Below, one piece after another: positions 1-49,019 of a DNA stretch of 49,019 nucleotides (its first letter is position 1; the number at the start of each line of letters is the position of its first letter). A program made the position numbers and the translations under genes. Location: IMG/VR virus record IMGVR_UViG_3300050120_000205, positions 1-49,019 of that record; one strand, given 5' to 3'. The notes under the pieces were generated by a model. That model did not search any database. It had not been told where the DNA came from and saw only the letters and a list, made by a program, of their open reading frames with translations. The DNA comes from a virus.

Positions 1-225
1 TCGTGGGACGGGTCGTTCGGCGAACTGCAAACGATTTTAGGCGCCGTTGCTGGATTCGGGACATTCATTTTTGCACAAGATAATTTCGACATGTCGTATA
101 CGATCGGCGTCAGCGGCGTAGTTCCGAGCGCCCTTTTCGTTGCCTTGTTACGACAAACTAATTATTGGTTACGCCCAATGACGGTCAGCGTCAACTTAAT
201 ACTCGTGACGAGCGTAAGCGGGACC
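1..225. repeat. Terminal direct repeat (circular closure), left copy
   Basis: Bases 1-225 repeat at 48795-49019 with one difference, G at 128 against A at 48922. The reading frame of the DUF2612 gene continues through the join, so the repeat marks assembly closure of a circular or circularly permuted genome rather than a true short terminal repeat. A genuine fixed terminal repeat of this length cannot be excluded from sequence alone. Confidence 0.85.
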
Positions 226-300
226 CCGATTTTCGGATTGGATGTCGAAAACGATTATATTTCCGGGCTTGACGTAGGCGCGTGGGCTACACCATACTAG
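1..300 (+). CDS. Baseplate/tail protein, DUF2612-like, C-terminal part (continues from 48432)
   Basis: Open from base 1 to a TAG at 298-300, giving the last 99 residues of a protein whose start lies at 48432 across the circular junction; joined, it is about 220 residues. The fragment carries the SWDGSF and RQTNYWLRP stretches typical of DUF2612 proteins, which follow baseplate J proteins in Mu-like and Bcep781-like phages and probably cap the baseplate wedge or connect the fibre. It sits directly before the tail fibre gene. The family assignment is from recognised pattern; the exact role is inferred. One residue differs from the other copy of this region (Ser here, Asn at 48921-48923). Confidence 0.8.
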   Translation, partial: SWDGSFGELQTILGAVAGFGTFIFAQDNFDMSYTIGVSGVVPSALFVALLRQTNYWLRPMTVSVNLILVTSVSGTPIFGLDVENDYISGLDVGAWATPY

Positions 301-322
301 CGGCCATCTAAGGGGTAAAATA

Positions 323-1690
323 ATGCCAACAAATGATTTTCTCGCGTTCGCTATTGGTGTCGGTGCGAACGTCGATACGCAAGCGGCTTATGCGGCTCGA
401 ACAAGCATCATCAGTCTCGGCCAATCTGCCGGCGTCGTCCCTTCGGTTTTGCTCAATAAAATAAATCGACAAGGCTCGGTCATTGCCAATGTCGTAGCGC
501 AATATATCTGCGATCAAAGCGGCCTCGATGCGCTGGATAACGGCGCGCCCTCTACGCTGTTGGCTAATTTAAAAACGGCCATTGCGGCTCAGATCGATGC
601 GCAATCGGGTAACTATGCGATTGATACGGGCGCCGCTAACGCATACGTGGTCGCGCTGAGTCCCCCAATTACCGCGTGGCCCGACGGCCTTACTTTCCGA
701 TTTCGCGTTACGCACGCAAACACCGGAGCTTCAACGATCAATGCGGGGCCTGGTGCCGTTGCATTAAATAATAATGTCAATGCCGCACTTGTGGCCGGCG
801 ATTTGCCGGTGGGAACGATCGTCACCGCAACTTATGTGGTGGCATTGGGTAACTGTGTGGTTAACACGGTGGTCGTGTCTCAAGCTTTGACGAAAGCGCA
901 AGCGGATCTTTTATACGCGCCCATCAACGGGTCGGTTGCTGCAGTGCGTAATATGTTCAGCAATTTGAAAGCTGATGCGATTGGCGTCAATAATTACAAT
1001 TGCGTCGTAACCATTGACGAAATCGTTTTAGAAAATAGTAGTAACAGTTACCTAACATTGCGCGCCGTTAACAAAACAATTAACGCGAATGGTACCGTCG
1101 GGGCGCCGCTTTCGATCATGTCGACACGCGCCGCGAGTACTTGGTATTATCGCTGGCTTTGGTACAACGTGACGAATGGCCTTACCGCAACTCTGGACAT
1201 CAGCAGCACCGCACCGACCGCACCGACCGGATACGTGGCCGGCGATTACAAAGCACCATTGCCTGGCGCCTGTCGCACGGATAACACCGGCAATACGTAT
1301 CTGCTTCAGACGATCACGCGAAACCGTAGCTCGCAGTATGTTGTACTCGCAGGATCGAACGTTGCCGCCCCTCCTCAGATGGCAAATGGCATTGCTGGTA
1401 GTACTACAGTTCCGACATGGGTCGCTGTTGCAGTCGCCGCGTTTGTGCCGCCTACTGCCACGAAAATTAGCATCTATGCGGGTAGTGCTGGTGGATCGGC
1501 GCAAGTCATCGCGGCGCCGAATAATCAATATGGTTCGATTACTAGCTCGACCAACCAGCCGCCTATCAGCATCAATGCACCAGCTACATCCATACCTGCA
1601 ACCTGGTTGTTGGAAGGCACGAATATCTATTTTGCAGGCAGCGCATCGGGCGCAAATCTGGAATGTACAGGATGGGAAGACAACATCTAA
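323..1690 (+). CDS. Tail fibre protein
   Basis: A 455-residue protein. The N-terminus (PTNDFLAFAIGVGANVDTQ, then an NKINRQGSVIANVVAQ stretch) matches the conserved attachment domain of phage tail fibres, which anchors the fibre to the baseplate. The rest is Ala/Thr/Asn/Gly-rich and beta-prone, as expected for a trimeric fibre shaft and host-binding tip. A Shine-Dalgarno AAGGGG lies about 9 bases before the ATG. It follows the last baseplate gene and precedes a small fibre-associated gene. The receptor is unknown; no catalytic depolymerase motif is visible. Confidence 0.8.
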   Translation: MPTNDFLAFAIGVGANVDTQAAYAARTSIISLGQSAGVVPSVLLNKINRQGSVIANVVAQYICDQSGLDALDNGAPSTLLANLKTAIAAQIDAQSGNYAIDTGAANAYVVALSPPITAWPDGLTFRFRVTHANTGASTINAGPGAVALNNNVNAALVAGDLPVGTIVTATYVVALGNCVVNTVVVSQALTKAQADLLYAPINGSVAAVRNMFSNLKADAIGVNNYNCVVTIDEIVLENSSNSYLTLRAVNKTINANGTVGAPLSIMSTRAASTWYYRWLWYNVTNGLTATLDISSTAPTAPTGYVAGDYKAPLPGACRTDNTGNTYLLQTITRNRSSQYVVLAGSNVAAPPQMANGIAGSTTVPTWVAVAVAAFVPPTATKISIYAGSAGGSAQVIAAPNNQYGSITSSTNQPPISINAPATSIPATWLLEGTNIYFAGSASGANLECTGWEDNI

Positions 1691-1699
1691 GGGGTTTAT

Positions 1700-1972
1700 A
1701 TGAGCGGATTTGCGGTATTAAAAAACGGTCAAGGGTGGCGTGCGGTCGATTCGTTTGATAGCTGTACAACAGATGAAACGTTTAGCGAGGTGCAACCTGA
1801 AATCAAAACAGTCGATTACTCAGCGTCAAGCCGTCTTGCTCAAATTGATGCGGAAACCGTTCGCCCATTGCGTGCAGTATTTGCCGGAACTGCCACGCAG
1901 ACCGACCGCGATAAATTGACTTCGCTGGAAGCCGAGGCAGTTCAATTGCGCGTTACAGTGACAACTTTTTAA
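1700..1972 (+). CDS. Putative tail fibre-associated / assembly protein
   Basis: A 90-residue protein 9 bases after the fibre gene with its own AAGGGG ribosome-binding site. The N-terminus (SGFAVLKNGQGWRAVDSFDSC) and the C-terminal helix with a T-DRDKLTSLEAEA pattern resemble small proteins placed after fibres in related phages, some of which act as fibre chaperones. Function is inferred from position and rough similarity only. Confidence 0.55.
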   Translation: MSGFAVLKNGQGWRAVDSFDSCTTDETFSEVQPEIKTVDYSASSRLAQIDAETVRPLRAVFAGTATQTDRDKLTSLEAEAVQLRVTVTTF

Positions 1973-1982
1973 AGAGGCGGCT

Positions 1983-2291
1983 ATGTCGCCCGATCATCGA
2001 CCGCCAATATCTCGTTTTGAACGCTGGGCCGCGACTGTTCCGGTGATTGTTTTATTGGCGACTATTTTATGGAATGTTGCGCAATCGTCACGGAAGCAAG
2101 ACGAGATGCAAAATTCGTTATTGGAAATAAAAACATGGATGGCCAGTCGGGACGAACGTTGGTCCGCCACAAACCTCGACGTAAAGTCTTTAGGTATTGA
2201 ATTGCGGGGGGATATGGAGCAAGTCAAATATCGGGTAGGCGTGCTGGAACAAGCAAACGCGCGCACTATCCCGTACCGCAAGGGGCAATGA
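1983..2291 (+). CDS. Small membrane protein of the lysis cassette, one TM segment plus coiled coil
   Basis: A 102-residue protein with one transmembrane stretch at about residues 18-34 (VPVIVLLATILWNVAQ), then a charged helical region (about 40-95) that looks like a coiled coil. RBS GAGGCGG precedes the ATG. It overlaps the following holin-like gene by four bases. Similar N-terminally anchored proteins sit beside holins in many phages and may act as an accessory holin or antiholin. The exact role is not shown by the sequence. Confidence 0.5.
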   Translation: MSPDHRPPISRFERWAATVPVIVLLATILWNVAQSSRKQDEMQNSLLEIKTWMASRDERWSATNLDVKSLGIELRGDMEQVKYRVGVLEQANARTIPYRKGQ

Positions 2292-2554
2292 TGATCGTAA
2301 ATAAATTCGAAATAACATTGGTCGATGATTGGCGCGCGGTATGCAAAAAAGGTACGGTCCTACTGAGCGCGGCGTTTGCGGCAGCATATGGTTTGCTCGC
2401 TACGGTTCTCCCGCTTATTTCCGATCATTGGCTCGAACTTTCACCGTTTATTCTGAAATTCTTTCCGACCGCCAGCGAAGCAGTCGGGCCATTCGTCGGC
2501 GCGCTGATTACGATCATCGTGCGCCTGATGAAAATCCAGCGGAGAGAAATTTAA
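2288..2554 (+). CDS. Putative holin
   Basis: An 88-residue protein with two hydrophobic segments (about 21-45, LLSAAFAAAYGLLATVLPLI; and about 65-80, AVGPFVGALITIIVRL) and a short basic C-terminus (MKIQRREI), the arrangement of class II-like holins. Two adjacent ATGs (2288 and 2291) follow an AAGGGG site; dual starts are a known means of timing in lambda-type holins, but here they differ by only one residue. The stop overlaps the endolysin start. Holin function is inferred from topology and from adjacency to endolysin. Confidence 0.65.
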   Translation: MMIVNKFEITLVDDWRAVCKKGTVLLSAAFAAAYGLLATVLPLISDHWLELSPFILKFFPTASEAVGPFVGALITIIVRLMKIQRREI

Positions 2555-3060
2555 TGGCGCGTATCCAAATTGTTGACGGCGTGAACCGATGTGCCTTTCT
2601 GGACATGTTGGCCTTTTCCGAAGGGACGAGCACCTCGCCGGCCACGCGTGACGATGGCTATGATGTGATCGTAACCGGTGCCGACGGCGTGCCGGAAATC
2701 TTTACCGACTACAGCGATCACCCCTTTGCCAATGGCCGACCATCTAAAGTCATCAATAGCCGCGGCCTGACCTCGAACGCATCGGGCCGGTATCAAGAAA
2801 TGCTACGCGATTGGCCGCACTATCGCGATATGCTGAAATTACCAGACTTCGGCCCGGTGTCCCAGGATCGTGTGGCGATCCAATTAATTCGGGAGCGCAA
2901 GGCGTTGCCGATGATCGACATTGGTGATATCGCAGGCGCGATCGCAGCATGTCGCAATATCTGGGCGTCACTGCCTGGCGCCGGGTATCCCGGCCAACAC
3001 GAGAATCAACTTTCGGCATTGATCGCCGCCTATCAACGTTTTGGAGGTACCGTAAAATGA
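2554..3060 (+). CDS. Endolysin, lambda R-type lytic transglycosylase
   Basis: A 168-residue protein closely matching the phage lambda R endolysin plan: FLDMLAFSEGT at the N-terminus with the expected catalytic Glu23, then GYDVIVTG, FTDYSDHP, SGRYQ, RKALPMIDIGDIAGAI and the C-terminal NIWASLPGAGYPG. R-type enzymes cleave the MurNAc-GlcNAc bond to give 1,6-anhydro products in the periplasm. There is no signal peptide, so export depends on the holin. The ATG at 2554 is chosen because homology begins there and because GGAGAG precedes it; an upstream in-frame extension lies inside the holin gene and is not credible. Confidence 0.95.
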   Translation: MARIQIVDGVNRCAFLDMLAFSEGTSTSPATRDDGYDVIVTGADGVPEIFTDYSDHPFANGRPSKVINSRGLTSNASGRYQEMLRDWPHYRDMLKLPDFGPVSQDRVAIQLIRERKALPMIDIGDIAGAIAACRNIWASLPGAGYPGQHENQLSALIAAYQRFGGTVK

Positions 3061-3371
3061 TGACGATAATCGGCGGCATTTGGCCGTACCTAGTGGGTCT
3101 GGCCGGATTGGCCGCTGGCATCTTTATGACGATGTTCAGCAATCAAAAAGTAAAGACCGCCGAAGCGACGACCGAACAGCATAAAGCCATCGCGGCGCAA
3201 GCGTTGTCGGACTTGGCCAACGTATCGGCAGATCAAAAGGCGACCGACGAGGCGGAACAGGCCCGCCAAGCTGCCATTGCTAAAAAAGCGATACAAGACG
3301 CCGCCATTGCCTCGCAACCGCCTGGCGCGGCTTTTACGGAGCTTCAAAATGATCCGAATTTTTCTCGCTAG
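3057..3371 (+). CDS. Inner-membrane spanin (Rz-like)
   Basis: A 104-residue protein with an N-terminal transmembrane segment (GIWPYLVGLAGLAAGIFMTMF) followed by an Ala/Gln/Lys/Glu-rich coiled coil (about 30-90), the architecture of an i-spanin that spans the periplasm from the inner membrane. A GGAGGT site precedes the ATG, which overlaps the endolysin stop. The downstream lipoprotein gene overlaps its 3' end, supporting a spanin pair that fuses inner and outer membranes at the last step of lysis. Confidence 0.75.
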   Translation: MMTIIGGIWPYLVGLAGLAAGIFMTMFSNQKVKTAEATTEQHKAIAAQALSDLANVSADQKATDEAEQARQAAIAKKAIQDAAIASQPPGAAFTELQNDPNFSR

Positions 3372-3699
3372 TTGCGTCGCGTTCTTGTTGGCTGGCTGTG
3401 CGGTACAACCACCGGCAGTCGCGCCTGACCCGGTAGTCACGTATAAAACGCGCGTCATTGATACGGCTTGCGATTGGGCCAGCGTCATTACCGTGACAAA
3501 AGACACGTTGACGGAGCAAAAGTCCGCAGCCATTCTCGCGGTGATTGCGGCCTCTGCGCAACAGAAAACATTGACGTCCAAACAAATTCTTGTCAGCGCC
3601 ATCGCCCAGACGCAACAGGATTGGCTAACCGACCCTACCGCTAAAATGATTCAGTCGCACGACGCCGCATGGTTGGCCAAGTGCAAGACTAATAAGTAG
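3349..3699 (+). CDS. Outer-membrane spanin lipoprotein (Rz1-like)
   Basis: A 116-residue protein with a clear lipoprotein signal: MIRIFLASC-VAFLLAGC, where LAGC is the lipobox and Cys17 the lipidation site. A proline-rich patch follows (PPAVAPDPVV), then a helical region. It overlaps the i-spanin gene by 23 bases, in another frame. It is longer and less proline-rich than classical Rz1, so it may be a divergent o-spanin. The start is the ATG at 3349, since residues upstream would bury the signal sequence. Confidence 0.65.
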   Translation: MIRIFLASCVAFLLAGCAVQPPAVAPDPVVTYKTRVIDTACDWASVITVTKDTLTEQKSAAILAVIAASAQQKTLTSKQILVSAIAQTQQDWLTDPTAKMIQSHDAAWLAKCKTNK

Positions 3700-3994
3700 C
3701 GGCAAAGGTGTCATAGGCTTTCTGCATCGCCGAGGTCATGTCCCGCCCGAAAGCCCGCTGCGTTTCGTATACGCGCGCGATTTCAAAGGCTTGCGCGGCG
3801 GTCACGTGTACAGGCAGTGCGACCGTTTGCGGTACCGCCGGGGCGGCTACGACTTCAGAATCCCGCACGCGTTTGGTCACTCCCGTCCCTTTCAGATTTT
3901 TACATTTCGGCGGTTCCTGGTCGCCTACGTCCCACTGCAGTTTACAAACGCCGCACATCATTTGATCCGAAGTTTGATACGCTTGGCATGCCAT
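3689..3994 (-). CDS. Conserved phage protein with N-terminal Cys motif
   Basis: A 101-residue protein, last gene of the leftward operon driven from about 6.2 kb. The N-terminus ACQAYQTSDQMMCGVCKLQW has Cys3, Cys14, Cys17 and a later Cys31, a plausible zinc-binding knuckle shared by small proteins of many phages. The C-terminal half is helical (AAQAFEIARVYETQRAFGRD). Its 3' end overlaps the o-spanin gene tail to tail by 11 bases. Function unknown. Confidence 0.7.
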   Translation of the reverse strand: MACQAYQTSDQMMCGVCKLQWDVGDQEPPKCKNLKGTGVTKRVRDSEVVAAPAVPQTVALPVHVTAAQAFEIARVYETQRAFGRDMTSAMQKAYDTFAATY

Positions 3995-3996
3995 GG

Positions 3997-4266
3997 TTAC
4001 ATCTCCCGTAGTTGCGATTGGACGAGGGCTTGTTTAAATTGCAGCTCTCCTACTTCTTTGTTCAATTCCGAAATCTGGTTACCGAAATACGTACGGTAAT
4101 ATTCCGGCCGGTCACTTTGCGATGCCCATGAAAGACCGCACATCGCACGTTTATGCTCGGCTCGCAAAGCGTCGATCATGCCGCCGAGATTGGCCAGACG
4201 GGCCGTGAGAATCTTGCGCATTACCCAACGGGTCAAACGCGTATGATAGAACGTGACGTTTATCAT
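3997..4266 (-). CDS. Hypothetical helical protein
   Basis: An 89-residue protein starting MINVTFYHTRL. The ATG at 4266 is preferred because it overlaps the upstream stop as ATGA and has AAGGGG a few bases before it. Mostly charged alpha-helix with a coiled-coil-like C-terminus (QISELNKEVGELQFKQALV). No recognised family. Translationally coupled to the tandem-HTH gene. Confidence 0.6.
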   Translation of the reverse strand: MINVTFYHTRLTRWVMRKILTARLANLGGMIDALRAEHKRAMCGLSWASQSDRPEYYRTYFGNQISELNKEVGELQFKQALVQSQLREM

Positions 4267-4559
4267 TTCGGCCCCTTGTGATCGCGATACCATTTTGCCC
4301 GGTTAATGGTCGACTCGGACACGCCGGTAAGTTTGGCAGCACGGTACGCCGTCATACCCCCCAGCACGAGGACGCGGGCTTTATCCTCGGCATCGGAGGG
4401 TGCCCGCGCGGGTTGCGTAGCCTGGCGCGCAACGTACCATTTCGCACGTGTGATCGCCGACACGGTAAGACCGGTATCCTTGGCCGCTCGGTACGCCGTG
4501 GCCCCCGCTTCGACCAGACGACGGGCTTCGATGCCGGCGGCTGATGGTTTAGCGGCCAT
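4263..4559 (-). CDS. Small protein with two tandem helix-turn-helix-like repeats
   Basis: A 98-residue protein in which one motif occurs twice: residues about 12-42 (AYRAAKDTGLTVSAITRAKWY) and about 62-92 (AYRAAKLTGVSESTINRAKWY). Each reads like a Hin/resolvase-type HTH (A-Y-R-A-A-K-x-TG-(L/V)-x-x-S-x-I-x-RAKWY). A single chain with two HTH units could bind a palindrome as a monomer. It lies in the operon controlled by the class I operator and could be a regulator; this is inferred. Confidence 0.65.
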   Translation of the reverse strand: MAAKPSAAGIEARRLVEAGATAYRAAKDTGLTVSAITRAKWYVARQATQPARAPSDAEDKARVLVLGGMTAYRAAKLTGVSESTINRAKWYRDHKGPK

Positions 4560-4813
4560 TATTTTTCACTTTCTTGCGCACGTTCGAATTTCTCCGCGCC
4601 GCTAAGAGGACGCAACGAATAGACCGCTTTCGTAACATCCGATTCGAGGGTGTCGATATCGGTGACAACTCGGAAAACGCGGCCCCCGCCGCTGCGCAAT
4701 TCCAGCATTGAGCCCACCGGATATGCGTCAACCGGCAGCACCAATGCGCGCCGACTATTCATTACGATCGGCTTGTGTTGATTGCTTGGGAGTGGAATGA
4801 CGTTCGTTTTCAT
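4559..4813 (-). CDS. Hypothetical protein
   Basis: An 84-residue protein, joined to its neighbours by a TAATG overlap downstream and an ATGA overlap upstream. Contains a beta-rich middle (GSMLELRSGGGRVFRVVTD) and an acidic tail. Not recognised; part of the leftward small-gene operon. Confidence 0.6.
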   Translation of the reverse strand: MKTNVIPLPSNQHKPIVMNSRRALVLPVDAYPVGSMLELRSGGGRVFRVVTDIDTLESDVTKAVYSLRPLSGAEKFERAQESEK

Positions 4814-5037
4814 TTTTCTGTAATCTCCGTGAGAACAAAAACAATTTCAGTTAAAAAATTTTTATATTTAAAGATGATATTCCCGCCGCAAAATTCTGCA
4901 CCCCGAAGCGCCAGCGGTGCCGGAAATTCATTAGTCGACACGACACGGTCGATACAGTCGCAGGCCAACTCCAAGGACGCAACGTACTCGGAATAGCCGA
5001 CCCCTTTTATTATCCATGAGACCCGGAAATTGCTCAT
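4810..5037 (-). CDS. Hypothetical protein
   Basis: A 75-residue protein overlapping both neighbours by four bases (ATGA). The sequence looks like a small alpha/beta fold (MSNFRVSWIIKGVGYSEYV; then IIFKYKNFLTEIVFVLTEI). No recognised family or catalytic motif. Its position in a translationally coupled operon supports it as a real gene. Confidence 0.6.
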   Translation of the reverse strand: MSNFRVSWIIKGVGYSEYVASLELACDCIDRVVSTNEFPAPLALRGAEFCGGNIIFKYKNFLTEIVFVLTEITEK

Positions 5038-5723
5038 AGGGATCGAATGATCCCAAGCAATGCTTCTTTTTCAGATAACCACGCCGCCGACCACGCCGCC
5101 GACTCCGCCGACTCCGCCGCTGACCGCGCCGACCACGCCGCCGACCACGCCGACTCCGCCGCCGACCACGCCGACTCCGCCGCTGACCGCGCCGACCACG
5201 CCGCCGACCACGCCGACTCCGCCGACTCCGCCGCCGACCACGCCGACTCCGCCGCTGACCGCGCCGCCGACTCCGCCGCCGACTCCGTGTCAAACCCAAT
5301 AAGCTGTTGTTCGCAATACGAAATGACACCCTGAATGGCTGTGACGCATTGTTTCGCGTAGGGTTCGTCGTTCAATACCAACGGTTCCAGCAATTTTTTG
5401 TTACGCCAGATCGCCAGCATCCAGCGGACCGGCTCAAGATCGACGCCGGGTTTAATCGCTTCGAGTAAGTCAGTGCCAAATTGCGCCGCTTCGGCTTTAG
5501 GGACGCCCTCGAAAATAACGTCGGCCAATTGGGCAAGCCAAACAGGAACACCGAGTTCCGTCGGAAAGGCCGCATGATCGTATTTGTTTAATGTACAGCC
5601 CACGAAACAACCTCGGCCATTATCGAAGCCGGTACCTTGGATAACTTCATCCATCTCGCGGTGCAGTTGAAAGCGTTCAACGTACAGTTTCTTAACGGCA
5701 GGGTCGTTGTGGTAGGCCAGCAT
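5034..5723 (-). CDS. Phage protein with C-terminal Ser-Ala-Ala-Glu/Trp repeat
   Basis: A 229-residue protein. The ATG at 5723 has AGGAGA eight bases before it, so it is preferred over a GTG 24 bases upstream. Residues about 1-145 form a normal globular sequence (FVGCTLNKYDHAAFPTEL, PVWLAQLADVIFEG). Residues about 146-215 are built almost only from the units SAAE, SAW, SAAW, SAR and SAE. Similar repeats occur in unrelated phage proteins and probably form long Ala-rich helices. Function unknown; repeat number is likely variable between relatives. Confidence 0.7.
   Translation of the reverse strand: MLAYHNDPAVKKLYVERFQLHREMDEVIQGTGFDNGRGCFVGCTLNKYDHAAFPTELGVPVWLAQLADVIFEGVPKAEAAQFGTDLLEAIKPGVDLEPVRWMLAIWRNKKLLEPLVLNDEPYAKQCVTAIQGVISYCEQQLIGFDTESAAESAARSAAESAWSAAESAESAWSAAWSARSAAESAWSAAESAWSAAWSARSAAESAESAAWSAAWLSEKEALLGIIRSL
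5080..5288. repeat. Low-complexity coding repeat (GCC/GAC/CTC triplets)
   Basis: About 210 bases made of a few triplets, repeated in blocks such as GCCGACTCCGCC and GCCGACCACGCC on the plus strand. It encodes the Ser-Ala-rich tail of the leftward gene. All three plus-strand frames are nearly free of stops, so antisense open frames here are by-products of composition. A site prone to slippage and assembly error. Confidence 0.85.
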
Positions 5724-5739
5724 TTTTAGTTCTCCTATT

Positions 5740-5949
5740 TTATTCACGGGTTACTCCAAGTTTTGCCATCAAGGCAAGGTTTTCTACAGTTAAATCCTCT
5801 TCGGCGCATTGCATCAAAAAGAAACCGCCCGTCGTGTAGCTGCCGCGCTGGAACAGGTACCGGTTATTAACGCTATCGAAACCGCCATACACATATCCCG
5901 ATGGCGCCACGGCACGGCAAATATCTTTATGATTCGGGATCGGTTTCAT
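5740..5949 (-). CDS. Hypothetical protein
   Basis: A 69-residue protein beginning MKPIPNHKDICRAV. The ATG at 5949 overlaps the stop of the upstream gene (ATGA), so it is preferred to an upstream TTG. Contains GYVYGGFDSVNNRYLFQRGS and a helical C-terminus. Not recognised. Confidence 0.6.
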   Translation of the reverse strand: MKPIPNHKDICRAVAPSGYVYGGFDSVNNRYLFQRGSYTTGGFFLMQCAEEDLTVENLALMAKLGVTRE

Positions 5950-6176
5950 TTTGAAATTCCGTTTTCTTTCCAATGGCGTTCCGCCACTTCCAACAAACGT
6001 AACAACGCTGCCGCTTTACCCATGCTTTTCGATGCTTGGGCGCCATTCGGATACATGCAGACGGGGTACGCTATTTTGAAATGAGTTTCGGTTTCCTCGA
6101 ATTTGGCGCACATACAATGCGTTTCCAATTTTTCTTTCGCATCCGTGACGGCTTGAATATTTTCTTTAAGGTTCAT
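5946..6176 (-). CDS. Hypothetical protein, first gene of leftward operon A
   Basis: A 76-residue protein with a helical N-terminus (NIQAVTDAKEKLETHC) and a YPVCMYPNGAQASKSMGKA stretch. The start lies about 25 bases after the predicted transcription start of class I promoter A, with a weak AGGA site. Overlaps the next gene by four bases. No recognised family. Confidence 0.65.
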   Translation of the reverse strand: MNLKENIQAVTDAKEKLETHCMCAKFEETETHFKIAYPVCMYPNGAQASKSMGKAAALLRLLEVAERHWKENGISK

Positions 6177-6206
6177 TACGTAGTCCTGCGCTTTGTCAAT
6201 GAATAG

Positions 6207-6235
6207 AGATTAGTCGTTTAATTCGACCATTGCAA
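6207..6235 (-). promoter_or_regulatory. Class I promoter-operator, copy A
   Basis: Read leftward: -35 TTGCAA (6235-6230), a spacer of exactly 17 bp, and -10 TAATCT (6212-6207). The spacer holds the palindrome GTCG-N7-CGAC (6213-6227). Surrounding bases are also conserved with copies at 29152-29180 and 33372-33400. It drives the small-gene operon 6176-3689. The operator placement suggests repression by a dimeric DNA-binding protein. Confidence 0.75.
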
Positions 6236-6238
6236 GCA

Positions 6239-8581
6239 TTATTTTCTATATCTCGGACCGCGCCAGCCGCCCATTGCGCGAATAGGCCATCCGGCCGCCC
6301 ACGCGGGCATGTCGGCCATAATTTTCTCGAACTCCTCAATCGATCCCCAGAGTTTAAGAATTTCGGCAACGATTTCGTCGTAAACGTGCAATACCACCCG
6401 ATATCCAGCACGTTCTAAACTGATGATGGCGTAGCGCAGAATATCGCGCGCCACGGCCTGGACGATATTCTCCGTCAACCGGCCGCCCCATGTGTCCTTG
6501 CGAATCCAGCCAGTCGGTCCGTTTTTGGGATTGGTGTTCCACCCCTCATAACTGATAGCCAGGCCGCCGCGATCGCTGGGGCGCAACCGTGGCCGGTGGT
6601 ACGTGAGCGTTCGGCCCGATAATAGGCGTAAATGAAGCGCGTCACCACGGTAGAGAAATTTGAAGCCGCGGAACTCGTACTCCACGCCGAGGTTTAGAAC
6701 TGCCGAAATAAACATGCCCTCGACGCCATACATTTCTGGGTAACGCCGGCCGCCCATCCCGCGCCGTTCTTGACCGCCCCAAAATTCCACGATGGCCGGC
6801 GATGCTGCACGCCAGGCGAGAATCGCGTCTTTCATTTCCTGGTCGGTCATAAATTCATCGGCCCCAAAAGCTTTCCATGCGCCAATCCAGCCCCCGTAAC
6901 CTGAAGCCAATTCGGAAATTTTTCCGACCTTTTTTCTCATGATATGGTGCGTGCCGGTAGGGGCGGCTGGCGGTCGGGCGTACCAATCCGGCGCAGCCAA
7001 TTCGGCGTCGGTGTACCCCGCCGCTTTCATAAAGTCCGAAAAGGGAATTCCCGTAACGGCCGCCGCGCCCGCTTCGTAAATTTTACCGTGCGTCCGGAAC
7101 ACATCGCGGCGCCATTGTTCGCCAGCCACTTCTGCCAGCACCACGGCCTCAATGGAAGCGTAATCCGAACACATCAGGTCGTACCCCTCGGCGGCCACAA
7201 ATAGGCCGCGCAGCACGCCGGATATCGCCCCCATGGCATCGCCGAAATAATACTCGACCATATCGAGCGAGCGCGACGAGATGACCGTCAGGGCGTCGGC
7301 GGCCGCGCGCCAACTCCATTCCTCTGTTTTTTGAACCGGCGATAGGGGTTTGGCGCACCACGGGCAAATCATGTGCTGTTTTCCGAAATAATGCCCGCAG
7401 CCGCATTTGAGAACCGCCGGTCCGCTGTTCGGTAAATTGGTCGGCTGCGGGCCGTTGCCGGTCACCCGCCCGGTATGCGCCGCGTGGTAGGAAAATAGGT
7501 CATGCAGCCGCCCGGCACGCGTCGCCTGCAAGCGCATTGCGTAGACTTTCTTGACGGCGGCCGATCCGATGGCTTGGCGGATTTCCAGCGCGCGCCGCGC
7601 CCATGCTGGCAGATCGGTACGTGACAGTGCAGCGTCGATATTCTCTTCGTCCAGCGAGACGAAATGCAAACCGTATTTAGAAAACCATGCCTGCAGCTTG
7701 GCCAATTCGGAAGCACGCATTACGTCGCCGCCCGTCAATGTGGCCAATTCGGCGTTATACCGTGCATGCGCCTGGTCGATAATGGCGATGCAGTTTTCCA
7801 CCCCGTCGATATCGATTTGCACGCCGCGATGGTTGATATCCATATCAGCTTGCCAGAATTCCAACTCTTCGCCGGTCAGATCCGGAATGCGGCTGGATGC
7901 CTCCGCCTCGGCTACGATGTCGCGCTCGTTGTATCCGTAAAACAACGGGCCGTCGACGGGATCCTCGTGCGGGTATAGGCGCTTGGCTTTATTTTTTGCG
8001 GTGGGTTGGCGGGGAACCGAGAATTTTTTAAGAAGCCGATCGCCGTCTTTCAATTTCTGATTTTCGAGTTGTAACACCTCGCCGGTCTTTTCCAGTTTGC
8101 CAGGCAAGCCGAACGCGCGCGCTTTGGCCATCGCGCATCGCATCTGCGACATGGGAAGTGGCGGCCAGCCCAGTTTAGGCATGCAGACTTTTTCCCATAT
8201 CCACGTTTCAAACCCTTTATTCCACGCTTCAATCAAACCGCCGTTGCGTATGTGCATAAAGAGGTCGAGGGGCGGCAGCATGCCGGCCCGCCAATGTTGC
8301 CGGCCGCGCCCGTCTTTCAGATCGTAATAAAGGGATAATATTTCCGTCGATGGATGCTCGGCATAGACAGCCGCGCCGACAATGGTCAAACCTTTTTTAT
8401 TGCCGCTTGCGCCAGGTAACGCAACCCACTTTTGCAAACCCTCGTTCCAATCGTAACCGGCCTCGCTATATGTTTCAAAATCCATATCGGCGAGCACGGT
8501 TGCGTGGCCGAGGCCAGCAATCAGTTTGGTACCGGCGGGAAGGTGTTCGAGGCGTGGCGGAGGTGGTGGGGCAAGCGTCAT
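6239..8581 (-). CDS. DNA polymerase, family A, with 3'-5' exonuclease
   Basis: A 780-residue replicative polymerase. Exonuclease motifs: D34-F-E36 (LADMDFETYSEAGY), an ExoII-like WNKGFETW near 120, and YNERD near 217-221. Polymerase motif A SDYASIEA (Asp473), motif B RKKVGKISELASGYGG (Arg549, Lys554, Tyr562), motif C HVYDEIV (Asp735, Glu736; the usual His before Asp is Tyr). A four-cysteine knuckle (CGCGHYFGKQHMICPWC, 393-409) is inserted between the thumb region and motif A. It overlaps the upstream small gene by ATGA and is last in its operon; its stop lies against promoter A. Confidence 0.95.
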   Translation of the reverse strand: MTLAPPPPPRLEHLPAGTKLIAGLGHATVLADMDFETYSEAGYDWNEGLQKWVALPGASGNKKGLTIVGAAVYAEHPSTEILSLYYDLKDGRGRQHWRAGMLPPLDLFMHIRNGGLIEAWNKGFETWIWEKVCMPKLGWPPLPMSQMRCAMAKARAFGLPGKLEKTGEVLQLENQKLKDGDRLLKKFSVPRQPTAKNKAKRLYPHEDPVDGPLFYGYNERDIVAEAEASSRIPDLTGEELEFWQADMDINHRGVQIDIDGVENCIAIIDQAHARYNAELATLTGGDVMRASELAKLQAWFSKYGLHFVSLDEENIDAALSRTDLPAWARRALEIRQAIGSAAVKKVYAMRLQATRAGRLHDLFSYHAAHTGRVTGNGPQPTNLPNSGPAVLKCGCGHYFGKQHMICPWCAKPLSPVQKTEEWSWRAAADALTVISSRSLDMVEYYFGDAMGAISGVLRGLFVAAEGYDLMCSDYASIEAVVLAEVAGEQWRRDVFRTHGKIYEAGAAAVTGIPFSDFMKAAGYTDAELAAPDWYARPPAAPTGTHHIMRKKVGKISELASGYGGWIGAWKAFGADEFMTDQEMKDAILAWRAASPAIVEFWGGQERRGMGGRRYPEMYGVEGMFISAVLNLGVEYEFRGFKFLYRGDALHLRLLSGRTLTYHRPRLRPSDRGGLAISYEGWNTNPKNGPTGWIRKDTWGGRLTENIVQAVARDILRYAIISLERAGYRVVLHVYDEIVAEILKLWGSIEEFEKIMADMPAWAAGWPIRAMGGWRGPRYRK

Positions 8582-8781
8582 ACGTCGTTATAGTCCGGTG
8601 GATTTTGTTCTTGTAATTCAGCTACGCGAGCTTCGATCAATTTTTCAGCTTTCCATATTTCCCGTAACGCGACTTTAATTTGCGGGTCTTTACGTAACTC
8701 CGGGAATTCACGCTCGATACAGCCGGAAATTGTGTAGTATTTTTCGCGAAAATAAGACCACGTGTGTAAAGGATTTTTCAT
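8578..8781 (-). CDS. Hypothetical helical protein
   Basis: A 67-residue protein beginning MKNPLHTWSYFREKYY. The ATG at 8781 overlaps the upstream stop (ATGA), which fixes it over longer in-frame options. C-terminal half is charged helix (ALREIWKAEKLIEARVAEL). Coupled to the DNA polymerase gene by another ATGA overlap. Function unknown. Confidence 0.6.
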   Translation of the reverse strand: MKNPLHTWSYFREKYYTISGCIEREFPELRKDPQIKVALREIWKAEKLIEARVAELQEQNPPDYNDV

Positions 8782-8987
8782 TGCCGGCGATCCCGCCAAC
8801 CGATCAAATCGCCGAACTCGCAACCAATAACGCCGAAAGTACCTTTTGTCGCATTCCACGCAACATAACAGTCCCGTTCATGGCTCGTGCGCATGCGCCC
8901 GATAAATCCAAACCAATGTTTATTTGGCAAGTCGGCCAAAGGTTTGAGCCCTTGCGCGCGTAATTGCATATCGCTGGTGTAAGTCAT
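8778..8987 (-). CDS. Hypothetical protein, first gene of polymerase operon
   Basis: A 69-residue protein (MTYTSDMQLRAQGLKPL, then KHWFGFIGRMRTSHERDCYV). A GAGAGGAAC ribosome-binding site precedes the ATG. The mRNA leader just before that site is one arm of a 17-bp inverted repeat, so translation here may be structured or regulated. Not recognised. Confidence 0.6.
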   Translation of the reverse strand: MTYTSDMQLRAQGLKPLADLPNKHWFGFIGRMRTSHERDCYVAWNATKGTFGVIGCEFGDLIGWRDRRQ

Positions 8988-8999
8988 TTTGTTCCTCTC

Positions 9000-9090
9000 G
9001 TTTTGATGGTCTGATTCGTTACTCGCTGCACGGCACGGGCCTCACCCAGCTAACTACCGAATCCGCTTTTACAAATCAGACCATCAAAAC
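9000..9090 (-). other. Structured leader: 17-bp perfect inverted repeat before the polymerase operon
   Basis: GTTTTGATGGTCTGATT at 9000-9016 is exactly complementary to 9074-9090; the 57-base interior contains further small GC-rich pairings. On the minus strand the 3' arm ends next to the GAGAGGAAC site of the gene at 8987. It follows a terminator-like hairpin at 9091-9108. It could be a cis-regulatory RNA, a small RNA, or a protein-binding site. It does not fit a tRNA. Confidence 0.6.
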
Positions 9091-9108
9091 GCCCCGGCGA
9101 ACCGAGGC
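9086..9108 (-). terminator. Rho-independent terminator after the ssDNA-binding-like gene
   Basis: On the minus strand GCCTCGG-TTCG-CCGGGGC forms a 7-bp stem (one G-U pair) with a UUCG tetraloop, followed by GTTTTG. It lies 11 bases after the stop of the gene ending at 9120 and would end or attenuate leftward transcription before the polymerase operon. The U-run is short, so readthrough is likely. Confidence 0.65.
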
Positions 9109-9119
9109 GAAATTACCGA

Positions 9120-10190
9120 TTAATATGGCAGCATATACCCGTGTTGAATGAGCAATGCGTCGGTCCAGCCAGCACCGGTCAACGATTCATAGGTCTGACC
9201 GACGGGAGCTGTGGCCGTCAATGCCTTGGCGCTTGCCATCGGAGGGGGCGGAGGCGGTGCGCCCGCGCCGAGAATAGCTGGGTTAGGGGTAACGGCAAGC
9301 GCAGTCGGTGCAGGGGGTGGTGGCGGAGGCGCAGAACCAGCGGGCGGCAAAGGGGCCGGTGCCACGCGTGCGCGCAAATCGGCTTCCGTCAATACTTCTT
9401 GTCCCATGTAGAAATGACCCGGTGCCGACGGATGCACGATCCATCCGGCAGGGGGCCACGCTACGGCGGCGGGTGCTGGTGGCGCGACGTTAGGGATCAA
9501 AGGCGGCGGAGGCGGTGCGCCCGGTGGTGCTGGTGGCGGAGCAATGTTAGGCATTTGACCGACTGGCGCAGCGGAAGCGCCAGCAGGCAAGGTAACACCC
9601 TGACCGAAGCCGGCAGCGCTCACATCTGGGCCGATGGAAATTTCGGGACCATAACCGGCCAAAGCAACCATGCGATGATTAAAATACAGGCCAGGTGAAT
9701 CAGTAGATTCGTTGTCGTCGACATCGCCAAAGACTTGAACGAAATAGCCGGGTTTGACTGCGTCTTTTTCCATGATCCGCGCGCTGCCGTCGGCGTTCCA
9801 AACTTGCGGAGCTTGACCGCCCGAAAACCAGACGATCCAGTGGCCTTTGTAGCCTTCGCCGTCGCACGGTTTTTTGTTGCTCTTGTTCGGGATTGTGCTG
9901 TCGCCGTCCGTAATTTTCCACGAGAAGTCCGGGCGTTGCGCCGCTGCCGGTTGAACTTGGTGACCGTAGGCCCAAATAGGCGCAAAGAAAGGATGTTGCG
10001 ACCAGTGAGTCTGTCCTGCGATTTTGGCGACGGCAACGCCGAATGACCATTCGCTGCGCGGCTGGCCCTTGCTCGCTCCCGATTTGAATAAGAGCGGTTC
10101 CCCTTTCTGGTTCGTCGTCCTCGGATTGTACAGCGAGCCGCCGATCAAACGAGCCGGCGGCGTTGTAATTTTAAGTTTGGTAGATGCCAT
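9120..10190 (-). CDS. ssDNA-binding-like replication protein (DUF2815-type) with Pro-rich linker
   Basis: A 356-residue protein. Residues 1-200 (ASTKLKITTPPARLIGGSLYN, then SEWSFGVAVAKI, GHWIVWFSGG, VKPGYFVQVFGDV) match phage DUF2815-type single-stranded-DNA-binding proteins, OB-fold-like. Residues about 215-325 are a flexible linker of Pro/Ala runs. The extreme C-terminus (TYESLTGAGWTDALLIQHGY) is a small conserved module. The ATG at 10190 has GGAG upstream; a TTG 15 bases earlier is rejected. It has its own class II promoter and acts with the nuclease and polymerase nearby. Confidence 0.75.
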   Translation of the reverse strand: MASTKLKITTPPARLIGGSLYNPRTTNQKGEPLLFKSGASKGQPRSEWSFGVAVAKIAGQTHWSQHPFFAPIWAYGHQVQPAAAQRPDFSWKITDGDSTIPNKSNKKPCDGEGYKGHWIVWFSGGQAPQVWNADGSARIMEKDAVKPGYFVQVFGDVDDNESTDSPGLYFNHRMVALAGYGPEISIGPDVSAAGFGQGVTLPAGASAAPVGQMPNIAPPPAPPGAPPPPPLIPNVAPPAPAAVAWPPAGWIVHPSAPGHFYMGQEVLTEADLRARVAPAPLPPAGSAPPPPPPAPTALAVTPNPAILGAGAPPPPPPMASAKALTATAPVGQTYESLTGAGWTDALLIQHGYMLPY

Positions 10191-10232
10191 GTGTTGATAC
10201 TCCAAAGTGTTGTTTGTAAAGAATGCCTACTG

Positions 10233-10262
10233 AGAATAATGCTAATTGACGCTCCCGTCAAT
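10233..10262 (-). promoter_or_regulatory. Class II promoter with palindrome over the -35 box
   Basis: Read leftward: TTGACG (10261-10256), 17-bp spacer, TATTCT (10238-10233). The -35 lies inside the palindrome ATTGACG-CTCC-CGTCAAT (10245-10262), which recurs with variation at 12307, 14071, 18750 and 21494. It drives the ssDNA-binding-like gene at 10190. Confidence 0.75.
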
Positions 10263-10264
10263 AT

Positions 10265-11380
10265 CTATTTTCCGAACGCCTTACGCGCCGTCGATCCGTC
10301 ATCGAGCGTAAGCGTCAAGCCGCGTTTGCGCATCGTGTAGCCCGCAACCGCTGCCGCGTCCAAACCGGCTTTTACGGCTTGTATCGGCGTGATAAGTGCA
10401 TCCTTTTTAACGTTGACGCCGAACAGGCTGCCGAGGGCGATTACTTCCGCAACCGGCTTTGACCATTCCTGGCGCCCTTCCGTCGATTGCATCATAAAGT
10501 GCGGGATCATCTCGCCGCGCGTCATGTGAATTTCGGCCTGTTTTTCCAAACCGGTCCTACGCGCTTTAATGAGCAATTCCGCTTCCATTAGCATCTTGAG
10601 TTCCAGCCCAATGGCGTGCGGTGACATATCAAGCGGTACCGATTTCGTCGCCATATCCATGATGCTAAAACCGGTACGCTGCGATGCCTCGCAAGCGTGA
10701 CGGCCACGGCAATCAAGGCACTCCGCATTGACGGTACAAATCGGATTGGGTGACAGCGCAGCATTAGCGGCAGCCTGCAAAATATTGAAATAACCGCGCA
10801 GTGCCGCCGCTGTCGTTTTCCATAACCGAATCGGGCCGTCGCGATGGTACGAACGCGGCTGCACGATATAGAAATGCACTTCCAAAGTCTGGTCCGTTGC
10901 GCCATTGATTCCCAGCTCGTCGAGCACGCCGCAAACATAATCGATTAATTGGTAATTTTCGAATACGTCGACGTAACGATGGCCGAATTTATAATCGATC
11001 ATCGTCAGGATGTGGTTTTGCTCATGGTAAATCCACGCATCGGGCGTACCCCAGTTTTGCGCGTGAACGTAAGGGATCATTACGGGGCGTTCCAGAACAG
11101 CCGTCCCGCCAAAGCACATCACGAGGCGCAAGTGATCGGAATAAACCTCGCCGCAGTCGATCATTTCTTGCGTGACGGCGACGCCGTTTGGTGCGACAAG
11201 CCCCTCGCAAACGATACGATTATGGAACAATTCGAACGCAACCCAGTGGGCCGCCGTGCCATTGGCGGCGTCTACGCTGTCTTCCATCTCAGGATAGAGC
11301 GCTTCCAATGGCACGGAGCCGGCACACCTTACCCAGCGCGGCGCGGACGACGGAGCTAGTACGGCATGCAGGCCGCTCAT
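10265..11380 (-). CDS. DUF2800 PD-(D/E)XK nuclease
   Basis: A 371-residue protein of the DUF2800 family, RecB-like exonucleases found beside phage DNA polymerases. Visible features: N-terminal HAVLAPSSAPRWVRCAGS, TPDAW (Asp114), the core DYK motif in MIDYKFGHRYVDVFENYQL (Asp129, Lys131), and a Cys-rich segment with ECLDCRGRHACEA that could bind metal or an Fe-S cluster. It probably processes DNA ends in recombination or replication. It overlaps the upstream gene by ATGA. Confidence 0.85.
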   Translation of the reverse strand: MSGLHAVLAPSSAPRWVRCAGSVPLEALYPEMEDSVDAANGTAAHWVAFELFHNRIVCEGLVAPNGVAVTQEMIDCGEVYSDHLRLVMCFGGTAVLERPVMIPYVHAQNWGTPDAWIYHEQNHILTMIDYKFGHRYVDVFENYQLIDYVCGVLDELGINGATDQTLEVHFYIVQPRSYHRDGPIRLWKTTAAALRGYFNILQAAANAALSPNPICTVNAECLDCRGRHACEASQRTGFSIMDMATKSVPLDMSPHAIGLELKMLMEAELLIKARRTGLEKQAEIHMTRGEMIPHFMMQSTEGRQEWSKPVAEVIALGSLFGVNVKKDALITPIQAVKAGLDAAAVAGYTMRKRGLTLTLDDGSTARKAFGK

Positions 11381-12261
11381 TCCGTGTAGCCGAGAGCTTT
11401 GGCGACGGCTGGGATCCGGTCAGGGAACGTAACCAGCAACGGAAACGACAGAAGGCCCTGCGCTTCGAGTACCTCTTTGAGTCGTTCCGTCGTCAACGTA
11501 CCGGCCGACATATCCGTCGTAATGCGTTGGCAAAGAAGCGGCCAGGTCATTTCAGGTGCGGGCGGTGTCGCACTTGCCGTAACACCATCCCCCGGCGTCA
11601 CCGCAGTAGGGGCAATACTCATAGCAGGCGGAGGTGGTGGCGGGGGGATAACAGCGACCGCCGGCGCTGCGGGTGCGCCAGCCATTACCGCGCGCATCTC
11701 GGCAGTAACGCGGGCGACCACATCGGCCTCAACGCCCCGTTTCATTTTCCAGCGACCGTCGGCGGTTTGCGTGCGCGTGCTGGCGTGAATTGTTGCATTC
11801 CACGGCAAACCGTCTTTATCGAGCAACGTGCCTGCGGGTGCAACATTCGGTGGTGGGGGTGGCGGGATAACGGTCGGCTGTGTCGAAATACCCGTCGGGG
11901 CCGCGGGGACATTCGTAGGCGTGCCGGCAGCCGCAATAGAGAGCGCACCGGCTGGGGCGTTTCCCGCTTGGCCGAACACACTGGCAGCGGACGGCGTATC
12001 GTCCGTTTTACCGAACACTTCCGAAGCTTCGGGCATGCCGGTTTCGGGGTTGTCGTCCGGATGGATGACCGCGGCGCTCGGCTTGCCGTCGGCTGGGCCG
12101 GTTGTTTTACCGGTAACGCCTTTCCACTCATGAACGGATTTAACGTTCGTGTGGCCGGTCAGCGTCACATCTCCGTTTATCGTAATTTCACCCGTGCCGG
12201 TCAGTTGCCGTGCGAGCGCAACCAGTTCCGCCAGCGTGTCAGCTTCGATTCGAATAGTCAT
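11377..12261 (-). CDS. Conserved phage protein with Pro-rich linkers, replication module
   Basis: A 294-residue protein starting MTIRIEADTLAELVAL. The ATG at 12261 follows an AAGAAAG site; in-frame sequence further upstream runs through the promoter and is rejected. The middle contains LPWNATIHASTRTQTADGRW and KMKRGV, a conserved block seen next to phage nucleases and polymerases, flanked by PPPPPP linkers. The C-terminal helices look like a protein-interaction domain. Its role is unknown, but its position suggests recombination or replication. Confidence 0.7.
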   Translation of the reverse strand: MTIRIEADTLAELVALARQLTGTGEITINGDVTLTGHTNVKSVHEWKGVTGKTTGPADGKPSAAVIHPDDNPETGMPEASEVFGKTDDTPSAASVFGQAGNAPAGALSIAAAGTPTNVPAAPTGISTQPTVIPPPPPPNVAPAGTLLDKDGLPWNATIHASTRTQTADGRWKMKRGVEADVVARVTAEMRAVMAGAPAAPAVAVIPPPPPPPAMSIAPTAVTPGDGVTASATPPAPEMTWPLLCQRITTDMSAGTLTTERLKEVLEAQGLLSFPLLVTFPDRIPAVAKALGYTE

Positions 12262-12271
12262 AAAATCTTTC

Positions 12272-12324
12272 TTGTAAGAGTTGTAGAATCTGGATATTAA
12301 ATGTATATTGACGGGACTGTCAAT
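12272..12324. promoter_or_regulatory. Divergent control region with class II palindrome
   Basis: Palindrome ATTGAC-GGGACT-GTCAAT at 12307-12324. Leftward, TTGACA (12323-12318) followed at 16-17 bp by TTTAAT/TTAATA serves the gene at 12261. Rightward, TTGTAA (12272-12277), 17 bp, TATTAA (12295-12300) would start near the palindrome and serve the helicase at 12337. One operator could therefore control both directions. The rightward promoter is the weaker call. Confidence 0.65.
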
Positions 12325-12336
12325 AAGGATTTTTAA

Positions 12337-14097
12337 ATGATTCCCACGCTTCGCCCGTTCCAATATAAAGCGCATTTAGAGATAAATCAGGCATGGGCCG
12401 AGGGTTGCATTGATGTCGGGCTTAATTCGGCCACGGGTACCGGCAAAACGGTGACCGCTGCATACGAGATGCGCAACAACGTCGGCGGCTCCGCTGCCAT
12501 CGCACACCGTCAGGAATTGGTGACGCAACTATCGGTTGCCCTCGCCGCCAATGAGGTAAGGCATCGTATCATCGGCGCCGATTCCATCAAACGCAATATT
12601 GTATCTTTACATATGGCTGATGGCGGCCGGAATCAGTATGACGCGAACGCCCGTACCGCCGTGGCCGGCGTGCGCACCCTGCTCAATCTTAACCCCCTCG
12701 ACCCCATTTTTACGCAATCGACCAAATCCATTTGGGACGAGGGGCATCACGTCCTACGCGAGAACGAGTGGGGCCGCGCCCGCGTTATGTTTAGCCACAA
12801 GGACCATAAAGCCCTGCACGTGTCGGCCACATGGGTGCGCGCCGACGGGCAAGGCCACGGGCGCCACGCTGATGGGTTTATCGATCGGCTGATTAACGCA
12901 CCATCGATGCGCGACCAAATCAATTGCGGTTATCTGACGCCTTACAAAATTATTACCCTGCAGACGAGTGACCTTGACCTGACCAGCGTCAAGCGTAGCG
13001 CCGACGGAGATTTTAATAAACACCAATTGTCCGAAGCGGTCCACAAGTCAAACCGGCTTGTTGGCGATGTGGTCGAGCATTACTTAGAGCGCGCGCCGGG
13101 TAAGCTGGGCGTAACATTCGCCGTTGACGTGGCCGCCGCCATTGAGATTGCCGCTGCGTTCCGTGCGCGAGGCGTGCCGGCCGAGGTGGTCAGCGCCAAA
13201 ACGCTAGATCATTTACGCATGGATATCCTGCGGCGCTTCAAACGCCGCGAAATCCTGCAGCTCGTCAACGTCGATCTGTTCGGCGAGGGGTTTGATCTGC
13301 CGGCCATTGAGGTTGTATCGTTCGCCAGGCCGACCGACTCGTGGGCGCTTTATTGTCAGCAATTTGGCCGCGCGCTCCGTCTGATGATCGATCCTGTCTT
13401 TGCGGCAAACTGGGGGAGTTACACCGACGCCGAACGCATCTATTACATCTCAATTAGCGTCAAGCCGTACGCGATTATCCTTGACCACGTGGGTAACGTC
13501 CTGCGCCATTTCGGGCCGCCGGATATCCGCGCCACGTTCGATCTGGATCGTCGCGAGCGCCGGGGATCGGCAACCGGCAGCGACGCCATCCCGTACCGCG
13601 TATGCGCCAATCCGAACGACCCGGCAACCGGCCTGCCGTGCGCGCAGCCATACGAACGGTTTTATAAATGTTGCCCGTATTGCGGCTATTATCCGGAGCC
13701 TCTCTTACGTAGCGGCCCGCAATACGTCGACGGCAAGTTATACGAGCTGGACGAGGCGACGATTAAAGCGCTTTGGGGTAACGTGCTCAATCTGGAAGCG
13801 CCGGCGCCGATACCTGGCGGAATGTCGGGCATCATTCAGGCATCGATCCGCAATAAGCACGGTGAACGCGTCGAGGCGCAACGAAAATTACGCACGGCTA
13901 TGTCGTGGTGGTCCGGGTTGCAGGATGCGCTCGGCTGGCCGGGCGAGGAAGAGAAACAAAGCCGATTTTATTTGATGTTCGGAATCGATGTCCTGACGGC
14001 CCAATCGCTTAACCGTGTCGATAGCGAAAAATTGCATCTAAAAATCTATAACGTGCTGCAAAAATACAACATTGACGGCCTCGTCAATATGGCTTAA
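12337..14097 (+). CDS. DEAD/DEAH-box (SF2) helicase
   Basis: A 586-residue helicase. Walker A ATGTGKT at 32-38, Walker B variant DEGHH at 134-138, motif III SAT at 163-165, and motif VI QQFGRALR at 341-348, preceded by FGEGFDLPAIEVV. A cysteine cluster with CCPYCGYY near residue 450 suggests a zinc ribbon. The fold resembles phage and restriction-type SF2 translocases; a role in replication fork or recombination processing is inferred from the neighbours. AAGGAT precedes the ATG. The C-terminal codons overlap the next class II promoter. Confidence 0.9.
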   Translation: MIPTLRPFQYKAHLEINQAWAEGCIDVGLNSATGTGKTVTAAYEMRNNVGGSAAIAHRQELVTQLSVALAANEVRHRIIGADSIKRNIVSLHMADGGRNQYDANARTAVAGVRTLLNLNPLDPIFTQSTKSIWDEGHHVLRENEWGRARVMFSHKDHKALHVSATWVRADGQGHGRHADGFIDRLINAPSMRDQINCGYLTPYKIITLQTSDLDLTSVKRSADGDFNKHQLSEAVHKSNRLVGDVVEHYLERAPGKLGVTFAVDVAAAIEIAAAFRARGVPAEVVSAKTLDHLRMDILRRFKRREILQLVNVDLFGEGFDLPAIEVVSFARPTDSWALYCQQFGRALRLMIDPVFAANWGSYTDAERIYYISISVKPYAIILDHVGNVLRHFGPPDIRATFDLDRRERRGSATGSDAIPYRVCANPNDPATGLPCAQPYERFYKCCPYCGYYPEPLLRSGPQYVDGKLYELDEATIKALWGNVLNLEAPAPIPGGMSGIIQASIRNKHGERVEAQRKLRTAMSWWSGLQDALGWPGEEEKQSRFYLMFGIDVLTAQSLNRVDSEKLHLKIYNVLQKYNIDGLVNMA

Positions 14098-14100
14098 AGT
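14071..14100 (+). promoter_or_regulatory. Class II promoter inside the helicase 3' end
   Basis: ATTGACG-GCCT-CGTCAAT (14071-14088) contains TTGACG (14072-14077); 17 bp later stands TAAAGT (14095-14100). The palindrome is perfect although it also encodes helicase residues. The gene at 14125 follows with a good RBS. Confidence 0.7.
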
Positions 14101-14124
14101 GGCTGAAATTTAGGAGAATAAGAA

Positions 14125-14526
14125 ATGTTCAACATCCCCCGTTACCTGGCGTCGCATCCGAAGCGCTGGGCCAAAAAGATTAAAGAATGGGCTAAACAAG
14201 TAGAAGACCGTCAGAGAATGCAAGACCGGCTAAAAAACCCTCAGTCTTTTGTACAATGGGTTCATTTTCCATCAGAACATCCGAACTGTCGTTGCTCAGT
14301 TGTAATTCCAAAAATCAAAAGACTGACGTATGAAACCGGCGATTTCGTAACGGTTTATGATCGGTACCGCTTCGCTATCCCTTTGCAAGCTGTTGTAAAG
14401 ATGCGCAGCTCGTCAAACGACGGCATAGAAGTCGTTCTCGAAAACAGCAACAACCCAAACTATCCGACGGGTTCGGCAATTTGGGTTCACGCGCATCAAT
14501 TAGAAAGACGTGAGGTTAAGCAATGA
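14125..14526 (+). CDS. Hypothetical protein
   Basis: A 133-residue protein with a basic helical N-terminus (HPKRWAKKIKEWAKQVEDRQ) and a beta-rich remainder (YETGDFVTVYDRYRFAIPLQ). RBS TAGGAG. It includes HPNCRC, a string also seen at the end of MuF-type head proteins, but nothing else matches that family. First gene after a class II promoter; function unknown. Confidence 0.6.
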   Translation: MFNIPRYLASHPKRWAKKIKEWAKQVEDRQRMQDRLKNPQSFVQWVHFPSEHPNCRCSVVIPKIKRLTYETGDFVTVYDRYRFAIPLQAVVKMRSSSNDGIEVVLENSNNPNYPTGSAIWVHAHQLERREVKQ

Positions 14527-14735
14527 TTCGCCCCGAAAATATGGTAAAAATACAAGTAGAACCCGCTGCGACACCGCAAGAACGCCTATTTGCCATCCGT
14601 CGCAGTCTCGACGAATTGGTGCAAAATTTTTGGGACGCCGGTATCGTCGTCACGGTTGAACTTATGCCGCAACAGCCGCTTGCGATGGGTAATTACAAAC
14701 CTGTTGTTTCATTGCGGCCGGTGCGTAAACAATGA
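14523..14735 (+). CDS. Hypothetical protein
   Basis: A 70-residue protein overlapping its neighbours by ATGA on both sides. Sequence is amphipathic helix followed by a beta hairpin (TPQERLFAIRRSLDELVQNF; GIVVTVELMPQ). Not recognised; coupled to the VRR-NUC gene. Confidence 0.6.
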   Translation: MIRPENMVKIQVEPAATPQERLFAIRRSLDELVQNFWDAGIVVTVELMPQQPLAMGNYKPVVSLRPVRKQ

Positions 14736-15208
14736 ACCTGTATGTCTGGGCTGCGCGTTGGAAAATACCGCTCGAAGCCGTGGCCGATCTGCAAAATCTT
14801 ATCGGCCTGGATGGTACGCCCGGCAACGATAGCCACGTGGGTAAATCCGAAGCGTTCGCGCAGTCGCAGGTTGTTCTCGAAGCGGCACGCAAGGGTATTC
14901 GACTGTGGCGTAATAATGTCGGCGTGTTGGAAGATAGCCGCGGCGTTCCGGTGCATTTCGGGCTGGCCAATGACGCTAAAGGTACCAATAAATTAATCAA
15001 ATCAAGCGACTTAATCGGCGTGCGACCCGTGCTCATTACGCCCGAATTGCTCGGCTGTACGATCGGTCAGTTCGTGGGCCGCGAGATTAAAAAACCCGGC
15101 TGGAAATATACTGGCGAGGACCGGGAAGAGAAACAGCTTAATTTTGCCGGCTTGGTGTGCAGCTTGGGCGGTGACGCGGCATTTGCTACTGGGGAGGGGA
15201 CGCTATGA
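14732..15208 (+). CDS. VRR-NUC domain nuclease
   Basis: A 158-residue protein with the VRR-NUC pattern: SEAFAQSQVVLEAARKGIRL, then SSDLIGVRPV (metal-binding Asp), the E-x-K core in GQFVGREIKKPGW, and the late KQLNFAGLVCSLGGDAAFA signature. Stand-alone phage VRR-NUC enzymes are structure-selective nucleases, several resolving Holliday junctions. It probably acts on recombination or packaging intermediates with the nearby RdgC and helicase. Overlaps both neighbours by four bases. Confidence 0.85.
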   Translation: MNLYVWAARWKIPLEAVADLQNLIGLDGTPGNDSHVGKSEAFAQSQVVLEAARKGIRLWRNNVGVLEDSRGVPVHFGLANDAKGTNKLIKSSDLIGVRPVLITPELLGCTIGQFVGREIKKPGWKYTGEDREEKQLNFAGLVCSLGGDAAFATGEGTL

Positions 15209-15411
15209 AGACGTTCGAAGAGTTTTATCGAGCCGGTGAATTCGAAAAGCTCGCGAACCGTTCGATAGGGACGACGTTCACGCGTAAAGCGGCTGCACGG
15301 GAAATGCGTGAGGTTATGATCAAAAACTTAAATCTCAGCGGTGTTCCAAACACGATGCATACTTTAAGATTGATCGGTTTGAATATGACTATCGCGGGTT
15401 CGGGACTGTGA
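15205..15411 (+). CDS. Hypothetical protein
   Basis: A 68-residue basic helical protein (MKTFEEFYRAGEFEKLANRS; RKAAAREMREVMIKN). Overlaps VRR-NUC by ATGA and the next gene by GTGA. No recognised family. Confidence 0.6.
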   Translation: MKTFEEFYRAGEFEKLANRSIGTTFTRKAAAREMREVMIKNLNLSGVPNTMHTLRLIGLNMTIAGSGL

Positions 15412-16026
15412 ATGTGCTTATCGGAGGTGAAACCTCGGGCCGGGTTCGTGACGCCTTTCGGCGCCGCGGGCATAACGCGGTATCTTGCGATTTGTTGCCG
15501 ACGGATGTTCCGGGGCCGCATCATCAGTGCGACATGTTCGAGCTTTTAGGCGGCCCGTGGGACTTGGCGGTTTTTCACCCGTCCTGTACGTTCCTTAGCG
15601 TGAGCGGCATGCACTGGAATAAAAACCCGTCTTCCGTTCGATTCGGCGGTTTGCAGACCGAAAAAGCGCTCGACGACGTGCGGCGGCTTCTCGATTGCAA
15701 AATTCCCCGTTTCTGTTTAGAAAATCCGATCGGAATTATCAGTACGCGCATACGTCCGGCCTCGCAATATATCCAGCCGTACGATTTCGGCGAAGACGCA
15801 TCAAAAAAAAACAGGTTTTTGGCTTAACAATTTACCGCCTCTTACACCTACGAAGCGCGTTCCGGGCCGCATGGTACTACATAAGGGTAAACTGGTTGAA
15901 CGCTGGTCGAATCAGACTGATAGCGGTCAAAATAAACTCGGTCCCAGCGAGGACCGTTGGAAATTACGTAGCGAAACATACCTCGGAATTGCCGAGGCGA
16001 TGGCTGAACAATGGGGGATTTTATGA
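15408..16026 (+). CDS. DNA methylase-like protein, interrupted by a +1 shift at an A9 run
   Basis: Starts at GTG 15408 (GTGA overlap). The N-terminus NVLIGGETSGRVRDAFRRRG, FHPSCTFLSVSG and LENPIGI fit a phage SAM-dependent DNA cytosine methylase-like family. The frame as given ends at TAA 15825-15827 soon after nine A residues (15803-15811). Skipping one base continues with TGFWLNNLPPLTPTKRV, VERWSNQTDSGQNKLG and IAEAMAEQWGIL, ending at TGA 16024-16026, which overlaps the next ATG as ATGA. The downstream part is clearly the missing C-terminus. Cause: sequencing or true homopolymer indel, transcriptional slippage, or recoding. Confidence 0.8.
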
Positions 16027-16259
16027 GTGACGCAGCAGACGATGCCGCCCAGCGCGAGGAATTGGAACGCACGATTGCAGTTGCGGCAGCGCGTCAAGTG
16101 CCGCCCGATGCGCAACCAGTTCTTGACTGCATAGAATGCAGCAACATGACGCAGGCCGAAGCAAAAGTAAAATGCGAGTTTTTCGCCAATTGCGTATCCG
16201 ATTGGACACGCCTTACACGTATGACAAAAATAAAAGGGAAACCCGATGGCTTGGTTTAA
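16023..16259 (+). CDS. TraR/DksA-like zinc-finger protein (divergent)
   Basis: A 78-residue protein starting MSDAADDAAQREELERTIAV, the usual N-terminal helix of small phage TraR/DksA-like proteins. The zinc knuckle is altered: CIEC then CEFFANC, without the classical IPxxR segment. Family members bind RNA polymerase through its secondary channel. The ATG at 16023 is chosen from the ATGA overlap and the family N-terminus. A weaker call because the finger is divergent. Confidence 0.6.
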   Translation: MSDAADDAAQREELERTIAVAAARQVPPDAQPVLDCIECSNMTQAEAKVKCEFFANCVSDWTRLTRMTKIKGKPDGLV

Positions 16260-17130
16260 GAGCATGACCCCGTACCGATTCAATGGCGCCGCACTGGTGA
16301 TATCTGACGAAGCGGCAAAGCAATACGCGTTCGCCCCTTGTGGCGCATTAGAAATTGAGTCGCGCGGCTGGATCGAACCGGTCGAGGACATGGGCCTGAT
16401 TTACGCGGTAAATGGCCAGCAGTTTATGCGCCTGGCGATCGAACGCAAGAATCTACCAAAGCAAGTAATCGACGCACAAGTTAAATTGCGCTGCAAGGAA
16501 CTGGAAAAGTTGCAGGGCTTCGTGCCGGGCCGCAAACAGACCCGCGAATTACGCGAGAACGTTATCGACGAATTGCTTCCGCGCGCCTTTGCGACACGCT
16601 CGTCGGTTGACATCTGGATTGATCCCGCAAACGGCTGGCTTGTGGTCGGTACCGCCAGTAGTACGGCAGCCGAAGCAGCCTTGACGCACCTCATTCGTTC
16701 GTTCGATAAATTCCCCGTCGAAACGCTTCGTACCAACATGTCACCCGGCGCCGCAATGACCATGTGGCTGCAGCAGGACGAAACGCCGGCCGAGTTCCGC
16801 GCCGATCAAGATACCGAACTGCGATCCAGCGGCGAAGGAAACGCGACGGTGCGTTACGTGCATCACACGCTTGAAGCCGATGACATGAATCGTCACATTG
16901 CCGCCGGCAAGCAATGTACGCGCCTGGCCCTGACCTGGCAGGATAAGATATCGTTTGTTCTGACCGATACTTGGCGGCTTAAAAGCATCGCTCCGTTGGA
17001 TGTGCTGAAAGAGACTGAGGACGATCAAACCCTTGCGGGTGAGCTGATGCTGATGACGGGCGAATTTAACCGGTTGTTGCGTGACCTGGTTGATGCGCTG
17101 GGCGGCGAGATGGAAAGTGACGAAACGTGA
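16246..17130 (+). CDS. rdgC: RdgC-like recombination-associated protein
   Basis: A 294-residue protein aligned by eye with E. coli RdgC (303 residues): AWFKSMTPYRFNG, FAPCGALEIESRGWIEPVED, VNGQQFMRLAIERKNLP, ENVIDELLPRAFATRS, NHIAAGKQCTRLAL-like segment (here MNRHIAAGKQCTRLAL), and the terminal LMLMTGEFNRLLRDLVDALG. RdgC forms a ring around DNA and restrains RecA. In a phage it could modulate host or phage recombination. It overlaps the zinc-finger gene before it and the methyltransferase after it. Confidence 0.9.
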   Translation: MAWFKSMTPYRFNGAALVISDEAAKQYAFAPCGALEIESRGWIEPVEDMGLIYAVNGQQFMRLAIERKNLPKQVIDAQVKLRCKELEKLQGFVPGRKQTRELRENVIDELLPRAFATRSSVDIWIDPANGWLVVGTASSTAAEAALTHLIRSFDKFPVETLRTNMSPGAAMTMWLQQDETPAEFRADQDTELRSSGEGNATVRYVHHTLEADDMNRHIAAGKQCTRLALTWQDKISFVLTDTWRLKSIAPLDVLKETEDDQTLAGELMLMTGEFNRLLRDLVDALGGEMESDET

Positions 17131-18770
17131 GGCCGGTGTCTTACGGTTCGGTCTGTTCTGGAATCGAGGCGGCAACGGCAGCGTGGGAGGAATTCGGCTG
17201 GGAAGCCAAATGGTTTGCTGAAATAGAAGCGGCCCCGTCTTCCGTGTTGCGACACCACTATCCTAAAGTCCCTAATCTCGGCGACATGACGAAGTTGGCT
17301 GCGATGGTGCGCTTGGGACTTATTCCCGCGCCCGATGTGTTGGTCGGCGGTACCCCTTGCCAAGCGTTTAGCGTTGCCGGTCTGCGTGGCGGCATGGCTG
17401 ACCTTCGCGGGCAATTAACCCTTTCATTTGTGGATTTAGCCAATGCTATCGACGAACAACGTCCTGATGACGAATGCGTTATCTACTGGGAAAATGTCCC
17501 CGGTGTCCTCTCAGACAAAAAAAATGCATTTGGATGTTATCTCGCCGCCCTTGCCGGCAGCGACGACGAACTCATACCCGAACCTCGACCCGCTGCCGGT
17601 AAAAATAGCGCGCATTGGCGGTGGTCGAAAAAGTCGGGAAACCATTCACTCAGTTGGCCGAACGTTGGTTGTGTGTATGGACCCCGCCGCACAATCTCAT
17701 GGCGCGTCTTCGATGCCCAATATTTCGGAGTGGCCCAACGACGCCGACGTGTGTTCCTTGTGGCAAGTTCTCGAGCAGGGTTCAATCCCGAAAAATTACT
17801 TTTTGAGTTCGACGGCGTGCGCAGGGATTCTCCGCCGCGCCGAGAAACGGGGCAAAGTTCTACCCACGAGACTGCGCCTTGCCTTACAAGCAGTGGCCGG
17901 GGTGTCGCCAGAACCGGCGACACCCGCGGACAAGATCCAGTAGTTGCGGTTTGCCCGACCTTACGCGCCGGCGGAAATGAGACTGGCGGCGATCGGCCCC
18001 CAGGTACCGACGTGGATACCTGCGATAGCCTGATTCTAGTGATGGCACACGGTCAGGCTGGTGCGGACGTAAGCGTCGGGCTACGGTCGACGCTTACGTG
18101 CAATCACGAGGCGCCCATCGCGTTCTATTCGGAAGCGCATCAAGACCTTATGCCGACGATGCTCAACGGCGCTAACGGCCCCGCCGGTCACAATGCTCGT
18201 TCCGGTCATACGAAAGATTCCTATATCGTCCCCGTGTGCGTCACCGGAACAGTGACGCATACGCTTCGCGCCGACGGATTTGATGCAAGCGAAGACGGTA
18301 CCGGACGGGGAACCCCTATCGTGGTCCACGGCACGCAAGACCCCTGCGTAAGCGAACACCTGGCGTTTGCGTTAGGGCGCAACAATGGCGGCGAGAATGC
18401 GGTGCTGTCCGTTGCGTCGAGTGGTGGTGACAAGGCGCGCGTACTTGCTCCGCTCTCTGAGGCATCCCGTTTGGTTGCGGGATGCCTCACAAGTAATTAC
18501 GGGAAACAACTAGATAACAGCGATACATCTCTCGGCCCGAATGTCGCCATAAATGGAATGCGGGTCCGCCGCTTAATGCCGATCGAATGCGAACGCTTGT
18601 AAGCGTTTCCCGACAATTACACGCAGGTACCGCACAATGGCAAGCCAATGAAAGACGGCCCGCGTTACAAAGTTTTAGGCAATAGTATGTGCGTGCGCAA
18701 TATGCGATGGCTAGCTAATAGACTGATTATTACGCATCCTGAATTATTCATTGACCGGTCCGTCAATTAA
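17127..18770 (+). CDS. DNA C5-cytosine methyltransferase, interrupted by an in-frame TAA
   Basis: Motif I SVCSGIEAATAAW (about 8-20), motif IV GGTPCQAFSVAG with catalytic Cys78, motif VI YWENVPGVLSD (ENV at 122-124), motif VIII QRRRRVFLVAS, then a long variable target-recognition region. Reading as given stops at TAA 18600-18602 (codon 492), right after RRLMPIECERL. In the same frame the sequence goes on AFPDNYTQVPHNGKPMKDG, KVLGNSMCVRNMRWLANRL and ends at TAA 18768-18770, supplying motifs IX-X. The family normally has Gln at the stop position (CAA versus TAA). Full length would be 547 residues. It may be a pseudogene, read through, or a sequence error. Confidence 0.85.
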
Positions 18771-18780
18771 AGATTAAACT
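18750..18780 (+). promoter_or_regulatory. Class II promoter before the TetR-like gene
   Basis: ATTGAC-CGGTCC-GTCAAT (18750-18767) contains TTGACC (18751-18756), followed at 18 bp by TAAACT (18775-18780). The palindrome overlaps the last codons and the stop of the full-length methyltransferase frame. The next ATG is at 18811. Confidence 0.7.
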
Positions 18781-18810
18781 AGCCGTAGATCACTCAAAGA
18801 AAAGTATAAA

Positions 18811-19119
18811 ATGCCACGCCTCAAATTAAAACCGACTGACCGCAAGCAACAAATCCTTACCGCTGCAATTTCCTTGGCGGTAAAGGACGGGTATCAGAAA
18901 GTGACGCGTGAGGCGATAGCGGAAGCGGCATTGTGCTCGCCGGGGCTTGTGTCGAATTATTTTAATACGATGACGCAGTGCCGCCGGGCCATTATGCGCG
19001 CGGCCATCAAAGACCGTAATTTGACCATCATTGCGCAGGGGGTTGTCGCCAAAGATAAAGACGCCCTTAAAGCGCCGACTGAGTTGCAAGAAGCCGCCCT
19101 CAAATCTCTGACTGCATAG
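18811..19119 (+). CDS. Small TetR-like transcriptional regulator
   Basis: A 102-residue protein with the N-terminal TetR DNA-binding domain: DRKQQILTAAISLAVKDGYQ, TREAIAEAALCSPGLVSNYF and the following helix ending MRAAI (about residues 10-70). It lacks the large ligand-binding domain of full TetR proteins, ending with a short helix. Similar short TetR-like proteins occur in this phage group. A class II palindrome lies in its promoter, so autoregulation and control of the other four class II sites are plausible; this link is inferred. Confidence 0.75.
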   Translation: MPRLKLKPTDRKQQILTAAISLAVKDGYQKVTREAIAEAALCSPGLVSNYFNTMTQCRRAIMRAAIKDRNLTIIAQGVVAKDKDALKAPTELQEAALKSLTA

Positions 19120-19123
19120 CCAC

Positions 19124-21523
19124 ATGCAACGACTACCCGACGCTTTGGCGCCGCTCGCGGCGTACCGGCAATTTATCGTCTACAAATTATCGCCCGACCC
19201 GCACAAGCCGGGGAAACTCAAAAAACAGCCCGCCGATTGGCGTACCGGTATCGTCGCACGCGGAACCGAGTTTTTAACTGACGCCCAAACGGCCATTTCG
19301 GCTGTAGCGTCCCTCGGGTCCGAGTACGGCGTGGGGTTCGAGTTCCAAGCCAGCGACCCGTTCTGGTTTCTGGATATCGACGGCTGTCTTTTGCCGGATG
19401 GTTCTCGCTGGTCCCCACTCGCCGAACAATTGGTGCAGGCTTTTTCCGATGCGGCCATCGAAGTGTCGACTTCCGGTAAAGGGCTGCACATCATCGGATC
19501 GGGCCGCGCCCCGCACCACGCCTGCCGCAACAAGGCGTACGGCTTGGAGTTCTATACCGAAAAGCGCTTCGTTGCGTTAACCGGTACGCACGCGGTCGGA
19601 TCCGTTTCGTCCGATTACACCGCGTCATTGCCTAGCCTGGTGCATCAATTCTTTCAGCCTTTGTCTGACAGCGCCGATCTATCCGCTGACTGGTCTGACG
19701 GACCTTGTGACGAGTGGAAAGGAAGTTTGGACGACGAGGAATTGTTACAGAGAATGCTGCGTTCGACCAGTGGCGCGCATGCTTTTAGCGGCAAGGCATC
19801 TTTCCGCGATTTGTTCGAATGCAACATCGATGCGCTGGTTAAGACCTACCCGCCGGACAGCGCCACGAGCGCGACACCCTACAACGCATCCAGCGCCGAT
19901 CGTGCGCTCGCGCAAATGCTGGCGTTTTGGACCGGCAAGGATTGCGAGCGGATCCAGCGCATCATGCAGCGCTCGGCGCTGGTGCGCGCCAAGTGGGACC
20001 GCGATGATTATATGGAAGCGACGATATTGTCGGCCGTCGCCACTTGCACCACGGTATTGACCGATAAGGATCCCGAACCGGTCGCGGGGGCGCCGGAAAT
20101 AGCGGCAAGCGCCAGCACCATGAAGGGGGAACGGGCCGCCGCGGAGATGGTCACGGGTTCCATGTATTCGGGCGTGCCGGAACAGCTCGCCTTATTCGGT
20201 GGCTGCGTATACGTGTTCGACGTAAACCGTATCCTCGTGCCGGGCGGCCTGTTGCTCAAACAGGATCAATTCCGCGTCATGTTCGGCGGCTATACGTTCG
20301 TCATGAGCAACGGCAACGACCGTACCATACGCGACGCCTACGAATGTTTTACGCAATCCCCGACCTACCGCTCCCCGCGCGCCGACAGCACTTGTTTCAA
20401 GCCGGACCGTGCGGCCGGCGAGATTATCCGCGATGCTGGCCGTACCCGCGTTAATGTGTGGTGGCCGATCGATGTGCCGCGCCAGGTCGGCGACGCCGGG
20501 CCGTTCCTGCGCCATCTCGAAAAGCTGTTGCCGAATGAGCGGGACCGGGAAATATTGCTGTCCTACATGTGCGCTTGCGTACAGCACAAGGGTGTTAAAT
20601 TCCAATGGGCGCCCTTGTTGCAAGGCGTCGAGGGCAACGGCAAAACGATGCTCACGCGTTGCGTTGCCGAGGCGATCGGTAAACGGTACGTGCATTGGCC
20701 AAAGGCGTCAAAGCTGGCCAAAGAGTTTAATGCTTGGATGCTCAATAAGTTGTTTTACGGCGTCGAGGATATTTACGTACCGGGCAATAAGCGCGATGTG
20801 ATCGAAGAGTTAAAACCAATGATTACCGGCGATGACCTGGAAATCGAGGGTAAAGGCGTCGACCAGATTTCAGCCGATATTTGCGGCAATTTTATGTTCA
20901 ATTCGAATCATAAAGATGCGCTCGTAAAAACCCGAAAAGACCGTCGTTTTGCTATTTTCTATACGCCGCAACAATTGGAAGAGGATTTGGCGCGCGACGG
21001 CATGACCGGTGATTATTTCCCGAAGCTGTACGAGTGGTTACGTGCCGGCGGTTACGCCATCGTGTCGGAATTGCTACACACCCGCCCTATCCGTGACGAA
21101 TTTAATCCGGCTACGAGTTGCATGCGCGCACCAATCACCACGTCGACGGAAGAGGCGATTAGCGAAAGTTTAGGACGTGTCGAGCAAGAAATCCTCGAAG
21201 CGGCCGAGATACATACGCCAGGCTTTGCGAACGGCTGGGTTTCATCGATCGCACTCGGCAATCTGCTGGAGAACCTTGGCAACGCGTCTCGTATCCCGCT
21301 CAATAAACGCCGGGATCTGATGGCGGGTTTGGGCTATTCCTACCATCCGGGCTTAGAGGGCGGCCGCGTCAATTCCAACATTTTGCCGGACGGCGGCAAG
21401 CCCCGTTTATATATCAAAAAAGACCACCCGCAACGCCTGCTTACCGGCGCCCATGTGATCGCTCAAGCCTATACCGAAGCGCAGAAAATAGATATTGACG
21501 CTTCCGTCAATAAGGCGGCATAA
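19124..21523 (+). CDS. Primase-helicase (Prim-Pol-like domain plus SF3/DUF5906 helicase)
   Basis: A 799-residue two-domain replication protein. The N-terminal primase-polymerase domain has FWFLDIDGC (Asp84, Asp86) and STSGKGLHIIG. The C-terminal helicase has Walker A GVEGNGKT at 501-508, a Walker B-like FYGVEDIYV, and the sensor FNSNHKDALVKTRKDRRF, as in DUF5906/D5-type phage primases. It would prime and unwind for the family A polymerase. It starts five bases after the TetR-like gene, probably co-transcribed. The last codons overlap another class II promoter. Confidence 0.92.
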   Translation: MQRLPDALAPLAAYRQFIVYKLSPDPHKPGKLKKQPADWRTGIVARGTEFLTDAQTAISAVASLGSEYGVGFEFQASDPFWFLDIDGCLLPDGSRWSPLAEQLVQAFSDAAIEVSTSGKGLHIIGSGRAPHHACRNKAYGLEFYTEKRFVALTGTHAVGSVSSDYTASLPSLVHQFFQPLSDSADLSADWSDGPCDEWKGSLDDEELLQRMLRSTSGAHAFSGKASFRDLFECNIDALVKTYPPDSATSATPYNASSADRALAQMLAFWTGKDCERIQRIMQRSALVRAKWDRDDYMEATILSAVATCTTVLTDKDPEPVAGAPEIAASASTMKGERAAAEMVTGSMYSGVPEQLALFGGCVYVFDVNRILVPGGLLLKQDQFRVMFGGYTFVMSNGNDRTIRDAYECFTQSPTYRSPRADSTCFKPDRAAGEIIRDAGRTRVNVWWPIDVPRQVGDAGPFLRHLEKLLPNERDREILLSYMCACVQHKGVKFQWAPLLQGVEGNGKTMLTRCVAEAIGKRYVHWPKASKLAKEFNAWMLNKLFYGVEDIYVPGNKRDVIEELKPMITGDDLEIEGKGVDQISADICGNFMFNSNHKDALVKTRKDRRFAIFYTPQQLEEDLARDGMTGDYFPKLYEWLRAGGYAIVSELLHTRPIRDEFNPATSCMRAPITTSTEEAISESLGRVEQEILEAAEIHTPGFANGWVSSIALGNLLENLGNASRIPLNKRRDLMAGLGYSYHPGLEGGRVNSNILPDGGKPRLYIKKDHPQRLLTGAHVIAQAYTEAQKIDIDASVNKAA

Positions 21524-21524
21524 T
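21494..21524 (+). promoter_or_regulatory. Class II promoter in the primase 3' end
   Basis: ATTGACG-CTTC-CGTCAAT (21494-21511) contains TTGACG (21495-21500); CATAAT (21519-21524) follows at 18 bp. The palindrome is kept although it encodes primase residues. It would start transcription near 21531, upstream of the gene at 21596. Confidence 0.7.
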
Positions 21525-21699
21525 GGAACATCCTCGACATGAGGCAATGCTTACCGCCCTGCGCAAATGGGCTTTTGAAACGGAGATTATCGAACATGTT
21601 AGACCAATTATCGCACCACCCATTGACCCCATCGGACGGGGAATCGTCACATGCAGCGGGGCCGATCGGGTCGGAAACGGAGTTACTGCGGACGAGTAG
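21523..21699 (+). CDS. Possible 58-residue ORF overlapping the next gene
   Basis: ATG at 21523 overlaps the primase stop as TAATG; the frame runs to TAG 21697-21699 (MEHPRHEAMLTALRKWAFET at the N-terminus). It shares about 100 bases with the gene starting at 21596 in another frame, and its start lies before the predicted class II start site. Either a small coupled gene or chance. Confidence 0.3.
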   Translation: MEHPRHEAMLTALRKWAFETEIIEHVRPIIAPPIDPIGRGIVTCSGADRVGNGVTADE

Positions 21700-21940
21700 T
21701 GGCCGTGTGGTCCGTACCGTACAAGAGGAACTGTCCGACGCCGTAACGTCCCTGGCCAGTTGCGTGGAATTGCTCAAAGTCATTCAGCACGGCGTCAACG
21801 CTAAAGTCATCCCCAATCTGTCGTTTCGCCTGGGCAAAGCGTCCGACATTATCATCCCCGGCACTGCGGACGATCGGAAAAAAGTCAGCCTGGAAGTTGC
21901 GCTGATAACCGTGTTGGCTATGGCGGGGTGCGAATCGTGA
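21596..21940 (+). CDS. Hypothetical protein
   Basis: A 114-residue protein starting MLDQLSHHPLTPSDGE with GGAG ten bases upstream. The C-terminal half (VRTVQEELSDAVTSLASCVE, LGKASDIIIPG) looks folded. Overlaps the next gene by GTGA. First clear gene after the class II promoter at 21.5 kb. Not recognised. Confidence 0.6.
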   Translation: MLDQLSHHPLTPSDGESSHAAGPIGSETELLRTSSGRVVRTVQEELSDAVTSLASCVELLKVIQHGVNAKVIPNLSFRLGKASDIIIPGTADDRKKVSLEVALITVLAMAGCES

Positions 21941-22518
21941 GCGCAGTCGACATGCCCGAATTACCAGAATGCGCGACGTTTGGTCCATTATCTGATTTAT
22001 ATACCGCTGACCAAATGCGCGCCTATGGTCTGAAATGCATTGCCGCAGTCTCGCCACAAGCGCCGGTAGAACCGACACCGATCGATATGATTTTGCATTG
22101 TCCTCTTTGCGGCGTTCAGCACATTGATACGGCGGATTTCGAAGACGACCCGAGCATGCTTTCAGTTAGAATTACGCGCAAGGTGTACGACGGTTGGACA
22201 AACCCGCCGCACCGGTCCCATTTGTGCAGCGCGTGCGGCAACGTCTGGCGCCCGGCCGATGTGGCTACCAATGGCGTGCGGGAAATTAAGACACGCGGTA
22301 AGGGCGATACGTGGAACCCAACCGAGGCACGTGTTCTCATTGGCGACTATCGCAAGGCTTTGGGGGCAAAACAGTTCTATTTCGTGCGGCAAAAAGGTCG
22401 AACCGAATGGGAAGAGGTCGACCAAAAACTGTACGAGAGGTTGCGCAAAGACTCGTCTTTATTCGATGCCCGCATTCTCCATTCAGCGGCAGTGGAGATT
22501 GTGGGGACAACAAAATGA
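21937..22518 (+). CDS. Zinc-ribbon phage protein
   Basis: A 193-residue protein. GTG 21937 (GTGA overlap) is the likely start; ATG 21952 is an alternative. A bipartite zinc ribbon is clear: CPLCGVQHID, then PPHRSHLCSACGNVWRPAD, a block very common in small phage proteins of unknown role. Here a further 80-residue domain follows (ARVLIGDYRKALGAKQFYFV). Overlaps the next gene by ATGA. Confidence 0.7.
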   Translation: MSAVDMPELPECATFGPLSDLYTADQMRAYGLKCIAAVSPQAPVEPTPIDMILHCPLCGVQHIDTADFEDDPSMLSVRITRKVYDGWTNPPHRSHLCSACGNVWRPADVATNGVREIKTRGKGDTWNPTEARVLIGDYRKALGAKQFYFVRQKGRTEWEEVDQKLYERLRKDSSLFDARILHSAAVEIVGTTK

Positions 22519-22739
22519 GCAATCCTAAAAGCTGGCACGCCTCTCTTTGCTTTGAGAAAACCATTACCGTTCGTCGGTTGCGGGTCAAAGCCACGATGCG
22601 CAACGGTGACGGATGGATGGGGCGCATGGGCGGGGGCTGGGTGTGGAAATTCGGCATTCTAGCTGGCCGTACTGAGTGGGTTCTTGAACTCTTCGTTATG
22701 TCGGTTCGCGTAACGATTTTGCCAAAGGAAAAAGCGTGA
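22515..22739 (+). CDS. Hypothetical protein
   Basis: A 74-residue basic, Trp/Gly-rich protein (MSNPKSWHASLCFEKTITVR; GWMGRMGGGWVWKFGILAG). Start fixed by the ATGA overlap with the zinc-ribbon gene; longer in-frame sequence upstream lies inside that gene. Not recognised. Confidence 0.6.
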   Translation: MSNPKSWHASLCFEKTITVRRLRVKATMRNGDGWMGRMGGGWVWKFGILAGRTEWVLELFVMSVRVTILPKEKA

Positions 22740-22906
22740 GCCGGAATAAACGGGAAGGATGGTATGTCGGAAAACACGTTTGGCGCGTCAAGGGCAAGCA
22801 TTTAAAATTCTGGATAGACGGCAGGCATCGTCATCATCGCGGGTTCTTTCCTACAACATGTAATCGTCGCGCTGCGGCCTATGCTGCAGCGCAGGGGGCT
22901 TTATGA
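22736..22906 (+). CDS. Small basic protein, 56 residues
   Basis: GTG start at 22736 overlapping the previous stop (GTGA), ending at TGA 22904-22906 that overlaps the next ATG. The product (MSRNKREGWYVGKHVWRVKG at its start, then a His/Arg-rich RHRHHRGFF) resembles an AP2-like or small DNA-contacting beta domain, but this is uncertain. Overlaps on both sides support it as a real small gene. Confidence 0.5.
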   Translation: MSRNKREGWYVGKHVWRVKGKHLKFWIDGRHRHHRGFFPTTCNRRAAAYAAAQGAL

Positions 22907-23406
22907 TCTGGAATTTAATAGCGAAATTGTGCGCGCGGCCGGCAGTGGCCAATTGGTTGATCCGTCGCGCCATGCGCACCCCCGATATGCATTTGCCGGG
23001 GTATATGGATCGGTTATGGCTGTTCAATCCGTACAACCGCGATACGAGGCGCGCGCGTTGGGCTTGGATCCCATTCTCTATCCGCATCCATCACATCTTA
23101 CGTGCTGACAAGGGGCGAGACCATCACGATCACCCATGGAACGCGCGTACCTGTATTTTGAGCGATTGGTATGATGAAACTCGACTAGAGTGGGTGGGCT
23201 CGGATGCATCTTTGCGGCAAATTGAAGTGCGTCGCCGTCGACAAGCGGGCGATACCGCTACTATTGATTTTGGGGAGTACCACACTATTACGGCGGTTCC
23301 TCCCGGCGGCGTTTGGACGCTGTTCATTATGGGTCGATATCGCGGTAACTGGGGCTTTCTGGTCGAGGGCCAAAAAGTGCCGTATCAGGAATACGACAAT
23401 GCGTAA
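22903..23406 (+). CDS. Cupin-like phage protein
   Basis: A 167-residue protein. The segment KGRDHHDHPWNARTCIL followed by FGEYHTITAVPPGGVWTLFI has the His-x-His and later His of a cupin-type beta-barrel metal site. Such proteins are frequent in phage accessory regions with no known substrate. N-terminus has a helical amphipathic start. Overlaps by ATGA upstream and 8 bases downstream. Confidence 0.65.
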   Translation: MIWNLIAKLCARPAVANWLIRRAMRTPDMHLPGYMDRLWLFNPYNRDTRRARWAWIPFSIRIHHILRADKGRDHHDHPWNARTCILSDWYDETRLEWVGSDASLRQIEVRRRRQAGDTATIDFGEYHTITAVPPGGVWTLFIMGRYRGNWGFLVEGQKVPYQEYDNA

Positions 23407-23590
23407 GCCCTCCGCCTATTGTTCCGCGCGCATGCTGCAGGTATTGCAGGATATCCGTGACGAAAAGACGATCGATACCAGCCATACGGTGCAGACTATT
23501 GACGCCTTACGCTCTCGCGGTTGGATTGAGTCGGGACCGGCGTTACGTTTGACGGTTGTTGGCCATCTTTTTCTATTGGAGGTGAAATGA
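23399..23590 (+). CDS. Hypothetical small protein, winged-helix-like
   Basis: A 63-residue protein (SARMLQVLQDIRDEKTID; IDALRSRGWIESGPALRLTV) whose helix-turn-hairpin pattern resembles a winged helix. Start from the ATG at 23399 overlapping the cupin gene. Fold is inferred from sequence pattern only. Confidence 0.5.
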   Translation: MRKPSAYCSARMLQVLQDIRDEKTIDTSHTVQTIDALRSRGWIESGPALRLTVVGHLFLLEVK

Positions 23591-23931
23591 GCGTTTACGT
23601 CGACGATATGCGGGCCAAATACGGCCGTTACATCATGTGCCACATGCTGGCAGATACGGATGCAGAACTGCACGCGATGGCTGATTTGATAGGCGTGCAT
23701 CGCCAATGGTGGCAAAGCCCTGCCGAGACATCCGGTAGCCATTACGACATCGCTCTCAGTAAACGTGCGCTTGCGGTTACACACGGGGCTGTCGAAATTA
23801 CCTTGCGTCAAGCGTGCGGCATGAATGCCCGGCGCCGCGCTACTGGCGAATTGGGCTTGCCGGCCGAAGCGGAAGATTGGTTATCGAAATATCTGGCAAT
23901 GCGCCGCCTAATATTAAGTAAAATGCTGTAA
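23587..23931 (+). CDS. DUF4031 protein
   Basis: A 114-residue protein with the DUF4031 signature: MSVYVDDMRAKYGR, CHMLADTDAELHAMADLIGV, HYDIALSKRALAV and a C-terminal RRRATGELG. The family is widespread in phages and bacteria, without assigned biochemistry. RBS GGAGG overlaps the end of the previous gene. Last gene of the rightward replication-linked series. Confidence 0.75.
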   Translation: MSVYVDDMRAKYGRYIMCHMLADTDAELHAMADLIGVHRQWWQSPAETSGSHYDIALSKRALAVTHGAVEITLRQACGMNARRRATGELGLPAEAEDWLSKYLAMRRLILSKML

Positions 23932-23987
23932 AGATTTCACCGTAGCACCACCCTTGCAGTACCTTTTAACTTTTTGGAGATTTACAA

Positions 23988-24446
23988 ATGAAACTGTTTA
24001 AATTGTTTTTCCTTCCGTTCCTGGCGTTGGCAATTGTGGAAGACGCGCCAGCCGCAGACAGCGCAACCGTAACGACTGACGCCGGCACCAACGACGTTCA
24101 ACAAACCGGTACCGAAGCGCTCGAAACGGCACAAGCGTCGGTTGATGCGGAGCTGGCGGGAAACGTCGACGCCGCTGCAACTGTGGACTCTACCACTGCG
24201 GCAAGTACGGAATCTACGGTTGACGCGGGAAACGTCAGCAGTACCACGTCAAGCGAACCCTTGTCCTCGGGTCAGACGGTAACTGGTACGAGCGATGTGG
24301 CAACCCCGGATTCCGTAACATCGGTTGAACCGGAAGACGTGGTGGGCGGTTTGGTGGCCAGTCTGGAAGCCGAAATCGATGCGCTGGGTACGGCACTTAC
24401 CGCGGATCTGCGTGCGGTGTGGGCCGAACTGAAAGCCGCGCTGTAA
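23988..24446 (+). CDS. Putative exported acidic Thr/Ala/Ser-rich protein
   Basis: A 152-residue protein with a hydrophobic N-terminus (KLFKLFFLPFLALAIV) ending in an APAADS stretch that could be a cleavage region, then about 90 residues of low-complexity Thr/Ser/Ala/Val/Asp/Glu, then an amphipathic helix (SLEAEIDALGTALTADLRAV). TTGGAG precedes the ATG. A terminator follows. A periplasmic or surface role is possible; no family recognised. Confidence 0.5.
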   Translation: MKLFKLFFLPFLALAIVEDAPAADSATVTTDAGTNDVQQTGTEALETAQASVDAELAGNVDAAATVDSTTAASTESTVDAGNVSSTTSSEPLSSGQTVTGTSDVATPDSVTSVEPEDVVGGLVASLEAEIDALGTALTADLRAVWAELKAAL

Positions 24447-24465
24447 CCGGTCAAACGGTTGCTTC

Positions 24466-24804
24466 TTACCAGCCCGCTACGGCGGGTTTTTTAACGCCTG
24501 GTGTATACCGGATTGACTCGTGTGCCATCGCGATAATAATCAGCGTGGCCTGCTCACGGGAATACCCTTTAACCTGCATCAGTGTGACCGCCAGCGGCTT
24601 GCCGCATAACGTGGCGATGGTGGTGACGATATCATCCTCGACGCGCTGGCCGGCCCGTAACGCATTCATGGCGGCTTGATCCATACACACCGTCGTCTGC
24701 CAGGCCAATAAGTCGACCATGCCGGCGGTCGGATCAAAAGTGACCGTCTCGACGGCCTGAGCGTTGCAAGATAACAACGCGACTAACGCAAGTAACTTTT
24801 TCAT
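24466..24804 (-). CDS. Putative secreted protein with signal peptide
   Basis: A 112-residue protein with a classical Sec signal peptide (MKKLLALVALLSCNAQA, cleavage likely after AQA). The mature part has CMDQAAMNALRAGQRVEDD and two cysteines that could pair in the periplasm. The C-terminus KKPAVAGW is encoded by the terminator of the converging transcript, a known by-product of such overlaps. Possibly envelope-active, e.g. superinfection-related; not shown. Confidence 0.6.
   Translation of the reverse strand: MKKLLALVALLSCNAQAVETVTFDPTAGMVDLLAWQTTVCMDQAAMNALRAGQRVEDDIVTTIATLCGKPLAVTLMQVKGYSREQATLIIIAMAHESIRYTPGVKKPAVAGW
24473..24492 (+). terminator. Rho-independent terminator
   Basis: CCCGC-TACG-GCGGG stem-loop (24473-24486) followed by TTTTTT. 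It ends rightward transcription after the exported acidic protein. It lies inside the last codons of the converging leftward gene, encoding its KKPAVAG tail. Confidence 0.85.
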
Positions 24805-25346
24805 GGTTTATCCGCCCAGTCTGGAATTGGAGATTCTCGCTCTTTTATCAATTGATCGCGATACGCATGCACTTTAGTGAGGTCGGGAGGCTTCGGCGCC
24901 CACAACACATTGACCACATCGCGCAGCATTTGCACGTGCTTAATAGGTACTCGAAACGGTCGAATCGGGATACCGCCCATCATCGGCATTTTGAACTTAT
25001 GTTCCGCCAAAATCGGATACTCGGCAACACATAGGGCCACGGCTGTATCGAAAACGGTACGAATATCCTCCTCCTTGACTAATTCTTTCGTTAAAACCAA
25101 ATTGCTTAAAGCCTCTTCCATCTGGGCCTGTTTGTCTTTAAAAGCGGCAATATCAGGGCCGTTATCGGCACGCGGGCGCGGTGGTCGGGACGCCGCTTGA
25201 GTGCTTCGGGCCTCCGCCAAACAGGTTGCGCACGTGCCTGACGTTGTGTAGCGGTATGATAAATGGCCGTTTCGACACGGTTTTCCGGTTTCGTAGTGCA
25301 TTAAGCCGAGAATCATAGCCTCTTTGCGCGTTATGATTTGTGCCAT
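24801..25346 (-). CDS. Protein with N-terminal Cys/His zinc motif
   Basis: A 181-residue protein. The N-terminus YETGKPCRNGHLSYRYTTSG followed by CATCL is the zinc-binding block seen before some phage HNH nucleases and in stand-alone phage proteins. No HNH core is visible downstream; instead a helical domain (KDKQAQMEEALSNLVLTKEL) and a conserved-looking KMPMMGGIPIRPFRVP. Overlaps the secreted-protein gene by ATGA. Confidence 0.6.
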   Translation of the reverse strand: MAQIITRKEAMILGLMHYETGKPCRNGHLSYRYTTSGTCATCLAEARSTQAASRPPRPRADNGPDIAAFKDKQAQMEEALSNLVLTKELVKEEDIRTVFDTAVALCVAEYPILAEHKFKMPMMGGIPIRPFRVPIKHVQMLRDVVNVLWAPKPPDLTKVHAYRDQLIKERESPIPDWADKP

Positions 25347-25454
25347 TTTCTACCCTTTATCATAAGTTATGAAAGCCCATCGTAACACGCTAGAACGGTT
25401 TATTGCAATTCTCCGAAACTAAAAGTAGGAAGTGTGTTGTTTAAATATCATACA

Positions 25455-25670
25455 TTACCCCTCAATTGTAAAGAAAAACGCTTAAAAACCGCATAAATTG
25501 TTCCCGTACTCCGCCCCCGAACCCCCCTTTTCAGATTGCTACTAGAGTACATCCTAATCTTTTCATAGGTTATGAATATGATGATGTAAAACATACACTC
25601 TACATTTATGATGTTCAAGGTAAATAGGAATATTTGTAAAGTAAGGGGAGTACGGGAACTATAGGGGTAA
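25455..25670. repeat. Nested inverted repeats
   Basis: GTTCCCGTACTCC at 25500-25512 pairs exactly with GGAGTACGGGAAC at 25647-25659; outside it, TTACCCCT at 25455-25462 pairs with AGGGGTAA at 25663-25670. Together they could bring both ends of an AT-rich 130-base segment together. Confidence 0.65.
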
Positions 25671-25693
25671 GGTATTGATTTAAAAGAATAAAA

Positions 25694-25738
25694 AAGTTCC
25701 CATACATACGGGGAAAGTACGGGGAGATACGGGAACTT
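25694..25738. repeat. Iteron-like TACGGGGA repeats within an inverted repeat
   Basis: AAGTTCCC (25694-25701) and GGGAACTT (25731-25738) flank three direct units: TACGGGGA, TACGGGGA and TACGGGAA, spaced about 10-11 bp, i.e. one helical turn. This is the spacing expected for cooperative protein binding, as by small terminase or an initiator. Confidence 0.6.
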
Positions 25739-25910
25739 AAAATAGGCGTTCATTTTGGGCCGTAAATAGCGCAGCGGTGGGTTTGATGCGCGACGATTAA
25801 GGCGCTTCGTGATGGTCGATGCTTGCCGGGATGCGGTCTGTCGTTTGCCGTAAGCGCCTAGCAAAAATTAGATTAGAAACTGAGGTGCGCTTTGTTGCAT
25901 AATTCGCGCT

Positions 25911-26681
25911 ATGAGCAAATCTTTCGACAACCTTAATTACAACGAACGGCATTTCGTTGCGGAGTACGTCAAGGGCATTCCCCGTAATGCGACCGAAGCA
26001 TACTTGCGCGTCTATCCGACGGCCAGCCGGAAGAGTGCAGGCGTATCGTCAAGCGTGATAATGCAGCGCCCCGCCGTTATCGCCGAAATCGAAAAGCGCG
26101 AAAGAATGTTGCAGGCCGATTTGCATTTGGAAGCGGCCGAGGTCATTCGAGAGGTGGCGCTGATTGCGTCCGCCGATCCTCGCGAACTGGTCGAGCATCT
26201 TGTCGGCGCCTGCCGGCACTGCCATGGCGCCGGTTTTAAATACCAACGCAAGCCGCAGGAATACCGGGACGCGCTGGCCGTCTACCTCAAGAAAAACCCG
26301 GAGGATCCACTCGGCATGAGTTTCGACATGCTGGGCGGCATCGGCTATCGGTTAGATACCGGGCCAAACCCTGAATGTCCCGAGTGTGAAGGCCGCGGCT
26401 TGGAATATACCGTCATGAAGGACACGAGCAAACTATCGCCAGCCGCCGCCAGGCTGTACGCAGGCGTCAAGATGACGAAAGATGGCAAGACGATTCAGAT
26501 GCGATCGCAGGACAAAATGGCCGAACTCGCCGGCCAGCATCTGGGGCTGTTTAAGAAAACCGTCGAGATGTCCGGTAAAAACGGCGCACCGATACCGATT
26601 GCAAGCGTTACGGCCTCGTTGCAGGCCGCCAGCGCGACAGATGCGGCCGACATCTACCAAACCCTGATTGCGGGCGCCTAA
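25911..26681 (+). CDS. Terminase small subunit with DnaJ-like zinc motif
   Basis: A 256-residue protein. N-terminal HTH region of small terminases: NYNERHFVAEYVKGIPRNAT, AYLRVYP, then SSVIMQRPAVIAEIEKRE. The centre contains CRHCHGAGFKY and, after about 50 residues, CPECEGRGLEY, a DnaJ-like CxxCxGxG zinc pair. The C-terminus (AELAGQHLGLFKKTVEM) is the typical terminase-2 ending. It recognises phage DNA for packaging and recruits the large subunit, encoded next. Confidence 0.85.
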   Translation: MSKSFDNLNYNERHFVAEYVKGIPRNATEAYLRVYPTASRKSAGVSSSVIMQRPAVIAEIEKRERMLQADLHLEAAEVIREVALIASADPRELVEHLVGACRHCHGAGFKYQRKPQEYRDALAVYLKKNPEDPLGMSFDMLGGIGYRLDTGPNPECPECEGRGLEYTVMKDTSKLSPAAARLYAGVKMTKDGKTIQMRSQDKMAELAGQHLGLFKKTVEMSGKNGAPIPIASVTASLQAASATDAADIYQTLIAGA

Positions 26682-26683
26682 GC

Positions 26684-28354
26684 GTGCCTATCCCGTTTGA
26701 GTTCGATTGGAAACGGCCCGATTATGCCGCCGTCTACCGATGGCGCATCGAACGATTGCGACGGATCCGCGAAGCCGTGGCGCTGGAAGCTGCCGAGGGT
26801 CGATCCGCAACGGTGCTACCGGCGCTGAAAGCCTACTATCGCGACCACATCGCGCAGTTCATTATCGATTGGGGCATGACCTACGACCCGCGTAACGCCG
26901 CGTTGCCGGACCCGATACATCCCGGATCCTCACTCCCTACGATGCTGCCGTTCCTGCTGTTCCCTCGACAAGAAGCCTGGGTTGATTGGTTTGTCGATAA
27001 CTGGCGCCGGCAGATCGATGGCGTTACCGAGAAGACCCGCGAAATCGGCATGAGCTGGCTCGCCGTAGCTGTGGCCGAATCGGCTTGCCTGTTCAACAAA
27101 GGCGTATCGGTCGGGTGCGGCTCACGTAAAGAGGAATACGTCGACATCATCGGCGATCCGAAGTCCCTGTTCGAAAAAGGCCGCATGTTCTTGCGCCATC
27201 TGCCGCCCGAGTTCCGGGGCGGCTGGCACGAAAAGAGCGGCGCCCACATGAAAATTATCATTCCGGAAACGGGTTCAATCTTTACCGGCGAGGCTGGCGA
27301 CGGCATCGGACGTGGCGCGCGGTCATCGTTTTACATCGTCGACGAATCGGCGTTCCTTGAACGGCCGGGTAAAGTCGATGCCTCGTTATCGGCGACGACG
27401 CGCTGCCGACAAGACATATCGACACCGAACGGCCGGGGCAACTCGTTCGCTGAACGCCGCTTCCGGCCGGGTGCGAACGTTTTTACATATCACTGGCGCG
27501 ACGATCCCCGCAAGGACGATGCCTGGTACGCTGACCAGCAAGAGCGTTTACCGCCCGCTATCGTCGCGCAGGAAATCGACATCAATTACGATGCGTCGCT
27601 TGAAAACGTCATCATCCCGCAGGCATGGGTGCAGGCCGCCGTCGACGCGCACAAGAAACTGGGATTTGCGCCATCGGGCATGCGCCGCGGTGCGCTGGAC
27701 GTTGCCGACGAGGGCAAGGACAAGAACGCGTTCGGGGCGTGCTACGGCACGGTTGTCGACTTCCTGACGCAATGGAGCGGCAAAGGAAGCGACCCGTTCG
27801 AAACAGCCGTGCGCGCGATGGGCTATTGCGATCATCAGGCGCTATCGTCGTTCCAATACGATGCGGACGGCCTCGGCGCCAGCGTACGGGGCGATACGCG
27901 CATCATCAATGAAGCCCGGCGCGCAGACGGCAAGCGGGAGATTATGGTCGACGCGTTCCGGGGATCCGGCGAGGTCATTGATCCGACCGGCGAGATGTTC
28001 CTAGAACGCAAGAACAAGGATTATTTCGCCAATTTCAAGGCGCAATCGTGGTGGGCGCTCCATTTGCGCTTTCGCAACACCTACCGCGCGATACAGTCGT
28101 TGAATGGCGGGCCGCCGTTCGAATGGAACGAGGCCGACATCATCAGTCTGGACAGCGAGGCGATCAGCACGGAGACATTGAATCAATTGATGGGCGAGCT
28201 ATCGCAGCCGACCAGCAAGCCCAATCTGTCGGGCAAAATGGTTGTCGATAAAGCTCCGGACGGAACGAAATCGCCGAACCTGGCCGACGTTATCATGATC
28301 CTGTTCAATCCGGGGGGCGGCTCAATGGATACGTGGGCGCGGCTGGCGGCTTGA
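26684..28354 (+). CDS. Terminase large subunit
   Basis: A 556-residue ATPase-nuclease that packages DNA. GTG start at 26684, two bases after the small-subunit stop. The atypical Walker A is EKTREIGMSW (116-125), Walker B SFYIVDESAF (Asp220, Glu221), and the C-terminal nuclease begins with RRGALDVADEGKDKNAF (Asp339). Length is usual for headful-type terminases. Followed by a short gap and a converging cargo operon. Confidence 0.93.
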   Translation: MPIPFEFDWKRPDYAAVYRWRIERLRRIREAVALEAAEGRSATVLPALKAYYRDHIAQFIIDWGMTYDPRNAALPDPIHPGSSLPTMLPFLLFPRQEAWVDWFVDNWRRQIDGVTEKTREIGMSWLAVAVAESACLFNKGVSVGCGSRKEEYVDIIGDPKSLFEKGRMFLRHLPPEFRGGWHEKSGAHMKIIIPETGSIFTGEAGDGIGRGARSSFYIVDESAFLERPGKVDASLSATTRCRQDISTPNGRGNSFAERRFRPGANVFTYHWRDDPRKDDAWYADQQERLPPAIVAQEIDINYDASLENVIIPQAWVQAAVDAHKKLGFAPSGMRRGALDVADEGKDKNAFGACYGTVVDFLTQWSGKGSDPFETAVRAMGYCDHQALSSFQYDADGLGASVRGDTRIINEARRADGKREIMVDAFRGSGEVIDPTGEMFLERKNKDYFANFKAQSWWALHLRFRNTYRAIQSLNGGPPFEWNEADIISLDSEAISTETLNQLMGELSQPTSKPNLSGKMVVDKAPDGTKSPNLADVIMILFNPGGGSMDTWARLAA

Positions 28355-28468
28355 CCTTTTCTTTTGAGTACCAGAATTGATATCCGCAAAAGCTGCAGCG
28401 CTGAACCCCGGTTGGATGGAAATAATAACAATCTGGGCATCCCTTCAAAGGGGGATCACGTTTGAGCG

Positions 28469-28687
28469 TCATTTCAGCACTTCCGCTTTGATGATTTGGC
28501 GCAGCGTCAATTCCGCGTACGTCGCCGCATCACGTTGCCCGTTAACATTCATTTGGATAATGACGAATTCCTCGCCAAAAATACGAGTCGGCTTATTGAG
28601 GTGCATAGCCCGTATGGCGCGGTCGATAGATTTCACCCCGCGCAATTGAATGTGCGAGATGTTATCGTCCGGGTCGAATGTTTTCAT
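28469..28687 (-). CDS. Hypothetical protein
   Basis: A 72-residue protein starting MKTFDPDDNISHIQLRG; the ATG at 28687 overlaps the upstream small gene's stop (ATGA). Contains a beta-rich EEFVIIQMNVNGQRD and a terminal helix. Last gene of leftward operon B; its end faces the terminase gene across 114 bases. Not recognised. Confidence 0.6.
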   Translation of the reverse strand: MKTFDPDDNISHIQLRGVKSIDRAIRAMHLNKPTRIFGEEFVIIQMNVNGQRDAATYAELTLRQIIKAEVLK

Positions 28688-28779
28688 TTCGGTACCCAAT
28701 CATAGACGCAGCTAACCAAGCCGACCGCAAAACAAACCACGATCAGCGCGTAAAACAGAACAGTTTTGAATCGTTTCAT
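28684..28779 (-). CDS. 31-residue small lipoprotein or membrane peptide
   Basis: Minus-strand ATG at 28779 with AGGGGAA site, stop TGA 28686-28684 overlapping the next ATG. Product MKRFKTVLFYALIVVCFAVG then LVSCVYDWVPK. It is one hydrophobic helix, with LVSC fitting a lipobox, leaving a short mature tail. Too short for automatic calling, but RBS, overlap and sensible composition support it. Could be an entericidin-like lipoprotein or a membrane regulator. Confidence 0.55.
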   Translation of the reverse strand: MKRFKTVLFYALIVVCFAVGLVSCVYDWVPK

Positions 28780-28793
28780 CAAATTCCCCTGGA

Positions 28794-28818
28794 TGGGGCC
28801 GAAGCCCCGGTTAGATTA
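28794..28818 (-). other. Intercistronic GGGGC-UUCG-GCCCC hairpin, copy 1
   Basis: 25 bases identical to 33091-33115. On the leftward transcript it forms a 5-bp GC stem with a UUCG tetraloop directly after the first gene of operon B. No U-run follows, so it is more likely a stabiliser, processing or attenuating element than a complete terminator. Confidence 0.7.
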
Positions 28819-29118
28819 TTGAATCGGAATGATTGCCGAGGGTTCGCCGGCAAACTTAGCCATGAAATCAGCATCTTTTGCTGGCCAGACTCGAATTGCG
28901 CCTACGCCCGTTATTGTCTTATCGCCTTCAACCTTTTGCCAAGAAGCGTACATGTCGCCCTCGGTTGGCATTTTGAAGTAGAACACTTGGCCCCGGTTTC
29001 CAATTTCAACCAGCGCCAATACGCTACGCTCGCCCAATGTGAATTTAACCAGGCTTTGCCCTACAGACAATCCGTAGTTGAACTTGATCCGTTCTTGCAA
29101 AGTGTTTCCTGTTTTCAT
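28816..29118 (-). CDS. Hypothetical protein, first gene of leftward operon B
   Basis: A 100-residue protein (MKTGNTLQERIKFNYGLSVG; ALVEIGNRGQVFYFKMPTEG), probably beta-rich and cytoplasmic. An AAAGAAAG site precedes the ATG, which stands about 25 bases after the predicted start of class I promoter B. Not recognised. Confidence 0.6.
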   Translation of the reverse strand: MKTGNTLQERIKFNYGLSVGQSLVKFTLGERSVLALVEIGNRGQVFYFKMPTEGDMYASWQKVEGDKTITGVGAIRVWPAKDADFMAKFAGEPSAIIPIQ

Positions 29119-29151
29119 AATTTACTTTCTTTAGGGGTTGTCGATGGGTAG

Positions 29152-29180
29152 AGAATAGTCGCATAATTCGACCATTGCAA
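29152..29180 (-). promoter_or_regulatory. Class I promoter-operator, copy B
   Basis: Leftward TTGCAA (29180-29175), 17 bp, TATTCT (29157-29152), with the palindrome GTCG-CATAATT-CGAC (29158-29172) filling the spacer. Heads the small operon 29118-28469 embedded in the late region. Confidence 0.75.
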
Positions 29181-29257
29181 GCATTTTTCAATTTATTTCG
29201 CAATGGCGCAACATTCCGCAATCGCATACAATCGCAGCCATCTAAGGGGGCCGCTCA

Positions 29258-30721
29258 ATGTCTAAGAAAACCGCGCATCATCGCGTCTCAGTCCGTACGC
29301 AGGATAATATCGCGGCGATCAACAGCCAGACGGCCGCTGCTGTGCAGGAAATACAACACCGTACCGGCGACTCGTATGTCAACTTTGAGGCGCGCGTCGG
29401 CTACCGGGCCGGTAATCAAAGCGACGCCGGCCGCTACCAAATCGATTTCATCTCCCGCAACCCGCGCAATCTGGAAGCGGCCTATCGCTCGAATTGGCTG
29501 TGCGGCATGGCCGTCGACATCGTGGCCGAGGACATGACGCGCGCCGGCATCACGTTTACCGGCGACGATCTGCAGCCAGGCGATACCGAGTTAATCGACA
29601 AGGAATACGAACGGCTCAATTTGTGGGGCGTCATGTCCGACAATATCAAGTGGGGTCGGCTGTACGGCGGCAGTATCATGGTGCATTTGATCGATGGCCA
29701 GAACCTGAGCACGCCGTTGCGTCCGGAGAGCGTCACGAAAGGCCAATACAAGGGAGCGATCGCGCTTGACCGCTGGCAGGTAATGCCGTCGCTCGAAAAC
29801 CTGGTAACGGAGTACGGCCCGGACCTCGGCAAACCTAAGTTTTACACGGTGAACACGTCGGCCGAAGCGTTGATTGGCGAGAAAATCCATTACTCGCGCG
29901 TCTGGCGCATCGACGGTACCCGCCTCCCGTGGCAGCAACGCATCACCGAGAACGGCTGGGGGCAATCGATTCTGGAACGCCTGTTCGATCGCATCATCGC
30001 ATTCGACAGCACCACGGCCGGCGCCGCCCAGCTCGTCTACAAAGCCCATTTGCGCACGCTCAAGATTGAAAACTTCCGCAAGCTGATTGCCGAGGGCGGC
30101 AAGATGCTGGACGCCATGATCCAAGGCATCGATATGATGCGGCGGTTCCAGACGAACGAAGGGCTATCCGTCCTCGACATGAAGGACGAATTCGAGACGC
30201 ACTCTTACACGTTCGCCGGCCTGGATAAACTGCTGCAGATGTTCGGCGAGCAATTGTCCGGCGGTATGCAAATCCCGCTCGTGCGCCTCTTCGGCCAGTC
30301 GCCAGGCGGCATCGGCAACGACGGCGAGAGCGCGCTGCACACGTATTACGACAATGTGGTCAAAGAGCAAGACCAGAAAATCCGGCCAGGCTTGAACCTG
30401 ACGAACGAACTGATTGCGCGCTCCGTGCTGGGCCGCGAGATGCCCGCGAAAAGCGCCTATACGTTCAACTCATTGCGCGAAATCGAACCGCTCGATAAAG
30501 CCACGATCACCAAAGATAAAACCTCCGCTATCGTCGAAGCCGAAGCCGCATCGCTTATCAGCCCGGCCACGGCGGCCAAAGAACTGCGCGCCATGTCCCA
30601 CGAGACGGGCGTCTTCGGCCACATTACCGACGAGGATATCGCCGGTATGGATGACGCGCCGCCAGAACCTGCCGAGGATCCGGCCCTACTGCTGGCGCGG
30701 TCCAAAACGGCGGTCAAATGA
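29258..30721 (+). CDS. Portal protein (DUF1073)
   Basis: A 487-residue protein of the DUF1073 portal family: FISRNPRNLEAAYRSNWLCG, NIKWGRLYGGSIMVHLIDGQ, RWQVMPSLENL, and GMQIPLVRLFGQSPGGIGND near 340. It forms the dodecameric ring through which DNA enters the head. Pfam names the domain after an anti-CBASS protein, but the context (terminase before, MuF-like after) marks it as portal. RBS AAGGGGG. Confidence 0.92.
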   Translation: MSKKTAHHRVSVRTQDNIAAINSQTAAAVQEIQHRTGDSYVNFEARVGYRAGNQSDAGRYQIDFISRNPRNLEAAYRSNWLCGMAVDIVAEDMTRAGITFTGDDLQPGDTELIDKEYERLNLWGVMSDNIKWGRLYGGSIMVHLIDGQNLSTPLRPESVTKGQYKGAIALDRWQVMPSLENLVTEYGPDLGKPKFYTVNTSAEALIGEKIHYSRVWRIDGTRLPWQQRITENGWGQSILERLFDRIIAFDSTTAGAAQLVYKAHLRTLKIENFRKLIAEGGKMLDAMIQGIDMMRRFQTNEGLSVLDMKDEFETHSYTFAGLDKLLQMFGEQLSGGMQIPLVRLFGQSPGGIGNDGESALHTYYDNVVKEQDQKIRPGLNLTNELIARSVLGREMPAKSAYTFNSLREIEPLDKATITKDKTSAIVEAEAASLISPATAAKELRAMSHETGVFGHITDEDIAGMDDAPPEPAEDPALLLARSKTAVK

Positions 30722-30906
30722 GCGATCAAGTCCGTCCCTGCACGGTCTGTCATAAGGCCCGCGAAAAAGAATGTTCGCACGTGGATTGCCCTAACCGGCG
30801 CCAGGTAACGGCGCAACCGGTCGGATCCGTACAGATCCTGCCGAGCATAGGCGGCGAGTCGCGCGGGTCGATCATGGTGCGCCGCCCGCATTTGTTTGAC
30901 GACTGA
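30718..30906 (+). CDS. Small Cys-rich protein
   Basis: A 62-residue protein with CTVCHKAREKECSHVDC near the N-terminus, a plausible zinc knuckle, and a basic C-terminus. Overlaps portal by ATGA and the MuF-like gene by one base. It may be a head accessory factor; not recognised. Confidence 0.6.
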   Translation: MSDQVRPCTVCHKAREKECSHVDCPNRRQVTAQPVGSVQILPSIGGESRGSIMVRRPHLFDD

Positions 30907-31649
30907 TGCCAGCCGCCCGCAAAGGTCAGCCGAAGACGGCCAGTGCCGAACGCCAATACGCCAAGCAATTGCGCAAAGTAGCGCGACATGTGGCCGATGT
31001 GATTGAGACGTTCCCGCCAGGTGATCCAGCTGTCGACGGCACGATATCGGCCATCTTGGCTAAGTACAGCGACGCGATAACCGGATGGGCGGCCGAGACC
31101 GCGGCGATCATGTTGCGCGCCGTGGAAAAGGCCGAGGGCAATATCTGGATGGAACGCAGCGTCGAGATGGGTGACGAGTTACGCCGTATTATCAAGCGCA
31201 CACCGATCGGGGATTTGATGGCCTCGCGTCTGGCCGATCAAGTCACGCTCATTAAGTCGCTGCCGACCGAGGCGGCGCAACGCGTGCATGAGTGGACTCT
31301 CGTCGGTATTGAGACATCCAGCCGGTCGACAACGATGATTGACGCCATTCAGCGCAGCGGGCCGGTAACGGCGAACCGCGCCAAATTGATTGCACGTACC
31401 GAAGTGGCGTGCACTGCTTCCCTGCTGACCGAGACTCGCGCGCGCGCCGTCGGGTCGCTTGGGTATATTTGGCGCACGAGTCGGGATAGCGACGTGCGGC
31501 ACTCGCATGCCGAGATGGAAGGGGTTTATGTGCCGTGGGATACGCCGCCGACCCTCTCCGACGGGACGACGACGCACGCAGGTCAGATTTATAACTGTCG
31601 GTGTTACCCCGAGGTTGTCGTGCCGCCTATTCCCCCGGAAGCAACGTAA
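30906..31649 (+). CDS. MuF-like minor head protein
   Basis: A 247-residue protein of the Mu F / SPP1 gp7 head morphogenesis family: ANRAKLIARTEVACTASLLT, then DVRHSHAEMEGVYVPWDTPP and THAGQIYNCRCYPEVV. These proteins sit inside the head near the portal and may be ejected with DNA. Located next to portal as usual. Its 3' end overlaps the converging leftward gene by 23 bases. Confidence 0.85.
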   Translation: MPAARKGQPKTASAERQYAKQLRKVARHVADVIETFPPGDPAVDGTISAILAKYSDAITGWAAETAAIMLRAVEKAEGNIWMERSVEMGDELRRIIKRTPIGDLMASRLADQVTLIKSLPTEAAQRVHEWTLVGIETSSRSTTMIDAIQRSGPVTANRAKLIARTEVACTASLLTETRARAVGSLGYIWRTSRDSDVRHSHAEMEGVYVPWDTPPTLSDGTTTHAGQIYNCRCYPEVVVPPIPPEAT

Positions 31650-32079
31650 TAAATTCCGCAACATATTGCAGCAAGAGGCGCCTCCGACTTTCTTGTCCCG
31701 AGGTGGATTCCGGCGTACCGTTCAAGGCATCCCGAATACCCCGTTTGAGCACGCTACGCCGGTTCAAATTCGACGGGGGTTCAATGCTGGGAACCGGGCG
31801 AGAGAAACCCGTGATCGCCAATTGCAATCGCGCGTCATTAAGTCGTTCTTTTTCTGACATGCCGCCGAGAGTTCCGGTTTCGTACGCAATCAGCGCCCGC
31901 TCCGCTTGAATGACTGCGAAAGGGTCGGAGCATGCTGCCGGCAGCGAATTGGCGACGTGAAGTAATGCCCGGAACGCGTCGACCATCGGCGCCAGGTCTG
32001 TAACTCGCACATACGCCCCGTGCGCGTCTTGTTGCATCAAAGCCCCGTTCGGACCGGCCAGTAGGGAAAAACGATTCAT
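31627..32079 (-). CDS. Hypothetical protein, last gene of leftward operon C
   Basis: A 150-residue protein. Residues about 20-65 (DLAPMVDAFRALLHVANSLP) form helices; the C-terminus is basic (SGQESRRRLLLQYVAEFITL). Overlaps its upstream neighbour by ATGA and the MuF-like gene tail to tail. Not recognised. Confidence 0.6.
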   Translation of the reverse strand: MNRFSLLAGPNGALMQQDAHGAYVRVTDLAPMVDAFRALLHVANSLPAACSDPFAVIQAERALIAYETGTLGGMSEKERLNDARLQLAITGFSRPVPSIEPPSNLNRRSVLKRGIRDALNGTPESTSGQESRRRLLLQYVAEFITLLPGE

Positions 32080-32654
32080 TTCTTACCTTTCAGGTTAAAC
32101 AGCCATTGTGTTGCATTAAAACCACGTTCGTCGGTGCGTGTAAAAACGCCCATTTCATTAATTACGACACGGGGCAGCACGCCTCGCCCCCGATATTTGT
32201 CGCGTCCTTCAAACGAAACAAAACGACGATTGCCGGTATCGGGCGCGTGCCACATCCCCGTCATAACGGTTTCGAGGTCTGCGCGAGCTAATACGCCGCG
32301 TTCGGAAAACCATTCATCATTTACGAGCAAGGCTTGATGTTGCAAACCGTGGGTTTTAAGCAACAGGTCAACATACTCGTGGATACGCGTGCCGGTTTCG
32401 CTGGCCGACTCGCCAAAGAACGCTGCAGCCCGTTTGTTTTCCTCGACGGTCGGCTCGAACGCAGCCATGGCCGAATAGGCCGTCTTGAATTCGATAGATT
32501 GCCCGCAGAAAGATGATTGAGTGCGAAAACAAATCGTGCTGTTACGTTCGAACCAGAAAAGCCCGTCGCCGCGTTGAACTTCCGCCAGAATCAAATCCGT
32601 CGGCGTGCAACGCGTGGACATGACGCGGCGTTCATACTCATTTGGGTTTCGCAT
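32076..32654 (-). CDS. Hypothetical protein
   Basis: A 192-residue protein starting MRNPNEYERRVMSTRC, with GAGGA before the ATG; a second Met 11 residues in is an alternative. Contains ENKRAAAFFGESASETGTRI and FVSFEGRDKYRGRGVLPRV. The last part (DERGFNATQWLFNLKGKK) looks like a folded small domain. No catalytic motif recognised. Confidence 0.6.
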   Translation of the reverse strand: MRNPNEYERRVMSTRCTPTDLILAEVQRGDGLFWFERNSTICFRTQSSFCGQSIEFKTAYSAMAAFEPTVEENKRAAAFFGESASETGTRIHEYVDLLLKTHGLQHQALLVNDEWFSERGVLARADLETVMTGMWHAPDTGNRRFVSFEGRDKYRGRGVLPRVVINEMGVFTRTDERGFNATQWLFNLKGKK

Positions 32655-32823
32655 TGCAATCCTCGTGAGAGAGCATCAAAGAAAACACCTTAACCGGCGG
32701 TGTGAGATGCATGACCAGTGAGTAGCGCCCGACACGGTTGCGTCGGTCCTCTTCGGTAAGGGCGTGCGGAATAATTTCCGTCAGCTCGCCCTCCACTTCG
32801 ATGCCATCGATTAGAAATTTCAT
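32638..32823 (-). CDS. Hypothetical small protein
   Basis: A 61-residue protein (MKFLIDGIEVEGELTEIIPH), probably a compact beta fold. ATGA overlap upstream, 17-base overlap downstream. Operon C member; not recognised. Confidence 0.55.
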   Translation of the reverse strand: MKFLIDGIEVEGELTEIIPHALTEEDRRNRVGRYSLVMHLTPPVKVFSLMLSHEDCNAKPK

Positions 32824-33071
32824 GATGTTTTCTGGATGTCAAAGGTTACGTCTTCACCGGTTTTCATGTTGCGCCAAACGCGGTACCCGGATGCGAAACC
32901 GTATCCGTCAGCGCCCGGATCACTGAAAGTTTCATACTTGCGGTATTCAGCGCGGTTTTTGTTCGCCAATTGCCGGGCTAACGCCTCGACTTCGCGGCAC
33001 GCTGCGTTCCAAGCGAATTTAACAGATACCAACTCGCCTTTAACTCGAATCTCATAAGTGGAGCGTTTCAT
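32820..33071 (-). CDS. Hypothetical small protein
   Basis: An 83-residue basic protein (KGELVSVKFAWNAACREVEA; YGFASGYRVWRNMKTGEDV). Follows the second copy of the GC hairpin at 33091-33115 and overlaps the next gene by ATGA. Not recognised. Confidence 0.6.
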   Translation of the reverse strand: MKRSTYEIRVKGELVSVKFAWNAACREVEALARQLANKNRAEYRKYETFSDPGADGYGFASGYRVWRNMKTGEDVTFDIQKTS

Positions 33072-33090
33072 TTTAGGTTCGTTCCGGTAA

Positions 33091-33115
33091 TGGGGCCGAA
33101 GCCCCGGTTAGATTA
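33091..33115 (-). other. Intercistronic GGGGC-UUCG-GCCCC hairpin, copy 2
   Basis: Identical over 25 bases to 28794-28818 and placed in the same position, at the stop codon of the first gene of a class I operon. Forms a 5-bp GC stem with UUCG loop on the leftward transcript, without a U-run. Confidence 0.7.
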
Positions 33116-33338
33116 CATAGCCGCAATTAGCGCGCGCCGCTTCTTTGCTTTCAAAGTCACACATTTTGAATTCTGATTTTCTTTCTACTTCAAAACGGCA
33201 AATCCATTCATGTTCTGAGGCGTTAAATTTATCTGCCGGGCATTGATACGCAACGAAATACGCATCGACACGTTTCCTTCTGTTGCCGGATGACCGCACA
33301 TCGTAGGATTCGCGGTCAACGTATTTAGCCTTAATCAT
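33108..33338 (-). CDS. Hypothetical protein, first gene of leftward operon C
   Basis: A 76-residue protein (MIKAKYVDRESYDVRSSGNR; EWICRFEVERKSEFKMCDF), charged and probably alpha/beta. An AGAAAGAAG site precedes the ATG. Driven by class I promoter C. Not recognised. Confidence 0.6.
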   Translation of the reverse strand: MIKAKYVDRESYDVRSSGNRRKRVDAYFVAYQCPADKFNASEHEWICRFEVERKSEFKMCDFESKEAARANCGYVI

Positions 33339-33371
33339 GATCTTCTTTCTATGTGCGTTATCGATGAACAG

Positions 33372-33400
33372 AGAATAGTCGAATTAAACGACTATTGCAA
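33372..33400 (-). promoter_or_regulatory. Class I promoter-operator, copy C
   Basis: Leftward TTGCAA (33400-33395), 17 bp, TATTCT (33377-33372), with GTCG-AATTAAA-CGAC (33378-33392) filling the spacer. Heads operon C (33338-31627). Confidence 0.75.
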
Positions 33401-33486
33401 GCATTATTTACGATAAAGAGAAATAAGTCTTAGAACGTTTCGAAAACCCGTGGTATTAATTGCGCCAACAATAAAACGGGTACGGT

Positions 33487-33870
33487 ATGCAAAAATCGAT
33501 TTCGGGCAATTTCGTTGGCGTTTACTCTCAGGTAGACACAAATGGCAACATGCTCGGCGCTGCATCGGCGGCCGCCCTATCGCAAATTATCAATGTGAGC
33601 GCTTCCGGCTCCACTACTCTACTTGTGGCCGTTGCCGGCCAATCCCATAAAGTGCAAGGTTTGCGTTTATCGGTTGCTGGACCGGTCATTATTTCCCTAT
33701 TGGATGGCGTAACGCTACTCGAACGCTTTAACTATTCTGGTGCTGGCGGTGGCATCCTGTTGGATTTACGCGACAAACCCTACTGGACCGGTTCGGTCAA
33801 TACCGCGCTCAATCTTAGTCTTTCGACAGTGGTACAAGTCGACGGGCGTCTCGATTACATCACGTCATGA
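33487..33870 (+). CDS. Putative virion-associated protein
   Basis: A 127-residue Gly/Ser/Leu-rich beta protein (SISGNFVGVYSQVDTNGNML; LRLSVAGPVIISLLDGVTLL). It resembles small head-associated or decoration proteins by composition and by position between MuF and the scaffold/protease gene. ATGA overlap with the next gene. Preceded by a weak RBS. Confidence 0.5.
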   Translation: MQKSISGNFVGVYSQVDTNGNMLGAASAAALSQIINVSASGSTTLLVAVAGQSHKVQGLRLSVAGPVIISLLDGVTLLERFNYSGAGGGILLDLRDKPYWTGSVNTALNLSLSTVVQVDGRLDYITS

Positions 33871-34226
33871 GCGGCCTATCTGCAGGATCCGCGCCGGTAA
33901 AAGCTTACGTAGAAACCACGCGTAAAACATCCCCTTTTCAGGTCATTAAATCCGCTGTCGTTTCGGCAGGCGTTGCCGTTTTCAATTTAACGGACGACGG
34001 TACGTCCGGAGGAAACGCGTTGTTCGCCGAGGTTTTTACCGACAGCGTGCAAGTAGCGATCAATGACGCGCTGACTGCGTATCAGATGTCGTGGGCTTTC
34101 ACGAACAGCAACAAGACGTTAACCGTAACGGTAAATAAATTGACGACGGTCAATCTTGTCAGCGGTATACTCGGCCAAGCGCCCGCAAACGGCGCCACAA
34201 TAAAAGTAACAGTAACCGGTCTTTAA
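33867..34226 (+). CDS. Putative virion-associated protein
   Basis: A 119-residue beta-rich protein (FQVIKSAVVSAGVAVFNLTD; NKTLTVTVNKLTTVNLVSG). Coupled to its neighbour by ATGA. Composition fits a head accessory or decoration protein; not recognised as a named family. Confidence 0.5.
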   Translation: MSGLSAGSAPVKAYVETTRKTSPFQVIKSAVVSAGVAVFNLTDDGTSGGNALFAEVFTDSVQVAINDALTAYQMSWAFTNSNKTLTVTVNKLTTVNLVSGILGQAPANGATIKVTVTGL

Positions 34227-34238
34227 ATTAGAAAAGCT

Positions 34239-35510
34239 ATGGCAGGTTTTTACACTACCGCGCAACTGGGGCCAAAACAGGAATTGACGCCTGAGGGCTT
34301 CTTGCTCTGTCGAGATGTTCCGATCGCGCGGACCGGTATGCAGATTTACCGGCAAAGTGAATTCTCCGGACCTGGCGCACCAATCGGCGATCGTGCCGGT
34401 TTCATCAAAGTATTCCGCCACGAGGATCAAGTATTCGATCCCGAAACGATGGCCAGCTTTGAGGGCAAGTCAATTACCGTCGGTCACCCACGTGACGATG
34501 TGGATCCAAAAAATTACCGAAATCTCGAAGTCGGCACGATGCAAAACATCCGTCGCAGCACGGACGATGCTTCCCTGCTGCTGGCCGATTTTCTCGTCAA
34601 GGATCATCGGACAATTGATCAGATCCGATCCGATCCCGAAAACCCTTACAAAAAGTTACTGCGCGAGGTTTCTTGCGGGTATAGTGCGCAATATCATCAA
34701 GAGGTACCCGGAATTGCAGAGCAACGTCGAATCCGAGGTAACCACGGTGCGCTTGTTCCTAAAGGCCGAGCCGGCCCCATTTGCTCAATACAAGACGAGG
34801 ATAAAATGTCTACAAAGACTGTTGAAACGATGAAAGAAAAAGCGCTACGCGTGATCGCTGCCATCAAATCCGGCGACGTTGCCGCTATGCGCAAAACCGC
34901 CGACGAGATGGAAGACGACATCGAAACCGAAGACGAAAAGAAAAACCGCCAGGCGATGGAAAAAACATCCGACGATCTGGCCAAGTTGACGAAGACTGTC
35001 GACTCGCTGGCCGAAGTGGTCGGCAAACTGGCCGAGCTGCAAAAGCCGGCTGAAACCGCCAAGCCTGCAAAAACTGCTGACGAGCTGGCCGCAGAACAAC
35101 GCACCGCTGACGAGGCAACCGCCCTCGCCGCATTCAAAGCAAGCGTGCCGGCAGTTATGGCCGACGTTGGCAGCCGTGCCGAAATTCTGGTACCCGGCAT
35201 CCAATTGCCGGCCGTAGCGACAATCGACAGCGCCGAAGCACTGGCCGCAGCACGCCGCACCGTTCTGACGAGCGCACTCGGTACCGATGCCAAAACAGTC
35301 GTCACCCCGCTGCTGGGCGCGCGCAATGTCGACGCCCTGACCCCGTTTGAAGCCGAATGCGTGTTCAACGGCGCCGCAGAAATGATGCGCTTGCAAAACA
35401 ACGCACGAGGCGCGAAGCCATCCCAGCAAAAAACAGGGGATTCGGGAGGCAAAATCGTCACGCCTGCCGATATGAACAAGAAAAACGCCGAATTCTGGGC
35501 AACACACTAA
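34239..35510 (+). CDS. DUF2213 prohead protease-scaffold protein
   Basis: A 423-residue protein. Residues 1-185 are DUF2213 (YRQSEFSGPGAPIGDRAG, FEGKSITVGHP, LLREVSCGYSAQYHQEVPG, IRGNHGALVPKGRAGP), a family taken to be the capsid maturation protease. Residues about 190-423 are Ala/Glu/Lys/Asp-rich helix with coiled-coil periodicity, typical of a scaffold. A good internal RBS and ATG at 34806 suggest the scaffold is also made alone. Confidence 0.85.
   Translation: MAGFYTTAQLGPKQELTPEGFLLCRDVPIARTGMQIYRQSEFSGPGAPIGDRAGFIKVFRHEDQVFDPETMASFEGKSITVGHPRDDVDPKNYRNLEVGTMQNIRRSTDDASLLLADFLVKDHRTIDQIRSDPENPYKKLLREVSCGYSAQYHQEVPGIAEQRRIRGNHGALVPKGRAGPICSIQDEDKMSTKTVETMKEKALRVIAAIKSGDVAAMRKTADEMEDDIETEDEKKNRQAMEKTSDDLAKLTKTVDSLAEVVGKLAELQKPAETAKPAKTADELAAEQRTADEATALAAFKASVPAVMADVGSRAEILVPGIQLPAVATIDSAEALAAARRTVLTSALGTDAKTVVTPLLGARNVDALTPFEAECVFNGAAEMMRLQNNARGAKPSQQKTGDSGGKIVTPADMNKKNAEFWATH
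34806..35510 (+). CDS. Nested scaffold protein (internal start)
   Basis: In-frame ATG at codon 190 of the DUF2213 gene with GAGG six bases upstream, exactly where the protease domain ends. It would give a 234-residue helical scaffold, like Nu3 nested in lambda C. The evidence is the RBS and domain boundary; no direct proof. Confidence 0.5.
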   Translation: MSTKTVETMKEKALRVIAAIKSGDVAAMRKTADEMEDDIETEDEKKNRQAMEKTSDDLAKLTKTVDSLAEVVGKLAELQKPAETAKPAKTADELAAEQRTADEATALAAFKASVPAVMADVGSRAEILVPGIQLPAVATIDSAEALAAARRTVLTSALGTDAKTVVTPLLGARNVDALTPFEAECVFNGAAEMMRLQNNARGAKPSQQKTGDSGGKIVTPADMNKKNAEFWATH

Positions 35511-35525
35511 AAGGGAGTATCCGCA

Positions 35526-36260
35526 ATGTCTGCATATCTCAAACGCATGCCGTCGGGTATTCCCGGCGATGTTTCCCGCAAACTGGACTCGGTTGTCGAG
35601 CAATGCGTACTTAACGCGTCGCTGCCGTTCGCCGGTTTCGGTCTGCCGGGCAAATTCGCTGCCGGTAAGCTGGTCCCGCTGGTCGCTGGCGATCTGGGTT
35701 CCGTTGTCGAGGGTTTTTTGGTACGTCCTTACCCTACCCAAACGGTCAATGCTGACGGTTCGGGTATGCCCGCATCGGTCATCGCCGATCGGTTGCGTTT
35801 CGGTTACATGACCGTACAAAACAACGCCGGCACGCCAGTTCAAGGCGGCCAAGTGTATGTCCGTACCGGTAATGCCTCCGCAGGCAAACCAATCGATGGT
35901 ATCGAAGCCGTCGCCGAAAACGTGGTAACTTCGGTTGCCGGCGCAAATACCGGTAACGGCACTTTCGGCGCGATCACTGCTGACGCAACCGCGCAGCCTG
36001 GCGCGTACAAGCTGACCATGCTGACGGCTACGACTTTCAGTCTGTCCAAGCCTGACGGCGTGCAGTTGAAAAACGGCGCAACCGGCGTGGCGTATTCTGG
36101 CGGCGGTCTGGGCTTTACGCTGACCGCAGGCGGTACCGCATTCGTGGCTAACGACTCGTTCACGCTGACGAACGTGCAGAACGCGACGCCAATTCCAAAT
36201 TGTATTTTCGAAGACGCCGGCGATGCTTCCGGTAACGTCGAAATTCGCTTCAACGTCTAA
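35526..36260 (+). CDS. Putative capsid decoration / structural cement protein
   Basis: A 244-residue protein placed between scaffold and major capsid. N-terminus SAYLKRMPSGIPGDVSRKLD; a central conserved block PFAGFGLPGKFAAGKLVPL; the second half is Gly/Thr/Ala-rich beta (SVAGANTGNGTFGAITADAT). Such proteins stabilise the capsid surface in this phage group. RBS AAGGGAG. Family name not certain. Confidence 0.6.
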   Translation: MSAYLKRMPSGIPGDVSRKLDSVVEQCVLNASLPFAGFGLPGKFAAGKLVPLVAGDLGSVVEGFLVRPYPTQTVNADGSGMPASVIADRLRFGYMTVQNNAGTPVQGGQVYVRTGNASAGKPIDGIEAVAENVVTSVAGANTGNGTFGAITADATAQPGAYKLTMLTATTFSLSKPDGVQLKNGATGVAYSGGGLGFTLTAGGTAFVANDSFTLTNVQNATPIPNCIFEDAGDASGNVEIRFNV

Positions 36261-36270
36261 GGGGGACGGA

Positions 36271-37353
36271 ATGACACACAAACAAAAAACACTGGTGCTG
36301 ACGGCTTGCATCGGCTTGGCCCTCTCTTCGATGGCAACCGCTGCACGCGGCACGCACGATGCCGTATTCCCGCGGCTGTCCGGCCCGATCCAAACCAATG
36401 ACGATCTGCAAGTTTACGATCAACGCACGATCGACAGTGCCGGCGCGTTCTTGCTGGGCGAGCTGGAACGTCTGGATCAAACCCTCAATATGCCGTTGGC
36501 CGAGGTTTCATGGTCACGTGACATCGAGCTGCGCGAAGACGTGTCGATGGGTGACGAAGTGTCGAGCTTTACCAATTCCGATTTTGCGGCAGCCGGCGGC
36601 GCAAGCCCAGGCGGCAAGAACTGGATCGGCAAGGACACCACGACCATCAAGGGTCTGGCGCTGAACATCAACAAGACAGCCAATCCGCTGACCTTGTGGG
36701 GCATGGAAATCGGCTATACCCTGCCGGAACTGGAAAGCGCGCAACGCGTCGGCCGCCCAGTTGACGCCCAGAAAATTGAGGGTATGAACCTCAAGCTGCA
36801 AATGGATATCGACGAGCAAGTTTATGTCGGCGATACCACCCTCGGCTATACCGGTCTGGTCAACAACGCTAACGTCAGCTTGGCCAATGCCGTAACCGGT
36901 GCGTGGTCGAATCCGGCGACAACTGCGGACACGATTTTGAACGACGTGAACGTGGCACTGGGCCGTGCCTGGACATCCTCGGCATACAAATATGTGCCGA
37001 CCGATATGCTGGTTGACCCGTTGTCGTTCGCGCAACTGGTATCTCGCAAGGTATCGACTGCCGGTAACGTCAACATTCTGCAATATCTGAAAGACAACAG
37101 CCTTTCGATAGCGCAGAACGGCCGGCCTTTGAATATCCGTCCGGTCAAATGGCTGCTGGGCGCCGGTACTTCGGGCGCAAACCGCTTTATCGTCTATACC
37201 AAAAACCGCCGTTTGGTTCGTTTCCCGATGGTCCCGACCCAGCGTACTCCGCTGGAATATCGCGGCATCTATCAGTTGACGAATTATTTCTGCCGCCTCG
37301 GTGTGGTCGAATGGGTGTACCCTGAAACCGGCGCATATACAGACGGCGTTTAA
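36271..37353 (+). CDS. Major capsid protein (DUF2184-like)
   Basis: A 360-residue protein matching the DUF2184 capsid family: QRTIDSAGAFLLGELERLDQ, PLAEVSWSRDIELREDVSMG, EIGYTLPELESAQRVGRPVD, DEQVYVGDTTLGYTGLVN, and the terminal YRGIYQLTNYFCRLGVVEWV. ATG 36271 follows GGGGGA. The first 25 residues (KTLVLTACIGLALSSMATA) look like a secretion signal, which is strange for a capsid subunit; they may be removed during maturation. Followed by a terminator-like hairpin. Confidence 0.9.
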   Translation: MTHKQKTLVLTACIGLALSSMATAARGTHDAVFPRLSGPIQTNDDLQVYDQRTIDSAGAFLLGELERLDQTLNMPLAEVSWSRDIELREDVSMGDEVSSFTNSDFAAAGGASPGGKNWIGKDTTTIKGLALNINKTANPLTLWGMEIGYTLPELESAQRVGRPVDAQKIEGMNLKLQMDIDEQVYVGDTTLGYTGLVNNANVSLANAVTGAWSNPATTADTILNDVNVALGRAWTSSAYKYVPTDMLVDPLSFAQLVSRKVSTAGNVNILQYLKDNSLSIAQNGRPLNIRPVKWLLGAGTSGANRFIVYTKNRRLVRFPMVPTQRTPLEYRGIYQLTNYFCRLGVVEWVYPETGAYTDGV

Positions 37354-37379
37354 GCTTCGCCCGTAATCTGGCATCTGAT

Positions 37380-37417
37380 AAAGGGCGCGTCTGTAAAAGG
37401 GTGCGCCCTTTACTTTT
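37380..37417 (+). terminator. Hairpin after the capsid gene
   Basis: AAAGGGCGC (37380-37388) pairs with GCGCCCTTT (37403-37411) across a 14-base loop, followed by ACTTTT. A partial terminator here would raise capsid over downstream mRNA, a common arrangement. The T-run is short. Confidence 0.6.
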
Positions 37418-37441
37418 AACCATTCAAAAATTGGAGTTCTC

Positions 37442-37870
37442 ATGTCCCATTCGAAGCGCATCATCCATTTGTCCCGCGCCATCAGTGTCCACGTTGACGG
37501 CAGTAACGAAGCTGTCGATTTGGTACGCGGCCGTAATGAGGTCGACCATGAAGTTGCCGAACACGGTTTCGTCAAAGCCCACATGACCGACCCAGCCGAC
37601 GTGCAGCTCTCCGCTTCCGCTGCGGAACTGGAAAGTGCGCGCTTGCGTATTGCGGATCTGGAAAAGCAATTGGCCGAAGTACCGGCCAACGCCGATTTCG
37701 TTAACGAGCAGTTCAAACACATCGAAGAACTGAAAGCTGAAATCATTAAACGCGACGAAGCCGGTGCGACTTTGGCCGATATGTTGGAAAAATCCAACAA
37801 AGAAAACGAAGAATTGAAGGGTATCAATAAAGCCCTGAGCATGACCGGCGAAAAGACACCAAAGAAATAA
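37442..37870 (+). CDS. Coiled-coil head protein
   Basis: A 142-residue protein. The N-terminus (RIIHLSRAISVHVDGSNEAV) is globular; residues about 60-130 are a strong coiled coil (ELESARLRIADLEKQLAEV; HIEELKAEIIKRDEAGATL). Located between capsid and head-completion genes; a neck or head accessory role is inferred. TTGGAG precedes the ATG. Confidence 0.55.
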   Translation: MSHSKRIIHLSRAISVHVDGSNEAVDLVRGRNEVDHEVAEHGFVKAHMTDPADVQLSASAAELESARLRIADLEKQLAEVPANADFVNEQFKHIEELKAEIIKRDEAGATLADMLEKSNKENEELKGINKALSMTGEKTPKK

Positions 37871-37873
37871 ACC

Positions 37874-38317
37874 GTGACTATTACCGTAGCCCAGTTCCGC
37901 GCGAACTTCCCAGAATTCACCGATCCGGCCATTTACACGGACGCGTCGGTGCAATTCTGGTTGAACTACGCCTATCTGCGCCTAAACGCGCTTCACTGGG
38001 CGGATTCACTCGACTATGGCGCGCAGCTATTCGTTGCGCACTATTTGACCGTCGCCAGGCGCAACACCCTAAGCGCCATAAGTGGAAGCGGCAGTTCGGG
38101 CGGCGGGATTACGGGTTTGTTAACATCGAAAAAAGTCGATAAAGTCGATCTGACTTTCGATGTCAAGTCGGTCATCAATGACGGCGCCGGCCAATACAAT
38201 TCCACGTCGTACGGTGTGCAGTATTGGGATTTGATGCAGATGGCTGGCATGGGCGTCGTGCAACTGCCGGCCGGCTGCAGTAACGGCGGTTTTGGACTCG
38301 GTTATGGCAACTGGTAA
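37874..38317 (+). CDS. Head-tail connector (DUF4054)
   Basis: A 147-residue protein with the DUF4054 plan: VAQFRANFPEFTDPAIY, VQFWLNYAYLRLNALHW, LFVAHYLTVARR, and the C-terminal YNSTSYGVQYWDLMQ. The family forms the connector ring below the portal. GTG start at 37874, four bases after the previous stop. Confidence 0.8.
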   Translation: MTITVAQFRANFPEFTDPAIYTDASVQFWLNYAYLRLNALHWADSLDYGAQLFVAHYLTVARRNTLSAISGSGSSGGGITGLLTSKKVDKVDLTFDVKSVINDGAGQYNSTSYGVQYWDLMQMAGMGVVQLPAGCSNGGFGLGYGNW

Positions 38318-38906
38318 AGACGGCGTCAACATGACGCGCGATGGCGTACCGGATTTCCTTAAAAATCTGAAAGCGCTTACGAAAAAGGATGTTCTGGTCG
38401 GCATCCCGTCCAATGCGGCCCAGCGTAAAGAAGCCGGCGAGCCGTTGAATAACGCGGAAATTGCCTACATCCAAACATTCGGGTCAACGATCCAAGTCGA
38501 CGAGCACGAGCAAACTATTTTCCGAGGGAAAAAAGGTGGGAAATTCGTTAAGAAAGCGAAAGCAGTTACGACGGAGACTCATACGGTGGGCGCGCACGAA
38601 ATCGTCATACCCCCCCGCCCTTTTTTGGAACCGGGTGTTATCAAGGCTTTACCAGAAACAATCCCCCGATTGAAAGCCGCGGCAACGCTTGGCCTCAAAG
38701 GGGACTTCGGCGGCGCCGATACGCAGCTCGAAACGGCGGGTATTCTGGCGGTCAACAATGTACGGGCCTATATCGGCGACGGCATCGATCCGCCGCTTGC
38801 CGCCAGCACGCTGGCTAAACGCCGCAGCAAGGGCCGTACCGGTACGATCCCGCTCAAAGATACGAGCGAAATGAACAACGCGCTTACCTACGTCGTGAGG
38901 AAATAA
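38304..38906 (+). CDS. Neck / tail completion protein
   Basis: A 200-residue protein beginning MATGKDGVNMTRDGVPDFLK. Residues LTKKDVLVGIPSNAAQRKEA, NNAEIAYIQTFGS and IPPRPFLEPGV follow the pattern of phage neck/tail-completion proteins of this group. ATG 38304 overlaps the DUF4054 gene; the Met at 38331 is an alternative start. Confidence 0.7.
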   Translation: MATGKDGVNMTRDGVPDFLKNLKALTKKDVLVGIPSNAAQRKEAGEPLNNAEIAYIQTFGSTIQVDEHEQTIFRGKKGGKFVKKAKAVTTETHTVGAHEIVIPPRPFLEPGVIKALPETIPRLKAAATLGLKGDFGGADTQLETAGILAVNNVRAYIGDGIDPPLAASTLAKRRSKGRTGTIPLKDTSEMNNALTYVVRK

Positions 38907-38908
38907 CC

Positions 38909-39277
38909 GTGCTCGACATGTGGCAATTTTTGGCGGATCCCGAACTCGGATATGAAATTATCCAAGTGTCGCGCGTCACGTCGATTGTCAATAATTTAGG
39001 TCATAACGTGGAGGCCGCCGTGGCGCAGCCAGTCGGCGTCATCGTAACGCAGGATACCGGCGCCATTCTCGAACGAATCGCGGAAAGTTCCTACGTGTCC
39101 GGGTCTATCCTCGTGACCAGCGGCCCCTTCCAGTTCCGTGCGGCTGATACTGGCGTTGACGCCGATACGCTCGTATGGCACGGCAAGAAATACTCGGTCA
39201 ACGCAATCAGCGACTACAATAATCACGGGGTCAATTGGGCCGTGTGCAATCCGGACGGACTCGACAACAATGCCTAA
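38909..39277 (+). CDS. Head-tail joining protein
   Basis: A 122-residue protein (MWQFLADPELGYEIIQVSRV; SILVTSGPFQFRAADTGVDA; WHGKKYSVNAISDYNNHGVN). GTG 38909 or ATG 38918 could be the start. The WHGKKYSV segment and the position are typical of neck adaptors. Overlaps the next gene by 8 bases. Confidence 0.6.
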   Translation: MLDMWQFLADPELGYEIIQVSRVTSIVNNLGHNVEAAVAQPVGVIVTQDTGAILERIAESSYVSGSILVTSGPFQFRAADTGVDADTLVWHGKKYSVNAISDYNNHGVNWAVCNPDGLDNNA

Positions 39278-39866
39278 TACTTCCGCATCCGGCGGTTACC
39301 TCACGCCCACATCTGCCCCGCTCGTCGAGGATAGTGAACTCGACGACATTTTCACCGCGGCGATTCTCGGCATTACCGGTTTGACGCCCGGCCTGGTGCG
39401 CCCGCGCTGGCAGCCGAAAGAGCCGTTACAGCCGGCCGGTAACGTCAACTGGTGCGCGTTCGGTATTACGACGGATGAAACCGACGCGCACGGCGCCGTG
39501 CTGCAGCATGACCCGACCGCAGACGGCGGCAACGGTCAGGACAATTATCAACGGCAAACTGCCATCACGTTATTGGCCTCGTTTTATGGGCCAAACGGAA
39601 AAGGGTTTGCGGAGTTGATGCGGGACGGCTTGGCGGTACCGCAGAACCGCGAGGAACTGCAATTAAATTCCATCGCATTCGTAACAGCGGGTACAATTCG
39701 CGCAGCGCCGGATAGCATAAATATGCAATGGGTAAAGCGATATGATTTAGAACTGTCTTTCCGGCGTCAGATCGATCGCACTTACGCCGTGCAAAATATT
39801 CTCTCGGTGGGTATTCAAATCGAGACTTGCGACGTAACGAACGAAATAATTGTCTCAGGGGATTAA
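39270..39866 (+). CDS. Tail terminator-like protein
   Basis: A 198-residue protein starting MPNTSASGGYLTPTSAPLVE. NVNWCAFGITTDETDAHGAV, TLLASFYGPNGKGFAELMRD and YDLELSFRRQIDRTYAV match neck/tail terminator proteins found just before DUF3383 sheath genes. The start at 39270 is taken from family N-terminus and the short overlap. Confidence 0.75.
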   Translation: MPNTSASGGYLTPTSAPLVEDSELDDIFTAAILGITGLTPGLVRPRWQPKEPLQPAGNVNWCAFGITTDETDAHGAVLQHDPTADGGNGQDNYQRQTAITLLASFYGPNGKGFAELMRDGLAVPQNREELQLNSIAFVTAGTIRAAPDSINMQWVKRYDLELSFRRQIDRTYAVQNILSVGIQIETCDVTNEIIVSGD

Positions 39867-39869
39867 ATC

Positions 39870-41381
39870 ATGGGTGCCAGCCTTTCCGTATCACGCTTAA
39901 TCAAGGTCGATGTCATTCTTGCGGCTGCTGCTGCTCAATCGCAAAGCCTTTCGAATCTGCTGGTATTCTCGACGAGCACGGTTATCGATGTCGTCGAACG
40001 CCTGCGCAGTTACACGAACATTACGGATGTCGGTACCGACTTCGGTACGACCGGCGCCGAGTATCAAGCCGCCGTTTTGTGGTTTCAACAAAAGCCGCAA
40101 CCGCAGAAAATCTCAATTGGCCGCTGGGCGAAAACCCCCTCGGCCGGCAAGCTGGTCGCAGCGCCGCTCATTCCGGCAAATCAACTCATTGCTCCGTGGG
40201 CCGCGATCACTACCGGTTCGCTCAAGATCGGTTTTGACGCCGTAGCCGCGCTGGATGTCACCGGCATCAACTTGTCGGGCGCTGCCAATTTAAACGCCGT
40301 TGCCGCGCTCATTCAAACCGCGATCCGCGCCGCCAATGCCGCCGCAGGCTTTACGGCCGCAACTGTCGTCTACAACGGCGTTTATAAACGTTTCGAAATT
40401 ACCAGCGGCACGACTGGCGCCGGTTCCTCGGTGACCTTTATGGCAGCGGCGGCAACGGGTGCCGACATCTCCGCAATGTTGAACGCGACAGCTGCATCGT
40501 CGGGCGCATACGTGGCTGCCGGTATCGTGGCCGAAACAGCGCTGGCCGCGGCAAATCTCTTTGATTCCCAATTTGGTCGGGTCTGGTACGGTCTGATGAT
40601 CCCTGATGCGGTCGACGCCGATCACGTTGCGGTTGCTCCGTTCATTGAAGCGACAGCCAATAAGCACGTCTATACCATTACTACGCAAGAGGGAGGCGTG
40701 CTATCTACTGTCAGCACTACCGACATTGCGTACGTGCTGAAACAGTTGAACCTCAACAAAACGATGCTGCAGTATTCCAGCCAGAACGCGCAGGCCGGCG
40801 CTTCGTTGGCGTCCAAAGCGTTTAATACGGATTGGAACGGCAATAGCACGGCTATTACGCTGATGTACAAGCAAGAGCCAGGCATCGTCGCGGAAAGCGT
40901 TACCGAAACGCAAGCCGAATCGCTGGAAACCAAAAACTGCAACGTGTTCGTCAATTACGACAACAGCACCGCCATCATTCAAGACGGCGTAATGTCCTCG
41001 GGCGAATTTATCGATACGATTGTCGGCGCCGATGCGCTGGCGGTTGACGTGCAAACTAATGTTTTCAATCGGGCCTACGCCTCGCCGACAAAGATTCCAC
41101 AGACCGATGCCGGTAACGATATCGTCGTGGCTTGCATTAAGCAGGTCATGGATAAATACGTGACAAACGGTTTCCTCGCGCCTGGCGTATGGGATCAAGC
41201 CGGCTTCGGTTCTTTGAAAGAGGGAGACTTCTTGAAAGACGGCTACTACGTTTATGCACCGCCGATCGCCTCGCAACTGAAAGCGGATCGTCAAGCGCGC
41301 AAATCGGTGTCTTTCCAAGTCGCTGCAAAATGCGCAGGTGCCATTCACACATTCGACGTGCAAATCAACATTTCGCGCTAA
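39870..41381 (+). CDS. Tail sheath protein (DUF3383)
   Basis: A 503-residue contractile sheath subunit. MGASLSVSRLIKVDVILAAA, EYQAAVLWFQQKPQPQKISI, IAYVLKQLNLNKTMLQYSSQ and the terminal SVSFQVAAKCAGAIHTFDVQ follow DUF3383. Marks the phage as a myovirus; it is followed by tube and chaperone in the canonical order. Confidence 0.93.
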   Translation: MGASLSVSRLIKVDVILAAAAAQSQSLSNLLVFSTSTVIDVVERLRSYTNITDVGTDFGTTGAEYQAAVLWFQQKPQPQKISIGRWAKTPSAGKLVAAPLIPANQLIAPWAAITTGSLKIGFDAVAALDVTGINLSGAANLNAVAALIQTAIRAANAAAGFTAATVVYNGVYKRFEITSGTTGAGSSVTFMAAAATGADISAMLNATAASSGAYVAAGIVAETALAAANLFDSQFGRVWYGLMIPDAVDADHVAVAPFIEATANKHVYTITTQEGGVLSTVSTTDIAYVLKQLNLNKTMLQYSSQNAQAGASLASKAFNTDWNGNSTAITLMYKQEPGIVAESVTETQAESLETKNCNVFVNYDNSTAIIQDGVMSSGEFIDTIVGADALAVDVQTNVFNRAYASPTKIPQTDAGNDIVVACIKQVMDKYVTNGFLAPGVWDQAGFGSLKEGDFLKDGYYVYAPPIASQLKADRQARKSVSFQVAAKCAGAIHTFDVQINISR

Positions 41382-41396
41382 TTCAAGGGGTAGGCC

Positions 41397-41831
41397 ATGC
41401 GTACATACAGTTTCATTGACACAAATTCGTCGATCGTCGGCCCCGGCATTGCAGCCTCGCTCGGCTACGGCGCGGGCATTGCCGACGAGGGTATTACCCT
41501 GGAACGTGCCGGCGAACAAAATGCGATGACCACGGGTGCCGACGGCGAGGGTTTCCATAACCTGCACGCTGAAACCAGCGGACACATTACCATCCGTGTG
41601 CTCAAAACTTCGCCGCTGAATGCCATCCTGAATGCCGCATACAATTTTCAAGCGGCCAGCGCCAGCAACTGGGGCCAGAACACGATCACCGTCGGCAACA
41701 CTGGCTTGCAAGATGCCAGCGTGGGCCAGAACGTGGCGTTCAATAAAATGCCGGTGGTCGAGTACAACAAAGACCCGCGTTTCAACGAATGGCGCTTTGA
41801 CGCAATCAAACTGACTATCGCGCTGGGTTAA
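41397..41831 (+). CDS. Tail tube protein (DUF3277)
   Basis: A 144-residue protein: MRTYSFIDTNSSIVGPG, GEGFHNLHAETSGHITIRVL, KTSPLNAILNAAYNFQ, and the C-terminal YNKDPRFNEWRFDAIKL. This is the DUF3277 tube family that polymerises inside the sheath. AAGGGG RBS. Stop is one base before the chaperone start. Confidence 0.92.
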   Translation: MRTYSFIDTNSSIVGPGIAASLGYGAGIADEGITLERAGEQNAMTTGADGEGFHNLHAETSGHITIRVLKTSPLNAILNAAYNFQAASASNWGQNTITVGNTGLQDASVGQNVAFNKMPVVEYNKDPRFNEWRFDAIKLTIALG

Positions 41832-41832
41832 T

Positions 41833-42312
41833 ATGGAACAGCAAATCAACGGGCATACCTATCACTTCGATAAGTTGCCTTTGGACGAGCAATTCCATGT
41901 TGCGCGCCGTTTGGCGCCGGCCGTGTGGGCGTTCGGTCAGTCTTCGCTCAGTGTGTTGCAAAACGCACTACCTGAGGGCGTCAGTCTCACGCTGGCCAAT
42001 CTACAGAAAAGTTTGATGGGGCTGGAAGACGGCGCAATGATGGGCTTGCTCTTGTCATCGGCCGATCCGCTCGTCAAAATCATCTCGCACATGAGCAACG
42101 CGGACAGCGAGTACATTCTCTATCGTTGCTTGCTGAAAGTCTCGCGCCAGGTAGAAACCGGCGGCGTCAATGTCGGATGGCAACCGGTCTATGCAGAAAA
42201 CGGCGGCTTCATTTTTCAAGACATGGAACTGCCGGAAATGCTGCAACTCGTGGTTGCCTCGGTGCGCAGGAATCTGGGAAATTTTACGCTCGCCCCCAGC
42301 ACCCCGGCATAG
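41833..42312 (+). CDS. Tail assembly chaperone, short form
   Basis: A 159-residue helical protein (INGHTYHFDKLPLDEQFHVA; PLVKIISHMSNADSEYILYR) between tube and tape measure, the position of lambda gpG-like chaperones. It probably coats the tape measure during tail assembly. A slippery GGGAAAT near the 3' end allows a longer fused form. Confidence 0.8.
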   Translation: MEQQINGHTYHFDKLPLDEQFHVARRLAPAVWAFGQSSLSVLQNALPEGVSLTLANLQKSLMGLEDGAMMGLLLSSADPLVKIISHMSNADSEYILYRCLLKVSRQVETGGVNVGWQPVYAENGGFIFQDMELPEMLQLVVASVRRNLGNFTLAPSTPA

Positions 42313-42533
42313 GGAAACGCGGGGGCGAACACGGTTTAGAACTGCTGTCGATGACTGACGGGGAAAGTTGGTTATATCGCCCCCTCAATCGCGACAAATG
42401 CCGGTACGAAAGTTATAAAGACGGTACCCTCGATTTATGCGATATCGCTCGGTTAAACGAGATAATCGACATCGAGGACGAAAACAAAATCCGCATTGCA
42501 GAATGGACCGAACGAAATGGCCGCAGAAACTGA
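41833..42533 (+). CDS. Tail assembly chaperone, predicted -1 frameshift fusion
   Basis: At GGGAAAT (42276-42282), in phase as CTG GGA AAT, a -1 slip moves the ribosome into a frame that stays open to TGA 42531-42533, adding 83 residues (start FYARPQHPGIGKRGGEHGLE; later YESYKDGTLDLCDIARLNEI). The total is about 233 residues. This copies the lambda G/GT arrangement (GGGAAAG). The second frame's own ATG at 42351 has no visible RBS, which favours frameshifting. The added part resembles the small DUF6889-type chaperone domain. Confidence 0.75.
42276..42282 (+). promoter_or_regulatory. Programmed -1 frameshift slippery site GGGAAAT
   Basis: X-XXY-YYZ heptamer in the correct phase of the chaperone gene, 30 bases before the zero-frame stop. 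Stimulating RNA structure was not established by eye. Confidence 0.7.
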
Positions 42534-44151
42534 TGTTATCCGCGAGTTTTTAGTCAGCCTCGGTTTCAAGGTTGACCAGAATGGCCTAAAAAAATTCGTA
42601 GGTGCGCTCGGCGCGACATCCAAAGAATCCGCTATCGTCAGCAAAAGCGTGCTCGGTATCGGACTCGCTGCGCAGGCGATGGTCGCGCAATTTTCCTCTT
42701 CAATGGAAAAGCTCTATTTCGCTTCGCGACGTACGGGCGCATCCGTTGAAAACATTCAAGCCTTAGAATTCGGCGCATCTAAAATCGGTGTTGCTGCAGG
42801 TGCCGCGCGCGAAGCGCTGGAAAACATGGGCGCCGCCGTCCGCACCAATCCCGGCATTCGCAGCCTCATGGATGGCTTGCTCGGTAAGAATACCGCCGGC
42901 TTGGATCAAGCGCAGGTAATGATCGAGCTGGTACAGAAACTTTCTCAAATGCCGCACTTTCAGGGCGCGCAGTTTGCGCAGTTGTTCGGCATCGACGAAA
43001 AAACTTTTAAGATGATGGTCGACAGCATGCCGGAATTGCTGGCGGCTGAAAAGGAACGTCTCGAATTAAATAAGCAAGCCGGCGTCGATGCGCAAGCCGC
43101 CGCTGCAGCCGGTCACGAGTACGCCAATTCCCTGCGCGACATAGGTGCGTCGGCTGGTGTGCTTCGTGACCGTATCGCCATCGAATTGTTGCCGTCGTTT
43201 CGTGATTTCAATAAAGAGGTTTTGAAACTGCTCGGTAATGCTGCCAAGTTCAAATTAGACGAGCACCCCGCAATTAAAGAAAGCATCAACAATTCTAAGA
43301 ACGTGGGCAACGGCGCAAAAGATATTCTGGCCGGGATTTATAATTTGAACGGCTCGCAAATTTGGAACGGCACTAAAAATCTCGGCTCGGGTATCTGGGG
43401 GATGACCAAAGACGGCATGTTTAATCCCGGTACCGCTATCGGCAACGCGATCGGCAAAAAATGGGATTTAAAAGCGTTCGACAAGCTGAATGCTTGGCGC
43501 GACGGCGATCGGCCGGGCGGGTATCGTTCCAAGTTACCGGCAACAGGTGACCCGAACATCGATTCGCAAACCCCCGTCAATCCGTTTCTGCCAAAAAACA
43601 AATCTGAATTGCCGCCCGCCGGCACGCCGGAAGCGGCACGGTTGTTTGCCGACTTGGAAAAACGGTACGCCCTGCCGGCCGGCATCCTCGACAAAATTTG
43701 GGCTAAAGAATCCAGCCGCGGCGATCCGAATAAAATGCTGTCGCCTAAAGGTGCGCAAGGCCATTTCGGTTTGATGCCTGATACGGCGAAAGACTTAGGC
43801 GTGACGGATCCTAACGACTTGGTGCAATCTGCCACGGCGGCGGCCCGCTACTTCGCGCAGTTGATGAAACGTTATAAAGGCGATCCGATGATGGCCTCGG
43901 CCGCGTACAATTGGGGTATGGGGAATCTCGATAAAAAAGGATTGGCAGCCGCACCGTTCGAAACGCGCGATTATGTTGACGCGATGACCGGCTCGAACTT
44001 GGCCGGCGGTAAATCCGTGACCATCCACAATAAGACGGATATCCACGTGAACGGCGCGCAGGATCCGGCAGCAACGGGTCGCGCTGTAGCGATGGTGCAG
44101 GACGAAGTGACCGGCCAAATGGTCCGTAATCTGGGAGGGGCCGTACGGTGA
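42517..44151 (+). CDS. Tail tape measure protein with C-terminal lytic transglycosylase domain
   Basis: A 544-residue protein. Residues 1-180 are tape-measure-like helix (VDQNGLKKFVGALGATSKES). Residues about 375-490 form an SLT domain: LPAGILDKIWAKESSRGDPN with catalytic Glu398, GAQGHFGLMPDTAKDLGV, and AAYNWGMGNLDKKG. It sets tail length and opens peptidoglycan during DNA entry. ATG 42517 is preferred to an upstream TTG. Overlaps the chaperone fusion by 17 bases. Confidence 0.88.
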   Translation: MAAETDVIREFLVSLGFKVDQNGLKKFVGALGATSKESAIVSKSVLGIGLAAQAMVAQFSSSMEKLYFASRRTGASVENIQALEFGASKIGVAAGAAREALENMGAAVRTNPGIRSLMDGLLGKNTAGLDQAQVMIELVQKLSQMPHFQGAQFAQLFGIDEKTFKMMVDSMPELLAAEKERLELNKQAGVDAQAAAAAGHEYANSLRDIGASAGVLRDRIAIELLPSFRDFNKEVLKLLGNAAKFKLDEHPAIKESINNSKNVGNGAKDILAGIYNLNGSQIWNGTKNLGSGIWGMTKDGMFNPGTAIGNAIGKKWDLKAFDKLNAWRDGDRPGGYRSKLPATGDPNIDSQTPVNPFLPKNKSELPPAGTPEAARLFADLEKRYALPAGILDKIWAKESSRGDPNKMLSPKGAQGHFGLMPDTAKDLGVTDPNDLVQSATAAARYFAQLMKRYKGDPMMASAAYNWGMGNLDKKGLAAAPFETRDYVDAMTGSNLAGGKSVTIHNKTDIHVNGAQDPAATGRAVAMVQDEVTGQMVRNLGGAVR

Positions 44152-44864
44152 GCAACAATACCGGCTACGTACTCCCGGCGCTCGCCATCGGCTTCGGCTC
44201 GTTCCTGCTGAAACCGACGCGTGGGTTTTTCCCGACGCAGTTACAAGGACAGCCGAATATTCCCGGATTGATCGCCACGACGACGATTGAGGAAGTGCAT
44301 AACGACGATCTGGAAATTACGGAACATCCGGTCGAATTGGGTGCTCCGATCGCTGACCACATGTTCAAACGGCCGCCGACGGTCATCATACAATGCGCGT
44401 GGTCGAATAGCCCGCAACTTACCGACGGTTTGATTGGCGCAGCGGTGGGCCTTACCGTGGGTTCTATTCCGGCGCTTGGTGCTGTCGTCGGCGCCGTTCG
44501 CACCCTCTCGGCCGCGCAATCCATGTTAAGCGGTAACGGCGTATCGCAGGTTAACGCCATCTATCAGCAATTACTCGACTTGCAACAGTCTGGAATCCCG
44601 TTCTCGGTGTATACCGGCAAACGCGTCTATCGCAACATGCTGTTTAAAACGCTGGCCACGACAACCGCCAAAGGGACCGAGAACAGCCTCGTTATTCGCG
44701 CCACATGCAAGGCCGTCATCATCGCGACGACTTCCGTCGTTAACGTGCCGATCAATCCGGACGCGCAGGCCAATGCCGAGAAAACAAGCCCGGTCATTAA
44801 CTACGGGCAAAAACAGCTTTTGAATAGCTCGCTCGGTAGCGGCTTCTTTGGAGTGACCCCGTAA
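44148..44864 (+). CDS. Dit-like tail/baseplate protein
   Basis: A 238-residue protein. The IEEVHNDDLEITEHPVELG and GAPIADHMFKRPPTVIIQC segments mark the phage Dit-like tail family, and FSVYTGKRVYRNMLF fits its second half. GTG start at 44148 overlaps the tape measure stop. Likely at the interface of tail tube and baseplate hub. Confidence 0.8.
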   Translation: MSNNTGYVLPALAIGFGSFLLKPTRGFFPTQLQGQPNIPGLIATTTIEEVHNDDLEITEHPVELGAPIADHMFKRPPTVIIQCAWSNSPQLTDGLIGAAVGLTVGSIPALGAVVGAVRTLSAAQSMLSGNGVSQVNAIYQQLLDLQQSGIPFSVYTGKRVYRNMLFKTLATTTAKGTENSLVIRATCKAVIIATTSVVNVPINPDAQANAEKTSPVINYGQKQLLNSSLGSGFFGVTP

Positions 44865-45175
44865 TGGCAACCGGCTTCGAAATCCCTCTCACGCCGGATG
44901 CGCAGACGTTCTCTATTTCGTTAAGCGGCGTGCAGTATCGCATCACCCTGAAATGGAATTCGTTTTCGCAACTTTGGTTTCTGGATTTTCGGGATATCAA
45001 TAACGTCGATATTTTACTCGGTGTTCCCGTCATTACGGGCGCCAACTTGCTCGAACAATATGATTACCTGCAATTTGGCGGCGAGATGTGGGCGCGCACG
45101 GATGACAGCCCGGATACACCGCCTAATTTTACAAATTTCGGCATTACCGGACATCTGTATTGGATCGTGCCGTGA
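44864..45175 (+). CDS. Baseplate protein, DUF6983-like
   Basis: A 103-residue protein: FEIPLTPDAQTFSISLSGVQ, YRITLKWNSFSQLWFLDFRD, GVPVITGANLLEQYDYLQFG. This is the small baseplate protein always next to Dit-like and hub genes in such phages. TAATG overlap with the gene before. Confidence 0.8.
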   Translation: MATGFEIPLTPDAQTFSISLSGVQYRITLKWNSFSQLWFLDFRDINNVDILLGVPVITGANLLEQYDYLQFGGEMWARTDDSPDTPPNFTNFGITGHLYWIVP

Positions 45176-46143
45176 ATCTCGACCAGCAATGGATGCGCAA
45201 AATTACCCTCGTGGTCGCTGCCGAGGAAAACGGGCTTGATTTATCAAACTTGCGCATCAAATTCAAAATTACGCAGTCCGATAACGAGACGCCAAATACA
45301 GCCTGGATACGCGTCTACAATTTAAGCCCGGATACAATGCGCCAAATCACCGGACGTACACCGGTCGAATATACGCGGGTGGTGTTGCAAGCCGGATACG
45401 AGTTTTCCGCATTTGGCGTTATTTTCGACGGCACAATCAAGCAATTTAGAAAAGGTCGCGAAAACGCAACAGATACGTTTTTAGATATTTTGGCGGCGGC
45501 CGGCGACATCGAATACAACTTCGGGGTGTGCAACACCACCGTGGCCGCCGGTTCTACGCCGCAAGAACGCGTCGGCACGATTGCCGCACAAATGGGACTC
45601 GCCGTCGGCGAAACGCCGGGTTTGACGACTGGCGGCATCCTTCCGCGCGGAAAGGTGCTTTGGGGCATGGGCCGCGCTTTGATGCGCTGCGAGGCAAACA
45701 GTCAGTTATCGACTTGGACGATCACTGACGGAAAAGTCGATGTGGTGGCCAAAGCCGGTTATCTGCCAGGCGAAGCGGTCGTACTGACGGCTGCAACCGG
45801 ACTCGTTGGCATTCCAGAACAAACGGAACAAGGTATTCGGCTGCGTTGTTTGCTCAATCCGAAATTGCGTATCGCGGGTTTGATTCAGATCGATAACACG
45901 TCTCTCACGCAATTATCGCAAGCCGACTTGCGCGCCAGCGGTTTTCCGGTTCGGGCGTTGCCGGTCGGGCAAGTTCCTTTCGATAAGCGTGCCGGCGTGC
46001 AGTTACCGGCGGATATTTCCAGCGATGGGTTTTATAGGCTGTACGTTGTCGAATTTACCGGCGATAATCGCGGCTTAGAGTGGTATGCGGATCTGACCGC
46101 GCTCTCGATTGATAAATCCACCAATCAGGTATTGGCGTCATGA
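45172..46143 (+). CDS. Baseplate hub protein
   Basis: A 323-residue protein; GTG 45172 (GTGA overlap) is the likely start. RKITLVVAAEENGLDLSNLR, IRVYNLSPDTMRQI, and LPGEAVVLTAATGLVGIPEQ with RLRCLLNPKLRIAGLIQID are typical of hub proteins (T4 gp27 / P2 gpD-like role). It carries the spike encoded next. Confidence 0.8.
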   Translation: MNLDQQWMRKITLVVAAEENGLDLSNLRIKFKITQSDNETPNTAWIRVYNLSPDTMRQITGRTPVEYTRVVLQAGYEFSAFGVIFDGTIKQFRKGRENATDTFLDILAAAGDIEYNFGVCNTTVAAGSTPQERVGTIAAQMGLAVGETPGLTTGGILPRGKVLWGMGRALMRCEANSQLSTWTITDGKVDVVAKAGYLPGEAVVLTAATGLVGIPEQTEQGIRLRCLLNPKLRIAGLIQIDNTSLTQLSQADLRASGFPVRALPVGQVPFDKRAGVQLPADISSDGFYRLYVVEFTGDNRGLEWYADLTALSIDKSTNQVLAS

Positions 46144-46901
46144 ACCGATTAGAACGACAAAAAGATTTTGACGCCTCGCTTATTAAAGCGCTGGAAGGGT
46201 GGCAAGCCGGCATTCATACGGCATACCCTGCCGTCATCAATAGTTTCGACCCTATCGCGGAAACCTGTTCCTGTACGCTCACGGTGCAGGCGCAAGTAAC
46301 TGATAGAAACGAAAATACCTCATGGGTAACGGTGACGCCACTCGTTGACGTGCCCGTACATTTCCCCTCAGGCGGCGGCTACACCTTGACGTTTCCGGTA
46401 TCGCCAGGCGACGAATGCCTCGTCGTACTCGCTTCTCGCTGCATCGATGCGTGGTGGCAATCCAGCGGCCCGCAACCGCAAGCCGATTTACGCATGCACG
46501 ATTTGAGCGACGGTTTCGCGTTCGTCGGGTTTAAATCCCAGCCGCGCGTATTGTCGCCGGGGATCGCCACGGTTGGCGCGCAGTTGCGTTCCGATGACGG
46601 CTCCACCCTCGTGGAAGTCGGCGCCGGGGAAATCACCCTAAAAGCCCCTTCAAGCGTGACAATCAATTCACCTATGACTCACATCACCGGCCAATTGGTT
46701 ATCGACCAAGCAACAACGATAAACGGTCTGTTGACCTATTTGGCTGGTTTGGCTGGCTCGGGTGGTGGCGTGGGCAGCAATATCACGGGCGATCTTATCC
46801 AAAGCGGCGGCACGTTATCGAGTAACGGTACGGTGCTTCACCTACACATTCATCTGCCAGGTTCGGTTCTGTCGGGCGGCAACACGGGGGCGCCAGTATG
46901 A
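46140..46901 (+). CDS. Baseplate spike (gp138-like)
   Basis: A 253-residue protein. N-terminal OB-fold of gp138 family (HTAYPAVINSFDPIAETCSC, VPVHFPSGGGYTLTFPVSPG), then a beta-helix region. Near the C-terminus HLHIH resembles the His-x-His sites that bind iron at the tip of membrane-piercing spikes of P2 and phi92. Overlaps hub and wedge genes by four bases each. Confidence 0.85.
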   Translation: MNRLERQKDFDASLIKALEGWQAGIHTAYPAVINSFDPIAETCSCTLTVQAQVTDRNENTSWVTVTPLVDVPVHFPSGGGYTLTFPVSPGDECLVVLASRCIDAWWQSSGPQPQADLRMHDLSDGFAFVGFKSQPRVLSPGIATVGAQLRSDDGSTLVEVGAGEITLKAPSSVTINSPMTHITGQLVIDQATTINGLLTYLAGLAGSGGGVGSNITGDLIQSGGTLSSNGTVLHLHIHLPGSVLSGGNTGAPV

Positions 46902-47254
46902 GAAACCGAGGCGAAAGCGCAACAGGGGATTACCGTTTCGGTTTGAGCGATGCCTATTTTTTGGTTAATTCGCCGGAAGCTGTGGCGCAGGCAATACAAA
47001 CCCGTTTGGAGTTACGGACCGGCGAGTGGTATCTCGACTTGACCGAGGGAACGCCCTATTCCACGCAGATTTTAGGAAAAGGTACACAATCGCTCTACGA
47101 TCATGCCGTGCAAGAGCGTATACTCGGCACGCCGGGCGTATCGGCGATTACAAACTATTCGAGCACGCTGGACAGTGCGCGCAAATTGTCGATATCGGCA
47201 ACAGTGCTGACTATCTACAGCGAGGATGCGATCACCGTTGAAAAGGCATTCTGA
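46898..47254 (+). CDS. Baseplate wedge protein, gp25/W-like
   Basis: A 118-residue protein: SPEAVAQAIQTRLELRTGEW, YLDLTEGTPYSTQILGKG, and ERILGTPGVSAITNYSSTLD. It follows the gp25-like wedge fold. Placed, as usual, just before the J-like wedge gene, which it overlaps by one base. Confidence 0.85.
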   Translation: MRNRGESATGDYRFGLSDAYFLVNSPEAVAQAIQTRLELRTGEWYLDLTEGTPYSTQILGKGTQSLYDHAVQERILGTPGVSAITNYSSTLDSARKLSISATVLTIYSEDAITVEKAF

Positions 47255-48432
47255 TGACAACCGGCTTGGCTTTTCAAGTAACCGAAGCGGGCGTATCGGC
47301 TCCCGCCTACGCGGACATTTTGGCGGGTCTGCAATCCAAAGTGCAGGCCATTTACGGCAGCGACATTTACCTCGACCCGGACAGTAAAGACGGCCAATTG
47401 ATCGCCCTTTTCGCCAGCGCGATCGATGACTGCAACACCGCCGGTATCGGAACGTACCAGCAGTTTTCCCCTAGTACGGCGGTCGGTACCGGCTTGGCGT
47501 CGAACGTCAAATTAAACGGTATTACAAAATTAGTCGCCAGCAATTCGACTGCGCCAGGTACGATCGTCGGCGAAGTCGGCGTTACGATTACCGGCGGTGT
47601 GGTTCGCGATGAAAACGGCAACAACTGGAATTTACCGAGTTCCGTTACCATCCCGCCGGCCGGTCAGATTGATGTGACGGTAACCGCGCAGGTACTCGGC
47701 GCAATTGCGGCGCCATCAGGCACGATTGATAGAATCCAAACCCCAACACGTGGCTGGCAGTCTTTTACGTCGACCGCTGACGCCGTACCTGGCGCTGCAG
47801 TTGAATCGGATGCGTTACTGCGCCAGCGCCAGACGGTATCGACTTCCCTACCTGCTTTGACGCCGCTGGGCGCTACCTTAGGCGCGTTGAGCAATCTTTC
47901 CGGCGTTCAACTCGTCAAGGTGTACGAGAATGCGACGGATACGGTAGACGTCAATGGTCTGCCGAAACGGTCTATTTCGGTCGTTATCCGCGGCGGCGAC
48001 TTGGCAGCTATTGCGCAAGTTATCGGGCAAAAGAAAACGCCAGGCGCCGGCACATATGGCACGACCGGGCAGCCTTACACCGATCCGAAAACCGGTATCG
48101 CTTACACGATTAATTTTTTCGTTCTGGTGAACTCGACGATTGCCATCACGGTGACCGGCAGCGCTTTGACTGGTTACACGACTGCGCAAGCCGCTCTTAT
48201 CCAGAAATCGTTAGGCCAATTCATTAACGGTAACGGCATCGGCGACGATGTAGAGTTTACTGGCCTATGGGGTGCGGGTTATCAAAACATGTCACCGAAT
48301 CTCTTGCCGTATCGCATCAACAGTGTGACGATCGGCGTTGATGGTGGTGCGCAGGGAACCGCTGATATCGTCGTACCGTTTAATAAAATTGCGTTTATCG
48401 ACCCTTCAACCATTACAGTCACAATTACCTAA
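47254..48432 (+). CDS. Baseplate J-like wedge protein
   Basis: A 392-residue protein of the Mu gp47 / P2 J family: VSAPAYADILAGLQSKVQAI, YLDPDSKDGQLIALFASAID, a jelly-roll middle, and the conserved ESDALLRQRQTVSTSLPALT. It forms the wedge arm of the baseplate. TAATG overlap with the next gene. Confidence 0.9.
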   Translation: MTTGLAFQVTEAGVSAPAYADILAGLQSKVQAIYGSDIYLDPDSKDGQLIALFASAIDDCNTAGIGTYQQFSPSTAVGTGLASNVKLNGITKLVASNSTAPGTIVGEVGVTITGGVVRDENGNNWNLPSSVTIPPAGQIDVTVTAQVLGAIAAPSGTIDRIQTPTRGWQSFTSTADAVPGAAVESDALLRQRQTVSTSLPALTPLGATLGALSNLSGVQLVKVYENATDTVDVNGLPKRSISVVIRGGDLAAIAQVIGQKKTPGAGTYGTTGQPYTDPKTGIAYTINFFVLVNSTIAITVTGSALTGYTTAQAALIQKSLGQFINGNGIGDDVEFTGLWGAGYQNMSPNLLPYRINSVTIGVDGGAQGTADIVVPFNKIAFIDPSTITVTIT

Positions 48433-49019
48433 TGGCCTCGATTGACGATTACCTCGCGCTGGTCCCTTCGGCAAATGCCGGGCAGCCCGATTTCATGGCG
48501 TTGCTGCAGGCGCTACTCGAACCCTTTGTCGATATCCAAAACGCGCTCGCCGGTATGCCGGACGATTTCGATATTGACGAGGCGCTTGGCCCACAACTGG
48601 ATGCAATCGGCGTACGCGTCGGCCTATCGCGGCAATTAAGTGTGCCGATCACGGGTGTCTATTTCGCTTTAGATACGGCTGGTGTCGGGCTGGATCAAGG
48701 CGTGATACTCGGGCCGTTCGATCCGATTGACGGCTTGACCTCAATTGATGATGAAACCTATCGCCTATTTCTGAAAATCAAGATTCTAGCCAATTCGTGG
48801 GACGGGTCGTTCGGCGAACTGCAAACGATTTTAGGCGCCGTTGCTGGATTCGGGACATTCATTTTTGCACAAGATAATTTCGACATGTCGTATACGATCG
48901 GCGTCAGCGGCGTAGTTCCGAACGCCCTTTTCGTTGCCTTGTTACGACAAACTAATTATTGGTTACGCCCAATGACGGTCAGCGTCAACTTAATACTCGT
49001 GACGAGCGTAAGCGGGACC
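48432..49019 (+). CDS. Baseplate/tail protein, DUF2612-like, N-terminal part (continues at base 1)
   Basis: ATG at 48432 overlapping the J stop. Starts MASIDDYLALVPSANAGQPD, with LGPQLDAIGVRVGLSRQL and the GLTSIDDETYRLFLKIKIL block typical of DUF2612. It runs off the window end after 196 codons; the rest is encoded at 226-300. Joined length about 220 residues. Acts at the baseplate periphery, inferred from order. Confidence 0.8.
   Translation, partial: MASIDDYLALVPSANAGQPDFMALLQALLEPFVDIQNALAGMPDDFDIDEALGPQLDAIGVRVGLSRQLSVPITGVYFALDTAGVGLDQGVILGPFDPIDGLTSIDDETYRLFLKIKILANSWDGSFGELQTILGAVAGFGTFIFAQDNFDMSYTIGVSGVVPNALFVALLRQTNYWLRPMTVSVNLILVTSVSGT
48795..49019. repeat. Terminal direct repeat (circular closure), right copy
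   Basis: Same 225 bases as 1-225 apart from A at 48922 (G at 128), changing Ser to Asn. Best read as the overlap of a circular assembly with a real or erroneous variant. Confidence 0.85.

Follow-up and report, generated by a model that had tools for sequence, protein, structure and literature searches.

TetR-type repressors whose own promoters contain dyad operators are already known. Canonical TetR proteins total about 200 amino acids and carry a C-terminal domain for ligand binding and dimerisation, and the consensus operator of SmcR/LuxR contains ATTGAT-N6-ATCAAT. The LuxR protein of Vibrio recognises a dyad operator of 21 bp whose central 4 bp are unspecific, and can both activate and repress (PMC2628434). 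Cro/CI-type repressors are small helix-turn-helix proteins with operators over early promoters, that of their own gene included. Phage proteins of the TetR type have been recorded as PHROG 8723 and, in GenBank, as 'TetR family transcriptional regulator' (for example Pantoea phage AAM22 gp73, vB_KsaM-C1, Scuro_24), and for these entries no operator, regulon or function was given in the records or papers found. The half-size phage version described here appears to be new, as do its predicted operator and regulon: the open-access literature searched contained no earlier account of a half-size TetR-type protein in early control of virulent phages that acts through such an operator set.

We analysed a 49,019-nt stretch of DNA from a bacterial virus (the window, at its full length), in which five palindromes of the form ATTGAC-N6-GTCAAT accompany a gene for a 102-aa TetR-like protein. 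The five sites are very probably operators of this protein, a putative half-size, autoregulating repressor that would shut early promoters. The predicted operators, the proposed repressor and the associated genes are as follows.

10245..10262: predicted operator 1, ATTGACGCTCCCGTCAAT, over the minus-strand promoter of the SSB gene (9120-10205)
12307..12324: predicted operator 2, ATTGACGGGACTGTCAAT, between divergent genes
14071..14088: predicted operator 3, ATTGACGGCCTCGTCAAT, within the 3' end of the helicase gene
18750..18767: predicted operator 4, the auto-operator, ATTGACCGGTCCGTCAAT, at the promoter of the TetR-like gene (plus strand)
21494..21511: predicted operator 5, ATTGACGCTTCCGTCAAT, within the 3' end of the primase gene
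9120..10205, minus strand: target, gp2.5-like ssDNA-binding/annealing protein (SSB gene), phrog_7011
10265-11380: exonuclease gene, downstream of the gene at 11377..12261
11377..12261, minus strand: target, gene to the left of operator 2, function not assigned, start set by comparison with L123
12337..14097, plus strand: target, superfamily II helicase, phrog_16, Helicase_C
14125..14526, plus strand: leading gene of the operon that follows operator 3, function not assigned
14732-15208: predicted endonuclease gene, further along the operon behind operator 3
18811..19119, plus strand: TetR-like protein of 102 aa, proposed repressor, Pfam TetR_N, phrog_8723
19124..21523, plus strand: NrS-1-polymerase-like primase/helicase, phrog_1829, PF22763, PF19263

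The TetR-like protein scores 30.6 bits against PF00440 (TetR_N; cut-off 24) and matches the PHROG 8723 profile ('unknown function') with an E-value of 9.2e-32; it shares both protein family and module with the recorded phage entries. TetR chains from the PDB align over approximately its first 60 residues, and its AlphaFold model is all-helical and confident (mean pLDDT 86). The closest solved folds are LuxR/SmcR/HapR and other TetR proteins, with weak E-values. In the AlphaFold model short helices follow the helix-turn-helix, and the C-terminal domain for ligand binding and dimerisation is missing; given this and its length, the protein is a TetR_N-domain protein rather than a canonical full-length TetR. 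It shares with the LuxR/SmcR/HapR group the DNA-binding domain, the nearest folds and, by prediction, a dyad operator with an unspecific 4-bp centre, the predicted phage operator lying one base per arm from the SmcR/LuxR consensus, but differs from these proteins of about 200 aa in its half size, its missing ligand domain, its phage origin and its predicted targets, which are phage early promoters. The likeness to Cro/CI-type repressors lies in the small helix-turn-helix protein and the placement of its predicted operators; unlike these, the phage system has a TetR fold and single operators at many dispersed promoters, in phages without integrase. The primase/helicase gene, immediately 3' of the TetR-like gene, is probably co-transcribed with it.

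A pattern search of the whole window returned exactly five matches to ATTGAC-N6-GTCAAT, at the positions in the original prediction (10245, 12307, 14071, 18750 and 21494), and none in 100 dinucleotide shuffles of the window (shuffled expectation 0.00). The ten inner arm bases, TTGAC...GTCAA, again gave five exact sites, and no 16-mer one mismatch away from these arms was found anywhere in the window, which sets the five apart from background. Since a G adjoins the left arm and a C the right arm in four of the five sites each, the fuller window operator is ATTGACG-N4-CGTCAAT, and the refined operator consensus is (A/G)TTGACG-N4-CGTCAA(T/C). Two copies do lie inside coding sequence, as had been claimed: those at 14071 and 21494 are intragenic, at the helicase and primase 3' ends respectively, and both are read in the same frame, as I-D-x-x-V-N.

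All five window sites coincide with a sigma70-like promoter in at least one orientation, defined by a -10 hexamer with at least 4/6 matches to TATAAT at a spacer of 16-18 bp. At 10245 the minus strand reads TTGACG (10261-10256), a spacer of 17 and TATTCT (10238-10233). The site at 12307 serves as a -35 box on the minus strand, with TAATAT at spacer 18 or TTTAAT at spacer 16, facing the divergent gene whose start was corrected from 12375 to 12261; the same palindrome also covers the -10/start region of the plus-strand helicase promoter TTGTAG-17-TATATT (12281-12309). As two opposed promoters are overlapped, this single site could control both divergent units. On the plus strand, 14071 provides TTGACG/17/TAAAGT for the operon starting at 14125, 18750 provides TTGACC/18/TAAACT for the TetR-like gene, and 21494 provides TTGACG/18/CATAAT for the operon after 21523. 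The -10 of this last promoter touches the first possible start codon, and its target gene therefore more likely starts at ATG 21547. The idea that each TTGAC half-site is a -35 box pointing to a gene start thus held for all five in one orientation or more, with two adjustments: the helicase side of 12307 is an overlap with the -10/start region, and the start behind 21494 probably shifts. When 99 sites were pooled from 13 genomes, -10 candidates agreeing with TATAAT in 4/6 or more positions were commonest at spacer 17 (47 of 198 orientations), followed by spacer 18 with 29, against mostly 8-15 at other distances.

Several other features of the window were noted. A DNA methyltransferase-like ORF (15408-16030, phrog_757) ends soon after an A-run at about 15803-15811 and is carried on in another frame by the overlapping ORF 15695-16030, a frameshift that may be real or a sequencing error. 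The replication module includes a phage-borne RdgC-like gene (16246-17130, PF04381, E 6e-91). A 74-nt promoter repeat occurs in three minus-strand copies (6170-6243, 29115-29188, 33335-33408), at two places before small minus-strand ORFs, with a -35 of TTGCAA, a 17-bp spacer and a -10 of TATTCT or TAATCT; the spacer holds an inverted repeat, TAGTCG...CGACTA, that is perfect only at 33335. These repeats are a second operator/promoter class with a putative regulator. The ORF at 5034-5747 (minus strand) encodes a long repeat of the S-A-A-E-S-A-W-S type built from 9- and 12-bp units. The window ends in a 225-bp direct repeat with one mismatch (1-225 and 48795-49019), so the contig looks like a complete genome.

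The association between motif and protein was examined across IMG/VR in both directions. Scanning the collection with ATTGACG-N4-CGTCAAT gave at least 118 stretches, of which 15, among the matches listed, encode a TetR-like relative; a control palindrome matched in base composition gave 72 stretches, none with such a relative. In the opposite direction, 40 loci were chosen by protein alone through two scans with peptide patterns. For scanning the collection, two tighter alignments took the place of a more diverse one of 12 sequences. Among the 40 loci, 32 have the palindrome immediately before the TetR gene; many of the phages share ancestry, so that neither this count nor the others represent independent events. 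Together the 40 loci contain 76 matches to TTGAC-N6-GTCAA, compared with one for N5, three for N7, and zero and six for two reversed forms, and 121 matches to TGACG-N4-CGTCA compared with none for the reversed pattern. The N4 centre is variable, and the arms are therefore what is kept. Counts over whole records found the motif in 22 of 33 records and in 13 of another 14. Each relative's genome contains 2-14 sites, and the reversed controls give none, rarely one; a motif no commoner than chance in relatives, which the original prediction had named as a refutation, was therefore not seen.

A tblastn search identified 31 phage records with the TetR-like protein. When all gapped palindromes were counted blindly, the motif ranked first in four cultured phages, namely Klebsiella phage PCCM_KpPS2 (Jedunavirus), vB_KsaM-C1, Pantoea phage AAM22 and Edwardsiella phage MSW-3. 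Each contains 7-14 sites, mostly intergenic and just upstream of genes: of the 45 sites mapped in these four annotated genomes, 34 are intergenic (background 5-11%) and 43 lie near a CDS start (background 37-44%). All five window positions recur in relatives. By a hand tally of 22 related loci, the equivalent of operator 1 at the SSB gene is present in all 22, the site at the helicase 3' end in 17, the auto-site in nearly all and one close to the 3' end of primase in 10; sites in the divergent helicase region recur in most relatives. These comparative data support the original idea of replication promoters joined into one regulon by palindromic operators, with the promoter of the TetR-like gene included. 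In the window the sites lie in the replication module, as first noted; in relatives the regulon is wider, and many sites outside that module precede small cassettes that interrupt the late genes and often run on the other strand, a placement that fits early genes.

Acinetobacter phage Scuro carries a changed operator, TTGACA-N4-TGTCA, and its recognition helix also differs. Five TGACA-N4-TGTCA sites were found against a null mean of 0.005, and they include one at the promoter of its TetR gene, one in the divergent region before helicase and one at the SSB-gene position. The whole operator set is thus altered together, as predicted for a shared trans-acting partner, and the change fits co-evolution of the regulator with its putative operators. 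Compared by eye, without statistics, the recognition helix has a small residue, G or A, where the operator is present (CSPGLVSNYF, VAMGSVNHH), and P, Q or S in most phages without it (VTPPALTYH). The TTGACG-N4-CGTCAA set is absent from Vibrio, Aeromonas, Alteromonas and some other relatives that carry the TetR gene; most members of one such group (L126-L134 and L139, from Vibrio, Aeromonas, Shewanella, Alteromonas and other phage records) have the orthologous gene without this palindrome, and their operator could reveal a change of specificity. For Pseudoalteromonas phage PY6, GTAGCGC-N4-GCGCTAC was considered as the operator and set aside; it is GC-rich and lies behind genes, and may be a terminator.

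That the operators belong to another phage regulator or to a host regulator, the TetR-like gene being merely one target, is unlikely. Many phages have the TetR gene without the palindrome, and about 100 IMG/VR stretches, among the matches listed, have the palindrome without a nearby TetR relative. Three of the stretches (L037, L043, L063) lack a TetR relative and hold two TTGAC-N6-GTCAA-like palindromes 48-70 bp apart, which look like operators and may serve an unrelated regulator whose site is similar. The unlinked matches are, however, of the same order as those of the control palindrome (72), and the motif tracks the TetR gene through Klebsiella, Pantoea, Edwardsiella and uncultured phages, among which hosts and other regulators vary. 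Its presence at the TetR gene's own promoter in most protein-selected loci and the joint alteration of all positions in Scuro also speak against this alternative, and a host regulator in particular is disfavoured by the two-way association and the promoter placement. The link to the TetR-like protein is supported by the association in both directions and the co-varying operator in Scuro.

Assignment of the operators to the TetR-like protein leaves its role to be considered. An autoregulated repressor with several operators over early promoters resembles CI-type control, and the protein could instead maintain lysogeny or immunity in a temperate phage. This is quite improbable: a domain search of the window and of five cultured relatives gave no tyrosine or serine integrase, and no relative of the protein turned up among 84,980 bacterial and archaeal genomes in either of two scans, whose queries returned 40 loci from viral contigs. 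A plasmid-like prophage form may exist for these phages, but the lack of an integrase or recombinase and of relatives in bacterial and archaeal genomes argues for virulent phages and for early-gene shut-off over lysogeny.

In the mechanism that we propose for this shut-off, a dimer of the 102-aa protein would bind the refined consensus, which in sigma70-type promoters spans the -35 hexamer together with the beginning of the spacer and, at 12307, also the -10 of the opposing promoter; a dimer placed there would deny RNA polymerase access. The regulon would comprise the early replication and recombination operons and the repressor's own gene; the operators overlap core promoter elements of genes whose early status is taken from their function. 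During infection the early promoters would fire, the repressor would build up, and it would then close them together with its own promoter. As a ligand domain is absent, the timing would depend on how much repressor is present and not on an inducer. In 19 of 32 distinct cases, the window's included, the auto-operator has no G after TTGAC in its -35 half; this could mean weaker self-repression, but related sequences dominate the count. From the sequence data we infer binding, repression rather than activation, and the timing of shut-off.

Some TetR-type proteins, such as LuxR (PMC2628434), also activate, and the operators could in principle recruit RNA polymerase to middle promoters. We consider activation very improbable: most TetR proteins repress, a dimer bound over the -35 hexamer and spacer should block polymerase, and the auto-site would create a positive loop. 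It is hardly credible that the palindromes serve as signals for replication or packaging, as their location in the window's replication module might suggest, or that they arose as chance repeats, since chance is excluded by the shuffles, the control palindrome and the reversed-pattern counts, and the sites in relatives are genome-wide, tied to promoters and gene starts with a -10 peak at spacer 17 and an intergenic preference, and neither tandem nor origin-like; replication iterons are likewise disfavoured by the two-way association and promoter placement.

The pairing of this putative repressor with its operator set recurs in dozens of other phages, which gives PHROG 8723 a likely function. 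On balance we favour, with somewhat better than even confidence, a widespread and apparently undescribed form of virulent-phage control in which a ligand-free half-size TetR timer shuts down its own gene and every early operon simultaneously, through five operator positions that stay fixed over long evolutionary distances (two in the helicase and primase 3' ends) and shift in sequence in concert in at least one lineage. An uncharacterised phage protein family thereby gains a function open to testing, along with a DNA target and a set of regulated genes, and early promoters are predicted at once for many phages, the Klebsiella Jedunavirus phages among them. A TetR-type protein would fill a role usual for Cro/CI-like proteins in phages that seem not to integrate, and the window, the Klebsiella group, Scuro and the Vibrio group would provide a natural series for the joint change of specificity in a regulator and its operator set.

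Follow-up and report, generated by a model that had tools for sequence, protein, structure and literature searches.

Several described replication systems offer points of comparison for the locus considered here. In PICI origins, two sets of iterons flank an AT-rich region, a layout said to be common to no other known bacterial replicon (PMC6092414), and such repeats are bound by SaPI Rep and by SCCmec Cch2, the latter via its C-terminal domain (PMC7581432). The recognition site of NrS-1 spans 8 nt (PMC8718748), plasmid pRN1 has as its origin a stem-loop that follows the PrimPol gene (PMC4234260), and terS or its vicinity is a frequent place for pac sites (PMC5217972). The gene-free island described below was found in an IMG/VR virus record (IMGVR_UViG_3300050120_000205, positions 1 to 49,019; this whole 49,019-nt stretch is hereafter called the window) and is, on comparative sequence grounds, probably a phage replication origin of the iteron/AT-rich core/iteron type.

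The two ends of the window (1-225 and 48795-49019) are 99.6% identical over 225 bp and lie in frame within one tail gene, which makes it probable that the record, though classed as linear, is a complete circular map with a unit of ~48,794 bp; when the ends are merged, the junction tail gene encodes ~220 aa, close to the length of its positional counterpart in Stenotrophomonas phage B2, an annotated DUF2612 protein of 216 aa. The replication genes of the window include those for a family A polymerase, a helicase, RdgC, a TetR-HTH mini-protein, and a primase-helicase (Table 1). The island extends from the start codon of a divergent minus-strand ORF to the ATG of terS, and both its 564 gene-free bases and its placement directly upstream of terS are as the earlier note had given them. 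The sole long ORF within it (25448-25864, minus strand, TTG start, 138 aa) has no PHROG match, an Rfam scan of the island yielded no family match, a nucleotide-level search of the island DNA against phages returned nothing, and a related-locus search using the zinc-finger-like protein on its left flank likewise gave no matches.

Table 1. Features of the island and of the associated genes (window coordinates).
Feature	Position	Strand	Basis
Gene-free island, candidate replication origin	25347..25910		gene calls, GC, PHROG/Rfam scans, shuffles
Palindrome TCATAAGTTATGA, 14 bp away from the minus-strand start codon	25360..25372		
Left TACCCC (GGGGTA) box	25456..25461	-	
13-bp inverted repeat, left arm GTTCCCGTACTCC, with minus-strand TACGGG site	25500..25512		
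Candidate unwinding region: 80-bp AT-rich core with a GC of 0.25, repeated words on either side	25555..25634		
Palindrome TCATAGGTTATGA, within the AT-rich core	25563..25575		
13-bp inverted repeat, right arm GGAGTACGGGAAC, contains TACGGGAAC	25647..25659		
GGGGTA box beside the AT-rich core, as in many relatives	25664..25669	+	
AAATCAATACCTTAC, best copy in the window of element AAATCAAYGACTTAG, 15.6 bits	25667..25681	-	
Repeat cluster on the right: TACGGGGA (25707), TACGGGGA (25718), and TACGGGAA (25728) within the inverted repeat AAGTTCCCATA / TACGGGAACTT	25694..25738		
TetR-HTH mini-protein, 102 aa (phrog_8723), immediately upstream of primase	18811..19119	+	
Primase-helicase, 799 aa (phrog_1829; NrS-1 HBD, DUF5906), candidate initiator	19124..21523	+	
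Divergent zinc-finger-like protein (phrog_1081), left flank of the island	24801..25346	-	
Terminase small subunit (terS), begins at the end of the island	25911..26681	+	

Two properties of the island itself speak for an origin, namely that GC falls to its lowest value there (~0.35 over 250 bp vs ~0.55 for the window overall) and that its repeats exceed those of 1000 dinucleotide shuffles of the island (24 repeated 7-mers vs a shuffle mean of 10.7, a count reached in 2/1000). GC skew along the window, a check proposed in the earlier note, makes no turn at the island, an uninformative result that weighs, if anything, against the origin reading. The island is not the top repeat locus of the window, being outscored by coding DNA at ~4.7-5.1 kb and by an 18-bp inverted repeat at ~9 kb. 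A minus-strand ORF (5034-5747) carries an extended low-complexity tract of SAAESAWSA repeats, and nowhere else is the window so repetitive; the 18-bp inverted repeat is a perfect one (~8961-9250) near the gap preceding ORF 9120-10205.

The observation in the earlier note is correct, and the repeats that it had singled out are all present. Helical-phase copies of TACGGGG/A, spaced 11 and 10 bp apart, do lie within an inverted repeat (arms 25694-25704 and 25728-25738), and the 13-bp inverted repeat is likewise present, with perfect arms and a span of 160 bp; a perfect arm of at least 13 bp arose in 5/1000 shuffles. TACGGG sites number five in the island, compared with a shuffle mean of 0.38 (0/1000 shuffles reaching the observed count), whereas genome-wide the word is not enriched (29 vs 22), so that the clustering is the unusual part. 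The two TCATA(A/G)GTTATGA palindromes reported earlier (25360 and 25563) are real as a pair but do not exceed chance (2 seen vs a shuffle mean of 3.35), 13-nt palindromes of such quality being expected at this DNA composition; the copy nearest the minus-strand gene, TCATAAGTTATGA, is more likely regulatory or fortuitous. Repeated-word positions are distributed about the 80-bp core with 10 to its left, none inside, and 32 to its right.

Profile searches with the primase-helicase, the candidate initiator, matched the NrS-1 primase (E 3e-48) and, over the N-terminal part, the SaPI5 DNA primase 7ola (E 1e-39), and Foldseek returned NrS-1, SaPI5 PriRep, and viral primase-helicase structures, including 7ola and 7pds; the enzyme is thus kin to both the NrS-1 polymerase and the SaPI5 primase-helicase, and the PrimPol, HBD, and hexameric helicase domains of an NrS-1-like replicase are present by Pfam, PDB profile, and fold matches. 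In the structural model, the C-terminus comprises two helices (708-717 and 726-735) followed by strands, with a winged-helix-like look for which sequence searches gave no supporting match. The model of the TetR-HTH mini-protein has a pLDDT of 93, and its likeness to TetR-family regulators is clear by profile and weak by fold.

Relatives by primase were gathered from IMG/VR and from cultured phages, the latter including Klebsiella JD001 and other jedunaviruses, Pantoea AAM22, Acinetobacter Scuro, Shewanella SppYZU01, Stenotrophomonas B2, and Vibrio VchM-138; PF22763 and PF19263 were found in 44/44 of the primase relatives. Salmonella phage Solent (9NA-like), which has different repeats and is without an annotated TetR gene beside its primase, was left out. 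A search of genome contigs placed one relative in a metagenome-assembled Sideroxydans genome, and a plasmid search with the primase gave only partial, distant matches. The TetR-HTH gene lies shortly upstream of the primase gene in nearly all loci with enough sequence; in ten of these (L135, L136, L150, L151, L161, L181, L183-L185, and L187) the encoded protein is longer and carries an additional TetR-like stretch ahead of the first one.

Similar islands accompany this module, an observation in favor of the origin reading. Wherever the region could be read in relatives with the TetR-HTH and NrS-1-like primase-helicase module, an AT-rich gap of ~300-560 bp lies where the replication genes meet the module to their right, in most cases following a divergent gene of the zinc-finger-like type. 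In 23/25 of the islands examined, repeated words stand on both sides of the 80-bp AT-rich core. The layout recurs with differing words: TACCCCG is used by JD001, AAM22, and four other loci (L089, L090, L102, and L123), TACGGGG/A (including TACGGGGA) by the window, TGACGGA by L128, ACTTGGG by B2, TGTGACA by VchM-138, TACTCCCGAAC by L124, and TATACCGGCC by L160. Against the reading stand some ten examined islands in which 7-mer enrichment over shuffles was absent (L083, L086, L088, L101, L111, L114, L125, L135, L137, and L184). The best single 7-mer count upstream of TerL did not discriminate phages with the primase from controls.

These comparisons bear on two other accounts of the island. It might be only a divergent control region, from which terS and the zinc-finger-like gene are regulated through promoters and operators, as the divergent flanking genes, the palindrome close to the minus-strand start codon, and promoter-like sites at 25874-25903 (plus strand) and 25472-25444 (minus strand) would suggest. 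However, the promoter-like sites are no more numerous than chance would give (2 vs 1.6 expected), and the length of 300-560 bp, the AT-rich core, and the copies on either side recur despite differing flanking genes; this account is quite unlikely. Alternatively, a hairpin could take the place of double-stranded repeat binding in the action of the origin, a mechanism proposed for the PrimPol of plasmid pRN1. The stretch 25490-25745, as single-stranded DNA, folds better than shuffles (z -3.4), which is weakly compatible with such action, but the gain may merely reflect inverted copies of the repeat word, and the islands of many relatives carry direct repeats; a hairpin origin is accordingly very unlikely here.

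A second shared element, AAATCAAYGACTTAG, was first noticed by eye and was then represented by a matrix built from 17 sites and tested at a threshold of 16 bits. Sites of at least 16 bits occurred in 15/63 distinct held-out loci, whereas 100 column-permuted matrices gave 3.7 on average and 10 at most. The held-out sites mostly sit in the low-GC tail of their locus; among control TerL loci, 5/78 have a site, and the four of these five that were inspected look coding. The best copy in the window falls just under the threshold, which counts against the origin reading. In one relative (L168, 16680-17180), the repeat word TAAGTCG is the end of a AAATCAACGACTTA element, so that iteron and element may have become one there.

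The earlier note had left the choice between a pac site and a replication origin, and it is the second that the comparative evidence favors, the case for the first being one of position. If the island were a pac site, TerS would bind the repeats and TerL would make the first headful cut there; the island stands immediately before terS, a terminase gene comes next in most relatives (which also counts against the origin reading), and the overlapping ends of the window fit a circularly permuted genome. Headful pac sites likewise lie in or near terS, but the ancestry of TerS is not mirrored in the island repeats. Islands with TACCCCG accompany small terminases that BLASTP shows to be unrelated (those of the JD001 and AAM22 group, the window-like group, and Scuro), while the window-like TerS group carries several different repeat words, and another gene follows the island in SppYZU01 (a minor tail protein gene), L130 (a methyltransferase gene, with TerL 5.5 kb off), and L168 (an HNH gene). 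Furthermore, prophages with 57-62% identical TerL and without such a primase have repeats inside terS instead. A pac site is therefore unlikely, and an origin is favored because the architecture of the island tracks the replication module and not one terminase family, with TACCCCG crossing unrelated small terminases. A combined origin and packaging role is possible, since the islands usually adjoin terminase genes. L123 had been considered as a further island away from terS and was dropped, as a terS of another family follows it.

If the island is an origin, the primase-helicase, possibly aided by the TetR-HTH mini-protein, would bind next to the AT-rich core, at the repeat words and at the shared element of AAATCAAYGACTTAG type, would open that core, and would load as a ring helicase and prime DNA synthesis; we infer which protein binds which element, as well as the melting and the firing. 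Like the origins of PICIs and SaPIs (with Rep or PriRep, e.g., SaPI5), the island has repeats flanking an AT-rich region and a repeat word that varies between elements, and a related primase-helicase is its candidate initiator, as the match to SaPI5 7ola indicates. Unlike them, it does not lie directly 3′ of the initiator gene, the primase gene ending at 21523 and the island starting at 25347 (a distance of 3.8 kb that also weighs against the origin reading); in addition, a TetR-HTH gene immediately precedes the primase gene, the extra element AAATCAAYGACTTAG is shared, and the phages that carry such islands are ordinary ones that encode a family A polymerase of their own. Because the layout and a related primase-helicase are common to both and the location is not, the islands are likened to PICI origins in their mode of action but are not classed among them.

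The other two systems resemble the window in part. The PrimPol, helix-bundle, and ring-helicase parts of the NrS-1 enzyme are related to those of the window, although the window additionally has a gene for a family A polymerase; the island lacks the NrS-1 recognition word TTTGGTTA, the sole copy of which in the window (46960-46967) is at chance level. Plasmid pRN1 similarly has a gene for a small DNA-binding regulator (orf56) beside a PrimPol-helicase gene (orf904) and a noncoding origin, but that origin is a ~100-nt stem-loop directly after the replicase gene.

In the library searched, neither the island nor an origin for this phage set, cultured Klebsiella jedunaviruses included, was found to be described; the island offers a candidate, testable origin for a large set of phages among which these jedunaviruses are counted. 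An iteron/AT-rich core/iteron layout in ordinary phages with a related primase-helicase bears on the exchange of replicons between satellites and phages, and a repeat word that changes rapidly while the layout stays the same would provide a natural system for the study of initiator-origin co-evolution. A more elaborate version, conceivable but doubtful, would have the constant element AAATCAAYGACTTAG read by the primase-helicase and the fast-changing iteron word read by a co-evolving TetR-HTH mini-protein, which would hence be a TetR-type replication initiator, with placement by the terminase genes coupling the origin to the first packaging cut across a wide phage family.

Lastly, the repeats of the prophages mentioned above were observed in their own right. 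In four prophages (L060, L018, L057, and L031), short repeats lie ~460 bp upstream of TerL, inside terS, and further examples (L064, L075, and L080) have them further upstream of TerL; no such internal repeats were found in the terS of the window. The letters of these repeats change in concert while their places are nearly fixed, the words being GGTTACC (L060), GGTTGCC (L018), TGTTTCC (L057), and GGTTCGC (L031, L064, L075, and L080). The repeats could be TerS-binding sites, and those internal to terS mark where pac might be sought for this class of terminase.
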